Shown: in pieces, positions 1 to 64,000 of the stretch
Position numbering within the stretch: position 1 is the stretch's first letter
How the letters are laid out: every line of letters begins with the position of its first letter
From: Caballeronia sp. SBC1
GTDB lineage: Bacteria; Pseudomonadota; Gammaproteobacteria; Burkholderiales; Burkholderiaceae
DNA: 64,000 nt
Direction: 5' to 3'
Assembly (NCBI RefSeq): GCF_011493005.1
Contig: NZ_CP049159.1
Span: 372,001-436,000 of the forward strand
Translations under genes and position numbers: made by a program
Notes under the pieces: generated by a model
Database searches by the model: none
What the model was told of the DNA's origin: nothing
The model's input: the letters and a program-made list of their open reading frames with translations, nothing else

Positions 1-117
1 CTTGATGTGGATTTCGTGCCGGCTGCCGATGGCCGGCGCTGGCTCATCAGGCATTTCCGCACGCAACGCCTGTTCGATGCGCCCTGGCAGGTCCATCCCT
101 CCACACCCAGCCCTTAG
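1..117 (+). CDS. C-terminal end of an unidentified protein (cut by window start)
   Basis: Frame 1 is open from the first base and ends in TAG at 115-117, giving a 38-residue tail rich in Arg, Trp and Phe that ends in a Pro/Ser-rich stretch. Thirteen bases separate it from the amidase start, so it is probably the preceding gene of the same operon. Too little remains to name a family. Confidence 0.5.
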   Translation, partial: LDVDFVPAADGRRWLIRHFRTQRLFDAPWQVHPSTPSP

Positions 118-130
118 GGTCGCTTAGGCA

Positions 131-1285
131 ATGAACGAATTCATCAGCGAATTTATGCTTGGCGACGCCGACGGGCCGAGCATTGCGCTCAAGGACACCA
201 TCGACGTCGCGGGGTATCCGACTACGGCGGCGAGCCGCGCGTTGTTGGACGCGCCTCCGGCGCAGAGTCACGCTGAAGTGGTGGACCGCTTGCTCGTGCA
301 GGGTTGGCGCGTGGTCGGCAAAACCAACATGCACGAACTGGCGTTCGGCATGACCGGCATCAACGACTTCACCGGCACGCCCGAGAATCCGCAGGACGAA
401 ACGCGTATTCCGGGCGGTTCGTCAAGCGGCTCGGCTGCAGCGGTCGGGTTGCATCTGTCGTGCGCGGCGCTGGGCACCGACACAGGCGGCTCGGTGCGTG
501 GTCCCGCTGCCTGCTGCGGCGTGATCGGCATGAAGCCGACGTTCGGGCGCGTGTCGCGACGCGGCGTGGCGCCGGCACAAAGCACGCTCGATTGCGTCGG
601 ACCGTTTGCGCGCGAGATGCTGACATTGATCGATGTGATGGCGGCTATCGCGCCCGGCTTTAATGAACACGTGGCGAACACGGTGCCGCCGTCATCGATC
701 AGGATCGGCATAGTGTCCGCCGATGCAACCCGTGAAATCAACGACGCCGTGGCGAACGCTCCGTCGCTCGCGGGCTTCACATCGCAGGGCATCGAGTTGC
801 TCAACCTGCGCGCCGCGTTCGATGCGGGCCTGACCGTGATCAACGCCGAAACGTGGGCCGCGTTCGGGCATCTGCTCAATACGGGCAAGCTCGGTGCAGA
901 TCTGGATGCACGCTTGCGGATGGCGTCGAAGACGACAGAGGCTGATCTTGCCGTTGCTGAATCGGTGCGCGCCCGCTTTACCGCGGAGGTCGATCATGCA
1001 TTGCAGAACGTCGATGTCATCGTGCTGCCGACACTCCCCGCACTACCGATTACACTGGAGGCGGCGAGAAACGGTACGCCGGTGATCGCCATGTCGTCGT
1101 TGATCCGGCCATTTAATCTCAGCGGTCATCCAGCGCTCAGCCTGCCCTTGCCGATTGCCGGTTCGCCCCTGCGAGCAGGTTTGCAGATCGTCGGACGCAA
1201 GGGTGAGGACGAACTCGTTTGCGCTCTCGCCGCGCGTTTTGAAGCTTGTTTTGAAGCTTATTCTGAAGGTATGTTCGTTCAATGA
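131..1285 (+). CDS. Amidase (amidase signature family)
   Basis: Hydrolyses an amide bond in the cytoplasm; the substrate is not evident. The Ser-cisSer-Lys triad can be placed: Lys21 in ALKDT, the cis-Ser about 97 in the GGSSSGS motif, and the nucleophile Ser121 in GTDTGGSVRGP, with the family's 24-residue spacing between the two serines. At 384 residues it is shorter than typical 450-500 residue members, with little sequence before the catalytic Lys. The stop overlaps the next start as ATGA, so it is translationally coupled to the SDR downstream. Confidence 0.9.
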   Translation: MNEFISEFMLGDADGPSIALKDTIDVAGYPTTAASRALLDAPPAQSHAEVVDRLLVQGWRVVGKTNMHELAFGMTGINDFTGTPENPQDETRIPGGSSSGSAAAVGLHLSCAALGTDTGGSVRGPAACCGVIGMKPTFGRVSRRGVAPAQSTLDCVGPFAREMLTLIDVMAAIAPGFNEHVANTVPPSSIRIGIVSADATREINDAVANAPSLAGFTSQGIELLNLRAAFDAGLTVINAETWAAFGHLLNTGKLGADLDARLRMASKTTEADLAVAESVRARFTAEVDHALQNVDVIVLPTLPALPITLEAARNGTPVIAMSSLIRPFNLSGHPALSLPLPIAGSPLRAGLQIVGRKGEDELVCALAARFEACFEAYSEGMFVQ

Positions 1286-2040
1286 TCGAAAACAGCATGA
1301 CGGACAGGGTAGTCCTGGTAACAGGTGCGGCGCGAGGTCTGGGCGCAGTCATTGCGCGGCGCTTTCACGCATCGGGATATCGCGTGGCGATCGGCGATAT
1401 TGCGTTCAACGCCGCGCAAGAACTGGCGAGCGAACTCAGCGCCGATCATTCAAGCGCGTTTGCGTTGAACCTCGACGTGACATCGAAGGACGATTTCAGC
1501 GCCGCGCGCGATGCGATCCTGAACAAGTGGCAACGCATTGACGCGTTGGTCAACAACGCGGGCGCCTCGAAGGTCGTGCCGGTAATGGAAATCACCGAGG
1601 AGCAATTCGATCACGTCATCAACGTGAATCTGCGCAGCGTGTTATTCGGCTGCCAGGTTTTCGGCCAGCATTTCGCCGATGCAGGCGGCGGGCGCATCGT
1701 TAATATCGCATCGCTCGCGGGGCAGAATGGCGGCTCTGCAACGGGCGCGCACTACGCGGCATCGAAGGGTGGCGTCATTACGCTCACCAAGGTCTTTGCG
1801 CGTGACCTCGCCTCGCGCGGCGTCACGGTCAACGCCATTTCGCCCGGCCCGATGGACTTGCCCATCGTTCATGAAAGCGTGCCCGCCGAGAAGTTGAACG
1901 CGGTCATTGCGAGCATTCCAGGCGGACGTCTTGGCTCGGCCGATTACGTCGCCGATGTGGCCGTCACGCTCGCCGCAGAGAATGCCTACTTTGCGAACGG
2001 GGCATGCTGGGATGTGAACGGCGGCTTGTTCATGCGCTGA
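1282..2040 (+). CDS. Short-chain dehydrogenase/reductase (FabG-like)
   Basis: NAD(P)-dependent oxidoreductase of the classical SDR family, 252 residues. Visible motifs are TGAARGLG for cofactor binding (about 14-21), NNAG (91-94), Ser144 and the catalytic YAASK (Tyr158, Lys162). It overlaps the amidase stop by 4 bases, so the two are co-translated. An ATG at 1297 would remove five residues, but neither start has a strong ribosome site. The substrate is not predictable; FabG-like SDRs are often misnamed as 3-oxoacyl-ACP reductases. Confidence 0.88.
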   Translation: MIENSMTDRVVLVTGAARGLGAVIARRFHASGYRVAIGDIAFNAAQELASELSADHSSAFALNLDVTSKDDFSAARDAILNKWQRIDALVNNAGASKVVPVMEITEEQFDHVINVNLRSVLFGCQVFGQHFADAGGGRIVNIASLAGQNGGSATGAHYAASKGGVITLTKVFARDLASRGVTVNAISPGPMDLPIVHESVPAEKLNAVIASIPGGRLGSADYVADVAVTLAAENAYFANGACWDVNGGLFMR

Positions 2041-2055
2041 GGTTGGTGTTTTCAG

Positions 2056-2090
2056 AAGGCGACGAAACCGCGTTGGCGCCGTCGCCTTTT
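2056..2090. terminator. Bidirectional intrinsic terminator between convergent operons
   Basis: The arms AAGGCGACG and CGTCGCCTT form a 9-bp stem around a 15-base loop, followed by TTTT on the plus strand. It lies between the end of the plus-strand SDR and the end of the minus-strand hydrolase gene, where a shared terminator is expected. Confidence 0.7.
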
Positions 2091-2095
2091 CCCTG

Positions 2096-3334
2096 TTAAA
2101 CCGGCTTGCCTTCACTCGATGCCCAGTTCGGCATCAACGTATTCGTCGGCAAGGTTTCATCGATCATTTTCTTCGCCGTCTGAATGCCCGCGACCGGCAA
2201 GCCTGTCGGATCGAGCGCGCCGATCTGTACCAGCACCGAGGCCTGGTCCCAGTAAATATGCTCGTTGTACAGCTTGTCGCCACGAAAACAGATGACCGCC
2301 AGCATGGGCACTTCGAAGTATTTCCCGGTTGGTTTCAGACCCGGCAAGAGCCAGTCGATTTCCCGATCGTGCGTCGCGCAGAACACAAATTCGTCGACCA
2401 CACGATCCGAGCCGATCGTGCGCGACACCGGAATAAGCCGCGTATCGGCCGGATTCGAATCGACGAAATGGTACTTGTAGAAACGCTTGAGCTGATCGTG
2501 GCCGACACCACCGGTCATCGTGGGAACGTGGTTGACGTAAGGCTGCGCCACCATGGTCGGCATCACGGCGTTGACGTCGCGCGTGCCGAATTCGTAGTAG
2601 CAATGCATCTCCCAAAGCTGGTTCAGGTCGTACACGGGGCCGAGCACTTTACGCAGCAACGTCATGGTGCGCGAGTACGCCATCATGGCCGCGGGTTTGT
2701 CGAAGTGCTCGCGCTCGGGCGTGGCGAATGCGTGATCGCAACCCGGATAGACATAGGTTTCGATCGACGCTTTTTGCTTCAGCGCCGCGATGATCTTTTC
2801 ACGCGATGCCGCCGGTGTCATCACGTCGTTCTCGGCGAAATGGAAGATCATCGGGCAGTGGATCGCCGGGATCTTGTTCGTGTAGGCTTCGAGTCCAACG
2901 CCGTAATAGCTCACGGCGCAATCCACGTCGGTGCGCGCGGCTGCGAGCATCGCAAGACGGCCGCCCAGGCAATAGCCGATGGCGCCAACCTTGCCCGCCT
3001 GCTCCGGCAACGCGCGAATCGCAGCGATGGTCGCGGCAATATCGTTGACCGCGTTCTCCTCGTCGAGCCTTTCGTTGTAACCGAGCGCCTCCTTGAAATC
3101 CGCGTCGCTGTAGCCAAGCTCCACGCCCGGTTTCATGCGCCAGAATAAATCGGGAACGAGCACCACATAACCTTCCTCGGCATATCGGTCGGCCATCGAT
3201 TTCATATACCCATTGATGCCGAAAATCTCCTGCAGCAACACGAGGCCGGGACCCGACCCTTGTGCCGGCTTCGCGAGATACGCCGCGAACTGGCCGCCGT
3301 CCTGCGCTGTCACCTGGATTGTCTGACCGCTCAT
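2096..3334 (-). CDS. Dienelactone hydrolase fused to a C-terminal NTF2/SnoaL-like domain
   Basis: The N-terminal ~240 residues are a dienelactone-hydrolase-type alpha/beta hydrolase with Cys122 (GYCLGG), Asp170 (ENDVMTP) and His201 (CDHAF) as the expected triad. Residues ~242-412 are an extra domain of cone-shaped NTF2/SnoaL character (YYEFGTRDVN, FYKYHFVD, DREIDWLLPG), absent from ordinary ~240-residue members. The ATG at 3334 is chosen because GGAGGAG lies just upstream; a TTG at 3358 would overlap the preceding gene. It is the last gene of the porin operon and probably opens a lactone or ester intermediate. Confidence 0.85.
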   Translation of the reverse strand: MSGQTIQVTAQDGGQFAAYLAKPAQGSGPGLVLLQEIFGINGYMKSMADRYAEEGYVVLVPDLFWRMKPGVELGYSDADFKEALGYNERLDEENAVNDIAATIAAIRALPEQAGKVGAIGYCLGGRLAMLAAARTDVDCAVSYYGVGLEAYTNKIPAIHCPMIFHFAENDVMTPAASREKIIAALKQKASIETYVYPGCDHAFATPEREHFDKPAAMMAYSRTMTLLRKVLGPVYDLNQLWEMHCYYEFGTRDVNAVMPTMVAQPYVNHVPTMTGGVGHDQLKRFYKYHFVDSNPADTRLIPVSRTIGSDRVVDEFVFCATHDREIDWLLPGLKPTGKYFEVPMLAVICFRGDKLYNEHIYWDQASVLVQIGALDPTGLPVAGIQTAKKMIDETLPTNTLMPNWASSEGKPV

Positions 3335-3354
3335 CATCTCTCCTCCGTCCATGT

Positions 3355-4071
3355 TCAAAGATAGCCCGCGAACTGCTTCTGCACCGCATCGCGATCGGCT
3401 GCGAGACCCGCACTGACGCCTTGCGCCATGGCGCCAACATACACCTCGTCGGGACCATTCGCGAGCGCGGCGAACACGGCGTCGTCCACTTCGGTTACCG
3501 AAAGCTTAGGCGGCGGAAAGTCACGGCTCATGTCGGTATCGATAGCGCCGGGCAGTACGCCGAGCACCCGCACATGATGTTCCGCGAGTTCTGCACGCAG
3601 GCATTCCGTCATGCGCAACGCCGCCGCCTTCGACGCACACAGGGAACCCATCATGGGCAACCCGACGCGCGCGAGAATAGACAGCATGTTCACGACCGCG
3701 CCGCGATTGGCGATCAACGCGGGCGTGAACGCGCGGCACATGCTGAGCGTGCCGAAGTAGTTCACTTCCATTTCGGCGCGGGCAGCGGAGTCGTCGCGGG
3801 GAAGAATGGCCCGATCGAGCCGGTTAATGCCGGCGTTGTTGATCAGCAGCGTGACATCGCCTGCTATTGCCGCCGCTTGCGCCACCTGCACGGGGTCCGT
3901 GATGTCGAGCGTGATCGGGATAACCCGTGAATCGCCCGTCTCAACCGTGCCGCCATCGCGCGCGGCGGCATACACCTTGCGCGCGCCGCCTTCGAGCAGG
4001 CTCGCGACAAAGCGCGCGCCCAAGCCGCGATTGGCGCCTGATACGAAGGCGACGGAATCTTCAATCTGCAT
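3355..4071 (-). CDS. Short-chain dehydrogenase/reductase
   Basis: A 238-residue SDR with a SGANRGLG cofactor loop near the N-terminus, NNAG, and a catalytic-region CASKAA in which the usual Tyr before the xxxK motif is Cys (SLCASKAA). That substitution may alter or remove catalysis. The C-terminal segment (VDDAVFAALANGPDEVYVG) is usual for SDRs of about 240 residues. It sits between the binding-protein gene and the DLH fusion in the same minus-strand operon. Confidence 0.85.
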   Translation of the reverse strand: MQIEDSVAFVSGANRGLGARFVASLLEGGARKVYAAARDGGTVETGDSRVIPITLDITDPVQVAQAAAIAGDVTLLINNAGINRLDRAILPRDDSAARAEMEVNYFGTLSMCRAFTPALIANRGAVVNMLSILARVGLPMMGSLCASKAAALRMTECLRAELAEHHVRVLGVLPGAIDTDMSRDFPPPKLSVTEVDDAVFAALANGPDEVYVGAMAQGVSAGLAADRDAVQKQFAGYL

Positions 4072-4115
4072 CGCATGCTCCTGGTTTGATAGGGACTTGA
4101 ATCGAAGGACTCAAA

Positions 4116-5669
4116 TCACTTGCGCTTGTATTCGACCGGCAGGATATAGCCGCTATCGAAAGTCTTCACATCAAGATTCGATCGATACGCAATCGTGGTC
4201 ACCGCCTGGAGCAAGGGCACGACCCACGACTTCTCCGATGCTTCCTGACTCAGCGCACGATACCCCGCCATGCGCTTGTCGTCATCGACTTCAGTCATCA
4301 GGGCCTCCACGCGCGGCGCGAGTGCGTCGTCTTTCCACGCGGAGAAACGCAGGCGCGGATCAAGAATGCGGCCCGTATAGTTCTCAGGGTCGCCGGTCGA
4401 ATTGGCCCAGCTATAGAGCAGCACGCCGCTCATCTTGGTCGCCTGGATCTCGCCGATGACCTTCGCCATGGTGGTCTGCGTCAGGTCGGCCTGGATGCCG
4501 ACGCGCTGCCACATGCCGGCAATGGCGCGCGCCATGTCGTAGTCGCTCGGGAACGTGCCGTTGGTCGTGAGGAACGGCACCTTCACGGGTTTGTTCGGGC
4601 CGTACCCCGACTTCGCAAGCGCCGCGAGCGCGCGCTGCGGATCGAAGCCGATCTTGAATCCGGGCACGTCCGCGGGTGAACCGGGCGTAGCCGTGACCGA
4701 CAACGGCACCGCTTCGCCGCCGTAGAATGCCTTGGACAGCGCTGCGGTATCAATCGCGTAATGCATGGCTGCCCGCACGTTTTCGTCGTCGAATGGCTTG
4801 ACGTAGTTCGGCATGCGAAGCATGTAGATCTCGCTGTACGGATAGATCTTCGTGGTGATGCCAGGCGTCTTCGCCAGGCGCTGCGCCTCGCGCAACGGAA
4901 TCTGCACGGCCACCCCCGCGCGGCCGGACTCTACCGCGGCCACCCGCGCCGACGGCTCAGTCGCAATCTGGAACGTCACATTCCTGATCGCGGGAACACC
5001 GCCCCAGTATTTATCGAAGGCTTCGAGCACGATGCGCGAACCGCGCTGATAGTCGACCAGCTTGTAGGGCCCGGCGCCAATTGGCTTGGCCAGGAAACCG
5101 TCGACGCCGACCTTCTCCATGTACGCCTTCGGCACAATGTAGCAAGCGAGGAACGCGAGATAGATCGGGGCGGCCGGCGTCGGTTTGCTATACACCAGCA
5201 CAGCGCGCGTGGGCGAAATGATCTCGACGTCCTTCAGCGTCTGGAACATGCCGCCAACCGCCAGTTTCTTGTCGGCGGACGGACGATCGTGAAGGCTGTA
5301 TTTCAGGTCGGCGGTCGTCAGCTTCGAGCCGTCATGAAACAGGATGTCGTCGCGCAACGTGACTTCGAGCCGCTGGTCAGCCGTGTCCTGCCACTTCCAT
5401 GCCGTGATCTGGCGGGCTTCCAGTTTCAGCTTGGGCGAGTAGCGCAACGGGGAATCGAAAACCGTCTCGTAGATGGACTGCGCCTGCGGCACCGTAATCG
5501 CCGTCGGATCCCAGGTTGGCACGTCGGAGATGTACGCAATGTTCAATATGTCGTCGCTTGACGAACCCTGTGCACGCGCTAAGTCCCACGGCAGTATGAG
5601 GCCGGCCCCTGCGGCCAGCGAACCCAACAACCATTGCCTGCGCTTCGCGTCGATCTCGAAACTGTCCAT
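4116..5669 (-). CDS. Periplasmic substrate-binding protein of a Dpp/Opp-type ABC transporter
   Basis: SBP_bac_5 family protein of about 517 residues. The N-terminus has KRRQWLLGSLAAGAGL ending near LARAQG, a twin-arginine-like signal, so it is likely exported by Tat. The start at 5669 is preceded by AGGAG seven bases upstream; the frame stays open to 5714 without a better start. Family motifs such as GAGPYKLVDYQRGSRIVLEAF are clear. The gene follows a porin, and the matching permease and ATPase genes lie 9-12 kb away (12534-16422) under the same putative operator, so the two loci probably form one uptake system. Confidence 0.9.
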   Translation of the reverse strand: MDSFEIDAKRRQWLLGSLAAGAGLILPWDLARAQGSSSDDILNIAYISDVPTWDPTAITVPQAQSIYETVFDSPLRYSPKLKLEARQITAWKWQDTADQRLEVTLRDDILFHDGSKLTTADLKYSLHDRPSADKKLAVGGMFQTLKDVEIISPTRAVLVYSKPTPAAPIYLAFLACYIVPKAYMEKVGVDGFLAKPIGAGPYKLVDYQRGSRIVLEAFDKYWGGVPAIRNVTFQIATEPSARVAAVESGRAGVAVQIPLREAQRLAKTPGITTKIYPYSEIYMLRMPNYVKPFDDENVRAAMHYAIDTAALSKAFYGGEAVPLSVTATPGSPADVPGFKIGFDPQRALAALAKSGYGPNKPVKVPFLTTNGTFPSDYDMARAIAGMWQRVGIQADLTQTTMAKVIGEIQATKMSGVLLYSWANSTGDPENYTGRILDPRLRFSAWKDDALAPRVEALMTEVDDDKRMAGYRALSQEASEKSWVVPLLQAVTTIAYRSNLDVKTFDSGYILPVEYKRK

Positions 5670-5765
5670 CGAAAACTCCTGTAATCCGGCATCCCGCCGG
5701 ATGAAGATGCGCAAAAGCGTGCCGCGACCTGACTCGCAGCACGCGTAAAGATAAATTATTGCCGC

Positions 5766-6887
5766 TCAGAAACGATGACGCAGCCCCAATCGCACTTCAA
5801 TCTGGTTAGGCGTGCTCGAGCGCTGCAAGACCGGCGCGAGATCGGCGTATTGAGCGTCGCCGGCGGCGTGCATGTAAGTGGCCTGCAAGTAAGTATCGGT
5901 ACGTTTGGAGAGGAAGTAGTCCACGATTGCATCCACGTTGTGATACTTCGGCTTCTGCGACGTCGCCGAGACCTGGCCTTCCGTATAGCTGTACCCGGTG
6001 CCGAGTTGCAAGGACGGTGTCACGAAGTAGCTCGCCACGATTTCAAAAATATTGAACGAGACATGCCCGCTGATGTTTGCGCCGACCGTGGGGTCCAGTC
6101 CGAGGAATTTCGTGTTCGTATAGTCGGCGCTGATTTTTGCGTTGCCGAACGAATACTGCCCGCTGATACCGAACGACTGATACTTCGACGCAGCCAGCCC
6201 ATAGTTGCCATCGACCGTGTTCGTCGCTGTCCACACGCCTTCGGGCACAGCTTCAGACGGGTGATCGATCGATGTGTAAGCCGCTGCCAGTGCGACCGGG
6301 CCGCCCGCGTATTTCACGCCGACCGACTTGACCGCGTCGCGGTTGGTCGCGCCCGCCACATTCCCGAACCCGTACAACGCCGACGCCTGGATCCCCGAGA
6401 TGATCGGCGAGGTGTATCGGACAGCATTGTTGACGCGAAAGTCGATGCCGGTGTTGTCCAGATCGCCAGGGTGCGGGAACAGGATGCCCCAGTTGCCGTT
6501 CGCGGTGTACAGGCCCACGTAGTCGCCCATCATTTCGTTTTGACGGCCAAGCGTGACCGTTCCCAAGGTCTTGCTCGACAAGCCAACATAAGCGCCGCGG
6601 CCGAATTCGCGGCCTTGTTGGCCCAGCTTCCCCGAGTTGATGTCGAAGCCGTTCTCGAGCCGGAAGATCGCCGACAACCCCCCTCCCAGATCTTCCGCAC
6701 CCTGAAGCCCCCAGCGGCTGCCCTGCGAAATGCCGCTTTGCATCTGATAGGCTTTCGCGCCAAGCTGATTGTTCGAGAATGTCAGCCCTTCGTCGATGAT
6801 CCCGTACAGCGTCACGCTGCTTTGAGCGCACACAGAGCCACTCGCGCACAACGCGGCGAGCGATGCAGCAATAAGAGGTGTTTTCAC
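5766..6887 (-). CDS. Outer-membrane porin (Burkholderia-type, Gram-negative porin family)
   Basis: A 373-residue trimeric beta-barrel porin. It has a signal peptide (MKTPLIAASLAALCASGSVCAQ), the mature start SSVTLYGIIDEGLTFSNN, the loop-3 signature GREFGRGAYVGLSSKTLGTVTLGRQNE and a C-terminal LGLRHRF ending in Phe, as needed for outer-membrane insertion. It is the first gene of a minus-strand operon with the binding protein, SDR and DLH genes, which suggests it admits the island's substrate. Its promoter contains a copy of the shared TCTGAATTCAGA palindrome. Confidence 0.95.
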   Translation of the reverse strand: MKTPLIAASLAALCASGSVCAQSSVTLYGIIDEGLTFSNNQLGAKAYQMQSGISQGSRWGLQGAEDLGGGLSAIFRLENGFDINSGKLGQQGREFGRGAYVGLSSKTLGTVTLGRQNEMMGDYVGLYTANGNWGILFPHPGDLDNTGIDFRVNNAVRYTSPIISGIQASALYGFGNVAGATNRDAVKSVGVKYAGGPVALAAAYTSIDHPSEAVPEGVWTATNTVDGNYGLAASKYQSFGISGQYSFGNAKISADYTNTKFLGLDPTVGANISGHVSFNIFEIVASYFVTPSLQLGTGYSYTEGQVSATSQKPKYHNVDAIVDYFLSKRTDTYLQATYMHAAGDAQYADLAPVLQRSSTPNQIEVRLGLRHRF

Positions 6888-6943
6888 TTGGGTTCCGTTG
6901 GAGATCGTGGGTGGATGACGCGCGAACGTTTATGGAATCATCA

Positions 6944-6985
6944 ACATTCTGAATTCAGATTATTTCAGCAAAAATTGGACGTCAA
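6944..6985 (-). promoter_or_regulatory. Porin-operon promoter with palindromic operator
   Basis: Read on the minus strand, TTGACG (6980-6985) and TAATCT (6957-6962) are separated by exactly 17 bp. The -10 runs into the perfect 12-bp palindrome TCTGAATTCAGA (6948-6959). The same arrangement, including the flanking ATAATCTGAATTCAGAATGT, recurs at 18713-18754 and 20215-20256. A bound repressor would block the -10 element. The predicted leader is about 60 bases. Confidence 0.75.
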
Positions 6986-7353
6986 GAACTTGCCAAAAAT
7001 GTTTTTTCGAGGAAAGTGCGGGAAAGACTGGGACGCTCAGTCAATGGATCGAGATTGTTCGCGCCGCTCGACGTGATCCGCATGAAACGGAATATGATGG
7101 ACGCGATGTTTGCTAGCCATCGGGTAACGTGATCGCGGCATGGATCCAATAAAAGTGCCGTCAGTAGGCCATCTTTGCACCTAAACAGCGCTTTTTTCGA
7201 TCAAGCGTCCTTGGCTACTCTGGGTGACACGGCCGGTTTTGAACTGTCGAAGGATACCGGCGAACATCGCTGCACCGCAGCGAACTTGTCCTGCAGGCTA
7301 CACGCTCCGGCACGATCGCTTTTCGCACCAGTACAACGCACTGCACATGATCC

Positions 7354-7382
7354 TTGACATGCGAATTTTCTGAATTCAGTAT
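7354..7382 (+). promoter_or_regulatory. LLM-monooxygenase promoter with palindromic operator
   Basis: TTGACA (7354-7359) is followed 17 bp later by CAGTAT (7377-7382). The spacer holds CTGAATTCAG (7370-7379), the core of the palindrome seen at three other promoters of the island, here partly overlapping the -10. It lies about 40 bases before the TTG start at 7419. Confidence 0.65.
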
Positions 7383-7418
7383 TCTTCAATAACCGCCCTC
7401 GATTCCAAGGAGCATGTC

Positions 7419-8525
7419 TTGACCGAACTCACCGCGAATCCAATGCGGCTCGCTCACGCGTTCAAGCTTGGCGTCTTTGCAGCAAACGCGGATCGTGGCC
7501 TCTCGTTCACGACCGTGCCCGAGCAATGGCGCGCGACGTGGGACGACGTGCAGCGCGCTGCCGTCGCGGCCGATCAAGGCGGCATGGACTTCTTCCTGCC
7601 CATCGCGCGATGGCGTGGTTTCAGCGGCACCACGCATGTTCGCGAGTGGTCATTCGAGACCTTCACGTTCGCCGCTGCGCTTGCGGCGGTGACGCGTCGC
7701 ATGGCGTTATTTTCGACGGTTCACGTGCCGCTCGTGCATCCGCTGTATGCGGCGAAAGCGCTGGCGACCATTGACCATGTCAGCCATGGCCGCGTGGGAC
7801 TGAATATTGTGTGCGGATGGAACCCGGATGAATTCGACATGTTCGGCGTGAAGCTGAACCCGGAGGCTTATAAGCAGGCGGCGGAATGGTCCGAGATCCT
7901 GATGAAGCTCTACACGTCGGCCGAGCCCTTTGATTTCGAGGGCGAGTTCTATCATCTGAAGGGGGCTATTTCACGGCCCGTGCCATTGCAGGTACCTCGT
8001 CCGGTGACGATGAACGCCGCGTTCGGTGCGCCGGGACGCGACTTCGCCGCGAAGTATTGCGATTATCTGTTCACCACGTTTTCGGAACTCGACGCCGGCC
8101 GCGAACACGTCGCGGATATTCGTGGCCGTGGGCAAGCGGCGGGACGCAACATTGGCGTGTACACGGTGGCACATGTGGTGTGTCGTGAAACCGGTCAGGA
8201 GGCGCAGGATTACTACCATCGCTATTCCGTGGAACACACCGACGAAGCCGCGCTCGACTATCACATGAAGCAGAAGAAGGGCTTCAGCAACAGTCACGAC
8301 GACCGGGCGTTCACCGAATATAGACAGCGTTTTGCAGCCGGGACCGGCAGCTTTCCACTAGTTGGTACCCCGGTTCATATAGTAGATCAACTCATCAAGA
8401 TCCACGAGAGCGGCTTTGCCGGTGCGGCCCTCACGTTCGTGAATTACGCCGATGAACTGCCCTTTTTCTGCGAGCAAGTCATGCCCCTGATGCGCGAAGC
8501 AGGTTTGCGCAACGACTCCGACTGA
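7419..8525 (+). CDS. LLM-class flavin-dependent monooxygenase
   Basis: Bacterial-luciferase-like monooxygenase, 368 residues, with typical blocks (FKLGVFAANADRGLSFTTVPE, TVHVPLVHPLYAAKALATIDHVSHGRVGLNIVCGWN, FGAPGRDFAAKY) resembling SfnG/SsuD/RutA relatives. These enzymes use FMNH2 and O2 to oxygenate sulfonates, sulfones, amides or N-heterocycles; the substrate here is unknown. The start is TTG at 7419, set by AAGGAG at 7407-7412; an ATG at 7414 in another frame stops after two codons. A flavin reductase at 21058 could supply reduced flavin. The CoA-ligase gene follows. Confidence 0.88.
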   Translation: MTELTANPMRLAHAFKLGVFAANADRGLSFTTVPEQWRATWDDVQRAAVAADQGGMDFFLPIARWRGFSGTTHVREWSFETFTFAAALAAVTRRMALFSTVHVPLVHPLYAAKALATIDHVSHGRVGLNIVCGWNPDEFDMFGVKLNPEAYKQAAEWSEILMKLYTSAEPFDFEGEFYHLKGAISRPVPLQVPRPVTMNAAFGAPGRDFAAKYCDYLFTTFSELDAGREHVADIRGRGQAAGRNIGVYTVAHVVCRETGQEAQDYYHRYSVEHTDEAALDYHMKQKKGFSNSHDDRAFTEYRQRFAAGTGSFPLVGTPVHIVDQLIKIHESGFAGAALTFVNYADELPFFCEQVMPLMREAGLRNDSD

Positions 8526-8629
8526 CTCTCTCGTTACCGGATTTATTTGAATCCAGCGCTTTGTCTGAACGGGCATGACACGCTCGTTCGGGAAACGCTC
8601 GTCCGAACGCTTTACATCACTCTCGCCCC

Positions 8630-10240
8630 ATGTCACTGACCTCCCCCTATCTCGCGTTCAAGCAAACTGCACTGCAGTATCCCGACAACGACTTTCTGTA
8701 TATTCCCGCCTCCGCTCGCAAGCATTACGCAACGCCCGAAGCACTCACGTTGAAATACGGCGAGACGCTGGCACGGATCGATGCACAGGTCGAACGCTAT
8801 CGCGATGCGGGTTATCGCGCGGGCATGCGCGTGGCGTTATTGCTCGAGAACCGGCCTGAGTTCTTCGTTCATTTCTTCGCACTCAATGCACTCGGCGTCA
8901 GCGTGGTTCCGCTCAACACCGACTCGCGTCCACATGAAATAGCGTACGTGGCTGAACACAGCGAGATCGTGCTGGCGATTGGGATTGATACGACGAAGCC
9001 GCTCCTGCTTGCCGCGCTCCAGGACAAAGTCCCCGTTGCCGATGCAAGCGCCTCTGTGTTGCCGAGGATCGAAGCCGCTGGCCGCATGGCGACCGCACCG
9101 TCCCTGGACGATGAATGCGCCATTCTTTACACGTCCGGGACCACGGGCAAGCCCAAAGGCTGCATTCTCGATAACCGCTACTTCTTGTCCATTGGCGAGC
9201 TTTACATTACGGAAGGCGGCTTGTGCGAAGTCCGTCCAGGCGCCGAGCGTTTGATTACACCGCTGCCGCTATTCCACATGAATGCGCTCGCCTGCTCCAC
9301 CATGGCCATGGTGTTGTCGGCCGGCTGCGTGATCCAGCTCGACCGGTTTCATCCACGAAGCTGGTGGGCCGATGTGGAGACAAGCGGCGCGACAATCGTC
9401 CACTATCTCGGCGTCATGCCTGCAATTTTGCTAGGCATGGAAGCCGATCAAGCCGTCACGCATTCGGTACGATTCGGCTACGGCGCGAACGTCGATCCGA
9501 AACATCAGCAGGTGTTTGAGCAGCGCTTCGGCTTTCCGCTCGTTGAAGGGTGGGCCATGACCGAAACCGGCGGTGCCCTGGTGATCGCATCGAGCCGCGA
9601 ACCACGCCACGCAGGCACGCGATGTTTCGGCCGGCCGCGCTCAGGCATGGAAGTGAAACTCGTCGATGCCGAGTGCAACGAAGTCGAGAGCGGCGTGCCG
9701 GGTCACATGCTGGTGCGCCGGGACGGACCCAATCCGCGTCTCGGCTTTTTCCGCGGCTATCTGAAAGACGATGCCGCAACCGAAGCCGCATGGCAGCACG
9801 GCTGGTTCCATACCGGCGATATCGTGCGCCGCGACGACGACGGCAGCCTTCATTTCGTCGACAGGCAGAAGAACATCATCCGTCGATCGGGGGAGAATAT
9901 CGCGGCACTGGAAGTGGAAGCGTGCCTGCTTGATCATCCCGATATACGCCAGACCGCCGTGATTGCCGCACCCGATTCTTTGCGCGATGAAGAAGTGATG
10001 GCCTGCGTGATCGTGTCGCCGGGAACGGTGCGCGATGAAACGACCGCACGGGCGTTGCAGGTGTGGTGCCTGGAACGCCTCGCGTATTACAAGGCGCCGG
10101 GTTATGTCGCGTTCGTGGACGCATTGCCGGTGACATCGACGAACAAGGTGCAGAAAACGCAGCTCGCCGCGTTCGGTGCAGACCCGTTGAATGCGCCGGA
10201 ATGCTTTGACTTGCGCTCGTTCAAGAAGCGGGTAAGTTAG
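8630..10240 (+). CDS. AMP-dependent acyl-CoA synthetase/ligase
   Basis: Activates a carboxylic acid to its CoA thioester through an acyl-adenylate. The 536-residue protein has the P-loop ILYTSGTTGKPKG at about 164-176, the FHTGDIVRRDDDG and DRQKNIIRRSGENIAALEVE motifs, and the C-terminal catalytic Lys region VTSTNKVQKTQL. It most resembles the CaiC/crotonobetaine-CoA-ligase-like branch. It lies 105 bp after the LLM gene and its end overlaps the convergent zinc-ribbon gene by four bases. With the thiolase-like protein nearby it suggests a CoA-dependent degradative branch. Confidence 0.9.
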   Translation: MSLTSPYLAFKQTALQYPDNDFLYIPASARKHYATPEALTLKYGETLARIDAQVERYRDAGYRAGMRVALLLENRPEFFVHFFALNALGVSVVPLNTDSRPHEIAYVAEHSEIVLAIGIDTTKPLLLAALQDKVPVADASASVLPRIEAAGRMATAPSLDDECAILYTSGTTGKPKGCILDNRYFLSIGELYITEGGLCEVRPGAERLITPLPLFHMNALACSTMAMVLSAGCVIQLDRFHPRSWWADVETSGATIVHYLGVMPAILLGMEADQAVTHSVRFGYGANVDPKHQQVFEQRFGFPLVEGWAMTETGGALVIASSREPRHAGTRCFGRPRSGMEVKLVDAECNEVESGVPGHMLVRRDGPNPRLGFFRGYLKDDAATEAAWQHGWFHTGDIVRRDDDGSLHFVDRQKNIIRRSGENIAALEVEACLLDHPDIRQTAVIAAPDSLRDEEVMACVIVSPGTVRDETTARALQVWCLERLAYYKAPGYVAFVDALPVTSTNKVQKTQLAAFGADPLNAPECFDLRSFKKRVS

Positions 10241-10533
10241 TCGCTGGAACCGACAATGGCGCCGTCGCTTTCGACACGAAGCGAGACGACGGCGCCCGGT
10301 GTGACCAAGAGCTCAAGCCGCGCAATGACACGTGGCCCAGCATGAGTCAGCACCGTTGCAATGTACGCAACATCCCCACCCGCCTTCCCCGCCCGATGAT
10401 GCAAGGCAGTAACGTCTTCAACGCTGCCTTTGCAAGCCTCCACCTCGACGAATTCATCGCACCCGCACGACGGGCACAGCAAGCGCCGGGGAAAATCGAC
10501 CTGAGCACACGCGACGCAGGCGAATACATTCAT
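10237..10533 (-). CDS. Zn-ribbon/OB-fold (DUF35) protein, partner of the thiolase-like protein
   Basis: A 98-residue protein with an N-terminal rubredoxin-like zinc ribbon (Cys6, Cys9, Cys20, Cys23) and an OB-fold (AYIATVLTHAGPRVIARLEL). DUF35 proteins form complexes with thiolase-like or lipid-transfer proteins in acyl-CoA metabolism. The start at 10533 overlaps the preceding stop as ATGA, so the pair is translationally coupled. Confidence 0.85.
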   Translation of the reverse strand: MNVFACVACAQVDFPRRLLCPSCGCDEFVEVEACKGSVEDVTALHHRAGKAGGDVAYIATVLTHAGPRVIARLELLVTPGAVVSLRVESDGAIVGSSD

Positions 10534-11699
10534 TGCGCGGCTCCCCGTTCGAGCACCACCGCATTCGCACACATGCCGTATCGATACTGCACCATGCCGT
10601 AACCGCTCACCGCCGCGAAACGCGCATCGTCAACCTGGCGCGCACCGGCTTCGTGACGCAACTGGATGACCGCTTCGACAAGCCCATGCATGCCCGCCGC
10701 AGCCCCCGCCTGTCCCGCCGACAATTGGCCGCCCGACGTATTCACCGGCAAACGACGTGGCGCAATTCGGTCGTGGATCAACGTGTGCAGGCTGGGCTGG
10801 TCATCGGCGAATCCGAGGTCAGTGAGTTGCGCGAGGATCATCGACGGATAGTCGTCGTAGACCGAGACGAGGTTCATATCGGCAGGCTGGAGGTTGGCGT
10901 CGCGCCAGAGGGAATCGCGTATGCTTGCAAGACCGGTGACAAGCCCGTCGCCATGCTGATGATCGACGTTATACGCCGCGCGCAACGCGCGAATGCGAAC
11001 CGGAGAACGCTTAGCACAACGATGGGTCGACGAGGTCAGCACAATTGCATTCGCTCCCGATACGACCGGCACGCAATCGAAACGACATAACGGTTCTGCT
11101 ACGAGCGGCGCAGCAAGATAGGTTTCGAGCGTCAACGGTTCACGGTAAACGGCCCGTGGATTCATCGACGCCCACTCGCGTTGCGCGATGCACAGCGCCG
11201 CGTAGTCCTCGCGCGTCAATTGCGAGGCGCGCATCTGGCGTTGCGTGAGCATCGCGAACACGGGGTTCGGGCCGCCCGTGTTCAACGGCCGCAGATGCGT
11301 CCGCGTGGTCACGTTGTAATTCTCGACGAGCGACGTAAAATCCGCCGCCTCGAAATGATCGCCGCTGACCAGGACGATCACGCTTGCGTCGCCGGCCTGG
11401 ATGGCACGCGCCGCATGCTGCAACAGGTTGATCCCACTTGCGCCGCCGTGACAGTCGTCCATGCACCAGCCCACGCGCAAACCGGCGCGCCACGCGAAGT
11501 CAATCGCGTGATCGGGTGGTAGGGTGAACGACGCAACGCCAAGACCGTCAACTTCATTTGCCGACAAATCGGCTTGCAAAAGCGCAGCCTTCAATGCCTG
11601 AGCGAGCAAACCTGCTGTGCTCGTGCCGGCCGCCGCATGGCGGGTGTAGGGCACTTCGACCGCGGCCACGATCGACACGCCTGAGAAGTCGTTCATCAC
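10530..11699 (-). CDS. Thiolase-like (lipid-transfer/SCP-x type) protein
   Basis: A 389-residue thiolase-fold protein of the SCP-x/acetyl-CoA acetyltransferase group (GVSIVAAVEVPYTRH, NTGGPNPVFAMLTQRQM, VSVYDDYPSMILAQLTDLGF). At the C-terminal active-site motif the usual SAGHP is SAGQA, so the general-base His appears to be Gln. This suggests an aldolase or other retro-Claisen-like role with its DUF35 partner rather than ordinary thiolysis. The gene starts 9 bases after the GntR stop. Confidence 0.8.
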   Translation of the reverse strand: MMNDFSGVSIVAAVEVPYTRHAAAGTSTAGLLAQALKAALLQADLSANEVDGLGVASFTLPPDHAIDFAWRAGLRVGWCMDDCHGGASGINLLQHAARAIQAGDASVIVLVSGDHFEAADFTSLVENYNVTTRTHLRPLNTGGPNPVFAMLTQRQMRASQLTREDYAALCIAQREWASMNPRAVYREPLTLETYLAAPLVAEPLCRFDCVPVVSGANAIVLTSSTHRCAKRSPVRIRALRAAYNVDHQHGDGLVTGLASIRDSLWRDANLQPADMNLVSVYDDYPSMILAQLTDLGFADDQPSLHTLIHDRIAPRRLPVNTSGGQLSAGQAGAAAGMHGLVEAVIQLRHEAGARQVDDARFAAVSGYGMVQYRYGMCANAVVLERGAAQ

Positions 11700-11708
11700 G
11701 TGTGCGCG

Positions 11709-12401
11709 TCAGACCGCATCGTCGTTGTTGAGAAAATACTGCTGTTCGGCGTCGTCGATAAAACCCTGGGTCGCCGAGCGCACCTTCATGGGATCGCGAT
11801 CCACGAAGCCTTTCAACAACACCTGCATGCCGTCGGTAATCAGCTTCATCGTGCCCGGTTTCGTCATGGTTCCATGACGCACCTGGCGCGTGTGATCAGC
11901 GAAACGCAGGATCGTGCCTTTCAAGCGCATGTTCAACACGCCTTCGAGCCAGATCGCGCGAAACTCGACATTGGCCTCGGTCATCAACGCGATGTCCTTG
12001 CGCTCGAACGCGCGACGGCATTTGCGATAAGCCGCGCCCATGCCGGCAAGCTGTTCATCCGTGAGCACGGCGGCCGCCGCAGCGGCTGCGCCCGGCTCGA
12101 GCATGCGGCGCACTTCGAAGATCTCGCGCACATCTTCGCCCGTCAGCACCGGCGTGACGAACCCGCGCGTGGTGCCAACCAGGTATCCCTCGTTCACGAG
12201 GCGCAGCAGCGCCTGGCGAACCGGCATGCGTGTGCACTCGAATTCCTCGGCGATCTCGTAGTCGAGCACGCGGTCATCGGGGCCGATCTGACCGCGCTGA
12301 AGGCGCCCTAATACTTCCTGATACACCGACTCCATCAATGTGGCCGGACGCAGCGCAGTCCGTCGCGGCTGCTTGATAACCGTCGGGTCGGCGGTTGCCA
12401 T
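11709..12401 (-). CDS. GntR-family regulator (FadR/VanR subfamily, FCD domain)
   Basis: An N-terminal winged helix (SVYQEVLGRLQRGQIGPDD, YEIAEEFECTRMPVRQALLRLVNEGYLVGT) is followed by an all-helical FCD ligand domain (REIFEVRRMLEPGAAAAAA, ANVEFRAIWLE). I place the start at the ATG at 12401, preceded by GGAGAG; upstream GTG and ATG codons extend the frame to 12437. FCD regulators usually bind AT-rich palindromes and are released by a carboxylate. It is the best candidate for the island's TCTGAATTCAGA sites (inference). It begins the thiolase-like/DUF35 operon. Confidence 0.88.
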   Translation of the reverse strand: MATADPTVIKQPRRTALRPATLMESVYQEVLGRLQRGQIGPDDRVLDYEIAEEFECTRMPVRQALLRLVNEGYLVGTTRGFVTPVLTGEDVREIFEVRRMLEPGAAAAAAAVLTDEQLAGMGAAYRKCRRAFERKDIALMTEANVEFRAIWLEGVLNMRLKGTILRFADHTRQVRHGTMTKPGTMKLITDGMQVLLKGFVDRDPMKVRSATQGFIDDAEQQYFLNNDDAV

Positions 12402-12533
12402 GGTTCTCTCCATTGTGTTGTTTCGCGTTTTCGTCACGACTCGTATGCCGCCGCGATGACGGCAGTGTCACGCTGTCAATAATTGTACCGGCTGGACTCC
12501 GGCCAGCCTCTCAAAGCTCGCCGCGCATGATAC

Positions 12534-14414
12534 TCATGCCGCTTCCTCCAGCGCGGCGGGCGGCCATGGCGTTCCCGCATGATCGCTCGGCACCGCGTCG
12601 ATCAGCGCGCGCGTGTACGGATGGCGCGGCGCAGCGAACACGTCCTCGGTCAACCCCTGCTCCACCACTTCGCCACGACGCATCACGAGCACGCGGCTGC
12701 ACAAGTAGCGCACCACGGACAAATCGTGCGAGATGAGCAGCAGTGCAATCTGCCGCTCGCGGCGCAACTCCAGCAGCAGATTCAGGATCTGCGCCTGGAC
12801 GGAAACATCGAGCCCTGACACGATTTCATCGGCGACAATCAATTGCGGCGATGCACATAGCGCCCGGCCAATATTCACGCGCTGCTTCTGACCGCCCGAC
12901 AACTGCGAGGGAAAGCGCGTGAGGGTATCGGCGGGAAGACCCACGTCGCGTTGCACCGACTGGGCGCGGGCCAGCCGCTGCTTTGCATCGAGCGGCGCCA
13001 CGCCGGCCGCTTCCAGCGCCTGCGTCAGGAGCCGCTCGACTGAACGGCGTGGATTCAGCGCCGACTGCGGATCCTGGAAAATAATCTGAACCTGCTCGCG
13101 CGCGCGCCGCACGCGCTCCGCGCTGCCACGCGTCAAGTCTTCGCCGCCGATCATCACCCGACCACCGGTCGGCTGTTCAATACCCATCAACAGCCGCGCC
13201 ACCGATGTCTTGCCACTGCCGCTTTCCCCCACGATCCCCACGAACTCCCCGGGGAAAATCTGCAGCGACAGCGGCTTGACAGCATGGAACGAAGTCTTGC
13301 GCTGCCCGAACACACCGCTGCGGCTCATGTACGTCAACGCTGCCTCGCGCAATTCCGCCACCGGTTGCGCGCCCATGACAGGGGCGGGCGGCAACAGCGG
13401 TGCCTGCGAATTGTCTATCAGCGGCGCGTGCTCGCAGGTCTCGCTGCACGCGACCCGATGGCCGTCGGGCGCCACGCGCGTCTGCAGCACAGCAGCGCAC
13501 GCAGCGCCAGCGCTGGGGCAACGCGGCGCGAAACGGCACCCGGCAATACCGGCCAGCGCGGACAAGCCCGGCATTTGCTGAGCGAGTACCGGCAGGCGGC
13601 GCCGGGGACCGGTCAGGTCCGGCGTCGCGTATTTCAACGCACGCGTGTACGGGTGGCGCGGTTCATCGAGGACATCGCGGGCCTGGCCGTATTCGACCAG
13701 ATCGCCTGCGTACATCACGGCGACGTCATCGCAGACATGAGCCGCCAGCCGCAGATCGTGGGTAATCAGCAGCACTGCGGTCGAATGCACGCGCTGCTGT
13801 TCGGCGAGCATGCGCATCACGCGGGTTTGCGTGATGACATCGAGCGCGGTCGTGGGTTCGTCGGCAATCAGCAGCGCCGGGTTGCTAGCGAAGGCCATCG
13901 CGATCAGCACGCGCTGGCATTGGCCGCCCGACAACTGATGCGGATAGCGCTTGAGCATGTCAGCGGGAACCGGCAGTTGCACCGACTCAAGGGCCTTGCG
14001 CGCAGTTTCCCAACGTTCGTTCGACGGAACGCCGATACGCGCAAGATGTTCATTGAAGGTATTCGCGATAGTCCACAGCGGGTTCAACGCGGTCAGCGGT
14101 TCCTGCGGGATGAAGGCGATTTTCCGGCCGAGCAGTGCGCGGCGTTTGACCTTCGACATGGTCAGCATGTCCTGTCCGTCAAAGTGCATGCTGCCGCTCG
14201 TCACCGTGAATCCGCCTGGCAAAAGGCCCGAGATCAGCCGCGCCAGCATGCTTTTTCCCGCACCCGATTCACCGACCACGCCCAACACGCGACCCCGTCC
14301 TATCGATAACGTCAACTCCCGCAGCGCCGCGACCGGCAAACCGCCCAGCTTCGCGGTTAGCGTCACGCTATCCAGTTGCAGCACCGTCTCAGTGATAGGT
14401 GTCGCCATCATCAT
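12534..14414 (-). CDS. Fused dual ATPase of a Dpp/Opp-type ABC transporter (DppD-DppF)
   Basis: A 626-residue protein with two complete nucleotide-binding domains. The first (about 1-330) has Walker A GESGAGKSM, LSGGQCQRV and an oligopeptide-ABC C-terminal Cys cluster (CRFAPRCPSAGAAC). The second (about 350-610) has GESGSGKTSV, FQDPQSALNPR and LSGGQKQRVN. In many systems DppD and DppF are separate genes. Its start overlaps the permease stop as ATGA. It powers uptake with the two permeases and very likely the binding protein at 4116. Confidence 0.92.
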   Translation of the reverse strand: MMMATPITETVLQLDSVTLTAKLGGLPVAALRELTLSIGRGRVLGVVGESGAGKSMLARLISGLLPGGFTVTSGSMHFDGQDMLTMSKVKRRALLGRKIAFIPQEPLTALNPLWTIANTFNEHLARIGVPSNERWETARKALESVQLPVPADMLKRYPHQLSGGQCQRVLIAMAFASNPALLIADEPTTALDVITQTRVMRMLAEQQRVHSTAVLLITHDLRLAAHVCDDVAVMYAGDLVEYGQARDVLDEPRHPYTRALKYATPDLTGPRRRLPVLAQQMPGLSALAGIAGCRFAPRCPSAGAACAAVLQTRVAPDGHRVACSETCEHAPLIDNSQAPLLPPAPVMGAQPVAELREAALTYMSRSGVFGQRKTSFHAVKPLSLQIFPGEFVGIVGESGSGKTSVARLLMGIEQPTGGRVMIGGEDLTRGSAERVRRAREQVQIIFQDPQSALNPRRSVERLLTQALEAAGVAPLDAKQRLARAQSVQRDVGLPADTLTRFPSQLSGGQKQRVNIGRALCASPQLIVADEIVSGLDVSVQAQILNLLLELRRERQIALLLISHDLSVVRYLCSRVLVMRRGEVVEQGLTEDVFAAPRHPYTRALIDAVPSDHAGTPWPPAALEEAA

Positions 14415-15403
14415 TCTCCCTTGCTGCGCATGCGGGGATCGAGCGCGACACGCAGGCCGTCGCCAAGAAGGTTACAGCCAAGCACCGTGATCACGATGGC
14501 AAGCACTGGGAACAAGAGCCCGGACAACGACTCATGCATGGACACGCGTGCGTCCGCGATCATCACGCCCCACGCGGTCACATTGGCCGGCACGCTCAAG
14601 CCGATGAAACTCAGCAGCGCCTCCACGGTGATCGCAACGCCCATTTCGAGCGAGAACAGCGTGATCATCAACGGCAGTGCGGCAGGCAATATTTCTCGCA
14701 GCATGATCCGCAGGTGCGTGAAGTTGAGCAGTTGCGCAGCGAGCACATAGTCACGCTGACGCACGACCATCACCTCGGAGCGGACGACGCGGCAAAAGCG
14801 CGTCCAGTCCACCAGCACGATCGACAAGATCACGTTTTCTATCCCCACGCCGAGACTCACCATCAGCACCAGCGACAGCACGACCGGCGGAAACGACATC
14901 CACAGGTCCACCAGATAACTGATGCTGCGATCGACCCAGCCACCGAAATAGCCGGCGAGAATCGCCAGCACGCTGCCGACAATGCCCGCGCCAAACGCGG
15001 CAATCACCGCGACCGTCAGCGCGATACGGCTGCCGTACAACAAGCGCGATAACACGTCGCGGCCGAGGCTATCCGTGCCGAGTGGAAACGCGGCGTCGCC
15101 GCCGGCCATCCATGCGGGCGGCGACAGCATGTGGAGCAGATCCTGATCGAGCGGGTTATGCGGCGCGAGCCACGGCGCGAACACGGCGCAGAACAACACG
15201 CCCAACACGATCGCGCCGCCGAGCCACAGGTTGACGGCAGGCTTGCGGCGCGCGCGAGCCGATTTGCCGATGACTGCCGCAACCGGCGCGGCGGCTTCCG
15301 GCGATGGGTCGACTGAAGTGGATTCGTGCAGCATGTCAGCCTTCATATCGTGCTTCGAACTGTGCTTGGAACTCAGCGGGGTCGTGGACATTTCGGTGCT
15401 CAT
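14411..15403 (-). CDS. Dpp/Opp-type ABC transporter permease (DppC-like)
   Basis: A 330-residue inner-membrane permease with an N-terminal cytoplasmic extension rich in Ser/His/Ala, a first membrane helix (LWLGGAIVLGVLFCAVFAPWLAP), the DppC landmark FPLGTDSLGRDVLSRLLYGSR and the EAA-like loop before LSFIGLSVPANVTAWGVMI. The start at 15403 overlaps the DppB-like stop as ATGA. Longer open frame upstream (to 15667) only mirrors the DppB gene and is discounted. Confidence 0.92.
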   Translation of the reverse strand: MSTEMSTTPLSSKHSSKHDMKADMLHESTSVDPSPEAAAPVAAVIGKSARARRKPAVNLWLGGAIVLGVLFCAVFAPWLAPHNPLDQDLLHMLSPPAWMAGGDAAFPLGTDSLGRDVLSRLLYGSRIALTVAVIAAFGAGIVGSVLAILAGYFGGWVDRSISYLVDLWMSFPPVVLSLVLMVSLGVGIENVILSIVLVDWTRFCRVVRSEVMVVRQRDYVLAAQLLNFTHLRIMLREILPAALPLMITLFSLEMGVAITVEALLSFIGLSVPANVTAWGVMIADARVSMHESLSGLLFPVLAIVITVLGCNLLGDGLRVALDPRMRSKGE

Positions 15404-16422
15404 GCTGTTTTGCGCAGGCGCGGATTCATGATCACGTACAGCGTGTCGACAATCGCGTTGATTACCAGCATCAACGCGCAGAACACGATCGCGATGCCCT
15501 GGATCAACAGCAGGTCGTTGTTGCGCACCGCCTGCACCATCAGGTTGCCCACGCCCGGAAACGAGAAGATCATCTCGACGAGCAACGCGCCGCCGAACAG
15601 GAAACCGAACTGCACGCCGATCATGGTCAACGCGGGTAACGCTGCGTTTTTCAACATGTGACGCCACAAGATCCGGCTCTCCGATACCCCGCGCAACCGC
15701 GCCACGCCCACATAAGATTCGTTGCGCTGATCGAGCAGACTCGAGCGCAGCACGCGAATCACTAGTGGGGCGAAGCCGAAAGCCAGCGCCAGCGACGGCA
15801 ACACGAGATGACTAGCCGCGCTCAGCCAGTCGCTGAATTCGCCCTTCACCAAAAAGTCGATCAGCAGGAAGCCGGTGAGATGCGGCATCGGAATGCCGTC
15901 GCCTACGCGACCGGAAAACGGCAGTACGGGCAAATACACGCCAAGCAGCGCGATCAACAGCAACGCCCACAGGAACGACGGCACGGACTGCATCAACACC
16001 ACAGCGAAGCCGACCGGCAACTCGCCGCGGCGATCGGTGACGGCGTAAGCAAACACGCCGCCCGGCACGCTGATGATCAGCGAGATGACGAGTGCCGTGA
16101 GACAGAGTTCGAGCGTTGCCGGCAACGTCGAGCCGATCAGCGTGGCGACCGGTTGCTGGAACGAAATCGATGCCCCCAGGTTGCCGTGCAGCGCATTCAC
16201 GAGCCAGATCAGGAACTGGGCAGGGATCGGTTTATCGAGGCCGAGTTGGTGGCGCAATAGAGCGGCATCCGCTGGCGTGGCGTTCGGCGGCAACATCATC
16301 GCGAGCGGATCGGCGGGGATGAGCCGCAGCACGACGAACACGATCAGCGAGAGCATCAGCAGCGTGGGGATCGCGGCCATGAGCCGGCGCGAAAGAACGG
16401 TCGAGATCAGCCGCAGCATCAT
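15400..16422 (-). CDS. Dpp/Opp-type ABC transporter permease (DppB-like)
   Basis: A 340-residue permease with an N-terminal helix (RLMAAIPTLLMLSLIVFVVLR), the family's early motif GLDKPIPAQFLIWLVNALHGNLG, several further helices and the ATPase-contact loop YVGVARLRGVSESRILWRHMLKNA. Its start overlaps the FAD-oxidase stop by four bases, so transport and oxidation genes are made from one message. Confidence 0.92.
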   Translation of the reverse strand: MMLRLISTVLSRRLMAAIPTLLMLSLIVFVVLRLIPADPLAMMLPPNATPADAALLRHQLGLDKPIPAQFLIWLVNALHGNLGASISFQQPVATLIGSTLPATLELCLTALVISLIISVPGGVFAYAVTDRRGELPVGFAVVLMQSVPSFLWALLLIALLGVYLPVLPFSGRVGDGIPMPHLTGFLLIDFLVKGEFSDWLSAASHLVLPSLALAFGFAPLVIRVLRSSLLDQRNESYVGVARLRGVSESRILWRHMLKNAALPALTMIGVQFGFLFGGALLVEMIFSFPGVGNLMVQAVRNNDLLLIQGIAIVFCALMLVINAIVDTLYVIMNPRLRKTA

Positions 16423-17855
16423 AGCGCTCCAGTGGGGCTCGACTCGCCAGGCGCAGGGTCAAGCAACACCTTGCCGGGGTTGAGCAGGTTTAAAGGATCG
16501 AGGGCGCACTTGATCGCGCGCATTGCGCCGATCGCGCCGGCGTCGCGCGTGTAGCCGAGATACGCGCGCTTCTTGCCGCCAACCCCATGTTCCGCGGACA
16601 CCGCGCCATGCCATTCGCGCGTGAGTTCGTAGACTGCGGCATCGACGTGTTCGTGGAGATCGGGCGGCGCGTTCTTCAGATGCGCGATGACGTGCAGGTT
16701 GCCGTCGCCGAGATGGCCGTACACCAGCGTGCGCATATCGGGCCAGCGCGCATGCAGCATGGCCTCGCATTGCTGTGCAACCTGACCGATATCGGCAATC
16801 GCAAAGCTGATGTCGAAGGCGATAAGACCCGGGAGAAGAATCGGGAATTCAGCGGGCGCGTCGCGAACGGCCCAGAAACGGGTGGCATCGGCGGCGGAAC
16901 TGGCAAGCGATGCGTTCTCGATCACGCCGGCATCGAGCATCTCGCCAAGCATGGCTTCGAAGTCTTCGGCTTGTCGCTCGGCATCGGAACCCATGCTTTC
17001 GAGCAGCACATAGAACGCATGCGTGGTGTCGAGCGGCGCGCGAACGGTCTTCACGTTCGCCAACACGTAGTCGTAGTAGCTGGGCCACATCACTTCGAAT
17101 GCCGAGACCCCGCCCGACATCCGCGCGCGGGCATGCTGCAGCAAACGCGTGACGGCCGCGAAGTCAGGCAGTCCGCACCAAGCCGTCGATACCCCCAACG
17201 CCTTCGGCGCCAGCCGCATGACGGCCCGCGTGATGACCGCGAGCGTGCCTTCGCTGCCGATCAGCAGGTTCTTCAGGTCATAGCCGCTGTTGTTCTTGAT
17301 CATCTTGTGGAGATCGGTGATCACGGTGCCGTCGGCGAGAACGGCTTCCAGACCCAGCACCTGGTCGCGTGCCATGCCGTATTTGATGACGCGATTTCCG
17401 CCCGCGTTCGTCGCGAGGTTGCCGCCGATCGTGCAGCTGCCACGCGCGCCGAGATCGAGGGGAAACATCATGCCGGCGGCATCGGCGGCTTCCTGCACGC
17501 GTTGCAGCACCACCCCTGCCTGCACGGTGATCGTGCCCGAGACGGTATCGACTTCTTCAATCGCGCTCATCCGTTCCAGGCTCAGCGCCACTTCACCGCC
17601 GAACAGGTTGGCGCCGCCCGCGAGGCCGGTCAACCCGCCCTGCGTGACGACTGCCTGCCGGTTGGCGTGGCAAAAGGCAAGCGCGCGCGATACCTCTTGC
17701 GTCGAACGCGGCCGGATCAACGCAACAGGTTCAGCTCCCGGCGTTCCGCTCCAGTCCTGTACCCGCCGGGTGCCAAGATCGGCGCGGGGCGTTACGACGT
17801 CGGCGCCCAGTTCGGCCACCAATCGTTCGACGAAGCTGCTTGAAGATGACGTCAT
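16419..17855 (-). CDS. FAD-linked oxidase (GlcD/D-lactate dehydrogenase family)
   Basis: About 478 residues with the PCMH FAD-binding motifs TQGGLTGLAGGANL, RGSCTIGGNLATNAGG and LLIGSEGTLAVIT, then the C-terminal FAD-oxidase domain with VYGHLGDGNLHVI and SAEHGVGGKKR. The family oxidises D-2-hydroxyacids such as D-lactate or glycolate, passing electrons to cytochrome or quinone. The start at 17855 (MTSSSS) sits just after the aldolase stop; upstream codons to 17903 overlap that gene. Its position between an aldolase and a transporter suggests it oxidises a hydroxyacid of the pathway. Confidence 0.9.
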   Translation of the reverse strand: MTSSSSSFVERLVAELGADVVTPRADLGTRRVQDWSGTPGAEPVALIRPRSTQEVSRALAFCHANRQAVVTQGGLTGLAGGANLFGGEVALSLERMSAIEEVDTVSGTITVQAGVVLQRVQEAADAAGMMFPLDLGARGSCTIGGNLATNAGGNRVIKYGMARDQVLGLEAVLADGTVITDLHKMIKNNSGYDLKNLLIGSEGTLAVITRAVMRLAPKALGVSTAWCGLPDFAAVTRLLQHARARMSGGVSAFEVMWPSYYDYVLANVKTVRAPLDTTHAFYVLLESMGSDAERQAEDFEAMLGEMLDAGVIENASLASSAADATRFWAVRDAPAEFPILLPGLIAFDISFAIADIGQVAQQCEAMLHARWPDMRTLVYGHLGDGNLHVIAHLKNAPPDLHEHVDAAVYELTREWHGAVSAEHGVGGKKRAYLGYTRDAGAIGAMRAIKCALDPLNLLNPGKVLLDPAPGESSPTGAL

Positions 17856-17862
17856 GGTCGGC

Positions 17863-18624
17863 TCAGTCTTTAAGCGCTGTGACGGCTTGTTCGAAGCCCG
17901 CACGCACCACTTCGATATCGCTTGCGGCCACGACGAAATCGAAGCCGAGCGCGCGGGCGGCCAGCGCGGCCTGCGTCGAGCCGGTGTAGATGCCGCATGG
18001 AAGGTTGTTCGCGCGGGCGGCTTTCAAAATTCGCGCGCAGTCCTCTTCGATCACGTCGGGCGCGACATCGCCTCGCGACAACGACAGGTCGCCGGTGCCG
18101 ATAAACAGGTAGCCCAGCCCTTCTACGGAAGCGATTGCTTCGACTTGCTCCACGCCCGCAACCGTCTCGATCATCACGCCAATCGAGATCCGCTCGCCGT
18201 CGTTTTTCATCGCTGCCATGCCGGCAATCAGCGGCCTGACACCGCCTGCGGAGCGCTGTCCAAAGGGCGGATATCGGCCGAAGGAAACGGCGCAGCGAGC
18301 TTCATCGGCGGATTCGATTAACGGAACCAGCGCAGACGCCGCGCCCGCATCCAGCGCTTCCGAAATCGCCTGAGCCGAGTTCTCGCCCACGCGCACGATC
18401 ACCGGAACCTGATGCCGCACCTGGCCGATCACCGCTTCGAGCGCGGTGCGTTCCCACAACCCATGCTGCCGGTCAATCACGATCAAATCCGGCGCGGCCG
18501 TCATGCCGATCTCCACGAGCGGCGTGCTGCCCATTGCAAACCACACGCAGGACAAAGCGCGTTTTTCCGCGAAGGCTGTTTGCATCGACTGGGGCACCGG
18601 GCGGACATCGGAAATTGTTTGCAT
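17863..18624 (-). CDS. HpcH/HpaI-family aldolase
   Basis: A metal-dependent class II pyruvate aldolase or citrate-lyase-like enzyme of about 253 residues. Visible blocks are APDLIVIDRQHGLWER (general-base His about 54), VPVIVRVGEN, AASALVPLIESADEARCAVSFGRYPPFGQRSAGG and VMIETVAGVEQ with the metal-binding Glu. Family members cleave 4-hydroxy-2-oxoacids to pyruvate plus an aldehyde. The start is uncertain: the ATG at 18624 lacks a clear ribosome site, while a TTG at 18690 has AAGG nearby and adds 22 residues. First gene of the aldolase-oxidase-ABC operon, behind a TCTGAATTCAGA promoter. Confidence 0.85.
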   Translation of the reverse strand: MQTISDVRPVPQSMQTAFAEKRALSCVWFAMGSTPLVEIGMTAAPDLIVIDRQHGLWERTALEAVIGQVRHQVPVIVRVGENSAQAISEALDAGAASALVPLIESADEARCAVSFGRYPPFGQRSAGGVRPLIAGMAAMKNDGERISIGVMIETVAGVEQVEAIASVEGLGYLFIGTGDLSLSRGDVAPDVIEEDCARILKAARANNLPCGIYTGSTQAALAARALGFDFVVAASDIEVVRAGFEQAVTALKD

Positions 18625-18712
18625 CGAATTAGCGGCGAGGACTTCTTCAGAAACGGGGTTGGAACGCGCGGGTCGAAACTCGATAATCAACTGACCTTAA
18701 ACCGCGTTTACG

Positions 18713-18754
18713 ACATTCTGAATTCAGATTATTGGGTTAAAAATTGGGCGTCAA
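18713..18754 (-). promoter_or_regulatory. Aldolase/ABC-operon promoter with palindromic operator
   Basis: On the minus strand TTGACG (18749-18754) and TAATCT (18726-18731) are 17 bp apart, and the palindrome TCTGAATTCAGA (18717-18728) overlaps the -10. The layout is the same, base for base in the core, as at 6944-6985 and 20215-20256. It would drive the aldolase, FAD oxidase and transporter genes. Confidence 0.75.
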
Positions 18755-18760
18755 GCGTTT

Positions 18761-19699
18761 TCAACCTCCGTCCTCCATGTTTAGCACGATCCGGCCGCGC
18801 GTGACCTGACCGGCTTCAAACTGGCGGTGAGCATCGGCGGCGGCAGCGAGTGGGAGCGTGGCCAATACGTTCGGTATGAGCACGCCTTGGGCGGCGAGTT
18901 GCGCGACTGCGTGGAGCGCTTCGGGCGCGTCAGAAATCAGCGCGCGGGTGATACTGACGCCGTATTTTTTAGCCTGGTTTTCAAACGGCGCCGCGCTCAG
19001 GTAGACGAGTTGACCACCCGTTTTCAGTACCTGATATGACCTCGCATGCGTCTCGCCGCCGATGAGATCGAACACAGCATCCATATCACGCAGCGAGCCG
19101 AAGTCATCGCGATCGTAGGCCACTGCCCGATGCGCGCCGAGCCCCAGCACATAGTCGATATTCTCCGCGCGGCAGGTCGTTGTCACGTTAAGCCCGAGAT
19201 GGCGCGCGAGCTGGATCATCTGGCCGCCGACCGCACCCGAGCCACCATGAATCAGCACGCTCATGCCTTCTGTAAGTATCGCGGTCCGACACATCGGGAT
19301 CCATGCGCTGACGCCGGGCTGAAGCAATGCAGCGGCTTGTGACGTCGAGAGGTTGGGCGGCGTTCTCACCACGCGTGCTGACGCACAAACGATCGCTTCG
19401 GCGTAGGTCCCGCCGCACGTCGGGTCGGCCGCAACGCACACCTCATCGCCTATGGAAAACCCTGCTACATCCTCTCCTATTTGATCGATGACGCCTACAC
19501 CGTCACGTCCCGGAATCTTCGGAAATGTCAGTGAGAAATGCGCTTGCAACGCACCGGAGCGCAGCTTTGCATCAATCGGCGATATCCCCGCGGCCTTCAG
19601 GCGAACACGGACTTCGCCCGGTCCCGCGACAGGGTCGTCGAGCGTGACAAGTTCGAGGACATCGGGCGAGCCGTATTGCGAATAGCGGATCGCTTTCAT
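18761..19699 (-). CDS. Zinc-type alcohol dehydrogenase-like / quinone oxidoreductase (MDR family)
   Basis: A 312-residue medium-chain dehydrogenase/reductase. It shows PGRDGVGVIDQIGEDV in the GroES-like domain and the nucleotide motif HGGSGAVGGQMIQLARHLG, but no obvious catalytic or structural zinc cysteines, which fits the NADPH:quinone reductase branch. Its start overlaps the SRPBCC stop as ATGA. It may reduce an enone or quinone intermediate. Confidence 0.88.
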   Translation of the reverse strand: MKAIRYSQYGSPDVLELVTLDDPVAGPGEVRVRLKAAGISPIDAKLRSGALQAHFSLTFPKIPGRDGVGVIDQIGEDVAGFSIGDEVCVAADPTCGGTYAEAIVCASARVVRTPPNLSTSQAAALLQPGVSAWIPMCRTAILTEGMSVLIHGGSGAVGGQMIQLARHLGLNVTTTCRAENIDYVLGLGAHRAVAYDRDDFGSLRDMDAVFDLIGGETHARSYQVLKTGGQLVYLSAAPFENQAKKYGVSITRALISDAPEALHAVAQLAAQGVLIPNVLATLPLAAAADAHRQFEAGQVTRGRIVLNMEDGG

Positions 19700-20148
19700 G
19701 CCGATGGAGCGTCGCTGTCACGACCCGATTCAAGCAACGCCCGGATCAGGAACATCTCGGTTTCGTGCGTCGAACAGATTTGCGCCCATGCGTCGTCGGA
19801 TTGCGTGGCGAGCCGCCACGTGAAAAGCGTGATGACCGCCGTGCCTGGCGGATGCCCCAAAACCGGTCCATCGAATACGCGAGCGGCGTTGCGGAATCGC
19901 AGGCCGTGTTCATTGCCACCGACTTCGTAATTGATTGTCAAAGCAACCGGATCCGCATGAATCCGGACCCAGGTTTCAACGCCCGTGAACACCGATTCAC
20001 CAACAAACGTCTGCGGCCCAACCGTTCTGCGCTTCCAGCTTCCTAGCGCCCACTTGCCTTGACGCTCCCCGTCGGCCATCAGCACAAATGCTCGTTGAGC
20101 GTCAGCCTGAACGCGAATGCTGCTGCTATGACAATGTGAATCGATCAC
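19696..20148 (-). CDS. SRPBCC (START-like) domain protein
   Basis: A 150-residue protein resembling the helix-grip SRPBCC fold: AQRAFVLMADGERQGKWALGSWKRR at the start of the domain, alternating beta strands (VETWVRIHADPVALTINYEVGG) and a long C-terminal helix (THETEMFLIRALLESG). Such domains bind hydrophobic ligands and are often cyclases, carriers or accessory proteins. First gene of a two-gene minus-strand operon, divergent from the EthD-like gene with the operator between. Confidence 0.7.
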   Translation of the reverse strand: MIDSHCHSSSIRVQADAQRAFVLMADGERQGKWALGSWKRRTVGPQTFVGESVFTGVETWVRIHADPVALTINYEVGGNEHGLRFRNAARVFDGPVLGHPPGTAVITLFTWRLATQSDDAWAQICSTHETEMFLIRALLESGRDSDAPSA

Positions 20149-20208
20149 CTTGGGTTTCCAGTCAGGGTTTCAAAAAGGGCGTGAACACAAGCATCACACT
20201 CAAAGCTT

Positions 20209-20256
20209 TTTACAACATTCTGAATTCAGATTATTATCGGAAACATTGTTCGTCAA
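20209..20256. promoter_or_regulatory. Divergent promoter pair sharing one palindromic operator
   Basis: Minus strand: TTGACG (20251-20256), 17 bp, TAATCT (20228-20233). Plus strand: TTTACA (20209-20214), 17 bp, TATTAT (20232-20237). The palindrome TCTGAATTCAGA (20219-20230) lies in the plus-strand spacer and overlaps the minus-strand -10, so a single bound protein could control both the SRPBCC/oxidoreductase operon and the EthD-like gene. Confidence 0.75.
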
Positions 20257-20303
20257 GCGACGTTTCCAAATCGTTTCAGCCTGTCCAACCGGAAGCAAAA
20301 CCC

Positions 20304-21005
20304 ATGGATGTCTGCCTCTTTCTGATCGCGACCGAGCGCGCCGCCACGACCAACGTGACTCAAACGATTGATGCCCACGGAATTCACGATCTTGCCGCGA
20401 CCTTCCCCGGCATCAAGCGCGCCGTGGTTCACGTGCCCGTGGAAGGCGGCGCGAACGACCCGTACCTTCACGCCGAGAAACCGCCGCGTTGCACACTGCA
20501 GTTTTATTTCGAGAGCGTTGATGCGCTCGAAAACGTCTTGCGCGAAGGCGGCAGCGCGCATGCGCTGTTGAATCTGACAGGGTTGAAAAAATGCGACCTG
20601 ACACAACAGGTCATGGCCGTGCGGCGGTACCCGGTGCAGGACCCTGACACGCAACCAGCCGCTGATACGCGTTGCACCTACCTGGTCAGCTATGAAGGTC
20701 CTGCTGACGATTTGAACGCGTGGCTAGGTCATTACATTGATAGCCATCCGCCGATCATGGCGCGCTTTCCCGGCATTCGGGAGATCGAGATCTACACGCG
20801 GATGGATTATCGCGGCGCGCTACCGGTGACACGCTCGAACGCGATGCAACGTAACAAGGTCGTCTTCGATTCGCCCGACGTGTTGAACGCCGCGCTGGCC
20901 TCGCCGGTGCGCCACGAGATGCGCGCCGACTTCAAGAACTTCCCGCCATTCAGCGGCGCGAACCTGCATTTCCCGATGATCAGCGTCGCGCGTGACTTCA
21001 GGTGA
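20304..21005 (+). CDS. EthD-like (dimeric alpha/beta-barrel) protein
   Basis: About 233 residues forming two ferredoxin-like halves: DVCLFLIATER with FPGIKRAVVHVPVEG, then TYLVSYEGP with LGHYIDSHPPIMARFPGIREIEIYTR. The HYIDSHPPIMARFPGI segment is the EthD-type signature. EthD-like proteins are accessory proteins or small enzymes of catabolic pathways. The ATG at 20304 is preceded by GGAAG; the open frame extends upstream across the operator, so the earlier start is rejected. Confidence 0.75.
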   Translation: MDVCLFLIATERAATTNVTQTIDAHGIHDLAATFPGIKRAVVHVPVEGGANDPYLHAEKPPRCTLQFYFESVDALENVLREGGSAHALLNLTGLKKCDLTQQVMAVRRYPVQDPDTQPAADTRCTYLVSYEGPADDLNAWLGHYIDSHPPIMARFPGIREIEIYTRMDYRGALPVTRSNAMQRNKVVFDSPDVLNAALASPVRHEMRADFKNFPPFSGANLHFPMISVARDFR

Positions 21006-21057
21006 CTTCGCGTGACGTCACGCACGGCTGACCGGCGCGTGAGCGTGCCCCACGCGT

Positions 21058-21576
21058 TCAGCAAGCGGCCGACGCTCTCGCCACCCGCGCCAGCCGATGA
21101 AAATCGCGATCGAAATAGATCAGGCTATCGCCGTCGTGGCGCACCACCATGTCGGCGATTTCCACGAACATCACGGAGTGCGACCCGACTATCTTGCGCT
21201 CGACAATCCGCCCTTCGAGGCTCGCGAGCGCATCGGTCAGAACGGGCGTGCCAAGGAGTCCTGCGGTCCAGGTCTGCTGCTCGAAGCGGGCGTTCATCGG
21301 CAGCCTGGTCATTCCGGCGAAATGCCGCGCAAGCTCCTGCTGATTGCCGGGCAGTACATTGATGCAGACTTGCCCATTCCCTGCGAACACCGCGTGCGCG
21401 GCGCTCGACTGGTTCACGCAGACGAGCATGGTAGGCGGGCTATCCGTTACCGAACAGACCGCGCTTGCCGTAATGCCGCAGCGGCCATGCGGGCCATCGG
21501 TCGTAATGATATTCACCGCCGCCGACAGATGCGCCATGGCTTCGCGGAACAGCGTGCGGTTATCGACTTCGTTCAT
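21058..21576 (-). CDS. Flavin reductase-like protein (HpaC/RutF type)
   Basis: A 172-residue FMN-binding split-barrel protein: LFREAMAHLSAAVNIITTDGPHGRCGITASAVCSVTDSPPTMLVCVNQSS, then VCINVLPGNQQELARHFAG and the GSHSVMFVEIADMV motif. These proteins reduce FMN or FAD with NAD(P)H and pass it to a partner monooxygenase. GGGAGAGC precedes the ATG at 21576. The oxygenase component lies immediately upstream in the same operon; the LLM monooxygenase at 7419 may also draw on it. Confidence 0.9.
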   Translation of the reverse strand: MNEVDNRTLFREAMAHLSAAVNIITTDGPHGRCGITASAVCSVTDSPPTMLVCVNQSSAAHAVFAGNGQVCINVLPGNQQELARHFAGMTRLPMNARFEQQTWTAGLLGTPVLTDALASLEGRIVERKIVGSHSVMFVEIADMVVRHDGDSLIYFDRDFHRLARVARASAAC

Positions 21577-21589
21577 GCTCTCTCCCAGC

Positions 21590-22783
21590 TTACGGATACG
21601 GCGTGATCGTGGGCGCGATGCCCGCGAAAATGGCGCCGGCGCCGTCATAGGTCGCTTCGCCCAAAAAGGCGTGCTGCGTGACGACCATGGAGTCGCGAAC
21701 GAGCTGCTGCATGCGGTGGTTCCGGTAGATTGCCGCGACACCGGCCAACCTGTAAGCCTGCTGGACAACATCCGCGCATATATGGGCGGCGTGCGTGGCG
21801 CTCAGGCGCAACAGGCTCGTTTGCTCGAGCGTAACCGGGTTGCCCGCCATGATCGAGTTCCACGCATCTTCGGACGCTTCATAGAAGAACGCGCGGGCGC
21901 TGCGCCATTGCGCTTCGGCGCGGCCCAGCTCGATTCGGAAGTAGGCGCGATCCGCCAGACGCGGCGCGCCGGTCGTGGTTTTCGCGCCGCCCGAAATCTC
22001 CGCGGCCAGGTCGAGCGCCGCGCGTGCCAGTCCAACGTTGACGGCGGCATGGACTTCCGCCTGATACGACACGGCGGGATATTTGTACAAGGGTTCATCG
22101 ATTATCGCGCTGCCGCCGCGCACGAACGTCCACGGATCGGCGACGAACTTGTCCTTCAGGCGCAGGTCATGGCTGCCCGTGCCCTGCATGCCGACCACGT
22201 TCCAGTTATCGACGATCTCGACTTCTTCCGCACGAAACACCGCCGTCAAAGGCTTGCCCGCGTTCGGACTATCGCCTCCAGCGGGCGCCCCGCCGATGCC
22301 CACGCCGATCCAGTCCGCGCCCTTGCAGCCGCTCGCGAAGTGCCATTGCCCGCTCACGGTCCAGCCTCCCGCGCCGGCGACGGCCGGTTGCACCGGGTAA
22401 AGACCGCCGGCGAATACCTGATCCGGACCGTCTGCATAGATTTCACGCTGGATCTCAACAGGCAACGCCGCGAGATAGACATTGGCCGAGCCGAACGCGG
22501 CCACCCATGCCGTAGATCCATCCGCCACCGCGATGCGTTCCAGCATGCGAAGGAAGTCAGCGGGCGCGAGCGCGTCGCCGCCAAAACATTTAGGCGTGCT
22601 GGCGCGGAAAATCCGCGCGCGTTTCATGGTCGCGATCATGTCGCGGGGGACATGCGAGAGTCGATCGAATTCATCGCGGCGTGCGGCGATTTCCGCGATG
22701 ACATCGTCCAGCGCGAGCGGATTGGCGATTGCGCTCGACGCGCGGGTGAGAGTCGCCAGCTTGGGATCGTCTACGAGATTCAT
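21590..22783 (-). CDS. Group D flavin monooxygenase (acyl-CoA dehydrogenase fold, HpaH/HsaA-like)
   Basis: About 397 residues with an acyl-CoA-dehydrogenase-like fold: an N-terminal helical domain, AVADGSTAWVAAFGSANVYLAALP, the beta domain WTVSGQWHFASGCKGADWIGVG and VVGMQGTGSHDLRLKDKFV, and a C-terminal helical domain. Two-component members hydroxylate aromatics or heteroatoms using reduced flavin. GGAG precedes the ATG at 22783; the flavin reductase gene follows after 13 bases. It is divergent from the LysR gene 87 bases away. Confidence 0.87.
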   Translation of the reverse strand: MNLVDDPKLATLTRASSAIANPLALDDVIAEIAARRDEFDRLSHVPRDMIATMKRARIFRASTPKCFGGDALAPADFLRMLERIAVADGSTAWVAAFGSANVYLAALPVEIQREIYADGPDQVFAGGLYPVQPAVAGAGGWTVSGQWHFASGCKGADWIGVGIGGAPAGGDSPNAGKPLTAVFRAEEVEIVDNWNVVGMQGTGSHDLRLKDKFVADPWTFVRGGSAIIDEPLYKYPAVSYQAEVHAAVNVGLARAALDLAAEISGGAKTTTGAPRLADRAYFRIELGRAEAQWRSARAFFYEASEDAWNSIMAGNPVTLEQTSLLRLSATHAAHICADVVQQAYRLAGVAAIYRNHRMQQLVRDSMVVTQHAFLGEATYDGAGAIFAGIAPTITPYP

Positions 22784-22870
22784 CAGGGGCTCCGGCGTGT
22801 ATTTGTATCGGTGAAATGGCTTGCCCTCAAGATAGAATCGACCCACCCATGCGTCAAATTCGCACCATTA

Positions 22871-23797
22871 ATGGATGCCATGAACCAGACGAATAGCGCT
22901 CTCACCGACCTCAACCTGCTGCGAGTATTCCTCGCGATCTGGGACTTGCGCAGCCTCACCGCGGCAGGCGAGCGGCTTGGCTTGACGCAACCTGCCGTGA
23001 GTCATTCGCTGCGGCGCCTGCGCACGTTGTTCGACGATCCCCTGTTCGTGCGGACACCGCAAACCATGGTGCCGACCGAGGCTGCGGTCCGTCTTCATGG
23101 TCCGCTGGATGAAGCGTTCGGCATCATCAGCCTTGCAATGCAGGCACACGGTCACTTCGATCCCGCAACTGCATCGCGCGTGTTCAAGATATCGATGTCG
23201 GATATGTCGGAGTTCTACTTCTTGCCGCCGTTACTCGCCGCGCTGGAAAGCACCGCGCCGAAGGTTCGCTTCGAGATCGTGCAGCTCGCATCCGAGTCCG
23301 CGGGCGCGGCCATGCGTGCGGGCGAGATCGATCTCGCGCTCGGCTACGTGCCGGGGCTGGAGGAAGGGTGTATAGGCGACACGCTGTTTTCGGACGAGCA
23401 CGTGTGCCTGGTTCGCGCGGGACATCCGCTGAAGGGGAAAAAGGCGTCGAAGCAGAATTTGGCTAGTTTGCGATACGTCTATGCAAGCACGAACGCCACG
23501 GGGCACCGGATGATTGAGCAATGGCTCTCCGAACTCGGCATGGAGCGCGAGATCGTGCTGCGGCTGCCGCATTTCATCGTCGCGCCGGAGATAGTCCGGA
23601 CGACCGATCTCGCGGTGATCTTTCCACGCAGCATTGCCGAGCGCTTCAATCGCGGCCACGCGTTCCGGTTGCTGACGTTACCGTTCGATTTGCCTCCCAT
23701 CGAGGTGAAAATCCACACGCATGTGCGCTTCTCAAGCGATGCCGGCATTCAGTGGCTGCGCGATGTCCTCATGGATATGTTCGCCGTGCAGCCATGA
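22871..23797 (+). CDS. LysR-family transcriptional regulator (NodD/LinR-like branch)
   Basis: A 308-residue LysR regulator with helix-turn-helix LRVFLAIWDLRSLTAAGERLGLTQPAVSHSLRRLRTLFDDPLFVRTPQTMVPT and a C-terminal periplasmic-binding-like effector domain. The PAVSHSLRRLR and FDDPLFVRT variants are typical of the NodD/LinR/NahR subgroup that controls aromatic catabolism. It is divergent from the flavin monooxygenase, its likely target. The frame is open far upstream (to 21344), but that part mirrors the monooxygenase genes and is not coding. Confidence 0.9.
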   Translation: MDAMNQTNSALTDLNLLRVFLAIWDLRSLTAAGERLGLTQPAVSHSLRRLRTLFDDPLFVRTPQTMVPTEAAVRLHGPLDEAFGIISLAMQAHGHFDPATASRVFKISMSDMSEFYFLPPLLAALESTAPKVRFEIVQLASESAGAAMRAGEIDLALGYVPGLEEGCIGDTLFSDEHVCLVRAGHPLKGKKASKQNLASLRYVYASTNATGHRMIEQWLSELGMEREIVLRLPHFIVAPEIVRTTDLAVIFPRSIAERFNRGHAFRLLTLPFDLPPIEVKIHTHVRFSSDAGIQWLRDVLMDMFAVQP

Positions 23798-24207
23798 GGC
23801 GTCACTGCACATTAACCACCTCGTCCACCGCGATCACCGCGATCACCAATCGTCGTCCCGCACGGACGAGGCATGGCGGGACAACGCACCCTATCGAGAG
23901 CCTCCTGGAACCGGAACCCCGGTTCTTGTTAATGAGGCTGTTGCATAAGATTGTTAGTCGTATTTCAGGCTTTGGCATTGCCGGGCACGACGCTGGGCGG
24001 ACTTGCGATCACGAGGGACGCGGCCGGTCAGACGACTCAGGTGAATGAGGCGGAGGCGCGATCGTTTATCGCATGAAGCTGCGCGGCGCCGGAACTGGCA
24101 GCGCCTTCGGAACGCGCGCCTATACTTGATTAACACTTGCGGCCGGTCCACGGTGCCCTCCTTCGTCCGTGCTGCTGCAACAGGCTCGCCAGAGACAGGA
24201 TACGGTC
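23798..24207. other. Intergenic spacer before the DUF4157 gene
   Basis: A 410-base stretch with no supported gene. It has a short tandem repeat CCGCGATCACCGCGATCACC near 23850. A purine-rich AGGATACGG just before 24208 is the ribosome site of the next gene. The sequence around 23934-23950 (GAGGCTGTTGCATAAG) resembles the terminal sequence of some insertion elements, but no partner end or target repeat was found. Confidence 0.4.
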
Positions 24208-26523
24208 ATGTTCTCCTTGCCGCTCAAGACACCCAAAGCCAACAGCCCTCCCTTCGCGGCGCCCTCGTTTTTCTCACGCAGCCCGGACTCGATGCAACGG
24301 GCGACGGACCTCGCCGATGCGGGCATGGCAACCCGGCAAGCGCCAGGGCCGATGCGCACGCGCGAGGCGGCGTCGGCCTCGCACCCGGTATTGCGGCGCA
24401 CGCTCAAGGCGAGTAAGCCGGCGGACAACATTGACAATCCGGGCGGCAAAAGCCCTTCGTGGGATTTCGGCACGATCCGGATATTTCCGCCTGACAGGCC
24501 AAGTGGACGCCTACATGTTCCCGGCGCGGGAGCGGCTCGGACCGAACCAGCGATCGACAAGCCGGGAAATGGATATGTCCAGACAGCCGAGGCGCCAGAA
24601 GAAAGGATGTCGAACCTCGCTCCGCCGCCCGTGGCTCAGGGTGTCCATTTCAATTTCGCTCGCGCTCCCGTTACGGAGCGACCGTTGCAGTGCAAGCCGC
24701 TAGAGATCGGCGCAGCCGACGATCCATTCGAGCAAGAAGCGGACCGGGTGGCTGAGTGTGTGATGCGGATGCCGGCGGGAGATCCGCCTCGTATCTCGAC
24801 GATCGGTCCGTTATTCGCGGGCTCGCAAAGAGCCGCTCCGCCAATTGTGGAGGAAGTGCTCGAAGCGGCCGGAGAGCCTCTCGCACCGGCGACAAGGGCC
24901 TTCTTCGAACCGAAGTTCGGACATGATTTCAAAACGATTCGACTGCATGCCAATGACAGGGCGGCAAGGTCGGCGGATGCTGTTCACGCGCGCGCCTATA
25001 CGGTTGGCGATGACATTGTGTTTGGCAGAAGTCAGTATCAGCCGGAAACAGGAGAGGGAAGACAATTGCTTGCGCATGAGCTTGCGCACAGCATCCAGCA
25101 GTCTGGGCGCAGCCGCGTCATGCGGCAACCGACGCCAACAACAACACCGCAGCCGCGAGTCGCTCACCCGAACGTGATGCCAGACATTGAAGGCAAGTTT
25201 ACGCAGTTGTACGCGAAGCTGAGTCCCAAGGCGCGTTATAGACTTTATCGGAACATCACCATCGCTATTGGAGTTGTCACCGAAGAGAGTGACACAGAGG
25301 CTAACGAGCCTCGTTTCGTATATGTGCTTTCGGGCAATGCGTCGAGCAAAGATATTGATGCCGCCGCCGAAGAGCTGGGCTTAACCCGGTGGAGACCCTC
25401 GGCGCGCGCGCCGGGGCGCGGAGAGGTTGGCGCACCAAACGACGCGGAACAGTTGCTCACAGAGGGTGCTGAAACCAATCACTTCGATGTCTGGGCCGCG
25501 GGAGTGAACCGCAGGTTATGTCCGGATTGTGCGATACACATGAAAGATGCAGAGGTTCCGACGCAAGCATTTCCCGACGGAGCGTTCCGGCAAGGTGGAG
25601 CGTTATACAAATATCAGCCTCCCACAGGGGGAGGGGAAGAAGGCGGTGGTGAGCCAGCCGTTGCAGCGCCCGGCGGCCCAGACAAGCAAACCCCTCCGCC
25701 CAAGACTCAAGGTGATCCCGAACCACCAAGTGGAACGCCGCCGACCGCAAAGAAGACACCCGGCGAAACTGGCACCCAATCCGAACACGAGGGCGGGGAA
25801 ACAACGCCAAGTACGGGAGGGACGGGACAAACGCCAGGCGTCAGCCGCGCTTCCCAAATAGGGGTGCACATCGGCATAGGAGCCGCGTCGGTGGCCCTGT
25901 CTGTGCTGGCTGCCTACCTGAAGGCTCGCGTCGACGCAAAGATTGCACAGAAGCAGATCGATGCATTCCTCCATTTTGCGGGAGAGTGGATTGACGCCCA
26001 TCCGGACGAAGCGTTAAAGAAGATGATGTTTGCGCCCGAGGTGACAACGTATGCCTGGATTTACCTCAACAGCTCCGTCATTACCTTCTTTGAACCCAGC
26101 ATGTCGCCGGAACCGAATACGAGCGAATCCTCACCGATGATCGATCTCGCAGGAATCGATTACCTTTATAAACCCGTAGATCCAGCAATGCCGCAAAACT
26201 TCTTAACGGGAATCAGTGGCGGCGGACATCATCTGACGACTACGCGCATGTTGGTCATTGATATTCCTCTGGTGACCCCCTCCGTTGAGGACATGTTCGA
26301 CTACGCTAAGTCGCGCAATATCCCGCTGGGTGGTCTGCGTGAATACGTGATGTACCGGCTCGAGAAGTCCGTCGCTAATCTTCAGCTCGCTCTCGCGAAT
26401 CTTCAGATGCACAAGGGCACCCAGCAGGACATTGACAAAGCCACACTACAAAATCGCTATTGGCAGAACATGGCGGATCAGATTCTCGGGGCGGAGAAGA
26501 AGCAAGCGACGCCAGGACATTAA
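24208..26523 (+). CDS. DUF4157-domain protein (eCIS/polymorphic-toxin type) with a deaminase-like segment
   Basis: A 771-residue protein. DUF4157 lies at about 165-300: DDPFEQEADRVAE, FFEPKFGHDFKTIRLH, ARAYTVGDDIVFG, and a metallopeptidase-like HELAH at 290-294. Such modules mark proteins loaded into, or linked with, extracellular contractile injection systems and polymorphic toxins. Residues ~340-460 look like a nucleic-acid deaminase fold: a D-A-E motif (412-414, where active enzymes have HAE or CAE) and CPDC (438-441) 24 residues later. A Pro/Gly/Thr-rich linker (about 475-545), one hydrophobic helix (about 552-572) and an unknown C-terminal domain follow. No signal peptide. The ATG at 24208 has AGGA upstream. 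Confidence 0.8.
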   Translation: MFSLPLKTPKANSPPFAAPSFFSRSPDSMQRATDLADAGMATRQAPGPMRTREAASASHPVLRRTLKASKPADNIDNPGGKSPSWDFGTIRIFPPDRPSGRLHVPGAGAARTEPAIDKPGNGYVQTAEAPEERMSNLAPPPVAQGVHFNFARAPVTERPLQCKPLEIGAADDPFEQEADRVAECVMRMPAGDPPRISTIGPLFAGSQRAAPPIVEEVLEAAGEPLAPATRAFFEPKFGHDFKTIRLHANDRAARSADAVHARAYTVGDDIVFGRSQYQPETGEGRQLLAHELAHSIQQSGRSRVMRQPTPTTTPQPRVAHPNVMPDIEGKFTQLYAKLSPKARYRLYRNITIAIGVVTEESDTEANEPRFVYVLSGNASSKDIDAAAEELGLTRWRPSARAPGRGEVGAPNDAEQLLTEGAETNHFDVWAAGVNRRLCPDCAIHMKDAEVPTQAFPDGAFRQGGALYKYQPPTGGGEEGGGEPAVAAPGGPDKQTPPPKTQGDPEPPSGTPPTAKKTPGETGTQSEHEGGETTPSTGGTGQTPGVSRASQIGVHIGIGAASVALSVLAAYLKARVDAKIAQKQIDAFLHFAGEWIDAHPDEALKKMMFAPEVTTYAWIYLNSSVITFFEPSMSPEPNTSESSPMIDLAGIDYLYKPVDPAMPQNFLTGISGGGHHLTTTRMLVIDIPLVTPSVEDMFDYAKSRNIPLGGLREYVMYRLEKSVANLQLALANLQMHKGTQQDIDKATLQNRYWQNMADQILGAEKKQATPGH

Positions 26524-26701
26524 GTAAGCTTGCTCCAAGCCACGATACTTGTCGTCGAAGCTCGGACACGTAGCTGTCCTACCCGCTTTGATGCCCGATG
26601 AAAAGCTGGTGTTGCACTCAATCCGCATTCCAGGCGACGACGGAAACTGCTCGTTCGACTAACGGCTTCGCTATGCGACCCACCTTCACTGGCCGCGCCA
26701 A

Positions 26702-27283
26702 TCAAAGCCGTTTCGATGCAGGTCTCAGCGCAACGCCTTCCGGTATATCGATGCTGCCCGGGAAGGATTTTTCCGGCAGCGCGTGTCGCAATAAAACCGC
26801 GGGGCCGGACTTTAGCGAGATTGCCCCTTCCCCACTTCCCAACGCGATCTTGCGAACCTTGCCATCGCGTATGGTCAGCGTCGCGGATTTGAATGTCATG
26901 CTCAGGCCGATCTCGAGGTCGACGGTGAAGGCCTTCATTCCATCGACTGCGATCACGATTTCCGGGTGATCGGTCAGTTCGACCTCGTGCTCCATCAGCG
27001 TCACGATCCGCGTGGTCCCGGGCGGCGTTCGCGCCCGGTCAGTGGCCTCGTCAATCTCCGCCATGTCGGACCAGGCTCTAATGAGCATGCTGACAAGGTC
27101 CAAATTGAATACGCCCGTGATCTGGTCTTCAAGGGCTTGTGTAATCTGGTTCCATTGCACGGGCAACGGCGTCGCCGAGGCAACCTGGATGCTGTGCTTA
27201 AGACTCCCGGCAAGCATTGCGGATCCAGCCTTGGCCGAGCCGTTCCACAGGAATGTAAGCAGGGTCGGTACTGTATCAACCAT
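26702..27283 (-). CDS. Hypothetical protein of unrecognised family
   Basis: A 193-residue protein with a helical N-terminal half (LLTFLWNGSAKAGSAMLAGSLKHSIQVAS, then QALEDQITGVFNLDLVSMLIRAW) and a beta-rich C-terminal half (VTLMEHEVELTDHPEIVIAVDG, VDLEIGLSMTFKSATLTIRDGKVRKIALGSGEGAISLK). GGGGAG precedes the ATG at 27283; the frame upstream to 27445 has no support. No signal peptide or membrane helix. It is convergent with the DUF4157 gene and may be functionally tied to it, but no family could be named. Confidence 0.7.
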   Translation of the reverse strand: MVDTVPTLLTFLWNGSAKAGSAMLAGSLKHSIQVASATPLPVQWNQITQALEDQITGVFNLDLVSMLIRAWSDMAEIDEATDRARTPPGTTRIVTLMEHEVELTDHPEIVIAVDGMKAFTVDLEIGLSMTFKSATLTIRDGKVRKIALGSGEGAISLKSGPAVLLRHALPEKSFPGSIDIPEGVALRPASKRL

Positions 27284-27764
27284 GCTGCACTCCCCTGGCG
27301 TTCTTCGGGCGCATGACCGTGGCGGCAGTCCATGGCGACAATTGAATCCGTACGGTGACTGGCGGACATGCCATATGGGGCGTGACCCGGCAACGCGATT
27401 GCCACGTATGGTCCGGCTGCATCGCGACGTGCCACGTGTGCACAAGACAGACGCAAGTTCGAGGAGTCGCCGGCCAATCCAGCGCGATGCGTTCGCGACG
27501 CGGCCGCTCGCCCGCCAGGCCGAGCAAGAGAGCGATCCGTCGAGCGAAACCGCTCAAGCAGTGCTCGGCCCTATGTGGAGTTTCAGCAAGCTTCCGCCCC
27601 CTGATATCTACGACTTCAGCCAGCAGGGCCACGCCCGGGAAGGGACCGGGAGACAAAACCCCTGATGGAAAGCAGTTTTGCGTTATGGATTTTGTCGAGT
27701 GATGTTTGCGCGTGGTCCCCATCGACCAATATATTGTCACTGGAACCGCCAAGGGGTGCTCAAC
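27284..27764. other. Intergenic spacer without supported genes
   Basis: A 481-base stretch between the start of the minus-strand hypothetical gene and the end of the ABC-F gene. Frames on both strands are open but show no family resemblance, ribosome site or start worth annotating. It may hold the remains of the missing ABC-F C-terminus, but I could not recognise it. Confidence 0.35.
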
Positions 27765-29441
27765 TCAAGCGATGGCCTTCTCCCCGGCAGCCTCCTCGCG
27801 CATGCGACGGGCTTCGTCGCGCAGGAACTGCTGGTAATCGTCCAGATCGCCGTCGAAGGGCTCGACGCCACCCTTGGTGACGAGCCAGAACTCGTCACAT
27901 ACCGCGCGCAGCAGGGACCGGTCGTGACTGACCAGCAACACTGTGCCTTCGAATTCGTTGAGTGCCATGCCTAGCGCTTCGCGTGTAGCCAGGTCGAGGT
28001 GGTTGGTAGGCTCGTCGAGCAGCAGCAGGTTGGGACGCTGCCACACGATCATGCACAACACGAGCCGCGCCTTTTCGCCGCCGCTCATCGTGCCGACCGC
28101 CTGATGGACCATGTCACCACTGAAACTGAAGGTGCCAAGGAAGGTGCGAAGCGATTGTTCGGTGCCACTCTGACCGGGGGCACGCATGTTCGGCGGCGTG
28201 TTCTTGGCAAGGCGGATCATGTGTTCCATCGGCGTGTCGAGAGGACGCAGCACGTCGAGTTCCTGCTGTGCGAAGTAGCCGATGTTCAGGCCTTTGCCTT
28301 CGCTGATTTCGCCGGCAATCGGCGCCAGCTCGTGCGCCACTGTCTTCACCAGCGTGGACTTGCCTTGGCCGTTGGCACCGAGAATGCCGATGCGCTGCCC
28401 GGCCAGCACGGATCGGTTGATGCCCCGCACGATGACCGTCGGCGGCGTGCCCGGCGGTGCGTCGGCCGGTGCCGGGTAGCCGAAGCTCGCGTCCAGCATC
28501 GACAACAGCGGGTTCGGGACGTTGAGCGGCTCCTTGAACTCGAAGGTGAACTCTGCGTCGGCAAGCACGGGTGCGATCTTCTCCATGCGTTCGAGCGCCT
28601 TGACCCGGCTCTGCGCCTGCTTCGCCTTCGAGGCCGTGGCCTTGAAACGGTCGATGAATTTCTGCAGGTGGGCGATCTTGTCCGCCTGCTTGGCCATCGA
28701 GGCCTGCTGCAACAGCATCTGCTCAGCGCGCATGTCTTCGAACTTGCTGTAGTTGCCGCCATAACGCACGAGCTTGGCGTTGTCGACGTGCACCGTCACC
28801 TGCGTCACCGCGTCGAGGAATTCGCGATCGTGGCTGATCACTACCATGGTTCCTTGATAGCGCTTGAGCCACGCCTCCAGCCAGACCAGCGCGTCGAGGT
28901 CCAGGTGATTGGTCGGTTCGTCGAGCAACAGCAGGTCGGACGGGCACATGAGCGCACGCGCCAGCTGCAGTCGCATGCGCCAGCCACCGGAGAAACTGTT
29001 GACCGGCTGGCTGAGCTGCGCAGCACTGAAGCCAAGGCCCAGGATCAGCGCTTGGGCACGTGCGGGGGCATCATGTGCACCGGCGTCGTGCAGGGCCATG
29101 TAGGCGTGCGCCATGCGCATGCCATCGTCGCTGGCCTCAGCGGCGGCTACTTCAGCCTGCGCGGCCAGCATGACGGTGTCACCCTCGATTACGAAGTCGG
29201 TCGCACTCTGCTCGGTCTCCGGCATCTCCTGCGCGACCTGGCCCATCTTCCATGCAGCGGGAATCGAGAACTCGCCGCCATCTTCGTGCAGCGTGCCGTT
29301 GAGAAGGCCGAAGAAGGACGACTTGCCGGCGCCATTGCGGCCGACAAGGCCAATCTTTTCGCCGGGGGTGAAGGTGACGGACGCGCCGTCGAGTACGACA
29401 TTGACGCCGCGGCGCAGCGTGACATTACGGACGGAAATCAT
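27765..29441 (-). CDS. ABC-F family ATPase (YheS-like), without the C-terminal coiled coil
   Basis: A 558-residue soluble twin-ABC protein acting on ribosomes. Domain 1 has LVGRNGAGKSS and SFSGGWRMRLQLARALM; the linker is rich in Lys/Ala/Gln (about 245-285); domain 2 has ILGANGQGKST and TMSGGEKARLVL. It opens with ISVRNVTLRRGVNVVLDGASV like YheS. YheS proteins are about 630-640 residues with a C-terminal coiled coil; this one ends at EEAAGEKAIA right after the second ABC domain. No signal peptide or membrane segment. It stands alone with no operon partner. Confidence 0.9.
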   Translation of the reverse strand: MISVRNVTLRRGVNVVLDGASVTFTPGEKIGLVGRNGAGKSSFFGLLNGTLHEDGGEFSIPAAWKMGQVAQEMPETEQSATDFVIEGDTVMLAAQAEVAAAEASDDGMRMAHAYMALHDAGAHDAPARAQALILGLGFSAAQLSQPVNSFSGGWRMRLQLARALMCPSDLLLLDEPTNHLDLDALVWLEAWLKRYQGTMVVISHDREFLDAVTQVTVHVDNAKLVRYGGNYSKFEDMRAEQMLLQQASMAKQADKIAHLQKFIDRFKATASKAKQAQSRVKALERMEKIAPVLADAEFTFEFKEPLNVPNPLLSMLDASFGYPAPADAPPGTPPTVIVRGINRSVLAGQRIGILGANGQGKSTLVKTVAHELAPIAGEISEGKGLNIGYFAQQELDVLRPLDTPMEHMIRLAKNTPPNMRAPGQSGTEQSLRTFLGTFSFSGDMVHQAVGTMSGGEKARLVLCMIVWQRPNLLLLDEPTNHLDLATREALGMALNEFEGTVLLVSHDRSLLRAVCDEFWLVTKGGVEPFDGDLDDYQQFLRDEARRMREEAAGEKAIA

Positions 29442-29705
29442 AAGGAGCTACTTCGGGGAGGATTGGCATGATAGCCGACCGGACGGGCAGGACGGTCTCT
29501 TTTCTGGCCGCACGAGTGAAGAACCGCTTGCGCTTTGCGGCGCCCACCGGCCACAAAGCAAGGCGGGCACTGGCGCACCGGACGTTCCGGCTGCAGGGCC
29601 AGAACAGACGGTGAGTGACGGCTCCTGGCTGAACCCGGTCTGCCCCTGATTGAGCGAAGTCGGCCGCCGTTTATCGGCCTGGGTGTCGGGCAGAAGTCGT
29701 TCAGG

Positions 29706-29926
29706 CTCGTTCAACGCCTGCCAGCAACGTATTCAACACCGCGCTGGATGACGCGCTCCCTTCATCGCCGGCCGTACTGCGGATTAATGCGTTCACGTTC
29801 ATTGATGAAGTCCTCCCCCACGCTGACAACATCTACATGTTCGCCGATGCCTATCATCCGGCCACTCACCTGCAAAAGCTTATAGCGGACTACGTCGTGG
29901 TCAAGATCGACACGTGGTTGCACTAA
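29706..29926 (+). pseudogene. Relic of an SGNH/GDSL-type esterase (C-terminal fragment, frameshifted)
   Basis: One frame reads ASNVFNTALDDAL up to about 29759; the next frame continues with VLRINAFTFIDEV and MFADAYHPATHLQKLIADYV to a TAA at 29924. The FADxxHP block is the catalytic Asp-His block V of GDSL esterases. The N-terminal Ser block and most of the enzyme are missing, a one-base shift separates the two parts, and sequence between the blocks has been deleted. No start or ribosome site. Confidence 0.5.
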
Positions 29927-30026
29927 TAGCGTGCCCTAGCCCTCCGTTGCTCCGAACGTCAGCCCGGCGACGACGTGCGCCGCATGTACCGGCGACGGAT
30001 GAAACGGATCAATGCGCGGGAGTCTC

Positions 30027-30242
30027 ATGAATTCACCTGAAGGTATCCCGCTCTTCGGTCACCCAGGCGGACACTGCGCGCTCCAGCCAGTCGACTCACC
30101 GACCTGTGGCGAAGCGCTCGTGAAGCTACTCGAGCGCTATGGCGTTGAACGGGTGTTCGGCATCCCCGGCGTCCACGCTGTCGAGCTGTATCGTGGACTG
30201 GCAAGGTCGACGCCGCGCCGCGTCACCCCTCGCCACCAATAA
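30027..30242 (+). pseudogene. Truncated N-terminus of a TPP-dependent enzyme (acetolactate-synthase-like)
   Basis: A 71-residue frame begins at an ATG with GGGAG upstream and encodes TCGEALVKLLERYGVERVFGIPGVHAVELYRG, the start of the TPP-enzyme pyrimidine-binding domain, including the GIPGVH turn. It stops at RVTPRHQ just where the catalytic Glu (RHEQGA in intact enzymes) should follow. The other ~480 residues are absent, so it cannot be an active enzyme. Confidence 0.7.
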
Positions 30243-30306
30243 TTCAGCGCTAATTCTTCGACGTCACCATGGCATCCGTGCTCACTACTCACCGGATACC
30301 CATATC

Positions 30307-30855
30307 ATGAAACGTTTAAGACTCGCGTGCGCGGCAACACCTCTATGCCTGATCGCCCTCGCCTTGACCGGGTGCGCCGTCATTCCCCCCACCGGCCCGA
30401 CCGTGGTCGCGTTGCCGCCGGCAGGAGAGCCGCTGAGCAAATTCCAGCACGAAGACTACGCGTGCAGGGACTATGCATTCCGCTCTGACAATGCCTCGCA
30501 ACCATCGGCGGTGGCGGGCAACGACGGTCTGCGCAGCGGGGCGATCGGCACCGTAGGCGGCGCGGCAGCGGGCGCACTTCTCGGCGCAGCAGCAGGCGAT
30601 GCCGGTGTCGGCGCGGCGATCGGCGCTGGCGCTGGCTTGCTGTTCGGCGGCGCCGTGGGCGCCAACGGCGCTCAGGCCACCTCGGCCAGTCTCCAAGCCC
30701 GCTACGACGCCGCTTATTCGCAATGCATGGCGTCCAAGGGAAATCAAATCACTCACCCGGCCGTCTATTCGACCGCGCCAGTGTACGCACCGCCGCCTGT
30801 CCTTGCGCCTGCGCCCATCGTCTATGGCTATCCGCAACCTGTGGGCTACTGGTAA
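30307..30855 (+). CDS. Glycine-zipper lipoprotein
   Basis: A 182-residue envelope protein. The signal MKRLRLACAATPLCLIALALTGCAV ends in an LTGC lipobox, so Cys23 should be lipidated. A central glycine-zipper (about residues 80-115: GAIGTVGGAAAGALLGAAAG and following Gly/Ala repeats) may insert in a membrane, followed by YDAAYSQCMASKG and a Pro/Tyr/Val-rich tail. Similar YMGG/glycine-zipper lipoproteins are common in Burkholderia; their role is not well defined. Confidence 0.85.
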   Translation: MKRLRLACAATPLCLIALALTGCAVIPPTGPTVVALPPAGEPLSKFQHEDYACRDYAFRSDNASQPSAVAGNDGLRSGAIGTVGGAAAGALLGAAAGDAGVGAAIGAGAGLLFGGAVGANGAQATSASLQARYDAAYSQCMASKGNQITHPAVYSTAPVYAPPPVLAPAPIVYGYPQPVGYW

Positions 30856-30994
30856 TACGGACGACCCAGCCGGTTTTGTCGAATTCGAGACGTACAACCC
30901 GAATTCCCGTGTTCCTGAAAACCTTGCTGTAGATAACGAAGCACTAAGTTTTGTCGCTTATATTTGTTGAACCATTTTCCTTGGAGTTAAAGCC

Positions 30995-31198
30995 ATGAAA
31001 ATCAGCTATCCTTATCAAATTGAATTGATTAACGCATCAAAGATCGGCATTGAGCATATTGACATGACGATCGAAAAATTGAAGGCTGAATGTCCGGAAA
31101 TGTTCCATACGGACAGTACTCTGGAAGAGCGTATATTCCATCACAAGCCGACAACAGAGACGCCATGTCGTGGCTTCGTCGCTGACGGTGATTCGTGA
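30995..31198 (+). CDS. Small hypothetical protein
   Basis: A 67-residue frame with a good ribosome site (TTGGAG before the ATG at 30995). It is lower in GC than its neighbours and encodes a mixed polar sequence with two acidic/helical segments (IGIEHIDMTIEKLKAE, STLEERIFHHK). No family recognised. Expression is plausible from the ribosome site alone. Confidence 0.5.
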   Translation: MKISYPYQIELINASKIGIEHIDMTIEKLKAECPEMFHTDSTLEERIFHHKPTTETPCRGFVADGDS

Positions 31199-31444
31199 AG
31201 GTCCTGACTGTCAGCTACTAGCTGCCAGTGATCCGCCAAAGAAAGTCCGCCGGCCGCAAATGCACACCTCAGCAGATGGCATCGCCCACTATCCGCTCAT
31301 TTTCCGCTCACTCTTCAGGCCTACGATGCAGTCCATCGACGAGCTGCACCCTGATTCACGGCCGATTCCAATTGCCTGCTGCAATCGTCGCGACGCGGTA
31401 GACCGCCTGTCTGCCATGAATCGAATCACAGACTGGAGTGCATC

Positions 31445-31630
31445 ATGTTCGTAAAATTTTCCAAAACGCTGAGTGAGTTTTTAGTCACTACCGAAGACCA
31501 GGAACGCGAGTCCTATCTGGCGTCGTCAGTCGACTTCGCCGATCTCGAACACCGCATACACGCCTTCGAAATGAATCACCAGCCGATCACCCTGTATTCG
31601 AATGGCGCGCCGCGTGACTGGCACGTTTGA
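31445..31630 (+). CDS. DUF3563-like small protein
   Basis: A 61-residue protein with the pattern FSKTLSEFLVTTEDQERESYLASSVDFADLEHRIHAFE, matching the small DUF3563 family frequent in Burkholderiales (helical, with a YLAxSxDxxDLExR core). GGAG lies nine bases before the ATG. Function unknown; the family is often found near stress genes. Confidence 0.65.
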   Translation: MFVKFSKTLSEFLVTTEDQERESYLASSVDFADLEHRIHAFEMNHQPITLYSNGAPRDWHV

Positions 31631-31867
31631 TCTCGCGTGAAACGTGGCTGCGTTGTTCTCAGGCTCTTCGAATATCGCCGTCTTGCCGGGCGGTAACCTG
31701 TATGTGACCGGTCAGGGCGACGAGGAGAACGACAGTGTCATCCTTGGTTTTTCGGACCCTATGTCGCGCTCATTTTCCTCTCATTCTGACGCGCCATGAT
31801 ACGGCCATGGATCACAAACGGCATAGGCCAGCGTGTTCCACTGTCCCACTACAAGAAGGCACCCAAA

Positions 31868-32376
31868 ATGTTCACAAGAATTCTAGTTGCGGTTAGTGCA
31901 AGCTCGGTCGATACGGTCTTGGAATCGGCCATCGAAATCGCACAAAAACACGACGCACGCATTTTTGCGCTGCACTTGGTCGATCCTACGCCCTGGTTGA
32001 TGGGGCCAATCGACTATGACTTCGGACTCGTCATCCAAGCGCTGGAAGCACAGGGACTCGAACTCGTCACGCGAGTGACGGATGTGCTGGACCACCATTC
32101 GCGTCCCGCCGAAACCAGCATGGTCACGCTGCCGCGATCGGCGGTCTCGGTGGGCCGAGCGATTTGCCTCTGCCGCCGACGCGTCGGGTGCCGACCTGAT
32201 TCTTCTCGGCGCGAGGAAATCGGGCTGGTTGCGCTGGCTGAGCGCGGACGTTGCCTCGGAGGTTCGGCGCCATACGAACACGCCGATTCAGACCGTCTCC
32301 GGCAAAGTCATCGGCGGCTCAACGCGTCGTGCCGCTACACGCTGGGCCGAGGCGCCGGCCGCTGACGCCCGATAAT
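31868..32376 (+). pseudogene. Universal stress protein gene with a frameshift
   Basis: The first frame from the ATG at 31868 encodes MFTRILVAVSASSVDTVLESAIEIAQKHDARIFALHLVDP, the UspA-fold start, and runs to about 32140. The fold then continues in the next frame with ASAADASGADLILLGARKSGWLRWLSADVASEVRRHTNTPIQTV, including the nucleotide-binding region, to about 32375. A single-base loss around 32130-32165 would explain it. Either a pseudogene or a sequencing error. Confidence 0.7.
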
Positions 32377-32596
32377 CCGGGTGCCGGCATTGATCGCGAC
32401 ATTCGCTGCTGACCGGCGACCGGGCGGTCCAAGATTTACATAACGATGGACTCCAATCCTTCGATGGACATAGATAATTTCGTTATCCTTAGTTAAAGGA
32501 TGAATGTGGTGAATTGAATTGCCACGGTGAATCACCTGGATCCTTTCATAGTCCGTTTCGCCGGGCCATTCTTACCGAGATAGCAAGGAGTAGAGA

Positions 32597-32989
32597 ATGC
32601 GTCACTATCATTGCAACAGTCCCGAGGCAGCGGGCCGTATCCTGGCGGCGTGTCTGCTTTCCGACGGACACCTTGGGCTCACGGAACTTGAGGCGCTCGA
32701 TCGCTGCGGCATGGAAGAGCGGCTGTCGTTGAATCGAAGCCGTTTGCTCTCCATCGTGCAAACGCTGTACGAAGACCTGACGCGCTGCGGGTACTTGAGC
32801 TGGAGCGACGTGTGTCAGGTCGATCCCGCGGCACTCGCGTGGCTGGCGGCTGACGTGCGCGACCTGCAGCTCCGTAGCGACATCATTGATCTGTGCAACG
32901 AAGCCGTCATGGCGGACCGTAGCTTCTGCGATCGGGAAGCCAACTTCCTGAGACTGCTGCGCGACGCGTGGCAACTTCCGGCGCAATGA
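32597..32989 (+). CDS. TerB-like (tellurite-resistance/DjlA N-domain) protein
   Basis: A 130-residue all-helical protein. Features are AAGRILAACLLSDGHLGLTELEALDRCG with an acidic turn that resembles the metal site of TerB-type proteins, and a matching second repeat, LCNEAVMADRSFCDREANFLRLLRDAW. AAGGAG precedes the ATG. TerB-like proteins are linked to envelope or metal stress; here it lies among other small stress genes with no ter operon. Confidence 0.7.
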   Translation: MRHYHCNSPEAAGRILAACLLSDGHLGLTELEALDRCGMEERLSLNRSRLLSIVQTLYEDLTRCGYLSWSDVCQVDPAALAWLAADVRDLQLRSDIIDLCNEAVMADRSFCDREANFLRLLRDAWQLPAQ

Positions 32990-33436
32990 CTTCACGCGCA
33001 TCACAAGCTTCGATCAAGCCCTCGCCGGCATAAATCGAAGGAAGACCCCTGACGTCGCAAAGATTCTCGCCAATTCGCATCTGCAAGTCGAATGGCGTAA
33101 CTGACCGGACAGAGCCCGACACGGTCAGCATAAAGCGCGGCCCGAAGCAAGGTGACCGCGCTCGCGCGTCATCCATTGTCCATCCGCTGAAGCTGCTAAC
33201 GGATGCCATGAATCGCGACACGGAAAGCACGTTAGTGTCCGCCGCTCCGAAAGGGAATTAATGCGTGCCGCCGGTAGCTGCCAGCGTTACTGGCCGTCAT
33301 CATCTCTTATGCAGGACCGCTGGATGGAACTTTCGGCGAGCGGCTCATCTCGACCAGAGCAGTGATGCAAACACGACCGTGGTGGCGAGCCAGCTCGGTG
33401 CGCATGCACAGCCGCCCACGGTGCGATACTTGTCCA
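32990..33436. other. Intergenic spacer without supported genes
   Basis: A 447-base stretch between the TerB-like and Mut7-C genes. Open frames exist on both strands but none has family resemblance or a convincing ribosome site. The plus frame running into the Mut7-C gene from 33362 is treated as its leader. Confidence 0.4.
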
Positions 33437-34177
33437 ATGGTGACCGCAACTTTCCGCTTCTACGAAGAGCTGAACGACTTCCTTCCGCCTGCATTGCGCC
33501 AACGGGAGTTCGAACGAGCCTGTGCGCGCGCCGCGACGGTCAAGCACATGATAGAGGCGCTCGGCGTCCCGCATACCGAGGTTGAGCTGATTCTCATCAA
33601 TGGGGAATCGTCCGGCTTCGATCAGATCCTGCGCGAAGGGGATCGCATCGCCGTCTATCCGATCTTCGAGGCGTTCGACGTCACGCCCCTGCTGCGCCTG
33701 CGCGACCATCCGCTGCGGGTGACGCGCTTTGTCGCGGACGTGCATCTCGGCGGGCTCGCGCGCCTGCTGCGCACGACCGGCTTCGATACGCTATTCGACA
33801 CCGAGTTCGACGACAGCGCGATCGTAACCATCGCCTCCTGCGATCACCGCATCGTACTCACGCGCGATTGCGACCTGCTCAAGCGTCGCGAGATCACGCA
33901 CGGCTGTTTTGTGCACGCTCGCAAGTCAGCGCTGCAACTCCGCGAGGTCTTCGAGCGGCTCGACCTCGCGCGCAGTGCGCGACCCTTCACGCTATGCATA
34001 CACTGCAACGCGCCGCTGCGTCGCGTTGACAAATCACTCGTGCAGCAACGCGTGCCAGCGCCAGTCTTCGACCGCTACAAGCGATTCTCCAACTGTGAGG
34101 TCTGCGGACGTATCTTCTGGGAAGGCCAGCATCAACAGCGCATGCTTGCTTTACTCGACGGCCTCATCGCCCGCTGA
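33437..34177 (+). CDS. Mut7-C PIN-like RNase domain protein with N-terminal ubiquitin-like domain
   Basis: A 246-residue protein. Residues 1-80 form a ubiquitin/ThiS-like domain (ATFRFYEELNDFLPPALR, EVELILINGESSGFDQILREGDRIAVYPIFE). Residues ~90-240 are Mut7-C: RFVADVHLGGLARLLRTTGFDT, an acidic PIN-like active site, IVLTRDCDLLKRREI, and two zinc-binding CxxC pairs (CIHCN, CEVCG). The start at 33437 (MVTATF) opens the ubiquitin-like domain; the upstream extension to 33362 is unsupported. Predicted RNase of unknown target. Confidence 0.85.
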   Translation: MVTATFRFYEELNDFLPPALRQREFERACARAATVKHMIEALGVPHTEVELILINGESSGFDQILREGDRIAVYPIFEAFDVTPLLRLRDHPLRVTRFVADVHLGGLARLLRTTGFDTLFDTEFDDSAIVTIASCDHRIVLTRDCDLLKRREITHGCFVHARKSALQLREVFERLDLARSARPFTLCIHCNAPLRRVDKSLVQQRVPAPVFDRYKRFSNCEVCGRIFWEGQHQQRMLALLDGLIAR

Positions 34178-34229
34178 TGCATCCTTGGCGACCCTTTGAA
34201 CTAAAAGCGTGCAAGTGGAACTACGGCGG

Positions 34230-34448
34230 TCAACCGTGGCTATCGACCCACGCGCGAGCCCAGTCAAGCCCGGCATGTTGCGCTTCCTCTTCGGTATCGA
34301 AATGGCCAAGAACGCCCGAACCTTCAATAAGCTTATTGCTCCGTGTGATGGTTCCGCTGGCAGCGTACCGCTCCGGCTGCAGGATATCCTCCTGTTGCAG
34401 GATAGCGTGGCCCCAGACGCGGTACCCCCGATAGCTCTCTGATTCCAT
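34230..34448 (-). CDS. Small hypothetical protein
   Basis: A 72-residue frame with a compact alpha/beta pattern (YRGYRVWGHAILQQED, ASGTITRSNKLIEGSGVLGHFDTEEEAQHAGLDWARAWVDSHG). Small Burkholderia proteins of this build, with a helix of the type TxEEAxxxGLxWARxWVD near the C-terminus, are common. No function is known to me. The ATG at 34448 is preferred over 34490. Confidence 0.55.
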   Translation of the reverse strand: MESESYRGYRVWGHAILQQEDILQPERYAASGTITRSNKLIEGSGVLGHFDTEEEAQHAGLDWARAWVDSHG

Positions 34449-34798
34449 CAGCGCAAGATCTCTGCCGGAGCGTTGTGCGAATCCACGCATGACTCGCTGC
34501 CGCTACCCTCGAACGCAGGCACCGTGAGCGTCACCGGCAACCGGTATTCACCAAGTCTCACTATCGAACCTCCGTATTTTTCGGTTCAGGTCGCCCGCAA
34601 CGCACGTGCATTGCATAGTGATAAAGCAACGTCCGCAACGAATCATGCCGCGGGATTGCTGAACATCAATGCGGTTGAGGTCCGCAGCTTGCGGCACATT
34701 TTCGCATAGGCAGAGCACGGCGGCTTGCCTTCAGTCAGTGACAATTTGGACCTATCAATCAGCCGCCAAGCAGGAGGTATCTCCAACACTGAATCGAG
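34449..34798. other. Intergenic spacer without supported genes
   Basis: A 350-base stretch between the small hypothetical gene and the end of the G6PDH gene. Only short frames without ribosome sites or resemblance to known families are present, and I see no clear terminator for the G6PDH gene. Confidence 0.35.
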
Positions 34799-36262
34799 TC
34801 AACTACCCAACGCGTTTGGATCCCGCCACGCTCGCTCGAATGGAAGCCGCCACGCCCGGGGCGCAACGAGCTGATGGATGGCATTTGGCCCCCACGAACC
34901 CGGCGCGTAGAAGCGAACGGGCGGAGGGGATTCGAGCAAGGCCGTCGATACTTCCCACAGTCGCTCGATGCCCTCAGCGGTCGTAAAAAGGGTACGGTCA
35001 CCGCGCATTGCATCGAGGATCAATCTCTCGTAGGCTTCTAGTACTTCGCCAATCAGACCAGTGTCGCGCATGGCGAACTGCAGGCTCAGTTTGTCCAGCC
35101 GCATGCCGGGACCCGGGCGTTTGCCATAAAACGAAAGCGACATTTTCGAGGCGTCCGCCAAGTCGAACGTCAAATGGTCCGGTCCTTGCGAACCGACACC
35201 TGATCCAGCCGGAAACATGCTTTTCGGCGGCTCGCGAAATGCGATCGAAATGATGCGTTGCCCCTCGGCAAGCCGCTTTCCTGTGCGCAGATAGAATGGA
35301 ACGCCGGCCCATCGCCAGTTATCGATCGAACATTTCAATGCGATGAATGTTTCCGTTTCCGACTCTGGACTGACTCCGTCCTCGGATCGATAACCGGTGT
35401 ACTGTCCCCTGACGACGTCAGTTGGCTGTATCGGCAGCATGCTACGAAAGACCTTGTTCTTTTCCTCGCTAATGGGCGACGGTTCCAGCGATGTAGGTGG
35501 CTCCATTGCCATGAACGCGAGGATCTGAAACAGGTGCGTGACGACCATGTCACGAAATGCGCCTGTCTGTTCATAGAAACCCGCGCGCTTGCCAAGGCCC
35601 AGCGTTTCAGGGACGTCGATCTGAACGTGGTCAATGAAGTTGCGGTTCCAGATTGGCTCGAACAAACCGTTCGCGAAGCGGAAAGCGAGAATGTTCTGGG
35701 CGGGCTCCTTCCCCAGGAAATGATCGATCCGGAAGATCTGCTCTTCTTCAAAAACTTCATGCAACCGGGCATTCAACGAAACAGAACTCGTCAGATCCGT
35801 TCCGAACGGCTTTTCCATGATGATCCGTGAGCGCTCCACGAGGCCCGCTTCCTTGAGCATGCCGACGGCTGAGAGCGCGGCGTTAGGCGGAACGCTCAGG
35901 TAATGCAGCCGCCGGCACTCGCCATCGAAGCTCAGTTCGGCGTTCAGCACCGCCGCCTTGAGCGCCTCCGCGCCTGCTGTCAGCGGCAGATAGTCGAGAT
36001 TGGCGGCGAAAGTGTCCCACTCCGGCTGTGCGACCTTGCGAGAAGAAAACTCGTCAAGCGCTTCTCGCGCCGTGCGACGAAATTCGTCAATGTGAATATC
36101 ATCGAGTGCGACGGCGATGATCCTGCAGCCCGGAATGAATCCTGCACTCGAAAGGTGGAACAAACCTGGCAAGAGCTTGCGTCGAGCCAGATCGCCAGTG
36201 GCGCCGAACAGAACAACGACTTGTGGGAATTGTGGACCCACCCCTGCAGATATCTTGGCCAT
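34799..36262 (-). CDS. zwf: Glucose-6-phosphate 1-dehydrogenase
   Basis: Oxidises glucose 6-phosphate to 6-phosphogluconolactone with NADP, the first step of the pentose-phosphate and Entner-Doudoroff routes. The 487-residue protein has the dinucleotide motif [20 protein letters not shown], the catalytic signature RIDHFLGKE, and EKPFG. AAAGGAT precedes the ATG. It is isolated here without pgl, edd or hexR; plausibly an extra stress copy beside a main chromosomal zwf (inference). A GH13 glucosidase relic lies just upstream. Confidence 0.95.
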
Positions 36263-36628
36263 TGTTCAAATCCTTTCTGGGTTGTCGACGCCTGATGGAA
36301 AAGAATGCGAGATGTCGCGTGAAACCGAGGAATTCTTTTTCAACAGTATCACGCACTTAAAGATCGAACTTGCGATGCCAACCGTGCACCAGCGCGGTGT
36401 CTGCATTTTGACTTTTACCGAACCCGGCAACTTGCTGATTCTTGCTCGCCCTACTTTCTCCGAGCTTGCCTCTGGGGGAAACACTGCAGCTACGCGGCAA
36501 GGAACGCGTTCACGGCCACCAGGTAACGCTGAACCTCGCATCCCGAAGTATCGCCCTGACACGCTCCAGTTCGCGCCTCGTGGCATTGTCAGCGCGGCCT
36601 TGCAAAGAGAGGGCGAGCACACGACCGC
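36263..36628. other. Intergenic spacer without supported genes
   Basis: A 366-base stretch between the start of the G6PDH gene and the GH13 relic. Frames on both strands lack family resemblance. It probably holds the G6PDH promoter, but no clear -35/-10 pair was found. Confidence 0.35.
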
Positions 36629-36986
36629 GTGCCGCGAATAGCTCCGCCCAATGCCGACGAAGTGATTCCGACCGATCGCGTGCAGGATCCTGCCGAGTTG
36701 CGGCAACCCGTCATTGGCCAGGGGCGCGACCCGGAACGAACGCCCATGCAATGGGATGGATCGCCGAACGCCCGCTTTTCAGGCGGTGTGTCGTGGTTGT
36801 CAACAAGCGGCCGTGATGACGGCAATGGCATTGGTCAGGATGCCAAAGCATCATCAATGTTATATGCTATCGACGCTCGCTTGCTTGCGTTGGGCAGAAG
36901 CGAACTGGTTGCTGGAGGGAGCGATTGAACCGGTTGTGTCCAGCGGGAACGTACTGACCTATGAACGCCGCCTGGCTGTTGACTGA
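36629..36986 (+). pseudogene. Relic of a GH13 alpha-glucosidase/maltase-type gene
   Basis: The frame starting at 36629 encodes VIPTDRVQDPAELRQPVIGQGRDPERTPMQWDGSPNARFSGGVSWL, a conserved GH13 stretch (the GRDPERTPMQWD block of alpha-glucosidases), then a damaged region and ARLLALGRSELVAGG. Near 36880 the resemblance moves to another frame, continuing as EPVVSSGNVLTYERRLAVD. Both ends of the enzyme and the catalytic residues are missing, so it is a decayed internal fragment. Confidence 0.65.
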
Positions 36987-37156
36987 TTTTTCATCGCATT
37001 GAACATGGCCGGTTCCCCCGCACAGGTGGAAGCGCCCGAGGGAACCCTGGTCTTGTGAACCATAATCCGCTGCGTCAACCGAACTCGAGCGCGACTCTCA
37101 CCGGGCTGGCTCGCCCCTGCGAACAGCGGACATTGCGCCCGTATCTGCCGCGAAAC

Positions 37157-37921
37157 CTAAGCGTTGAGTTCTTGATGCAACGCCAGGTATTCTCGCGTGA
37201 GTTTGTGGCGCGGCTCAAGATAGATCATCGGCCTGGCATGCTGATGGCTTTCGCGTATTTTCACCGATTGGGACAAATAGGAGCTTAGCACCGGCAAGCC
37301 TTCGTTGAGCAATTCCTGCACGAGTTGTTGCGGCAGACTTGCACGTGGCTGAAACTGATTGATGACAATTCCTTCGACTGTCAGTTCGGGATTGTGGTCA
37401 TGCTGGATCTCCTGAACATTTTCGAGCACCGAATATAGCGCGCGGCGCGAAAAGTCGTCGCAATCGAACGGGATCAGACAGCGTTCGACCGCGACCAGCG
37501 CCGAACGGGTGAAGAAATTCAGGGCGGGCGGCGTATCGATATATACCGCGTCATAGCCGTCAAGACCCTTGAGCGCATCGCGCAGCTTGTAAATTTTATA
37601 GCGCGACTCAAGCTTGCCTTGCAAGGCCTCGAGATTGGGCTGCGATGGAATGATATCGAGGTTTTCAAACGACGTGCCGTGTATGAACGAACCGATCTGC
37701 GGCTCCCTGAAGCTGAAGCTTAAGGTCGCTTCAAAAAAATCGGTCAGGGTCGGCTGCGTATCCCGCGCCTGCGCGCCCAACAAATACTGGCTTGAATTAC
37801 CTTGCGGATCGAGATCGATCACTAGCGTGCGCGCCCCCTGGGAGGCACTGATCGCGGCGAGATTACAAACGATGGTGGATTTCCCGACCCCACCCTTTTG
37901 ATTGAATATCACTCGGCGCAT
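37157..37921 (-). CDS. ParA/MinD-family ATPase (orphan)
   Basis: About 254 residues opening with MRRVIFNQKGGVGKST, the deviant Walker A box with both lysines, then LVIDLDPQGNSSQYLL and AVYIDTPPALNFFTRSALVA. Family members position cargo by ATP-driven dimerisation on DNA. No ParB gene or parS-like cluster is nearby, so the cargo is unknown. The ATG at 37921 has GGATGA upstream; an earlier ATG at 37936 adds five residues and lacks a ribosome site. Confidence 0.88.
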   Translation of the reverse strand: MRRVIFNQKGGVGKSTIVCNLAAISASQGARTLVIDLDPQGNSSQYLLGAQARDTQPTLTDFFEATLSFSFREPQIGSFIHGTSFENLDIIPSQPNLEALQGKLESRYKIYKLRDALKGLDGYDAVYIDTPPALNFFTRSALVAVERCLIPFDCDDFSRRALYSVLENVQEIQHDHNPELTVEGIVINQFQPRASLPQQLVQELLNEGLPVLSSYLSQSVKIRESHQHARPMIYLEPRHKLTREYLALHQELNA

Positions 37922-38335
37922 TGATTTTTCATCCATAAGGAAGCACCCGCGCAGTCTATCTGATTGGGAGCTCCTTTTGGGTCAGTCAAATGACCAAGAT
38001 TTTCAGGCGGCGGCTGGGAATTTACGCCACGGATTACCGCGACCACGTGCGTGCGGACTTCCGCGATATCCGACGCGGGATTCGAGTGAGCGAAATCACC
38101 AGATGCAATGGAACGTCACATCATTCGTCCCGCGCGACTGCTTGTTCAACGGATATTCCAGTCAAGCCGGCACGACGAGATCCTGCTTCGTGGTCATCGC
38201 AGATTTTTGCCTTTCGATCAGCGCGGCCTCCCTCATTTTCTTCCGCTCTTCGAATGGGGAAGCCTTGGTGGATTTGAAGAACGGTCATCCCCGCGACCCG
38301 GAAGCGGGAATGGCCGTTCGTTGGAAGAGTCGCCG
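37922..38335. other. Intergenic spacer, mostly featureless
   Basis: A 414-base stretch. On the minus strand a 36-codon frame ending near 38172 (FEERKKMREAALIERQKSAM and a C-terminal TTKQDLVVPA) looks protein-like and could be the tail of a lost gene, but a stop precedes it and no family was recognised. Confidence 0.3.
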
Positions 38336-39388
38336 TCAAGCCCTGTCGACGTCAATGATGGCCTTGGCGAACTCTGCCGGCGCCTCTTGCGGCAAATTGT
38401 GCCCTATGCCGCCGGTAATGTTGCGATGCTCATACTTGCCAATGTACTTCTTGGCATAGGCGCTCGGGTCGGCATGCGGTGCGCCGTTCGCGTCGCCCTC
38501 CAAGGTGATCGTCGGACAAGCTATAGTCGGAAATGTCGCAATCTTCTTTTCCAATCCATCATATTTTCGCTCACCCGGCTCCAGGCCCAAATACCACCGA
38601 TAGTTGTAGAGTGAGATGCGAACGAAATCCGGATTTTCAAACGCCCGTGCGGAGCGCTCGAACGTCTCGTCATCGAACGCCCATTTCGGCGAGGCTTGCT
38701 GCCAGATGAACCGGTTGAAGTCTTTAGTGTTCTTGGCGTAACCAGCCTGACCACGGTCCGTGGCGAAATAGAACAGATACCACCATTTGTTCTCGGCGGC
38801 TGGCGGCAACGGCTTCTGGACGGCGGCCTGGCTACCAACAAGATAGCCGCTCACCGAGACCAGCGCCTTGACGCGCTCGGGCCAAAGAAAAGCCAGAAGG
38901 TTCGCGTTTCTGCCACCCCAGTCGAATCCCCCCATAATCGCTTTATCGATCTTGAGTGCGTCCATGAAGTTAATGGCATCGACTGCGACTGCAGCCGGCT
39001 GAGCATTACGCGGCGTCGAGGCGGAGAGAAACCGCGTTTCGCCGTAGCCGCGCAAGTACGGGACCAGCACGCGGTAGCCGGCCGACGCGAGTATGGGGAC
39101 GACATCGACGAAGCTGTGAATGTCGTAGGGCCAGCCGTGAAAGAGCAGCACCGGTGGGCCATCTGCTGGCCCGGCTTCTGCATAAGCGATGCTGAGTGCA
39201 CCGGCATTGACATGCTTTAGGGGCCCAAAGGACGCTTTCGATGTCCCCGCCGTCCCCGACCCAGAAATGCGATTGTTGCTGCTCTCTTGTGCATAGGCGC
39301 TTGCAATGGTGCCTAGCTGGGCAGCCATGAGACCGAGTGCCGATGCTCCTAGCAAAGTCCGCCGCGATTTATTGACCTCTCCTGCCAT
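38336..39388 (-). CDS. Tat-exported epoxide-hydrolase-like alpha/beta hydrolase
   Basis: A 350-residue protein. The N-terminus NKSRRTLLGASALGLMAAQLGTIASAYAQ is a twin-arginine signal. The fold has the oxyanion motif HGWPYDIH, the nucleophile elbow GGFDWGG with Asp (so an ester-forming epoxide hydrolase or dehalogenase type), a cap domain, and a C-terminal GIGHNLPQEAP with the catalytic His. AAGGAG precedes the ATG at 39388; the frame open to 39835 is not supported. The paralogue at 61980 shares these motifs but has no signal. Confidence 0.87.
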   Translation of the reverse strand: MAGEVNKSRRTLLGASALGLMAAQLGTIASAYAQESSNNRISGSGTAGTSKASFGPLKHVNAGALSIAYAEAGPADGPPVLLFHGWPYDIHSFVDVVPILASAGYRVLVPYLRGYGETRFLSASTPRNAQPAAVAVDAINFMDALKIDKAIMGGFDWGGRNANLLAFLWPERVKALVSVSGYLVGSQAAVQKPLPPAAENKWWYLFYFATDRGQAGYAKNTKDFNRFIWQQASPKWAFDDETFERSARAFENPDFVRISLYNYRWYLGLEPGERKYDGLEKKIATFPTIACPTITLEGDANGAPHADPSAYAKKYIGKYEHRNITGGIGHNLPQEAPAEFAKAIIDVDRA

Positions 39389-40011
39389 TTGCTGCTCCTT
39401 GTGAGATTGACCGCCTACGAAGGGTACGGTGGAAACGTATTCCCCAAATGTTCGCCCAGGGGTAGTTTTGTAAGCCAATGTATGAAGTCGTCGGTTAGAT
39501 ACATAACGATACAAATATATTGGCATCCTAACTGTTTGCGCAGGCTGAGGAATTCCAGAAGAAACGTTCACTGGTTCCGTGCAGCAGCATGCAGTGAACG
39601 CGCAATGTGTCTGCCAACGCTTCGAACCGGGGCCATTCAGCGCGTTGCGCTTTTCCGGACGGTCCATGCTCTCCACCCACATCGACCATTTCTGTAGCTG
39701 GAGAAAAACCAGTGCCGCCACAAAGTGGACAGCTTCCGACATGAGCCGCATCTGGATAAGCTCGGGGAGCCGGGCGGCGGCCTCGGGCTTGGTCGCTTGT
39801 AATGGAGTAGTGGCATGAATCTGCGGTCCTCCCAAGTCTAGCGGTCAGCATCCTGCGGAATCGGATGCATGGCAAGTGCCTGTGTCTTAAAGACGAACCG
39901 CACCCGAATGTCGCCGACCTCGCGTTCTCCGGCCTCTGAATGGGACCTCGTTGGCGGGGCGGCTGGCACGCCCCATGCGAGGGAGAGCAGAGTAACCAAC
40001 CGGAGGATGTC
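39389..40011. other. Intergenic spacer, 623 bases
   Basis: It holds the leader of the minus-strand hydrolase gene and that of the plus-strand CsbD gene. A long minus frame continues through it, but codon use and resemblance do not support a gene. A segment encoding MDRPEKRNALNG on the minus strand recalls the N-terminus of enoyl-CoA hydratases and could be a relic; evidence is thin. Confidence 0.35.
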
Positions 40012-40332
40012 ATGGACACCGACACAGCAGATGGTACGTTGAAAGAAGCAGCAGGCAAGGTTCAAGACGCAGTCGGCGGTGTGGTTGGCGACGCGGCCAC
40101 GCAGTTATCAGGGAAAGCACGCGAATTAAGCGGTAAAGCGCAGCAACTCTGCGCGGATACCACTGGCCTCGTCCGGGACAAAACGGCCGAGAGTCCATTT
40201 GCGGTATTAGGCATTGTCGCCGCCGTCAGTTTTATAGCCGGCGTGATGTGGGCGAACAGCGGGGCGAACAGCGGAAATGTTCCTTCCCGGGGTTATGCGA
40301 AGAATTCGGGCACTAACGATCAGACGTATTAA
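40012..40332 (+). CDS. CsbD-like stress protein with C-terminal membrane helix
   Basis: A 106-residue protein: GTLKEAAGKVQDAVGGVVGDAATQLSGKARELSGKAQQ is the CsbD amphipathic repeat, and FAVLGIVAAVSFIAGVMWA is a membrane helix. CsbD proteins are general-stress proteins of unknown mechanism. GGAGGATGTC precedes the ATG. It begins a likely stress/envelope set with the holin-like, small membrane and BrkB genes. Confidence 0.8.
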   Translation: MDTDTADGTLKEAAGKVQDAVGGVVGDAATQLSGKARELSGKAQQLCADTTGLVRDKTAESPFAVLGIVAAVSFIAGVMWANSGANSGNVPSRGYAKNSGTNDQTY

Positions 40333-40460
40333 ATGGATGCTGTCGTAGTACCGGATCGAGGATCCTACGAACCTCAGCTTTAGCGGTCCGGAACTGCACT
40401 TCGCCGATCAGGATAGGTAGTGTGAAGTCGCCGGATTCACCATCACGCGGGAGCATTAAA

Positions 40461-40835
40461 ATGTCGGCGCAATCAAAAATCATGCGGTGGCGCAATGTAG
40501 GTCGATTCTGTGCTCAAAGAGTCGCTGACTACGGTGAATTGTTTCGCATTGAACTGGCCGACACAAAAACGAGAATGCTCCACGAAGTGATTGCGCTGGT
40601 CGCGCTGGCGGTTGGCGCTCTTTTTACACTGTCCTTCCTTTGCATCGCCATTATTGTGTCGGCCTGGGGGACGCCTTATTTCCTCATCGTCGTGTGGGGC
40701 GTCGCCGCGACGTGGCTGGTCGTGACGATTGGCGCCTTCCTTGTCTTGCGTGCTCAGCGACCCGGGCAATCATTTCAGACCTTGCAGCGAGAGCTCCAAC
40801 GCGATGTTGAGTCCATCAAGGAGGCGTTAAAATGA
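40461..40835 (+). CDS. Phage-holin-family/DUF1469-like membrane protein
   Basis: A 124-residue protein with an N-terminal amphipathic helix (YGELFRIELADTKTRMLHEV), two membrane helices (VALAVGALFTLSFLCIAIIVSAW and FLIVVWGVAATWLVVTIGAFLVLR) and a charged tail (FQTLQRELQRDVESIKEAL). The layout matches the family usually called phage holin family/YqjE. GGGAGC precedes the ATG at 40461. The stop overlaps the next start as ATGA. Confidence 0.8.
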   Translation: MSAQSKIMRWRNVGRFCAQRVADYGELFRIELADTKTRMLHEVIALVALAVGALFTLSFLCIAIIVSAWGTPYFLIVVWGVAATWLVVTIGAFLVLRAQRPGQSFQTLQRELQRDVESIKEALK

Positions 40836-41143
40836 ATCCCGGTATACGTGATCATAAGAAAGCCGAAGCAGTTGTTCTCGCACGCATGGCGGCAACGCGC
40901 GCGGCACTTGTATCTGCGAGTCAGCTTTCTAAAACAGGCTCCAGAGAAAGCCGGATAGCAAGACCCGTCTCACGGGAAGCCGGCCCGGTGATCTTGCGCA
41001 CGCCCAACGCGGCGCTATTCGCCATCATCCTCGTCGGCTCGGTCATCATCGGACCGAGGCAAATCCTTGTCATATCGTTTAGAGCGGGCCTGACGGCGTG
41101 GATCACCAGAACGGTGCGCGCCCTTGCCGGCGGGTCAACTTAG
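40832..41143 (+). CDS. Small membrane protein coupled to the holin-like gene
   Basis: A 103-residue basic protein with one hydrophobic segment (TPNAALFAIILVGSVIIGPRQILVISF). Its ATGA overlap with the preceding gene gives good support for translation. The position matches the YqjK/DUF3318-like third gene of yqjCDEK-type clusters, but sequence resemblance is not strong enough to name it. Confidence 0.65.
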   Translation: MNPGIRDHKKAEAVVLARMAATRAALVSASQLSKTGSRESRIARPVSREAGPVILRTPNAALFAIILVGSVIIGPRQILVISFRAGLTAWITRTVRALAGGST

Positions 41144-41211
41144 AACGACCGGTCGCCAAAAAGGCGGCACAGCGCCCGAAACCACCAGGTCGTCTGCACA
41201 ACGGAGTCGTC

Positions 41212-42114
41212 ATGCAACGAATATACGGCAGCACCTTGTGGACCATCGCAGGTCATCCGGCAACGTTCGTGGTGCAAACCTTGAAAGCGTTTCGCGCGAA
41301 CCAAGGGATGCTGCTCGCTGGTGCAGTCGCCTACTACGCACTGCTTTCGATCGTCCCGCTACTCATCCTGGTCGTGATCGCGCTATCACACCTGATCAGC
41401 CAGCCGGTGCTTCTTGATTCGCTGGCGCATCTGCTTGAGTGGCTGGTTCCGGGGCAAGCGAAGGCCATTGTTCGGGAGCTGACGAACTTTCTCGCTCACC
41501 GTGCCGTCATCGGTTGGGTACTTCTCTGTACCATGATTTTCTTCAGTTCGTTGGCGTTCACCGTGCTGGAAAACGCCATGTCGGTGATCTTCGTGCATCG
41601 GGTGACGATTCACCGGCGACATTTCTTGATTTCCGCGTTGCTCCCCTATTGCTACAGCTTATCGCTGGGCCTGGGTGTGCTCCTCGTCACGCTCGTCTCC
41701 AGCGCCTTGCAGGCCATCGGCGCAGACAGCATTGACGCGTTCGGCTGGCACGTCTCGCTTGTCGGTGCCTCACGTGTATTGCTTTATCTGTTCGGAGTTG
41801 CGGGAGAAATTTTTGTGTTGACGTCGATCTATCTCGTGATTCCAGTCGGGCGCCCGACATTCAGCCACGCTCTAGTCGGCGCGATCGCGGCGGCCTTACT
41901 GTGGGAAGCGACGCGTCACGTACTAGTCTGGTATTTTGCAACGCTTTCTCAAGTAAGCGTCGTATATGGATCGCTCACAACCGCGATCGTAGTTCTCTTC
42001 AGTCTCGAAGCCCTTGCAACGCTGCTGTTGTTCGGTGCTCAGTTGATCGCGGAATACGAACGTCTCAGCGCCGGCTCGAATGAGTCAGCCCCAAAACCAT
42101 TCAGAACGGGCTGA
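41212..42114 (+). CDS. YihY/BrkB family inner-membrane protein
   Basis: About 300 residues with six predicted membrane helices, including AGAVAYYALLSIVPLLILVVIAL and LFSLEALATLLLFGAQLIAEYERL, the family's conserved first and last helices. GGAG precedes the ATG at 41212. Function in the family is unsettled; the RNase BN name is not valid for it. Probably part of the small envelope-stress set starting at 40012. Confidence 0.88.
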   Translation: MQRIYGSTLWTIAGHPATFVVQTLKAFRANQGMLLAGAVAYYALLSIVPLLILVVIALSHLISQPVLLDSLAHLLEWLVPGQAKAIVRELTNFLAHRAVIGWVLLCTMIFFSSLAFTVLENAMSVIFVHRVTIHRRHFLISALLPYCYSLSLGLGVLLVTLVSSALQAIGADSIDAFGWHVSLVGASRVLLYLFGVAGEIFVLTSIYLVIPVGRPTFSHALVGAIAAALLWEATRHVLVWYFATLSQVSVVYGSLTTAIVVLFSLEALATLLLFGAQLIAEYERLSAGSNESAPKPFRTG

Positions 42115-42475
42115 CAGACCGCCAGTTGATAGTTAGGCTCACCCTTCTGACTAGCGCCTGCGATCTGCTCATCGGCGGATAGCGCGCCGCCCTCAGGAAT
42201 TCATGAATCGACCCGACGAAAGCCCTCAAAAAACCGATCCTTTTGGTAACCAACGTCGTCATCGGTTTTGCCTTGGGTAAGTCGTTGTTTAATAAACTAA
42301 ATCGTATGACGCATTCGCGCAAATAAACGCTTGACACCAAGTGCACCCTGATTAAAATGTGTCGAATGTTGCGATGCACCAAACGATTTGCCTCAGCCCG
42401 TACCAGCGCGCCGCATTTCGGTCGCTGCCTTAATCCACGACCGCGATGACCGGTCGATACTTCGAGAGCGTAAAG
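42115..42475. other. Leader and promoter region of the phasin gene
   Basis: A 361-base spacer without genes. It contains a clear sigma-70 promoter (listed separately) and a relatively AT-rich stretch around 42280-42330. Confidence 0.5.
42331..42358 (+). promoter_or_regulatory. Sigma-70-type promoter of the phasin gene
   Basis: TTGACA at 42331-42336 and TAAAAT at 42353-42358 are separated by 16 bp. The predicted transcript has a leader of about 110 bases before the phasin ATG at 42476. The near-consensus sequence suggests strong expression, as expected for a granule coat protein. Confidence 0.65.
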
Positions 42476-43036
42476 ATGACCCTGTTTACTCCTGAACAGT
42501 TCGCCGCCGCCAACAAGGCCCAGCTCGACTCCGTTTTCGGTCTGACGAATAAGGCATTCGAAGGCTTTGAAAAGTTGATTGAGCTGAACGTGCAAGTCGT
42601 GAAGTCGTCGCTAGCTGAAAGCCAGGAAAACGCACAGCGCGCGTTGTCGGTGAAAGACGCGCAAGGACTGCTCGAACTGCAAGCCAGCCTCGTTCAGCCA
42701 GTCGCCGAAAAAGCACTGTCGTATGCCCGCCATCTGTATGAAATCGCATCGTCGACACAAGCGGAATTCGCCCGTGTTGCTGAAGCCCAATACGAAGAGC
42801 AGAACCGCAAGGTGCAGACGTTCGTCGATAACGTCGCGAAGAGCGCTCCGGCCGGTTCGGAATCGGCTGTCGCCGTGATGAAGTCGGCCGTTACCGCCGC
42901 CAACACCACGTACGAAACCGTACGTAAGGCGACCAAACAAGCCGTCGAGATAGCGGAAAGCAACTTCAACGCAGCCGCTACGGCCGCGACGAAGGCTGCG
43001 ACGCAAGCCTCACGCTCCGCAGCGAAGGCTGTTTAA
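42476..43036 (+). CDS. phaP: Phasin (polyhydroxyalkanoate granule-associated protein)
   Basis: A 186-residue amphipathic helical protein that coats PHA granules. It opens MTLFTPEQFAAANKAQLDSVFGLTNKAFEGFEKLIELNVQVVKSSLAES, the phasin signature, and ends in an Ala/Thr/Lys-rich tail (AATAATKAATQASRSAAKAV). The ATG at 42476 sits after GAGAG; it is followed by a strong terminator, so it is monocistronic. Confidence 0.92.
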   Translation: MTLFTPEQFAAANKAQLDSVFGLTNKAFEGFEKLIELNVQVVKSSLAESQENAQRALSVKDAQGLLELQASLVQPVAEKALSYARHLYEIASSTQAEFARVAEAQYEEQNRKVQTFVDNVAKSAPAGSESAVAVMKSAVTAANTTYETVRKATKQAVEIAESNFNAAATAATKAATQASRSAAKAV

Positions 43037-43061
43037 GCATCGGCTCGTTGCAAAAGAAAAG

Positions 43062-43085
43062 AACCCGGCACTGCCGGGTTTTTTT
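43062..43085 (+). terminator. Intrinsic terminator of the phasin gene
   Basis: AACCCGGC and GCCGGGTT form an 8-bp GC-rich stem with a 3-base loop, followed by an unbroken run of T to 43085. It lies 25 bases after the phasin stop. Confidence 0.9.
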
Positions 43086-43590
43086 ATCCTTGCGCGACGT
43101 TCACCCGTTCAAGAGCCTTCGTTTCGATGCGACGATTAACTGCCGAAATGGCGCCTTGAGAAGCAGATAAATTTATGTCGCCCCGTCGTAGCCTGCATGG
43201 TATTTCCGCATCGTGTCCCACAAGCCTCGCCCGCCGGCTTTATGCCCCGCACTGTTGCGATCGACAGACGGCATGGACGGAAAAAGCGGTTCGAATTGGC
43301 GAACAACAACAGCTGGAACAGCGCCCATGTGGCTCACAAAGCACTCTTGGAAGCCCCTGCAACAAACCCGCATCCCTGATCCTTGGGGACGCGCGTAGAC
43401 CATGAGCCGATCGAATAGTCGATGTCGGCCGTTCTGCCTCTTCGACTAACTTCGTAAGGTCGCCCCCAGATGCCGAACGCGCCCGTGCGCCGATTTGTCG
43501 AGCAGGCCAACCAATCGACCTTTGTTCGCGACATGGTGTTTATCCTGTCTGGGACAGAATCACAGCAGGTAAAAGGTTTTTAAGGCAAAT
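43086..43590. other. Intergenic spacer before the diguanylate cyclase gene
   Basis: A 505-base stretch with no supported gene. A 37-codon frame at 43470-43583 (MPNAPVRRFVEQANQSTFVR and a short hydrophobic tail) ends just before the cyclase start and could be a leader peptide or a relic; it lacks a good ribosome site. Confidence 0.35.
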
Positions 43591-45192
43591 ATGAAGCCGA
43601 CTCTGCCCAGTCTCGACAGAAGCAAGTCACTGCCCCGCACACTGATATTCATTCCCGTACTGACCCTCGTTGTCCTTTGCGTGCTATGGATTACGATTTC
43701 CGTGCGGCTGCATATCGAGAGGGCTGCAGTGCTGCGCGAAACGGAGGATGAGGCCAAGACCCTGGCGCGCTCGCTTCAAAATCACACCCTGAAGACCGTT
43801 CACGATGTCGACGAAATTGCGCTTCTGATCAAGTATGGCTATGAAAGTGCGCCACAGACGTTTGACCTCGCACAGTATCAAGCACGCGGGCTGATCAGCG
43901 CGGACACTGCGCTGCAAGTGACGATTGTTGGCACGAACGGTCATGTCCTGGCCTCCACCCTCAAATTTTCGGGCGTGGTCGATCTTAGCGATCGCCAACA
44001 CTTCCTTGTGCATCGGTTAAATCCCGGAGTGGGACTATTCATCAGCAAACCGGTCATCGGGCGAGTATCGAACCAATGGTCAGTTCAGGCAACGCGTCGT
44101 ATCGACCGGCCCGATGGCACATTTGGCGGCGTCGTGGTTGTCTCAGAGGACCCTGCCTACCTGACCGACGGCTTCTACAACAGCGCCGCGCTTGGAGAAC
44201 ATGGCCTGATCGCCGTCGTTTCCCGTCACGGTTTTACGTTGTCTCGCCGGGCGGGAGAGGCGCCCAGCACCAGCGGTGGTCCGCTACCCGACGGGTATGG
44301 CAGCGTCCTGCGCGCGCACGACGGTACGGTGGTGGATCCGGTCGATCATATCGAACGAATCGTCGCTAGCCGTGCAATCGACCGCTATGACCTGATGGTT
44401 GTCGCTGGTCTCTCGGTTGACGAAGCGCTGGACGACTACTACAAGATGCGGCGTGTGTACGTGACAATGGCCCTTGTCATCTCCGTTATCCTTATCGGTT
44501 TCTCATTGTGGATAATGGCGCTAGTTGCAAAGCTGCTAAAAGGTAAAGAGGAACTGCGGCGTCTCTCGGAAACTGACAGGCTCACCGGTGTGTTTAACCG
44601 GGGCCGAATCGAGGACCTGTTGCATCGGGCGGTCTCGTCACCCGACGCAAGCGGCAAAGTGGCGGCGATCTTCGTCGATCTGGACAATTTCAAGCACCTG
44701 AACGACACGTACGGACATCAGGCGGGCGACGAAGCACTCGTGATTCTTGCCGACCGGGTCCGCGTCGCTGCGGGTCCTCGCTGTGCTGTCGGCCGATTGG
44801 GCGGCGACGAATTTCTCGTGATTCTCGAGGCGGCGAACGCGTGGGAAATCGCGACCCAAACCGTTGAGGATATGGCGCAGGCGCTCGCCGTGGCAATCAC
44901 GGTACGCAACAACCCACACATGATGCGCGCTAGCCTGGGAGTGGCGGTTCTTGAGCAAGGTGACACCGCCGATGACCTGATCAGGAAAGCGGACGAAGCC
45001 ATGTACGAAGCCAAGAAATGCGGTCGAGCAAGTGCTCGTACTACGTGGCGCACCTATGACCAACTTGGCATCCAAAAAGTTGGCTCGCCGGGCGGCGACG
45101 TATCCGGAAAGCGGGACGTCCTGGCGGCAAAGGAACGGCACTCCACTCATTACTCCAATGGGGCAGACTCGATCCTGCCTTCCAACCCGTAG
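43591..45192 (+). CDS. Membrane diguanylate cyclase (dCache sensor plus GGDEF)
   Basis: Makes c-di-GMP from two GTP. The 533-residue protein has a first membrane helix at about 18-38, a periplasmic PDC/dCache sensor (about 45-285; DLSDRQHFLVHR and TRRIDRPDGTFGGVVVVSEDP are typical), a second helix at about 290-312, and a GGDEF domain (about 328-485). FVDLDNFKHLNDTYGHQAGDEAL and an intact GGDEF at 404-408 indicate an active cyclase. No RxxD inhibitory site precedes the motif. The ~45-residue tail after GRASART has no clear fold. AAGG precedes the ATG. Confidence 0.9.
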   Translation: MKPTLPSLDRSKSLPRTLIFIPVLTLVVLCVLWITISVRLHIERAAVLRETEDEAKTLARSLQNHTLKTVHDVDEIALLIKYGYESAPQTFDLAQYQARGLISADTALQVTIVGTNGHVLASTLKFSGVVDLSDRQHFLVHRLNPGVGLFISKPVIGRVSNQWSVQATRRIDRPDGTFGGVVVVSEDPAYLTDGFYNSAALGEHGLIAVVSRHGFTLSRRAGEAPSTSGGPLPDGYGSVLRAHDGTVVDPVDHIERIVASRAIDRYDLMVVAGLSVDEALDDYYKMRRVYVTMALVISVILIGFSLWIMALVAKLLKGKEELRRLSETDRLTGVFNRGRIEDLLHRAVSSPDASGKVAAIFVDLDNFKHLNDTYGHQAGDEALVILADRVRVAAGPRCAVGRLGGDEFLVILEAANAWEIATQTVEDMAQALAVAITVRNNPHMMRASLGVAVLEQGDTADDLIRKADEAMYEAKKCGRASARTTWRTYDQLGIQKVGSPGGDVSGKRDVLAAKERHSTHYSNGADSILPSNP

Positions 45193-45451
45193 TCGGACAA
45201 AACCATCTGCATGGCTGGGTTGACGAGATCGAAACGGGCAGCATCGATGCGCTCGACGGCACAACACGACGCTTCTTGCCGCTTGCCCTGTCACCAACCC
45301 CTAGTGCGGTCGCCGCCAGCAACCGTGGGCAAATGTAGTGGCGACAGGCCGATGGCGATTGCATTGCTCGTCGAGCACGAAAATCAGGCAATGTGCGTGG
45401 CGCTGCGGTTTATATAATCCGGTGTAGGGAAAAAATTTTGAGCGGATCACC

Positions 45452-46312
45452 ATGCGAAAACTCACCCCCGCCGGCCAGCAATTGATCGAAGAAGTCGCCC
45501 AGCGGCATGGATGCAGCACAGATGCCGCAATGAGCATGCTGGAGTCTGTGATTCGCGGTAACGGCAGCATGGCTCAATTCGATCATCCCGAATTTGGTGG
45601 TTCCGGCCAATGGATGCAGGGTGGCATGACCATGGTCTCCGACATGTTCAACAACCACCTGAAAAGCCAAGTGCAGGCGCTCTGTTCCGAGCTCTCCCGG
45701 CTGATAGCAAATCAGCCCGACCTGATTCGCAGCGGCAGCTTCCAGTCGCAGAGCCAGGGCAGTCAGCCGCAGCGCAATGACGGCACCGGCCAGCAACACC
45801 AGCAGCGCGCCAGTTACGGCGGCAGCACGCAGCAGCAGACCGCGACCGGACCGGTGAGCCTGTTTGTTCCGGCGCCCCCCGGCACCTCTGGCGACTGGTG
45901 GCCCGCTGATCTGGGACGCCCCAACAGCACCGGCGCGCAAAATGACGTCCGCTATGCCTTCTTTGCAGAGCCCCGGCGCTTGGCGATCGAAGTGAACGGC
46001 AGGATGACTGTGTACGATACGCTCGCTCACCAGATCAGCGGCTTCTCACAGCAGCAGTCCAGCGGCGCGTCCCTGACATTTTCTAGCCAGCACGGCTTGG
46101 TTGCCGTCGCCAGCCTCCCCGTTGTGTCGGCCGGAGGGGTTCCGCAGGCCGCGTCGTCGCCGGTGCAGGAGAAGCTCGTCAGCACTCATTCGGGCACCCG
46201 CGAGGCAGACGTGTTCGCCACCATAGAAAAGCTCGCCCAACTGCACGCGAAGGGAATTCTCAGCGATGAGGAGTTTGCCGCCAAGAAGGCGGAGCTGCTC
46301 AACCGTTTGTGA
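45452..46312 (+). CDS. SHOCT-domain protein
   Basis: A 286-residue soluble protein. The N-terminal region resembles a helical repeat (LTPAGQQLIEEVAQRHGCSTDAAMSMLESVIRGNG), the middle is Gln/Ser-rich (about 90-130) and is followed by a beta-rich domain (FAEPRRLAIEVNGRMTVYDT). The C-terminal 30 residues (IEKLAQLHAKGILSDEEFAAKKAELLNRL) are a SHOCT oligomerisation motif. Function unknown. Confidence 0.75.
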   Translation: MRKLTPAGQQLIEEVAQRHGCSTDAAMSMLESVIRGNGSMAQFDHPEFGGSGQWMQGGMTMVSDMFNNHLKSQVQALCSELSRLIANQPDLIRSGSFQSQSQGSQPQRNDGTGQQHQQRASYGGSTQQQTATGPVSLFVPAPPGTSGDWWPADLGRPNSTGAQNDVRYAFFAEPRRLAIEVNGRMTVYDTLAHQISGFSQQQSSGASLTFSSQHGLVAVASLPVVSAGGVPQAASSPVQEKLVSTHSGTREADVFATIEKLAQLHAKGILSDEEFAAKKAELLNRL

Positions 46313-46349
46313 GCGTCCCGCCGTCGCGCAGCGCGATTCGGCTTCGCAA

Positions 46350-46530
46350 GTCGGGGATACGCGCGAAGTGCTGGCACGCATGCGCGCCGTGATGCGTCGT
46401 GATGCGCAACCGTTGCAAGTGCCGATCACGCACGGCAAACATCCGCGTGCTTATCGTTTTGCCGGCTGGGTGCTCAACCTCAATACCCGACGCCTGAGCA
46501 CGCCGGACGAGACTCTTCTGCCGCCACGCC
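46350..46530 (+). pseudogene. Relic of an OmpR-type response regulator
   Basis: A frame encodes GDTREVLARMRAVMRRDAQP and then AYRFAGWVLNLNTRRLSTPDETLLP. This is the end of a receiver domain and the start of a trans_reg_C winged helix of an OmpR-family regulator. The phospho-acceptor part and the DNA-recognition helix are missing, and no start or ribosome site is present. Confidence 0.65.
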
Positions 46531-46738
46531 CTCGCAGTGATGGCACGCCGTGGAGAGCGCGGCGGATCTGGAGTCACGGAACGCAAAAGCTATGTAAGCA
46601 CCGTGGTAGCTGCTACCGAGGAAATGGGTGGAGACCGTACTTAAATGGCAAAGCCCTTCGACTGCCTTCATGCGCCCAATCAATCCGCTCCCTTGCTTAC
46701 TTTAAAGTCGTGAAAGCAACCGTTCACAGACAACCGCT

Positions 46739-47440
46739 TCAGGCGGTCGCCTCGGTCGGTTCTGACATCGTCACGCAGTTCTTTACGCTCGGACGCTCTT
46801 GCATCCTTGCGTACCAAGCTTGAAGAGCCTCGCACTCCGCCGGCACCGTCAGTTCCACGAGCCCCGCAAAGATCAAACCGCCTATGACCGTGATGTCGGC
46901 CATCGAGAAGACGTCACCGGCGACGAACGGCTGTGTTTTTAGAATGGCATCGAAATAGTGCATACCCCTGAGGGCTTTGTCGCGTTGACGGAACCCCCAC
47001 TCGGCGTTCTGATAAAGCTCGACGTGGGCTCCAAGCCCCGGTGTGCCGTGATGGAAATAAACGCTAATGGCATCGAGCAGCTCCAATTCGGCGCGCTTGC
47101 TCATCATGTGGATGACGCCCTTTTCGCGCGGTGTCCTGCCGGTGAGCGTTGGAGCGCCATCAAGCGCGTCAAGGTATTCGGTAATGGCCGTGCATTCGGC
47201 AATGAAGGTTCCGTCGTCGAGTTCGAGCACCGGCAGCGTACCTGAGTAGTTCTTCGCGAGGAACTCGGCCTTCTTGTGCTCGCCTTTCCAAAGATCGACC
47301 GACACAAACTGGACGCGCGATTGCAGGTTCTTCTCGGCCAAAGCAATACGTACCCGAGCCGGATAAGGGCCAGTATGCCAATCGTAAATCTTCATCATGG
47401 CCAGTTTGGTTGCGTCGAATTTGATGTTGTCGGAACTCAT
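46739..47440 (-). CDS. Glutathione S-transferase
   Basis: About 233 residues with an N-terminal thioredoxin-like domain (MKIYDWHTGPYPARVRIALAEKNLQSRVQFVSVDLWKGEHK, SGTLPVLELDDGTFIAECTAITEYLD) and a helical C-terminal domain (FSMADITVIGGLIFAGL). It conjugates or otherwise processes electrophiles with glutathione. AAAGG precedes the ATG at 47440. It is divergent from a TetR gene; two operator-like repeats lie between, so it is probably the regulated target. Confidence 0.9.
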   Translation of the reverse strand: MSSDNIKFDATKLAMMKIYDWHTGPYPARVRIALAEKNLQSRVQFVSVDLWKGEHKKAEFLAKNYSGTLPVLELDDGTFIAECTAITEYLDALDGAPTLTGRTPREKGVIHMMSKRAELELLDAISVYFHHGTPGLGAHVELYQNAEWGFRQRDKALRGMHYFDAILKTQPFVAGDVFSMADITVIGGLIFAGLVELTVPAECEALQAWYARMQERPSVKNCVTMSEPTEATA

Positions 47441-47502
47441 TGTTTGCCTTTCTACAGTTGGTTGCATCGGAATAGATACCGTCAGGACCGTAGCGACAAT
47501 AC

Positions 47503-47556
47503 CTACCGCCCACTTGGTAGGGATTGCTGTTAAAAAGGCTACCGTCCACTTGGTAG
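47503..47556. promoter_or_regulatory. Tandem TetR operator pair between GST and tetR
   Basis: CTACCGCCCACTTGGTAG (47503-47520) and CTACCGTCCACTTGGTAG (47539-47556) differ by one base and are 36 bp apart, centre to centre. Each has inverted ends CTACC...GGTAG. Two such sites in a divergent promoter, next to a TetR gene, are strong candidates for the operators that repress both genes. Confidence 0.8.
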
Positions 47557-47621
47557 GTTTAGTCTAGAAGCTATAATGTTGCCCGTCAACACCCATTTTT
47601 TCTTTTCGAGGGGCGGCAGCA

Positions 47622-48197
47622 GTGAAAAATGAAGTGAGCTCAAACTCCAGGGAGAACATCCTGGCAGCCGCCAAGAGGGTCGCGCAGGCGCGTGGCTATG
47701 GCGGGTTGAATTTTCGTGACCTCGCGGAAGATGTCGGCATCAAGGCCCCGAGCATGTACCACCACTTCCCAAGCAAGGCCGATCTGGGCGCAGCGGTAGC
47801 GAGGCGCTATTGGGAGGACTCAGCGGCTACTCTGGACGCACTGTTAGCCGGATCCTCGGATCCGATCCAGTGCCTGCGCCAGTATCCTGATACGTTTCGC
47901 AAGGCACTTCAGAATGATAATCGCATGTGCCTGTGCAGCTTCATGGCCGCCGAATATGATGACCTGCCAGAAGCGGTGAAGAAGGAGGTCCAGACCTTTG
48001 CTGATGTGAATGTTGCGTGGCTGAGCAAAGTTCTGTCCGCCGCAGCGGTGGTCAGTTCCGAGGAGAGTGAACCGCGGGCTCGCGCCATTTTCGCCGCCGT
48101 CGCTGGCGCTCAGCTCATGGCGAGGAGCCGCTCGGATATCTCGCTCTATGACTCAGTAATTGAGAGTTATCGCGTGGCTGGTCTCCTACCGGCCTAG
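47622..48197 (+). CDS. TetR/AcrR-family regulator
   Basis: A 191-residue repressor: helix-turn-helix ILAAAKRVAQARGYGGLNFRDLAEDVGIKAPSMYHHFPSKADLGAAV and an all-helical ligand domain. Two close cysteines (Cys103 and Cys105 in NRMCLCSFMAAEYDDLP) recall electrophile-sensing repressors such as NemR, which would suit a GST target (inference). The start is GTG at 47622, after GAGGGG. It probably represses itself and the GST gene through the paired sites upstream. Confidence 0.88.
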   Translation: MKNEVSSNSRENILAAAKRVAQARGYGGLNFRDLAEDVGIKAPSMYHHFPSKADLGAAVARRYWEDSAATLDALLAGSSDPIQCLRQYPDTFRKALQNDNRMCLCSFMAAEYDDLPEAVKKEVQTFADVNVAWLSKVLSAAAVVSSEESEPRARAIFAAVAGAQLMARSRSDISLYDSVIESYRVAGLLPA

Positions 48198-48354
48198 CCG
48201 CGCAATCAACGCCCGCCTCAAATATCCGTTCGATTTGGAGTACGGTCGTCAGTCGGAGAAAGGCCTTAACGGCGGTACGGTCGGGGCCGTGAATGGCTAC
48301 TAGCGGGCTTCTCCGACCTCGGAACGACGACCGTAACCTAAACCCACGCGAAGC

Positions 48355-48596
48355 GGTATGGCGTACGATTGCCGGGACAACCGCAAGGCGATTTTCAATC
48401 GCGGCGTGACGCCCAACATCAACCCTAACTCGCGCGGGCGCAAAACACCGAAGCAAGGTCGCAAGCCGCTGTTGGTCTTTACCTGGGAGGACACGGTTGC
48501 CCGCTGCCTCGCTTCGATCGCCTCAGTCACCTGCACTACGCATGCAAGACCCTTGCTTGCACGATGATCAGCCTGCGGCACTTCTGTCGCGAATAG
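48355..48596 (+). mobile_element. Transposase relic (IS4/IS5-like C-terminal fragment)
   Basis: The frame AYDCRDNRKAIFNRG, then TPNINPNSRGRKTPKQGRKPLL and FTWEDTVARCL, matches the C-terminal DDE region of IS4/IS5-type transposases seen in Burkholderia. Part of the usual stretch between GRKPL and FxWED is deleted, and the end (LSHLHYACKTLACTMISLRHFCRE, to TAG at 48594) lies in another frame. No N-terminal part or inverted ends were found. Confidence 0.65.
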
Positions 48597-48909
48597 TCTT
48601 TACAGTCATGGCCGTAACCGATGGTGCCGGGCGCCGAGCGGCCGCACGCCTGTCTCATGCATCTGAAAATAGAATTTTAATCAGCATAACCAATCATCAC
48701 TTTCCGAAAAGAGCACATCTACGGAAAGCGATCATCACCTTCGCGATGCTTTCGAAGCATCGCCACCGGCACTAAACGGCATTGGATAACACTATTTTGT
48801 ACGCTGACAGTGTAGATGGACACACAAGGCATCTCTTGCCCAATCGTGATTCAATTCTTGATCGCCTCGATGGATAGAGGGAAACAGCGTTCCGCTAGAT
48901 GGCCGCCAG
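48597..48909. other. AT-richer spacer between transposase and transporter relics
   Basis: A 313-base stretch lower in GC than the rest of the window, with no supported gene. It probably marks a junction created by past insertion or deletion. Confidence 0.35.
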
Positions 48910-49207
48910 GTAGAGGCCACCCATGGGGATGGAGGGTTCCGTTCGTGATCGGCCTGCTCATCGCCCCGGTTGGCTTCTGGATCCGCAATCACCTCAACGA
49001 ACCAGAAGCGATTGCCGTGTCATCGCACGCCCCGGTAACCACGAAAATATCGATGGTACAGGCGCTCCGCGAGCACCGAAAAGCATTGATTTCCAGTTCG
49101 CTCCTGACCGCCTCTGCGACGATCGCTTTGCACATCCTCGTCATCTATATGCCTACGTTCGCCAACCGCAGCCTGGGCATTCCGCTCGACAACGCGTTCG
49201 CATCCCA
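48910..49207 (+). pseudogene. Relic of an MFS (metabolite:H+ symporter type) transporter
   Basis: A frame encodes WGWRVPFVIGLLIAPVGFWIR, NEPEAIAV, ALREHRKALISSSLLTAS and ALHILVIYMPTFANRSLGIPLDNAF, several membrane helices and linkers in the order found in ProP/citrate-type MHS transporters. The first third and everything after LGIPLDNAF are missing; beyond about 49207 the sequence instead matches a PAS domain on the opposite strand. Confidence 0.65.
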
Positions 49208-49331
49208 GTGCATCGACGTCTTCCCTGCAGCGCCCGCTGTGCAACTCCATGAACCGATTCCATATGATCACGCGCATATTGGCATCCACCACGAAGACCC
49301 CGACATTGACGAGGTGGGCAATAGCGATCAC
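49207..49331 (-). pseudogene. Relic of a PAS-domain sensor protein
   Basis: The minus strand encodes IAIAHLVNVGVFVVDANMRVIIWNRFMELHSGRCREDV, a PAS-domain start (FVVDxxMRVxxWNRFMExHSG). It breaks off after about 40 residues where the transporter relic begins on the other strand. Probably a fragment of a sensor kinase or GGDEF protein. Confidence 0.6.
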
Positions 49332-49360
49332 GAGTAAGTCTGTTTAATTGCGGTCCATGC

Positions 49361-49392
49361 AAAAAACCCGATGGGCGGGCGTCACCGCCCGG
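49361..49392 (-). terminator. Possible intrinsic terminator of the tandem hypothetical genes
   Basis: On the minus strand GGGCGG and CCGCCC form a stem, followed by ATCGGG and six T. It lies about 75 bases past the last stop of the minus-strand pair at 49468-50262. The hairpin is not perfectly adjacent to the T run, so confidence is moderate. Confidence 0.4.
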
Positions 49393-49467
49393 TATCTGCT
49401 TAACAGCACGACCGTCGCCGGTCCACATCGGGGGTTTCCACCGTGCATCGTCTACTACGCGACCCTG

Positions 49468-49827
49468 CTAAATGAATGCGTGCCGATGTCCAATGTCCAC
49501 CAGCAACTTTGGCCACTCGGTAACACTGGCGTCGTCATGTACCACTTCTAGCTCTATCAATAGCGCCATGATTTCTTGATCGTATGCGTTGACGTTCGAT
49601 GCGTAGAGCATTTGCAACAGGGCGCCGTCGCTTGCGTGCTGGTAGTACGAAATTCCGATGCCTTCAATGTCTGGACAATAAATCCCGTCGCTGATCAACG
49701 AGCCTATGGCACATCTGCGTCCGTCTTCGCACCGCAGCCGACAGGAGCCATTGTCATCCTCCGACACGGCGCGCTGCGTGAGGAGATGCGCACTTACGCG
49801 CTCGTAGATTTCTTGTTTGGAGAACAT
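49468..49827 (-). CDS. Hypothetical protein, Cys-motif family, tandem copy 2
   Basis: A 119-residue protein with an N-terminal helix (QEIYERVSAHLLTQR), a Cys-rich turn (SCRLRCEDGRRCAIGSLISDGIYCPDIEGIGI) and C-terminal helices ending VDIGHRH. The same order appears in the upstream neighbour, so the two are paralogues. The pattern RCAIGSLI..Y.P..EG recalls a widespread small-protein family of unknown function in phages and beta/gammaproteobacteria (KCAVGCLIPD type). Nine bases separate it from the upstream gene, so they are one operon. Confidence 0.65.
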   Translation of the reverse strand: MFSKQEIYERVSAHLLTQRAVSEDDNGSCRLRCEDGRRCAIGSLISDGIYCPDIEGIGISYYQHASDGALLQMLYASNVNAYDQEIMALLIELEVVHDDASVTEWPKLLVDIGHRHAFI

Positions 49828-49836
49828 ATGAGTCGC

Positions 49837-50262
49837 TCAGGCGGCCGATTTGAGAAGTTCAGCCGACAAGTCGAATTGACGGGCAATAGAGGCCAGACGA
49901 TCACGCCATTCCCACGTCCCGAACGCATCGTGGACATTTTGCAAGCAGCTCAGCAAATCGACGGTGCGAGCGTCGTACACATTGATACGTGAGCGAAGCA
50001 GTGCGCGGGCAAGTGCCGCGACGCCCGCGACCATGTAGAACGGCACGGTGTGACTGTCGGCTCTCAGATAACGTACCGGCACACCTTCCATAGCGCTAGT
50101 GTGATCCTGCGGCCTGATAAAGCTGCCGACTGGGCAGCCGCCGCAACTTCCTCGATACGCGCCGCTGCCAAGCGGCAGGAGTGCAGCGCGACCCTGGCGC
50201 AAGAGATGATCCACCGATTTGTCGAAGATTTCTTGGTGCGTGTGGAAATTTATGGCTTTCAT
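49837..50262 (-). CDS. Hypothetical protein, Cys-motif family, tandem copy 1
   Basis: A 141-residue paralogue of the next gene: HQEIFDKSVDHLLRQG, then GAYRGSCGGCPVGSFI with Cys40 and Cys43, MEGVPVRYL, and a helical end with LLSCLQNVHDAFGTWEWRDRLASIARQFDL. The shared Cys motif, EG turn and LQ.(V/I)HD..... W helix define the family. No function known. The cysteines could bind metal or form a disulfide. Confidence 0.65.
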   Translation of the reverse strand: MKAINFHTHQEIFDKSVDHLLRQGRAALLPLGSGAYRGSCGGCPVGSFIRPQDHTSAMEGVPVRYLRADSHTVPFYMVAGVAALARALLRSRINVYDARTVDLLSCLQNVHDAFGTWEWRDRLASIARQFDLSAELLKSAA

Positions 50263-50702
50263 GGTCGCCCCCCCAGCGCGGAGTAGTGATTGCGTGCATC
50301 CTTATAAGGGATATCGGCGTCTTTATCCTGCTCTGTATCGCTACTAACCCGAGATCCCGCGTCGGTGGCCGGCCGCCAAGCTCGGTTACACAAAGCAGCG
50401 TGCGGAACAGATCGACTATCGCGATGCGTATTTCTCCGCCCCCCGCCAAACGACTCGTGTGCTGGCCCGGCTGACACTTCGTCAGGTTCGCTGCAACGCT
50501 TCACCGACAACACGCACTCCTTCCGCCATCTGATCAAAATGATCGATTCGATCGTTTTAGGGTTAACATTGATCTATTAGGTCATTTTTGATCTTATAAT
50601 GACCGTATCGATCAATGCATGACCGACTTCTGATCGATGAGATCGCGACGCTTTGAACATCAAGAAGCGCCAGAGGCGCTCAAAAAAACTAACGGAGAAC
50701 AC
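50263..50702. other. Divergent intergenic region with the sugar-acid operon promoter
   Basis: A 440-base spacer between the minus-strand hypothetical pair and the porin. The distal half is ordinary; from about 50530 to 50640 it becomes AT-rich and holds the palindromes and TATAAT listed separately. Confidence 0.5.
50536..50604 (+). promoter_or_regulatory. Operator palindromes and -10 box of the sugar-acid operon
   Basis: AAAATGATCGA, one base, then TCGATCGTTTT (50536-50558) is a 23-bp palindrome with one mismatch. GGTCATT-N11-AATGACC (50580-50604) is a second perfect inverted repeat and covers a TATAAT box (50595-50600). TTGATC at 50569-50574 could be the -35, though the 20-bp spacer is long. 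The DeoR regulator encoded at the end of the operon is the likely binder (inference). Confidence 0.6.
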
Positions 50703-51878
50703 ATGCAGATGAAGCGTTCCATGCAAGTCCTGGCCACTCTGGGAGCAGTCGGCGCGTCGCAATTGGCAGCTACATGCGCTCACGCCCAGAGTTCGGTCAC
50801 GCTCTATGGCTTGATCGACACCTCGCTTGTTTACTCGAACAATCAGAAAGGTAGCGCCAACTACCAGATGTCGAGCGGAACGCTTTCCGGAAGCCGTTGG
50901 GGCCTGAGAGGACAAGAGGATCTGGGCGGGGGCATGCAGGCGTTGTTTGTCCTGGAAAACGGCTTCAGCAGCACAGCCGGCACGCTCGGCCAGAACGGCC
51001 GCGAGTTTGGGCGGGCTGCGTATGTCGGCCTTGGAACCCCATTCGGCAAGTTCACGGCCGGCCGTCAAAACGAAGCTTCTGCCGACTTCCTCGGTACGCT
51101 CGTTGCGTCCAACCAGTGGGCCGGTGGCCTCGGCGCGCACCCGGGTAATACAGACAACCTCTATGTCAACGCCCGTATCAGCAACAGCGTCAAATATGTC
51201 AGCAACGACTACGCGGGTTTTCGCTTCAGCGGCCTTTACAGCTTCGGCGGCACGGCCGGCAACTTTGGCAATAACCGCGTCTGGAGCCTGGGCGCGACCT
51301 ATGTGAACGGCCCGTTCGTCGTAGCGGCTTCGTACCTGAACGCCGCGCAGCCCAATACGTCGCTCTACGACGGCACCGCCGGGACCGCCGCGATTTCGCC
51401 GAACAACACGCCGATCTACTCAGGCTACACGTCGGCGCGTAACTTGCAGGTGGCGGGTCTCGGCGGCGCTTATACGCTGGGCGCGGCCACCTTCGGAGTG
51501 GTGTACTCGAACTCGAAGTACAGGGATCTGGGAACGGCTGCGGGCACGCTGCCGGTCACGCGCTTTCTCGGCGACACAGCCACCTTCGACAACGTCGAAG
51601 CCAACTTCCGCTATCAACTCACGACTCCCTTGTTGCTCGGGGTCTCCTACAACTACACCCGTAGCCACGGCGCGGGCGAAGCGCACTACAACCAGGTCAA
51701 TTTGGGCGCAGACTATTTCCTGTCGAAGCGCACTGACGTGTACCTGAGCACCGGCTGGCAGCAGGCGAGCGGCACGGACTCGACGGGCCACGCAGCAACG
51801 GCCGCTTTTTGGCCGCTTACGGCATCGAGCAATTCGCATCAGGTCGTGGCTGCGCTCGGCTTGCGCCACAAATTCTGA
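50703..51878 (+). CDS. Outer-membrane porin (Burkholderia-type)
   Basis: About 391 residues: signal peptide ending in CAHAQ, mature start SSVTLYGLIDTSLVYSNNQKG, GREFGRAAYVGLGTPFGKFTAGRQNE, and the terminal LGLRHKF with C-terminal Phe. It is a paralogue of the porin at 5766. GGAG precedes the ATG at 50703; the frame open to 50637 is leader. First gene of the sugar-acid operon, probably the outer-membrane entry for its substrate. Confidence 0.93.
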   Translation: MQMKRSMQVLATLGAVGASQLAATCAHAQSSVTLYGLIDTSLVYSNNQKGSANYQMSSGTLSGSRWGLRGQEDLGGGMQALFVLENGFSSTAGTLGQNGREFGRAAYVGLGTPFGKFTAGRQNEASADFLGTLVASNQWAGGLGAHPGNTDNLYVNARISNSVKYVSNDYAGFRFSGLYSFGGTAGNFGNNRVWSLGATYVNGPFVVAASYLNAAQPNTSLYDGTAGTAAISPNNTPIYSGYTSARNLQVAGLGGAYTLGAATFGVVYSNSKYRDLGTAAGTLPVTRFLGDTATFDNVEANFRYQLTTPLLLGVSYNYTRSHGAGEAHYNQVNLGADYFLSKRTDVYLSTGWQQASGTDSTGHAATAAFWPLTASSNSHQVVAALGLRHKF

Positions 51879-51981
51879 ATGTTTAACTCGCGGCGCGTGC
51901 GGGTCTTCCCTGCGCGCACCGCTTCAAATACCAGGACGGCCCCTCGCGTGCCGTTCGCTTAAAGCTTAGCGGAGCCCAAGC

Positions 51982-52878
51982 ATGCCAGTTTCGTTCAAAG
52001 GGATCATCCCTGCCCTTATTACACCGATGACCTCATCCGAAGCCGTCGACGAAGACGGGTTGCGCGCACTGATCGAACGTTTGATCGAAGCCGGCGTGCA
52101 TGCGCTTTTCGTGCTTGGCACGAATGGCGAATTCATCGCGCTGAGCGAAGCGGAAAAGCTTGAAATCGCGCGAATCGCCGTGGACCAGGCACGCTCGCGA
52201 GTGCCGGTGATTGCGGGCACCGGCGCCTACGCCACCCGCGACGTCATCGCGCTGAACCGCAAGATGCAGGATCTCGGCGTGGACGCTGCGTCGGTGATCA
52301 CGCCGTACTTCAACGGCGCGACGCAAGCGGAACTCTTCACGCACTACGCGAAGATTGCGGAAGCCACAACGCTTCCCATCATGCTTTACACGATTCCGGC
52401 CAAGGCGGGTGTGACGCTCAATGTGGACACCGTTCGCCGTCTTGCCGATATTCCCAACATTCGCGGCATCAAGGACAGCGGCGGCGACTTTGATCGTCTG
52501 CTGCAACTGATCAACCTGCGCCGTGACGACTTCGCCGTTTTCACCGGCACCGACTCCATGATCCTCTGGACGCTGATTGCGGGCGGAGACGGTGCGGTTG
52601 CCGCGACCACCAACGCTGTGCCCGATGTCGTCATGTCGATCTGGAACAACTTCCAGGCGGGAGATATAGCGAGTGCTCGCCGTGCCCAGGAATCCCTGCG
52701 CGCGCTGCGTGATGCGTTTGCGCTCGGCACAATGCCCGTGGTGCTCAAGACCGCGGCCGAGATGCTCGGCATGCCGGCCGGCCCCGCGCGCGCGCCCGCA
52801 CAACCGCTCGACGAGAAAACCCGCGAGCGTCTTTTCGAAGCGCTCGCGATCTATCGCGGCGCGGCCAACACGAAGTAG
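51982..52878 (+). CDS. DapA-family (class I pyruvate) lyase/dehydratase
   Basis: A 298-residue TIM barrel. The Schiff-base Lys164 lies in RGIKDSGGDF and the catalytic Tyr136 in PIMLYTIPAKAG, at family-standard positions; GTNGEF is the substrate-carboxylate loop. The family includes dihydrodipicolinate synthase, N-acetylneuraminate lyase and 2-keto-3-deoxy sugar-acid aldolases and dehydratases. In this operon a sugar-acid aldolase or dehydratase is far more likely than lysine synthesis. GGAG precedes the ATG. Confidence 0.9.
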   Translation: MPVSFKGIIPALITPMTSSEAVDEDGLRALIERLIEAGVHALFVLGTNGEFIALSEAEKLEIARIAVDQARSRVPVIAGTGAYATRDVIALNRKMQDLGVDAASVITPYFNGATQAELFTHYAKIAEATTLPIMLYTIPAKAGVTLNVDTVRRLADIPNIRGIKDSGGDFDRLLQLINLRRDDFAVFTGTDSMILWTLIAGGDGAVAATTNAVPDVVMSIWNNFQAGDIASARRAQESLRALRDAFALGTMPVVLKTAAEMLGMPAGPARAPAQPLDEKTRERLFEALAIYRGAANTK

Positions 52879-52898
52879 TGGAAACGAGATCAACCTCA

Positions 52899-54068
52899 AT
52901 GAGCAATCCTTATCATTTTCAGACCGTCAAACACATCGTGCATGGGGCCGGCAGCCTGAACCTGTTGCCCGAAAAACTTGCCCTGCTCGATACACCCATC
53001 AAGCGTATCGCACTCATCACGCAGCCGGCGATCGAAGCGCTTGGCGTGATCGAGCAGGTCGTGGCAGGCCTCGCCGCGAAGGATGTTGAAGTACTGGTCG
53101 TGCGCGGTGTTGAACCGGAGCCGACTATTGGCAATGTTGAAGCCGTGTTCCGTGATCAGATCGCGCCGTTTGCACCGCAAGCCGTCCTCTCGATCGGCGG
53201 CGGCAGTGTGCTCGATGCCGCCAAGCTCTTCGCGGTGCGCCTGACCAACGACCAGCCGCTGCGCGAATGGCTCGGCATTGACCTCATCCGCAACCCCGGT
53301 GTGCCGATGATCCTTGTGCCCACCACCGCTGGCACAGGCTCCGAAGTGACACCGAACGCCATTGTCACGTTGCCTGACGAAGAGCTGAAAGTGGGTATCG
53401 TGAGCCGTCACCTGCTGCCCCAGATCGTGATCCTCGATGCCTCGTTGACCCTCGGGTTGCCCAAGGCGATCACTGCCGCGACGGGCATGGACGCGTTCGT
53501 TCACTCGCTCGAGTCGTACATCTCGACAAAGGCCAACCCCATTAGCGACATGTTCGCAATGGAGTCAATGAGGCTGATTGGCACAAACATTGTGGAGGCG
53601 TACGAGCACGGCGATTCGATCAAGGCTCGCGAAGCCATGATGCTCGGTTCAATGTACGGCGGACTCGCGCTGACGGCGGCCGGCACCGCTGCCGTCCATG
53701 CTCTGGCCTACCCGCTCGGCGGCATGTTCAACATCACCCACGGCGTTGCCAACGCCATGCTGCTCCCGCACGTGATGGCGTTCAACCTGGACGCCATCGT
53801 TGAACGTCTCGCCACGGTGGCCCGGGCACTCGATCTGAGTGGACCGGCCGACAGCGCGGATACCGCCGCGCAAAAACTGATCGACCAGATTGTCGCGTGG
53901 ACGGCGGCCGTGGATATTCCGCAGGATCTGCGCGTCTTCGGTGTGTCGGAGGAACATCTGGATGCGCTCGCGGTAGCGGCATCGAAGGTCAAGCGGCTGC
54001 TGGGGAACAATCCCAAGGCGCTGAGTCTTGACGACATGAAGGCGATTTATCGCAGGCTGCTGCCATGA
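52899..54068 (+). CDS. Iron-containing alcohol dehydrogenase
   Basis: About 389 residues of the group III Fe-ADH family: SIGGGSVLDAAKLFAV (NAD binding), PTTAGTGSEVTPNAIV, and HALAYPLGGMFNITHGVANAMLLPHV with the iron-ligand histidines. It probably oxidises a hydroxyl of the sugar-acid substrate or reduces an aldehyde released by the DapA-family lyase. The ATG at 52899 follows the lyase stop by 20 bases. The stop overlaps the next gene as ATGA. Confidence 0.9.
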   Translation: MSNPYHFQTVKHIVHGAGSLNLLPEKLALLDTPIKRIALITQPAIEALGVIEQVVAGLAAKDVEVLVVRGVEPEPTIGNVEAVFRDQIAPFAPQAVLSIGGGSVLDAAKLFAVRLTNDQPLREWLGIDLIRNPGVPMILVPTTAGTGSEVTPNAIVTLPDEELKVGIVSRHLLPQIVILDASLTLGLPKAITAATGMDAFVHSLESYISTKANPISDMFAMESMRLIGTNIVEAYEHGDSIKAREAMMLGSMYGGLALTAAGTAAVHALAYPLGGMFNITHGVANAMLLPHVMAFNLDAIVERLATVARALDLSGPADSADTAAQKLIDQIVAWTAAVDIPQDLRVFGVSEEHLDALAVAASKVKRLLGNNPKALSLDDMKAIYRRLLP

Positions 54069-56371
54069 CGCACACAAGCGCCGACGGACCCAAGCTGCTG
54101 ATTTTCGGCGACGACCTGTCGGGCACCGCCGATTGCGCGGTCACGGGTGCAAGCCTTGGGCTCGAGAGCGTTGTGATGTTCGATGCCCACATGGCGCGCA
54201 CGCTGCCGGAGGGCATCGACGTGCTGGCGATCGACCTCGACTGCCGGCGCAGTGCGCCCGAGGTTGCCGCCCGCGCCAACGCCGACGCGTGGCAAGCGCT
54301 CAGGCAACCGGGTCGTCGCTTATACAAGAAGATCGATTCAACGTTGCGCGGCAACTTCGCAGCCGAAGTCGCGGCGCTTGTGCCCCTGGCCGGTATGGCG
54401 ATCGTGGCCCCGGCGTTCCCCGCAGCGGGGCGCACAACGCGCGATGCCCGCCAGTGGCTTCATGGCGCAGCAGTAGAGAGCAGCGAAGTGTGGCGCAACG
54501 AAGGTATCGCGGGCCGCGCGGATCTTGCCGCGATGCTCGCACAACAGGACCTGCGAGTGGGATTGCTCACGCTCGACGCGGTTCGCGGCGATCCATCCAC
54601 CCTCGCCGCGCAGATCAGCGCAGCCCGCGCGGACGGCATGCAGGTATTAGTGTGCGACAGCGAAACCAACGACGACCTGCGCCGCGTCGCACGCGCTTCA
54701 GCATCGCTCGATGGCGTTTTCTGGGTCGGCTCGGCGGGGCTTGCGCGAGATCTCATGGCCGCGCTCGAACTGACGGCCGCAGGAGGACGGACGCACGCGC
54801 CATCCCTGGTTTGTTCGCCGGTGCTGACCGTTGTCGGCAGCATGTCGAGTATTTCTCATTCGCAGGTTGCCATGCTTAAGGCCGTGGCCGGCAACGCGAT
54901 GCTCTCGCTGGAACTCACTACCGAATCATTGCGCCGCGAGCAACCTGAGCTGACCGCGGTAGTCATTGAAGCTTTGAGCCAAGGCCGCGACGTGATCGTC
55001 TCGCTGAAGCAAGACGACCGCGCGCACCTCGCTGACGGGCTGCTGTTCTGCCAGCGCCTCGCGGCCTTGCTCGCGCCGGCCGTGCCGCACGCGGCGAGCG
55101 TGATCGCAACCGGCGGCGAAACCGCGCGGACGTTGCTGGCCGCAGCCGGCATCAGTGCGCTGCGTGTTGTCGATGAAATTGAAAGCGGCGTGCCCTTGCT
55201 GCATGCAGCGCATGCCGGCCGGACCCTGCACGTCATCACCAAGGCGGGCGGTTTCGGCACACCCGGCACTCTTACTTCAGCCTGGCGACGGCTCGCCGGC
55301 GGTCCCCGCGCTGACGCGCGGCCATCTCATCAAGGAACTACCGCAATGACCTATCGTCCTGTTATTGGCATCACCATGGGCGATGCCGCCGGCGTCGGCC
55401 CGGAAATCATCATGAAGAGCCTCGCGCATGAGTCGGTCTATGCACAGTGCCGGCCGCTCGTGATAGGCGACTCAGCGCGCCTGCGCGACGCCGCAAGGCG
55501 CTCCGGCGTCTCGCTCGACGTGCGCTCGATCGAGCGCCCGGCAGACGCCGAATTCCGCCACGGCGTGGTCGATTGCATCGACCTGGGGTTGATCCCCGCC
55601 GACCTGCCCTACGGCAAGCTGTCGGCCATCGCGGGCGACGCGGCATACCAGTACATCGCCCGCACCGTCGAGCTGACGTCGGCGGGCGAACTCGACGCGA
55701 TCTGCACAGCGCCGCTCAACAAGGAAGCACTGCATGCGGGCGGCCATATCTTCCCCGGCCACACGGAAATGCTCGCGCACCTGACCGGCATCGACGAGGT
55801 TTCGATGATGCTCGTCGCGCCGAAGCTGCGCGTGATCCATGTGACGACTCATATCGGGCTGCTCGACGCCATTCGGCGCATTGAACCGGGACTGGTCCAG
55901 CGCACCATCGAACGTGCGCACGAAACGCTCACGCGTGCAGGCATCGGCAATCCGCGCATTGGCGTGTGCGGCATCAATCCGCACGCAGGCGAGAACGGCC
56001 TCTTTGGTTATGGCGAAGAGGAAGAAAAGATCATGCCGGCAATCGCGATACTGCAGGCTCGCGGCTGGAACGTGGAGGGGCCGCTCCCCGCAGACACGCT
56101 TTTCTTCCGTGCCGGGCGCGGCGACTTCGACGTCGTCGTCGCGATGTACCACGACCAGGGCCATGGCCCGGTGAAGGTGATGGGACTGGAGGCTGGCGTG
56201 AATGTAACGGTCGGCTTGCCGGTCATCCGCACGTCGGTCGATCACGGCACGGCATTCGACATTGCCGGCACAGGCATAGCCGATGAACGCAGCATGCTCG
56301 AAGCACTCAGGCAGGCGCAGGAACTCGCGACGCGTCTTTCGGCGCACAAGACTTCGGTCGAAGCGTCATGA
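54065..56371 (+). CDS. Fused DUF1537 four-carbon acid sugar kinase and PdxA2-type dehydrogenase
   Basis: One 768-residue frame. Residues 1-415 form a DUF1537 kinase (OtnK/DtnK type): IFGDDLSGTAD, KKIDSTLRGN, ATGGETARTL and TKAGGFGTPG. Residues 428-768 form PdxA2: GITMGDAAGVGPEI, metal-site HIFPGHTEMLAHLTG, INPHAGENGLFG, MYHDQGHGPVKV and DHGTAFDIAGTG. In D-threonate use, the kinase makes the 4-phosphate and PdxA2 oxidises and decarboxylates it to dihydroxyacetone phosphate. The junction keeps AAGGA and an in-frame ATG at 55346, so a separate PdxA2 may also be made. Confidence 0.9.
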   Translation: MTHTSADGPKLLIFGDDLSGTADCAVTGASLGLESVVMFDAHMARTLPEGIDVLAIDLDCRRSAPEVAARANADAWQALRQPGRRLYKKIDSTLRGNFAAEVAALVPLAGMAIVAPAFPAAGRTTRDARQWLHGAAVESSEVWRNEGIAGRADLAAMLAQQDLRVGLLTLDAVRGDPSTLAAQISAARADGMQVLVCDSETNDDLRRVARASASLDGVFWVGSAGLARDLMAALELTAAGGRTHAPSLVCSPVLTVVGSMSSISHSQVAMLKAVAGNAMLSLELTTESLRREQPELTAVVIEALSQGRDVIVSLKQDDRAHLADGLLFCQRLAALLAPAVPHAASVIATGGETARTLLAAAGISALRVVDEIESGVPLLHAAHAGRTLHVITKAGGFGTPGTLTSAWRRLAGGPRADARPSHQGTTAMTYRPVIGITMGDAAGVGPEIIMKSLAHESVYAQCRPLVIGDSARLRDAARRSGVSLDVRSIERPADAEFRHGVVDCIDLGLIPADLPYGKLSAIAGDAAYQYIARTVELTSAGELDAICTAPLNKEALHAGGHIFPGHTEMLAHLTGIDEVSMMLVAPKLRVIHVTTHIGLLDAIRRIEPGLVQRTIERAHETLTRAGIGNPRIGVCGINPHAGENGLFGYGEEEEKIMPAIAILQARGWNVEGPLPADTLFFRAGRGDFDVVVAMYHDQGHGPVKVMGLEAGVNVTVGLPVIRTSVDHGTAFDIAGTGIADERSMLEALRQAQELATRLSAHKTSVEAS

Positions 56372-56475
56372 ACCGCTAGCCGCAGACCCCAAGTATCGGC
56401 CGACCCGGCGGAGACACGCCCGGCGGCCACCGCTACCGCTGCAGAACGGCGTCATCAAAACAGGTGGAGACACGC

Positions 56476-57918
56476 ATGACAACTTTCAGTTACTGGGACA
56501 CCGCGATCATCATCGGGATGGTCGTCCTTTATATCGTGGTGACCAGCATCATCAGCATTCGCTTGCGCAGCCGTAACTCGGAGCAGTTCATGGTTGCCTC
56601 GCGCAACATGCCCGTGTTCGTGGTGGCCATCCTGCTGATGTCGGAATTCATTGGTGCGAAATCGACCGTAGGCACCTCGCAGGAAGCCTTCAGCGCGGGT
56701 ATTGCGGCGTCGTGGTCGGTGATCGCCGCGTCGATCGGCTTCCTGTTCTTCGGCCTTTTCATGGCGAAGCGTCTTTATAGTTCCGGCGAATTCACCATCT
56801 CCGGGTTCATCGCGCAGAAGTACGGCAAGGGTGCGAAGCTGATCGTCTCGGCCATCATGATCTACGCGCTTTTTCTCGTGAACGTGGGCAACTACGTGAG
56901 CGGCGCGGCGGCAATATCCACCGTGATGCGCATCAACCTGCCTACGGCCGCAATCATTACCGCAATCGTCAGTACTATTTATTTTGCTTGGGGCGGACTG
57001 AAGAGCGTTGCCTACCTGACCATTGTCCACAGCGCAGTCAAGCTGATTGGGCTGGCAATTCTGGTTGTGGTCGCATGGCGGCTGACGGGTGGCGTCGCGC
57101 CCATGGTGCAAGCCATGCCCGAGCACTATTTCACCTGGAAGGGCAGTCTGAGCCAGGGCACGATTGGCGCGTGGATCATCGGCACGGCGGGCGCGATCTT
57201 CTCCACGCAGTTCATCATCCAGGCCATCTCGGGCACCCGCAGCGCGAACGCGGCCCGCAGCTCGACGCTTGTCGCCGCGCTGTTGTGCGTACCCATTGGC
57301 GTCGCTCTTGGCTTTCTCGGCGTAGCCGCAAAGTTCCTGTTTCCGGGCATCAAGAGCCTCTACGCGCTGCCGGTCTTTCTTCAACACATGAACCCGCTAC
57401 TCGCCGGGGTCGTGACGACTTCGCTGGTCGCGTCGATTTTCGTGAGCGTGAGCACGGTTGCGCTCGCCATCGCTTCGTTGATCGTAAAAGACTTCTATGT
57501 GCCGCGCTATCATCCGACCCCGGAGGTCGAATTTCGCGTGACGCGCCGGATCTCGTTCGTGGTCGGATTTCTTCCGCTGATCTTCGTGCTCTTCGTGCCG
57601 CAAATCCTTGCCCTCTCGTTCTTCACCCGCGCATTGCGGCTGACCGTCTCGGTCGTCGCCCTGATCGGAATCTACCTGCCGTTCTTCAACAGTAATCGCG
57701 GCGCCATTGCCGGCATGATCCTCGCAACCGTGGCGACCACCGTATGGTATTTGCTCGGCAATCCGTTCGGCATCGACAACATGTACGTGGCGCTGCTGAC
57801 GCCAGCCGTCGTGATCGTGCTTGAAAAACTGTTGTTTCCGTCGGGGCCGTCGCTGAAGGGCTCGAAGGACACGCCGCCCGCCGAAACAAAAGGCCTCGCG
57901 CAAAACAAATCGCACTAA
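56476..57918 (+). CDS. Sodium:solute symporter (SSF family)
   Basis: A 480-residue inner-membrane carrier with about 12-13 helices (WDTAIIIGMVVLYIVVTSIISIRLRSRN, GISAGI-like region ASWSVIAASIGFLFFGLF, SALLCVPIGVALGFLGVAA). ISGTRSANAARSSTL and VSTVALAIASLIVKDFYVPRYHP are typical SSF landmarks. It would import the operon's substrate with Na+. Sodium-driven sialic-acid and other sugar-acid carriers belong to this family. GGTGGAG precedes the ATG at 56476. Confidence 0.9.
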   Translation: MTTFSYWDTAIIIGMVVLYIVVTSIISIRLRSRNSEQFMVASRNMPVFVVAILLMSEFIGAKSTVGTSQEAFSAGIAASWSVIAASIGFLFFGLFMAKRLYSSGEFTISGFIAQKYGKGAKLIVSAIMIYALFLVNVGNYVSGAAAISTVMRINLPTAAIITAIVSTIYFAWGGLKSVAYLTIVHSAVKLIGLAILVVVAWRLTGGVAPMVQAMPEHYFTWKGSLSQGTIGAWIIGTAGAIFSTQFIIQAISGTRSANAARSSTLVAALLCVPIGVALGFLGVAAKFLFPGIKSLYALPVFLQHMNPLLAGVVTTSLVASIFVSVSTVALAIASLIVKDFYVPRYHPTPEVEFRVTRRISFVVGFLPLIFVLFVPQILALSFFTRALRLTVSVVALIGIYLPFFNSNRGAIAGMILATVATTVWYLLGNPFGIDNMYVALLTPAVVIVLEKLLFPSGPSLKGSKDTPPAETKGLAQNKSH

Positions 57919-57941
57919 CCCCGTATTCAGGAGAAGACCGG

Positions 57942-59138
57942 ATGACATCCGCCCTCGTCAATGCCTCTGTCGACAGCCTCAACCCCTTACACGATGCACA
58001 AGTGCGCACAGCCTTCGCCGATGCCGACCGCCGCGAAGCGTTCCTGCCAACCGTGTGTGTGCAAAATCATGCCGCGAATCTTCATGCGCTCGCCAACGGC
58101 GACCTGCTGTGCGTGTGGTTCGGCGGCACACAGGAAGGGATCCCCGATGTATCGATCTACCTGTCGCGACTTGTCGCCGGCACCGAGACCTGGTCCGCGC
58201 CGCAAAAGCTCTCCGACGACGCCACCCGCTCCGAGCAGAACCCGGTATTGTTTAGCGCTCCTGATGGACGGCTCTGGCTCATCTATACCGCGCAGTTGTC
58301 GGGCCACCAGAATACGGCCTTGGTGCGTCGACGGATTTCGTCGGACAACGGCCTGACCTGGGGTCCTGTCGAGACGCTCTTCGAGCGGCCCGGCACGTTC
58401 GTACGTCAACCGATCGTGGTGCTGCCGGACGGCGCATGGATTTGTCCTGTGTTCCTGTGCCGCACGGAACCGGGTGAGCGATGGGTGGGCAACAATGACG
58501 TCAGCGCCGTGATGGTCTCGAACGACCACGGCGCGACCTGGAGTGAGCACCAGGTGCCGGCGAGTATTGGCTGCGTGCATATGAACGTCCAGCTGCTGCA
58601 GGATGGCACCCTTCTCGCCCTCTTTCGCAGCCGCTGGGCGGACTTTATCTATGCAAGTCGTTCACGGGATGGTCGCGTATGGAGCACGCCGCAGCCAACC
58701 GAGGTGCCGAACAACAATTCATCGATCCAGTTCGTGGCGTTGCAAAACGGCCATCTCGCACTGGTATTCAACGAGAGCGATGCCTCGCATGCCACGCAAC
58801 GACGCGCCTCGCTCTATGACGACATCGAGGATTCGGAGGATAGCGGGGAGTTGCGCGAGCAGGGTTCATCGTCGGCAGGTTCGGCCTTCTGGGGCGCTCC
58901 GCGCGCGCCGCTCTCGCTGGCCATTTCCGAGGATGGCGGCAGGACCTGGGGGCGCCGCCGTAACCTCGAGATCGGCGACGGTTACTGCATGACCAACAAT
59001 TCCGCTGACCAGCGCAACCGGGAATACTCCTACCCGTCCATCGTGCAGACACCGGACGGCGCGTTGCACATCGCCTTCACGTACTTCCGGCAGCGCATCA
59101 AGTACGTGAGTGTCGGGGAAGCTTGGGTGCGGGGCTAG
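57942..59138 (+). CDS. Cytoplasmic BNR-repeat (sialidase-like) beta-propeller protein
   Basis: A 398-residue protein with Asp-box repeats at ISSDNGLTWG (about 132-141), VSNDHGATWSE (202-211) and ISEDGGRTWGR (318-328), plus SRDGRVWS. It starts like many sialidase-family proteins (FLPTVCVQNHAANLHALANGDLLCVWFGGTQEG). No signal peptide is visible, and the FRIP motif of true sialidases is missing, so it is probably an intracellular glycoside or lactone enzyme. AGGAG precedes the ATG. Its exact reaction is unknown. Confidence 0.82.
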   Translation: MTSALVNASVDSLNPLHDAQVRTAFADADRREAFLPTVCVQNHAANLHALANGDLLCVWFGGTQEGIPDVSIYLSRLVAGTETWSAPQKLSDDATRSEQNPVLFSAPDGRLWLIYTAQLSGHQNTALVRRRISSDNGLTWGPVETLFERPGTFVRQPIVVLPDGAWICPVFLCRTEPGERWVGNNDVSAVMVSNDHGATWSEHQVPASIGCVHMNVQLLQDGTLLALFRSRWADFIYASRSRDGRVWSTPQPTEVPNNNSSIQFVALQNGHLALVFNESDASHATQRRASLYDDIEDSEDSGELREQGSSSAGSAFWGAPRAPLSLAISEDGGRTWGRRRNLEIGDGYCMTNNSADQRNREYSYPSIVQTPDGALHIAFTYFRQRIKYVSVGEAWVRG

Positions 59139-59308
59139 AACAAGGCGTTCTTGTTCAAACTTACGCCGGGGCGAGGGGAGCCGGAAGCTAGCCAATAAGC
59201 GAGCCGGATAGGCTTGGGCCGAAATTGACTACACTAGGCGCTTTCGTTGCGCGCCACTTCGTTCATGGCGCGCCTGACCTCCCCTACCCAGCCCAAAGAT
59301 TATCGACC

Positions 59309-60073
59309 ATGAAAGTCGCTAAGCGCCGCGAGGCAATGCTCAATGCCGTCCTCGGTGGAATGAATGATGTCGGTACATTGTGCGAGCACTTCGGCATGTC
59401 CGAAGCAACGGTGCGGCGCGATTTGCGGGCCCTTGCGGGTGACCGGCGCATCTTGCGCACGTATGGCGGCGCGGCCGCCGTCGGCGCGCATGAACCCGAG
59501 CCTTCGCTCGACGAACGCCGCGAAAGCTGGCGTGAACAGAAAGAAGCGATCGCGCGGGCGGCGTTCGCGCATATAGAAGACGGGGACACGGTGTTCCTGG
59601 ACGGCGGGACGACCACCGCGGCGCTCGCGCGCTACCTTCCGGGACGCAGTTCGGTCCACGTCGTCACGAACAATTTGCTGGTCATCGGCGCATTGGCGTC
59701 GACCACCACGAAACTCACGCTGATCGGCGGCGACGTGCGGCCGTCCAGCATGAGTACGCTCGGACCGCTCGCGCAACTTGTGCTGAGCCGGCTGAGCGTC
59801 GACAAGGCGTTCTTCGGTGCAGACGGCGTGGTCGCGACGCGGGGGCTGTGCGAGGCGACCGCGGAGCAGGCCTATCTAAAAGAGTGTGTCATTCGCCAGG
59901 CCGCAAACGTGTTTGTGCTGGTGACCGCCGACAAGATAGGCCGCGCGAGCCAGCAGCACTGGACGCCGCTCGAGCGCGACTGGACGTTGATCACAGACGC
60001 CGCCGCGCCCGCCCAGGAACTCGCAGCATTCACCTTGCGCGGCGACGTGAAGGTGCAAACCGTGACAGTTTGA
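59309..60073 (+). CDS. DeoR/GlpR-family transcriptional regulator
   Basis: A 254-residue regulator with DeoR winged helix (KRREAMLNAVLGGMNDVGTLCEHFGMSEATVRRDLRALAGDRRILRTYGGAA) and a sugar-phosphate-binding DeoRC domain (DTVFLDGGTTTAALARYLP, VTNNLLVIGAL, KAFFGADGV). Family members are relieved by a phosphorylated intermediate, here possibly the kinase product. The ATG at 59309 (MKVAKRR) is preferred over 59225. It is the likely repressor of the porin-led operon. Confidence 0.88.
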   Translation: MKVAKRREAMLNAVLGGMNDVGTLCEHFGMSEATVRRDLRALAGDRRILRTYGGAAAVGAHEPEPSLDERRESWREQKEAIARAAFAHIEDGDTVFLDGGTTTAALARYLPGRSSVHVVTNNLLVIGALASTTTKLTLIGGDVRPSSMSTLGPLAQLVLSRLSVDKAFFGADGVVATRGLCEATAEQAYLKECVIRQAANVFVLVTADKIGRASQQHWTPLERDWTLITDAAAPAQELAAFTLRGDVKVQTVTV

Positions 60074-60126
60074 CCAAGCGCGGTTTTTACTCGCGTCGAC
60101 GCGCCCGCTTTCCACGAGGAGCGTTT

Positions 60127-60819
60127 ATGAACTTGCAAGGCAAACCGCGGCATGCGGTGGTGACCGGTGCGTCGTCCGGCATCGGTCAGGCCATCGTGAG
60201 GCAACTGCTGGGTGATGGCTGGCGCGTAACGGGGCTATGCCGGACGGTTGGCGCAGATGTCATCCCCGGGATGTCCATTGTGCCCGTCGATCTCGCCGAC
60301 TTCGATCGGCTCGGGGCCATTGCGCAAGAACTGGAACCTGCCGATGCGCTCATTCATGCCGCCGGTTTCATGCGTACAGCGCCCCTTGGCGAATTGTCGA
60401 TGGACGAAGGCGCGCAGATGTGGCGGGTCCACGTTGATGCCGCTGCATTGCTCGCTGATCGTCTCGCGCCGGCCATGCCGCAGGGCGGGCGCATTGTGCT
60501 GGTCGGCAGCCGCACCGCGAACGGCGCACCAACGCGAAGTCAGTATGCCGCGACGAAAGCAGCGCTCGTCGGCATGGCGCGTTCGTGGGCTGCGGAATTG
60601 GCGCCGCGAGGGATTACGGTCAACGTGATCGCCCCTGGCGCCACTGACACGCCGTTCCTGCGCGATCCCGGCCGCGCGAAGACCCCGCCGAAAATGCCCC
60701 CAATGGGCCGCTTCATATCGCCCGATGAAGTCGCGGCGCTCGCTGTCTTTCTGTTGAGCGACGGCGCGCACAGCATTACCGGCCAACAGATCGTGATGTG
60801 TGGAGGTGCATCGCTCTGA
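60127..60819 (+). CDS. Short-chain dehydrogenase/reductase
   Basis: A 230-residue SDR with TGASSGIG, an unusual DALIHAAG in place of NNAG, GSRTANGAPTRSQYAATKAAL (Tyr and Lys of the catalytic triad) and PGATDTPF. GAGGAG precedes the ATG, 53 bases after the DeoR stop. It is probably the last gene of the sugar-acid cluster and may oxidise or reduce a hydroxyl of the substrate. Confidence 0.87.
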   Translation: MNLQGKPRHAVVTGASSGIGQAIVRQLLGDGWRVTGLCRTVGADVIPGMSIVPVDLADFDRLGAIAQELEPADALIHAAGFMRTAPLGELSMDEGAQMWRVHVDAAALLADRLAPAMPQGGRIVLVGSRTANGAPTRSQYAATKAALVGMARSWAAELAPRGITVNVIAPGATDTPFLRDPGRAKTPPKMPPMGRFISPDEVAALAVFLLSDGAHSITGQQIVMCGGASL

Positions 60820-61001
60820 GCGGCATTGATGCAGATGGCGCTCAGAGCGAAATGTTGAAGGTTCAAGCCGCGAGCGTGTCCATTGATCCGTAGCCGATCA
60901 ACGGGCTTACGATCAGATAGTCGTGTATCGAAAGCGCCTGAGCGCAGAGCACGGTGCATTGAGAGAAGGGCCAGGAAGCGCCCGGCGCCGCACCCTGTTG
61001 C

Positions 61002-61775
61002 TCACTTGCCGCCAGTGACGTCGAGGAACGTGCCGGTGATGAAGGAAGCCTCCGCGCTGGCCAGCCATAGGATCGCCCGTGCAACCTCTTCAGGTTGACC
61101 GCCTCTTCCCATGGGGATCGAGTCTTTGACGCGATCCACCCTTCCCGGCTCTCCGCCGCTGGCATGCATGTCAGTGTAGATGTGCCCAGGGCGAATGCAG
61201 TTGACGCGGATCCCCTCCCGCGCGACTTCCTTGGCGAAGCCGGTAGTAAATGTCTCAACTGCACCCTTCGACGCGGCGTAGTCGACGTATTCGTTAGGAC
61301 TGCCGAGCCTGGCCGATGCCGATGAGATGTTGATCACGGAGCCGCCCCGGCCATTATGACGATACGACATGCGCTTCACCGCTTGCTGCGCACAGAGGAT
61401 AGGGCCGATCGAGTTGACCGCGAAGATACGCCGCATCCGCTCGAATTCGAGATCCTCTAGCCGGGACTGCGGCGCAAGTACCGCGGCGTTGTTCACCAGT
61501 ACATCGATCCGGCCGAACTCCCGGTCGATCGCGGCGAATAGCTGAGCGACCTGCTCAGGATCCGCGCTATCTGCGCGCACGGGTAAAGCTCGGCGCCCAA
61601 CAGCTTCTACATCAGCGGCCACCGCGAGGGCGGCAGACTCGTTGGAGACGAAGCTGATCGCTACATCGTAACCTTGTGCGGCAGCAAGCCGCGCAGTCGC
61701 CGCGCCTACGCCACGGCTTCCGCCCGTTATCAAAATGAGCGGCGCCTGCGAGACGCGGTCTGTAGTCGTTGACAT
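61002..61775 (-). CDS. Short-chain dehydrogenase/reductase
   Basis: A 257-residue SDR: ITGGSRGVGAATARLAAAQGYDVAISF, NNAAVLAP, SVINISSASARLGSPNEYVDYAASKGAVETFT and GTFLDVTGGK. The sequence places it among glucose/ribitol-type SDRs. AGGAATAT precedes the ATG. It stands 200 bases from an epoxide-hydrolase-like gene on the same strand, so they may be co-transcribed. Confidence 0.88.
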   Translation of the reverse strand: MSTTTDRVSQAPLILITGGSRGVGAATARLAAAQGYDVAISFVSNESAALAVAADVEAVGRRALPVRADSADPEQVAQLFAAIDREFGRIDVLVNNAAVLAPQSRLEDLEFERMRRIFAVNSIGPILCAQQAVKRMSYRHNGRGGSVINISSASARLGSPNEYVDYAASKGAVETFTTGFAKEVAREGIRVNCIRPGHIYTDMHASGGEPGRVDRVKDSIPMGRGGQPEEVARAILWLASAEASFITGTFLDVTGGK

Positions 61776-61979
61776 AGGGATATTCCTCGCGGAGATTTAG
61801 AATGGACGAAGAAGGCACTCAATCCAGCCTATAGAAAGCTTAGGATTGCGTGCCATCAGGGGAGCGTTCAAGAAAGGGATTTTTCCGTACGTTTTGTACG
61901 TTAAGACTTCGCCTCGGTCGTTTTCGCTGCGCGCAACGGCCGGAATCGGCGTTTGGCTAATCGCCTCACGCGAAGAGCA

Positions 61980-62873
61980 TCAACCGGCCCAGGCGTTGAT
62001 ATCAAGAACCGCGGCGGCGAACGCTTCTGGTGCCTCCTGCGGAAGATTGTGACCTGCATTCGGCACGACGCGGTTCTCATGGCGGCCCGTGAAGCGCTTT
62101 GAGTTTGCTTGTCTTCCTCCCAGCGGCGCGACACCGTCCGCGTCCCCCTCGAGTGTGATAGTTGGTACGGTGATCGGCGGCATGCTGGACAAGCGGCTCT
62201 CCATATCCTCAAATTGAGGATCGCCATTGACCAGTCCGAAACGGTGCCGATACGAATGGACTACAACGTCGACGAAATCTGGATTGTCAAACGCAGCTGC
62301 CGAGCGCGCGTAGGTGTCGTCGTCGAAGCGCCAGGTCGGCGACCATAATGACCATAAGAGCCGACAGAACGCGCGCCGGTTTACGGTCAGTCCGGCCCGG
62401 CCGCGTTCGCCATGAAGATAGTATTGGTACCACATGCGATGTTCTTTTTCCGGGCTGGCTGGCCGCATGGCGGTGGCGATATTCTGGATGTTGTAGCCGT
62501 TCACCGAAACCAGTCCACGCGCTCTCGACGGGTACAGCGCGGCCACGACGCATGCTGCCCGGCCGCCCCAGTCATATCCGCCCAGCACGGCCCGTTCAAT
62601 CTGAAGCGCATCGAGCAGCGATAACAGGTCTGCCCCAAGCGCCGCCTGCTGGCCCGAACGAAGTGTTGCCGGCGCTAGGAAACGCGTTGGCCCATATCCC
62701 CGAAGAAAAGGTGTAATAACGCGGGCACCCCGGGATATCAGGCGTGGCGTCACATCGTCGTATGCGTGGATATCGTAGGGGAAACCGTGTAGCAGAACGG
62801 CTGGCCATCCATTGGTTTCCCCCTGTTCGTCATACGCGATGTCAAGCAGGTCGGTTGCAATTGTTTTAAGCAT
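61980..62873 (-). CDS. Epoxide-hydrolase-like alpha/beta hydrolase (cytosolic)
   Basis: A 297-residue hydrolase with oxyanion motif HGFPYDIH, nucleophile elbow GGYDWGG (Asp), a helical cap (MWYQYYLHGERGRAGLTVNRRAFCRLLW) and a C-terminal NAGHNLPQEAP with the catalytic His. It is closely similar in motifs to the Tat-exported protein at 38336 but has no signal peptide. AAGGATGG precedes the ATG. Confidence 0.87.
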   Translation of the reverse strand: MLKTIATDLLDIAYDEQGETNGWPAVLLHGFPYDIHAYDDVTPRLISRGARVITPFLRGYGPTRFLAPATLRSGQQAALGADLLSLLDALQIERAVLGGYDWGGRAACVVAALYPSRARGLVSVNGYNIQNIATAMRPASPEKEHRMWYQYYLHGERGRAGLTVNRRAFCRLLWSLWSPTWRFDDDTYARSAAAFDNPDFVDVVVHSYRHRFGLVNGDPQFEDMESRLSSMPPITVPTITLEGDADGVAPLGGRQANSKRFTGRHENRVVPNAGHNLPQEAPEAFAAAVLDINAWAG

Positions 62874-62895
62874 GAATCCATCCTTACAGGCAATG

Positions 62896-63738
62896 TCAAA
62901 GCCCCAGGCAAACCGCCCCGCCCGCGACGATCACGCACGCGAGCCAGCGTTTTCCACTGACCGTTTCCCGCAGAAACATTCGTCCGATCAGCACCGCAAA
63001 CACCACACTGGTCTCGCGCAAAGCGGATACCGCGCCCATCGCGCCTGACTGCAACGCCCATATCACGATGCCATACGCCGCGATCGACACCAGGCCGCCG
63101 ACGAGCGACGAGCCGATTGCCATGGGCGCTGACCGTACCGGTTCCCACAGCGCCGCGAGCCCGCGCGTCGCGACGAACAGCACCGGCATCAACCAATAGA
63201 ACAGGAACATCCACGCGGTGTAGGCGAGCGCCTGGCCACCGGATAAGCGTACGCCGATGCCGTCGATCACGGTATAGACGGCGATCGTCACGCCGGTCGT
63301 CAGCGCGGCCAGCAAACCCGCACGCGACACGTGGCTCCGCTCCAGCGCGATTGCAATAATGCCACCCGATATCATCACGATCCCGAGCACGTGCAACGGG
63401 CCGATCGCCTCATGTGCGAAGAGCGCTGCGCCGAGCGTGACGAGCAGCGGCGATGAGCCGCGCGCGATCGGATACGCCTGCGCCAGATCGTTGCGGCGGT
63501 ACGACCGTACGAGGGTCACGTTGTAGACGATATGCACGAGCCCCGATGCGACGATGTACGGCCACGCTGCGGCGGCCGGCAGCGGTGTGAACAGAATCAC
63601 GACCGTAGAGACCGCCGCGATGGCGATGCTCATCCACGTCATGGACAGCAAGCGGTCGTCGTTGCCGTGCAGCATCGCGTTCCAGCTCGCGTGGAGCAGT
63701 GCGGCAAGGAGGACGAAGCCGCCGGTATAACTGAGCAT
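62896..63738 (-). CDS. EamA/DMT-family transporter
   Basis: About 280 residues with ten predicted helices in two EamA repeats (FVLLAALLHASWNAMLHGNDD, LAQAYPIARGSSPLLVTLGAALF, ALRETSVVFAVLIGRMFLRE and WLACVIVAGGAVCLGL). The signature AYPIARGSSP and ALRETSVVFA are typical of drug/metabolite exporters. The start at 63738 (MLSYTGG) begins the first helix; the longer frame overlaps the LysR gene. Divergent from that LysR gene, so probably its target. Confidence 0.87.
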   Translation of the reverse strand: MLSYTGGFVLLAALLHASWNAMLHGNDDRLLSMTWMSIAIAAVSTVVILFTPLPAAAAWPYIVASGLVHIVYNVTLVRSYRRNDLAQAYPIARGSSPLLVTLGAALFAHEAIGPLHVLGIVMISGGIIAIALERSHVSRAGLLAALTTGVTIAVYTVIDGIGVRLSGGQALAYTAWMFLFYWLMPVLFVATRGLAALWEPVRSAPMAIGSSLVGGLVSIAAYGIVIWALQSGAMGAVSALRETSVVFAVLIGRMFLRETVSGKRWLACVIVAGGAVCLGL

Positions 63739-63838
63739 GCGGGTCCGGGAGAAAGGGGGTAAGCAAGAAGGATATCTATCTTGTGGCTCGCGAACAAACC
63801 AGATAAATTGCTGATTCGCGTTAGATAAACTATTTCGA

Positions 63839-64000
63839 ATGAAGCGGATACTGCCTCCACTCAATGCATTGCGTGCCTTCGAGGCGGCAGGCCGGCTAGG
63901 CAGCTTCAAGGAAGCGGCCGCGGAATTGCACGTGACTCACGGCGCGGTGAGCCAGCATGTGCGCCTGCTTGAGGAATGGCTGGGCGCACCGTTGTTTGAA
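63839..64000 (+). CDS. LysR-family regulator (GcvA-like), cut by window end
   Basis: The first 54 residues ([49 protein letters not shown]) are a LysR helix-turn-helix of the GcvA/AmpR-like branch. The rest lies past the window. It is divergent from the EamA exporter, a common arrangement in which the regulator controls the exporter. Confidence 0.88.

Follow-up and report, generated by a model that had tools for sequence, protein, structure and literature searches.

A palindrome at four promoter regions of a Caballeronia degradation island, putative operator of an island-encoded GntR repressor

The palindrome TCTGAATTCAGA, which recurs at promoters of a degradation island in the soil bacterium Caballeronia sp. 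SBC1, is, on sequence grounds, very probably where a single repressor binds, itself a product of that island. The earlier note on this DNA left the regulator unnamed; the likely candidate is the FCD-type GntR protein at 11709-12401(-), and we give a probability of roughly 85% to the reading that the palindrome is its operator, through which it would repress five operons until released by an acid of the pathway. This is a new regulon under a known kind of regulation: a literature search, run largely outside subscription journals and outside bioRxiv, found no description of the palindrome or of the GntR regulon in the text it reached. Coordinates refer to the window, the whole 64,000-nucleotide stretch analysed.

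The palindrome and the promoters it overlaps

A scan of the window reproduced the positions first reported, with the 12-mer TCTGAATTCAGA exact at 6948, 18717 and 20219 and carrying one mismatch at 7369, and its 10-mer core CTGAATTCAG at 6949, 7370, 18718 and 20220. The wider form of the palindrome is approximately AWWCTGAATTCAGWWT; an EcoRI site, GAATTC, is embedded in it. In 100 dinucleotide shuffles of the window the core appeared 0.06 times on average and at most once. Random scatter over the genome, which the earlier note had set against its own proposal, is not what we found: in 8,848,153 bp the exact 12-mer occurs in three places, all inside the island (0.35 expected under an order-1 model derived from the window sequence), and the whole-genome scan gave no further exact copy that would extend the regulon beyond it. 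Nine one-mismatch 12-mers lie outside the island. The core is found at 15 places in the genome (7.3 expected; reversed control, 3), of which the 11 outside the island match at most 15 positions of the 21-base block AATAATCTGAATTCAGAATGT shared by the minus-strand promoters below; the copies at C2:724151 and C2:724163 form a 12-bp tandem repeat.

6948..6959: operator 1, TCTGAATTCAGA; -10 TAATCT 6957-6962(-), -35 TTGACG 6980-6985(-); precedes the porin-SBP-SDR-DLH genes
7369..7380: operator 2, TCTGAATTCAGT, core exact; plus-strand promoter TTGACA 7354-7359, N17, CAGTAT 7377-7382; precedes the LLM-CoA ligase genes
18717..18728: operator 3, TCTGAATTCAGA; -10 18726-18731(-), -35 18749-18754(-); precedes the HpcH-FAD oxidase-ABC-GntR-thiolase genes
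20219..20230: operator 4, TCTGAATTCAGA, in a divergent region; minus-strand promoter with -10 20228-20233 and -35 20251-20256
20209..20237, plus strand: second promoter at operator 4, TTTACA 20209-20214, N17, TATTAT 20232-20237, an exact match

All four sites overlap the -10 box, or the -10 box and the spacer, operator 2 sitting in the spacer and -10 of its plus-strand promoter. The minus-strand promoter proposed for three of them, TTGACG and TAATCT 17 bp apart with the operator over the -10, is exact at each, and the identity between them, originally put at 20 bases, runs to 21 (AATAATCTGAATTCAGAATGT). The plus-strand promoter described at 20219 is also exact, if less conserved than the minus one, its TTTACA being TTTGCA in six of eight aligned relatives. 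In alignments of related promoters, which were picked by their core so that core invariance holds by construction, the -35 box is invariant besides the core and most other positions differ. This applies to operator 1 (11 promoters), operator 2 (10, including loci that lack the LLM gene), operator 3 (12, as CTTGACG) and the minus -35 of operator 4 (nine sequences; its plus -35 is less conserved), with L096, whose sites have drifted, left out.

The 21 identical bases in three promoters of one island could mean that a single promoter segment was recently duplicated, as a mobile repeat with no common regulator. But only the boxes and the operator are alike, and the sites recur before different genes and on other contigs and track one regulator across genera, so that duplication is hardly credible as the explanation.

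More broadly, of 69 sites 43 have a -35 box that matches at least five of six positions at the same offset; among random places 26 of 4000 have one, and among AT-matched places 53 of 4000. Outside Caballeronia-type loci this fixed -35 is present at 18 of 35 sites and absent at 17, and all 10 core sites of seven loci (L110 to L115 and L119) are without it. These 10 sites, and the two exact cores that lie between hpcH and gntR in L108, L112, L113 and L119, would be in keeping with a GntR protein that binds the palindrome but activates, or with two regulators sharing it. All four window sites, however, cover the -10 or the spacer, where activators rarely bind, and the -35 boxes (TTGACG/TTGACA) are near consensus; we regard activation or shared use as unlikely and repression as the probable mode.

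Genes of the island

The genes that the operators would control, with the proposed reader among them, are as follows.

2096..3334, minus: dienelactone-hydrolase-family protein (DLH 1.2e-47) with a SnoaL-like tail, the tail match below the Pfam cut-off
3355..4071, minus: SDR oxidoreductase (adh_short 1.2e-34)
4116..5669, minus: family 5 solute-binding protein (SBP) of an ABC importer (SBP_bac_5 6.7e-66)
5766..6887, minus: porin (Porin_4 6e-50)
7443..8525, plus: LLM flavin monooxygenase, nearest RutA and SfnG (Bac_luciferase 1.8e-53; RutA 5wan 1.9e-34)
8630..10240, plus: AMP-forming CoA ligase (AMP-binding 3.3e-55)
10530..11696, minus: thiolase-like protein (Thiolase_C_1 4.7e-25)
11709..12401, minus: GntR/FCD regulator, 230 aa, proposed reader of the palindrome; gene within the predicted operator-3 operon
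12534..16422, minus: ABC importer, with fused double ATPase 12534-14414 and permeases 14411-15391 and 15400-16422 (annotation of plasmid pSBC2-4)
16419..17855, minus: FAD-linked oxidase, D-2-hydroxyglutarate-dehydrogenase-like (3pm9 2e-95, 6lpn 2e-87)
17863..18585, minus: HpcH/HpaI class II aldolase (HpcH_HpaI 5.4e-21)
18761..19699, minus: Zn-type/quinone oxidoreductase (ADH_zinc_N_2 2.8e-17)
19696..20148, minus: small protein, earlier labelled SRPBCC; 'hypothetical protein' in pSBC2-4
20304..21005, plus: EthD-family protein; pSBC2-4 counterpart annotated 'EthD family reductase'

Against Pfam and the syntenic, annotated pSBC2-4 the gene labels given earlier stand, except that the small protein has no Pfam match at E<=1e-3 to bear out SRPBCC, and the window EthD-family protein has no Pfam match itself, a related L098 protein having an EthD match just below the cut-off. 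For the LLM protein the SfnG and RutA models score below their cut-offs. The structures matched by the FAD-linked oxidase are a putative oxidoreductase (3pm9) and D-2-hydroxyglutarate dehydrogenase (6lpn). In the HpcH aldolase H, R, E and D, residues whose roles we take to be catalytic, align in register with solved aldolases. The claim that the sites act as one unit is supported for the five predicted operons but not for the island as a whole, the core being absent before the amidase-SDR genes (131-2040), the HpaC/acyl-CoA-DH-like oxygenase (21058-22783) and lysR (22880-23797).

The candidate reader and its company in other genomes

The GntR protein, its start codon set after pSBC2-4, has an N-terminal winged helix-turn-helix (PF00392, 2.2e-09) and a C-terminal all-helical FCD domain (PF07729, 5.9e-16), both above cut-off. 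Its AlphaFold model, helical in the C-terminal half, matches FCD-GntR structures, and the best matches include McbR, 3IHU and Atu1419, which PMC7797058 places in the VanR group; that group is marked by the lack of the extra helix of the FadR group, and the likeness seen here is one of overall fold.

Separate searches of 299 family genomes found the GntR protein in 16, the 14-mer TCTGAATTCAGAAT in 17 and both in 13 (Fisher p 7e-17, which overstates the evidence because related genomes are not independent); the reversed 14-mer occurs in none of the 299. Of the three GntR genomes without the 14-mer, G104 and G177 still have an exact core, and G248 has one with a single mismatch near gntR. In four genomes with the motif no GntR passes E<=1e-40: G105 carries two copies 44 bp apart with only a weak CoA-ligase match, and the copies in G029, G099 and G201, with no gene matching the query set within 3 kb, look like chance. 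In G017 and G048, on contigs that do not carry gntR, orthologues of the porin, of SBP/EthD or of HpcH/aminotransferase are preceded by operators. Conservation in orthologous promoters, a check proposed in the earlier note, was run, and the site does recur there in relatives. An order-wide search gave a GntR match at E<=1e-40 in five of 399 genomes, three of them outside the family; the three outside stretches contain no TGAATTCA, and the helix is a different one in each case.

In the 664 kb surrounding 34 named GntR genes the core occurs 61 times, its reversed control never, and the most frequent of 59 further permuted-half palindromes 10 times; the exact core is present in 28 of the 34 loci, in stretches of up to 20 kb. 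Shuffles, genome counts and these permuted-half controls lead us to reject a chance origin for the palindrome copies. A site containing TGAATTCA precedes the gntR frame by at most 260 bp in 15 of the 34 loci (exact core in 11, with gene starts taken as the longest frames), several such sites sitting between divergent hpcH and gntR, closer to hpcH. The core persists some 2.8 kb from gntR even in two Alcaligenes loci with a 47% GntR, and L091, L092 and L098, which lack the LLM gene, have the operator in front of the CoA ligase. A separate sample of 15 loci overlaps in species with the 34 named ones, and the two samples are not independent.

Might the LysR protein encoded in the island (22880-23797) read the palindrome and activate the operons instead? 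In G297, G195, G015, G052 and G053 a relative with 60% identity or more sits some 10-14 kb away from gntR, and in G048, G072 and G239 relatives of 42-44% are found near gntR, so a LysR is often part of the wider cluster; the 14-mer is present in each of the 10 genomes that have LysR and GntR together. Yet the 14-mer is found in one of 24 genomes with LysR (at the 60% line, set by eye after the identities were seen) and no GntR, against three of six with GntR and no such LysR (p 0.018 on small numbers). Sites that cover the -10 fit a repressor, and the palindrome has no interruption, whereas LysR proteins usually bind T-N11-A sites. Given the poor co-occurrence in LysR-only genomes, we judge LysR a very unlikely reader. 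Confinement of the 12-mer, recurrence before orthologues and a co-occurrence with GntR far better than with LysR all speak for the one-regulon reading first advanced for this island.

Alignment A1 covered 14 of 15 loci, L053 being left out; the protein alignment A2 comprised 15 of the 34 named loci, four plasmid loci and the window. In A2 all 13 GntR sequences from exact-core loci have LDYE and CTRMPVRQ, a helix comparison that is biased because the contig scan selected on LDYE/CTRMPVRQ peptides. L118 (56% GntR, CTRTTVRQ, no site), L126-L128 and L134-L136 have other helices and no TGAATTCA in the stretch scanned; L116 and L122 have the CTRMPVRQ helix yet only one-mismatch cores. On balance, we narrowly favour the view that this GntR clade forms an operator class of its own, in which LDYE before the recognition helix and CTRMPVRQ in it read CTGAATTCAG (GA...TC, not GT...AC). 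The pairing would be kept across Burkholderiaceae, Oxalobacteraceae and Alcaligenaceae (families that we presume from the genera) while the controlled enzymes were exchanged, with LLM/CoA-ligase/ABC islands in Caballeronia as against aminotransferase, amino-acid permease and indolepyruvate-oxidoreductase islands in Paraburkholderia; of the enzymes shared, the HpcH aldolase would be the commonest.

Known relatives and a model of control

McbR/YncC of E. coli controls biofilm genes, other genes than those here, and DhdR controls a D-2-hydroxyglutarate dehydrogenase, a relative of which is present in the putative regulon. McbR/YncC (4P9F) is the best PDB match in sequence and fold (E 2.9e-13, Foldseek 2.9e-09, TMq 0.73) at 25% identity; DhdR (9jpj, 9vkn), whose PDB entry title names L2HG as inducer, matches by its FCD fold at about 18-20% identity. 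Atu1419 of Agrobacterium fabrum (PMC7797058) is likewise an FCD-GntR repressor (VanR group) of a catabolic region, with identical 10-mer palindromes at its promoters, over the -10 of atu1418 and atu1420, and at the operon of its own gene. Operators over the -10 are common to Atu1419 and the window sites; in the wider set the fixed -35 is found at 43 of the 69 sites and missing from the rest. Atu1419 is a structural match at 18-19% identity in structural alignments; it controls hydroxycinnamate genes, unlike the island here, through ATGTATACAT (GT...AC) as opposed to CTGAATTCAG. The FadR subfamily (PMC4494728) shares A/T-rich palindromes with the island, and also divergons with shared or double sites and the regulator gene often on one side. 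Its consensus TKGT/ACMA contrasts with TG-AATT-CA here, where GA...TC replaces GT...AC and the GT/AC pair is not present in the operator core; this does not exclude the family because exceptions, NanR and BioR, are known (PMC4494728).

In the model that we favour, a GntR dimer would sit on each operator when substrate is lacking, over the -10 or the -10 and spacer, and bar RNA polymerase from five operons: porin-SBP-SDR-DLH, LLM-CoA ligase, HpcH-FAD oxidase-ABC-GntR-thiolase, small protein-oxidoreductase, and EthD. A small organic acid of the pathway, perhaps near the HpcH aldolase substrate (a 4-hydroxy-2-oxo acid), would bind the FCD domain and make GntR let go, so that uptake and degradation genes rise together, with GntR autoregulated. 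One repressor for five gene sets would therefore allow the degradation genes to switch on together when the nutrient appears.

The island thereby becomes a testable regulon with one named candidate regulator, four mapped operators and five predicted operons, and TCTGAATTCAGAAT together with the CTRMPVRQ helix serves as a marker for locating this regulon elsewhere in the Burkholderiales. Should binding be confirmed, the helix-operator pair would lie outside the GT...AC rule and be useful for predicting GntR specificity, and the regulon would offer a ready sensor as soon as its inducer has been identified. The shared HpcH aldolase narrows the pathway substrate, for which RutA/NTA-type monooxygenase, monatin-like and kynurenine-like options were considered from the gene content.

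Proposed operators and the promoters that hold them

The window contains four copies of the 10-mer palindrome core CTGAATTCAG. Its 12-mer form TCTGAATTCAGA is matched exactly at 6948, 18717 and 20219, and with one mismatch at 7369.

Operators and regulators of the island, with the genes in front of which each operator lies
Operator 1, 6948: porin, family 5 SBP, SDR and DLH
Operator 2, 7369: LLM monooxygenase and CoA ligase
Operator 3, 18717: HpcH aldolase, FAD oxidase, ABC importer, GntR and thiolase
Operator 4, 20219: small protein and oxidoreductase on one side, EthD-family protein on the other
GntR, 11709-12401, minus strand: FCD-type protein, proposed repressor reading the palindrome
LysR, 22880-23797: neighbouring regulator

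Judging from spacing and strand, the genes behind each operator would form a single transcript. The amidase-SDR and HpaC/oxygenase/lysR blocks have no copy of the core, which was searched across the window. The island shares synteny with pSBC2-4, a plasmid of Caballeronia sp. SBC2 that provides independent gene calls and likewise carries four core sites. Beyond the amidase, pSBC2-4 encodes a Rieske ring-hydroxylating dioxygenase (27241-28726 of locus L124); with gene order conserved, its place in SBC1 would be to the left of the window.

The window covers 372-436 kb of a 734-kb contig in a genome of 8.85 Mb and five contigs. Genome-wide the core has 15 copies, against 3 for the reversed control. 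Four of the 15 fall within these 13.4 kb, and the 11 outside the island match at most 15 positions of the 21-base block shared by the minus-strand promoters. These counts bear out the palindrome as first noticed (exact at 6948, 18717 and 20219, core at 7370) and speak against random genome-wide spread, the exact 12-mer being confined to the island (three of three genomic copies). Each minus-strand site lies within TTGACG-N17-TAATCT, with the operator beginning inside the -10; the earlier note was right about this promoter and about the identity of all three sites, which extends over 21 bases rather than 20.

This geometry recurs elsewhere. Among 69 core sites from 34 named loci, pSBC2-4 and the window, 43 have a -35 matching at least five of six positions of TTGACA at a fixed offset. 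The same is true of 26 in 4000 positions drawn at random and of 53 in 4000 with similar A+T content. With the window and the closely related Caballeronia-type loci left out, 18 of 35 sites have it. In several Paraburkholderia the hpcH-gntR divergons lack a -35 at that offset. In alignments of four promoters (12, 9, 11 and 10 sequences, all chosen for having the core), the -35 box is invariant too and the surrounding DNA divergent.

Linkage of the palindrome to GntR

GntR orthologues (E<=1e-40) and the 14-mer TCTGAATTCAGAAT were searched independently in 299 family genomes. The former occur in 16, the latter in 17 and both in 13 (Fisher p 6.8e-17, related genomes treated as independent); the reversed 14-mer occurs in none of the 299. 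Of the three GntR genomes lacking the 14-mer, two (G104 and G177) retain an exact core, and G248 has a core with one mismatch next to gntR. The four motif genomes without GntR probably reflect chance, or something else for G105, where two TCTGAATTCAGAAT copies lie 44 bp apart (G105:C3:382176 and 382220; L074/L083) in a genome without GntR at E<=1e-40. Proteins at least 60% identical to LysR occur in 34 of the 299. The 14-mer is present in 10/10 genomes with both regulators, 3/6 with GntR only, 1/24 with LysR only and 3/259 with neither. LysR is frequently encoded near the cluster, and therefore may control other genes of it.

A scan of a species-level collection of genomes found a GntR relative at 34 loci, several of them near relatives of one another, spanning Caballeronia, Paraburkholderia, Robbsia, Pandoraea, Herbaspirillum, Cupriavidus, Alcaligenes and Eoetvoesiella among others. 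Across the 664 kb around them there are 61 copies of the core and none of the reversed control; of 59 other palindromes built from the same half-site letters, the most frequent reaches 10. An exact core is found in 28 of the 34 loci (several closely related), one-mismatch forms only in L096, L104, L116, L117 and L122, and neither around the GntR gene of L118. Because one-mismatch 10-mers are common, such sites are meaningful mainly at matching promoters, as in L096 and, at gntR, in L104 and L117. L096 (uncultured Caballeronia 'Acor symbiont') has a 93% GntR, yet its sites read CTAAATTCAG or ATGAATTCAG, which makes it a natural test of operator tolerance.

Fifteen loci (L102-L105, L107-L115, L117, L119) have a site with TGAATTCA no more than 260 bp upstream of gntR, as judged from its reading frame, 11 of these with the exact core; at several, hpcH is divergent and closer to the site. 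Other loci have the site in front of hpcH, porin, aminotransferase, MFS transporter, M20 hydrolase, EthD or ABC genes, and three without the LLM gene (L091, L092, L098) have the same operator before the CoA ligase. Such a distribution would be expected of a local repressor that regulates its own gene. Operators in G017 and G048 lie off the gntR contig, before porin, SBP/EthD or HpcH/aminotransferase orthologues, so the link is more than mere neighbourhood. Co-occurrence and recurrence at relatives' promoters thus support and sharpen the earlier one-regulon reading.

Could the palindrome follow the enzymes instead? All 13 sequences from exact-core loci in an alignment of 20 GntR proteins carry LDYE before and CTRMPVRQ in the recognition helix, down to 44-47% overall identity (L120, L121, L123), a comparison biased by the choice of species-level loci by these same peptides. 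L116 and L122 have the CTRMPVRQ helix but just a one-mismatch core, and L118 (CTRTTVRQ) has no TGAATTCA at its locus. Among loci found instead by whole-protein or profile searches, L125 (VDSK, LSRMPVRQ) has GTGAATTCAC and GTGAATTCAG; L126-L128 and L134-L136, with other helices, have no TGAATTCA in the 20-29 kb around each. L134, from another family, encodes a GntR relative of 39% identity and shares genes for CoA ligase, cyclase, thiolase and indolepyruvate oxidoreductase. As it keeps these enzymes but neither helix nor site, the palindrome tracks the regulator rather than the enzymes.

Proposed mechanism and novelty

The AlphaFold model of GntR (mean pLDDT 82.6) matches the McbR, AlkR (VanR) and Atu1419 structures. 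Atu1419 represses catabolic genes via identical palindromes over -10 boxes (PMC7797058), and the palindromes lie at the -10 in both systems. By analogy, GntR would repress the island operons and a pathway acid would release it. The FadR-subfamily operator consensus is TKGT/ACMA (PMC4494728); in contrast, CTGAATTCAG lacks the GT/AC pair and is therefore an exception.

Of the enzymes that the loci share, HpcH aldolase is the most widespread (27 of 34 loci). Its H/R/E/D residues, which have catalytic roles in such enzymes, align with those of solved class II aldolases. The FAD oxidase closely resembles D-2-hydroxyglutarate dehydrogenase. A 4-hydroxy-2-oxo acid is a best guess at the inducer, no more. 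The regulon was not found described in the literature searched; we regard it as new, of a known type and with an unusual operator.

Other features of the window

24169-26523, plus strand: 784-aa ORF with an eCIS core domain (Pfam 8.1e-29); its probable pSBC2-4 counterpart, annotated as a DUF4157 protein, adjoins lysR
33362-34177, plus strand: Mut7-C RNase domain fused with a Ub-Mut7C ubiquitin-like domain
50637-60073, plus strand: second catabolic island (porin, DHDPS, Fe-ADH, SSF transporter, BNR protein, DeoR regulator), also encoding a 768-aa fusion of a sugar-binding/nucleotide-binding kinase-like protein (SBD_N/NBD_C) with PdxA
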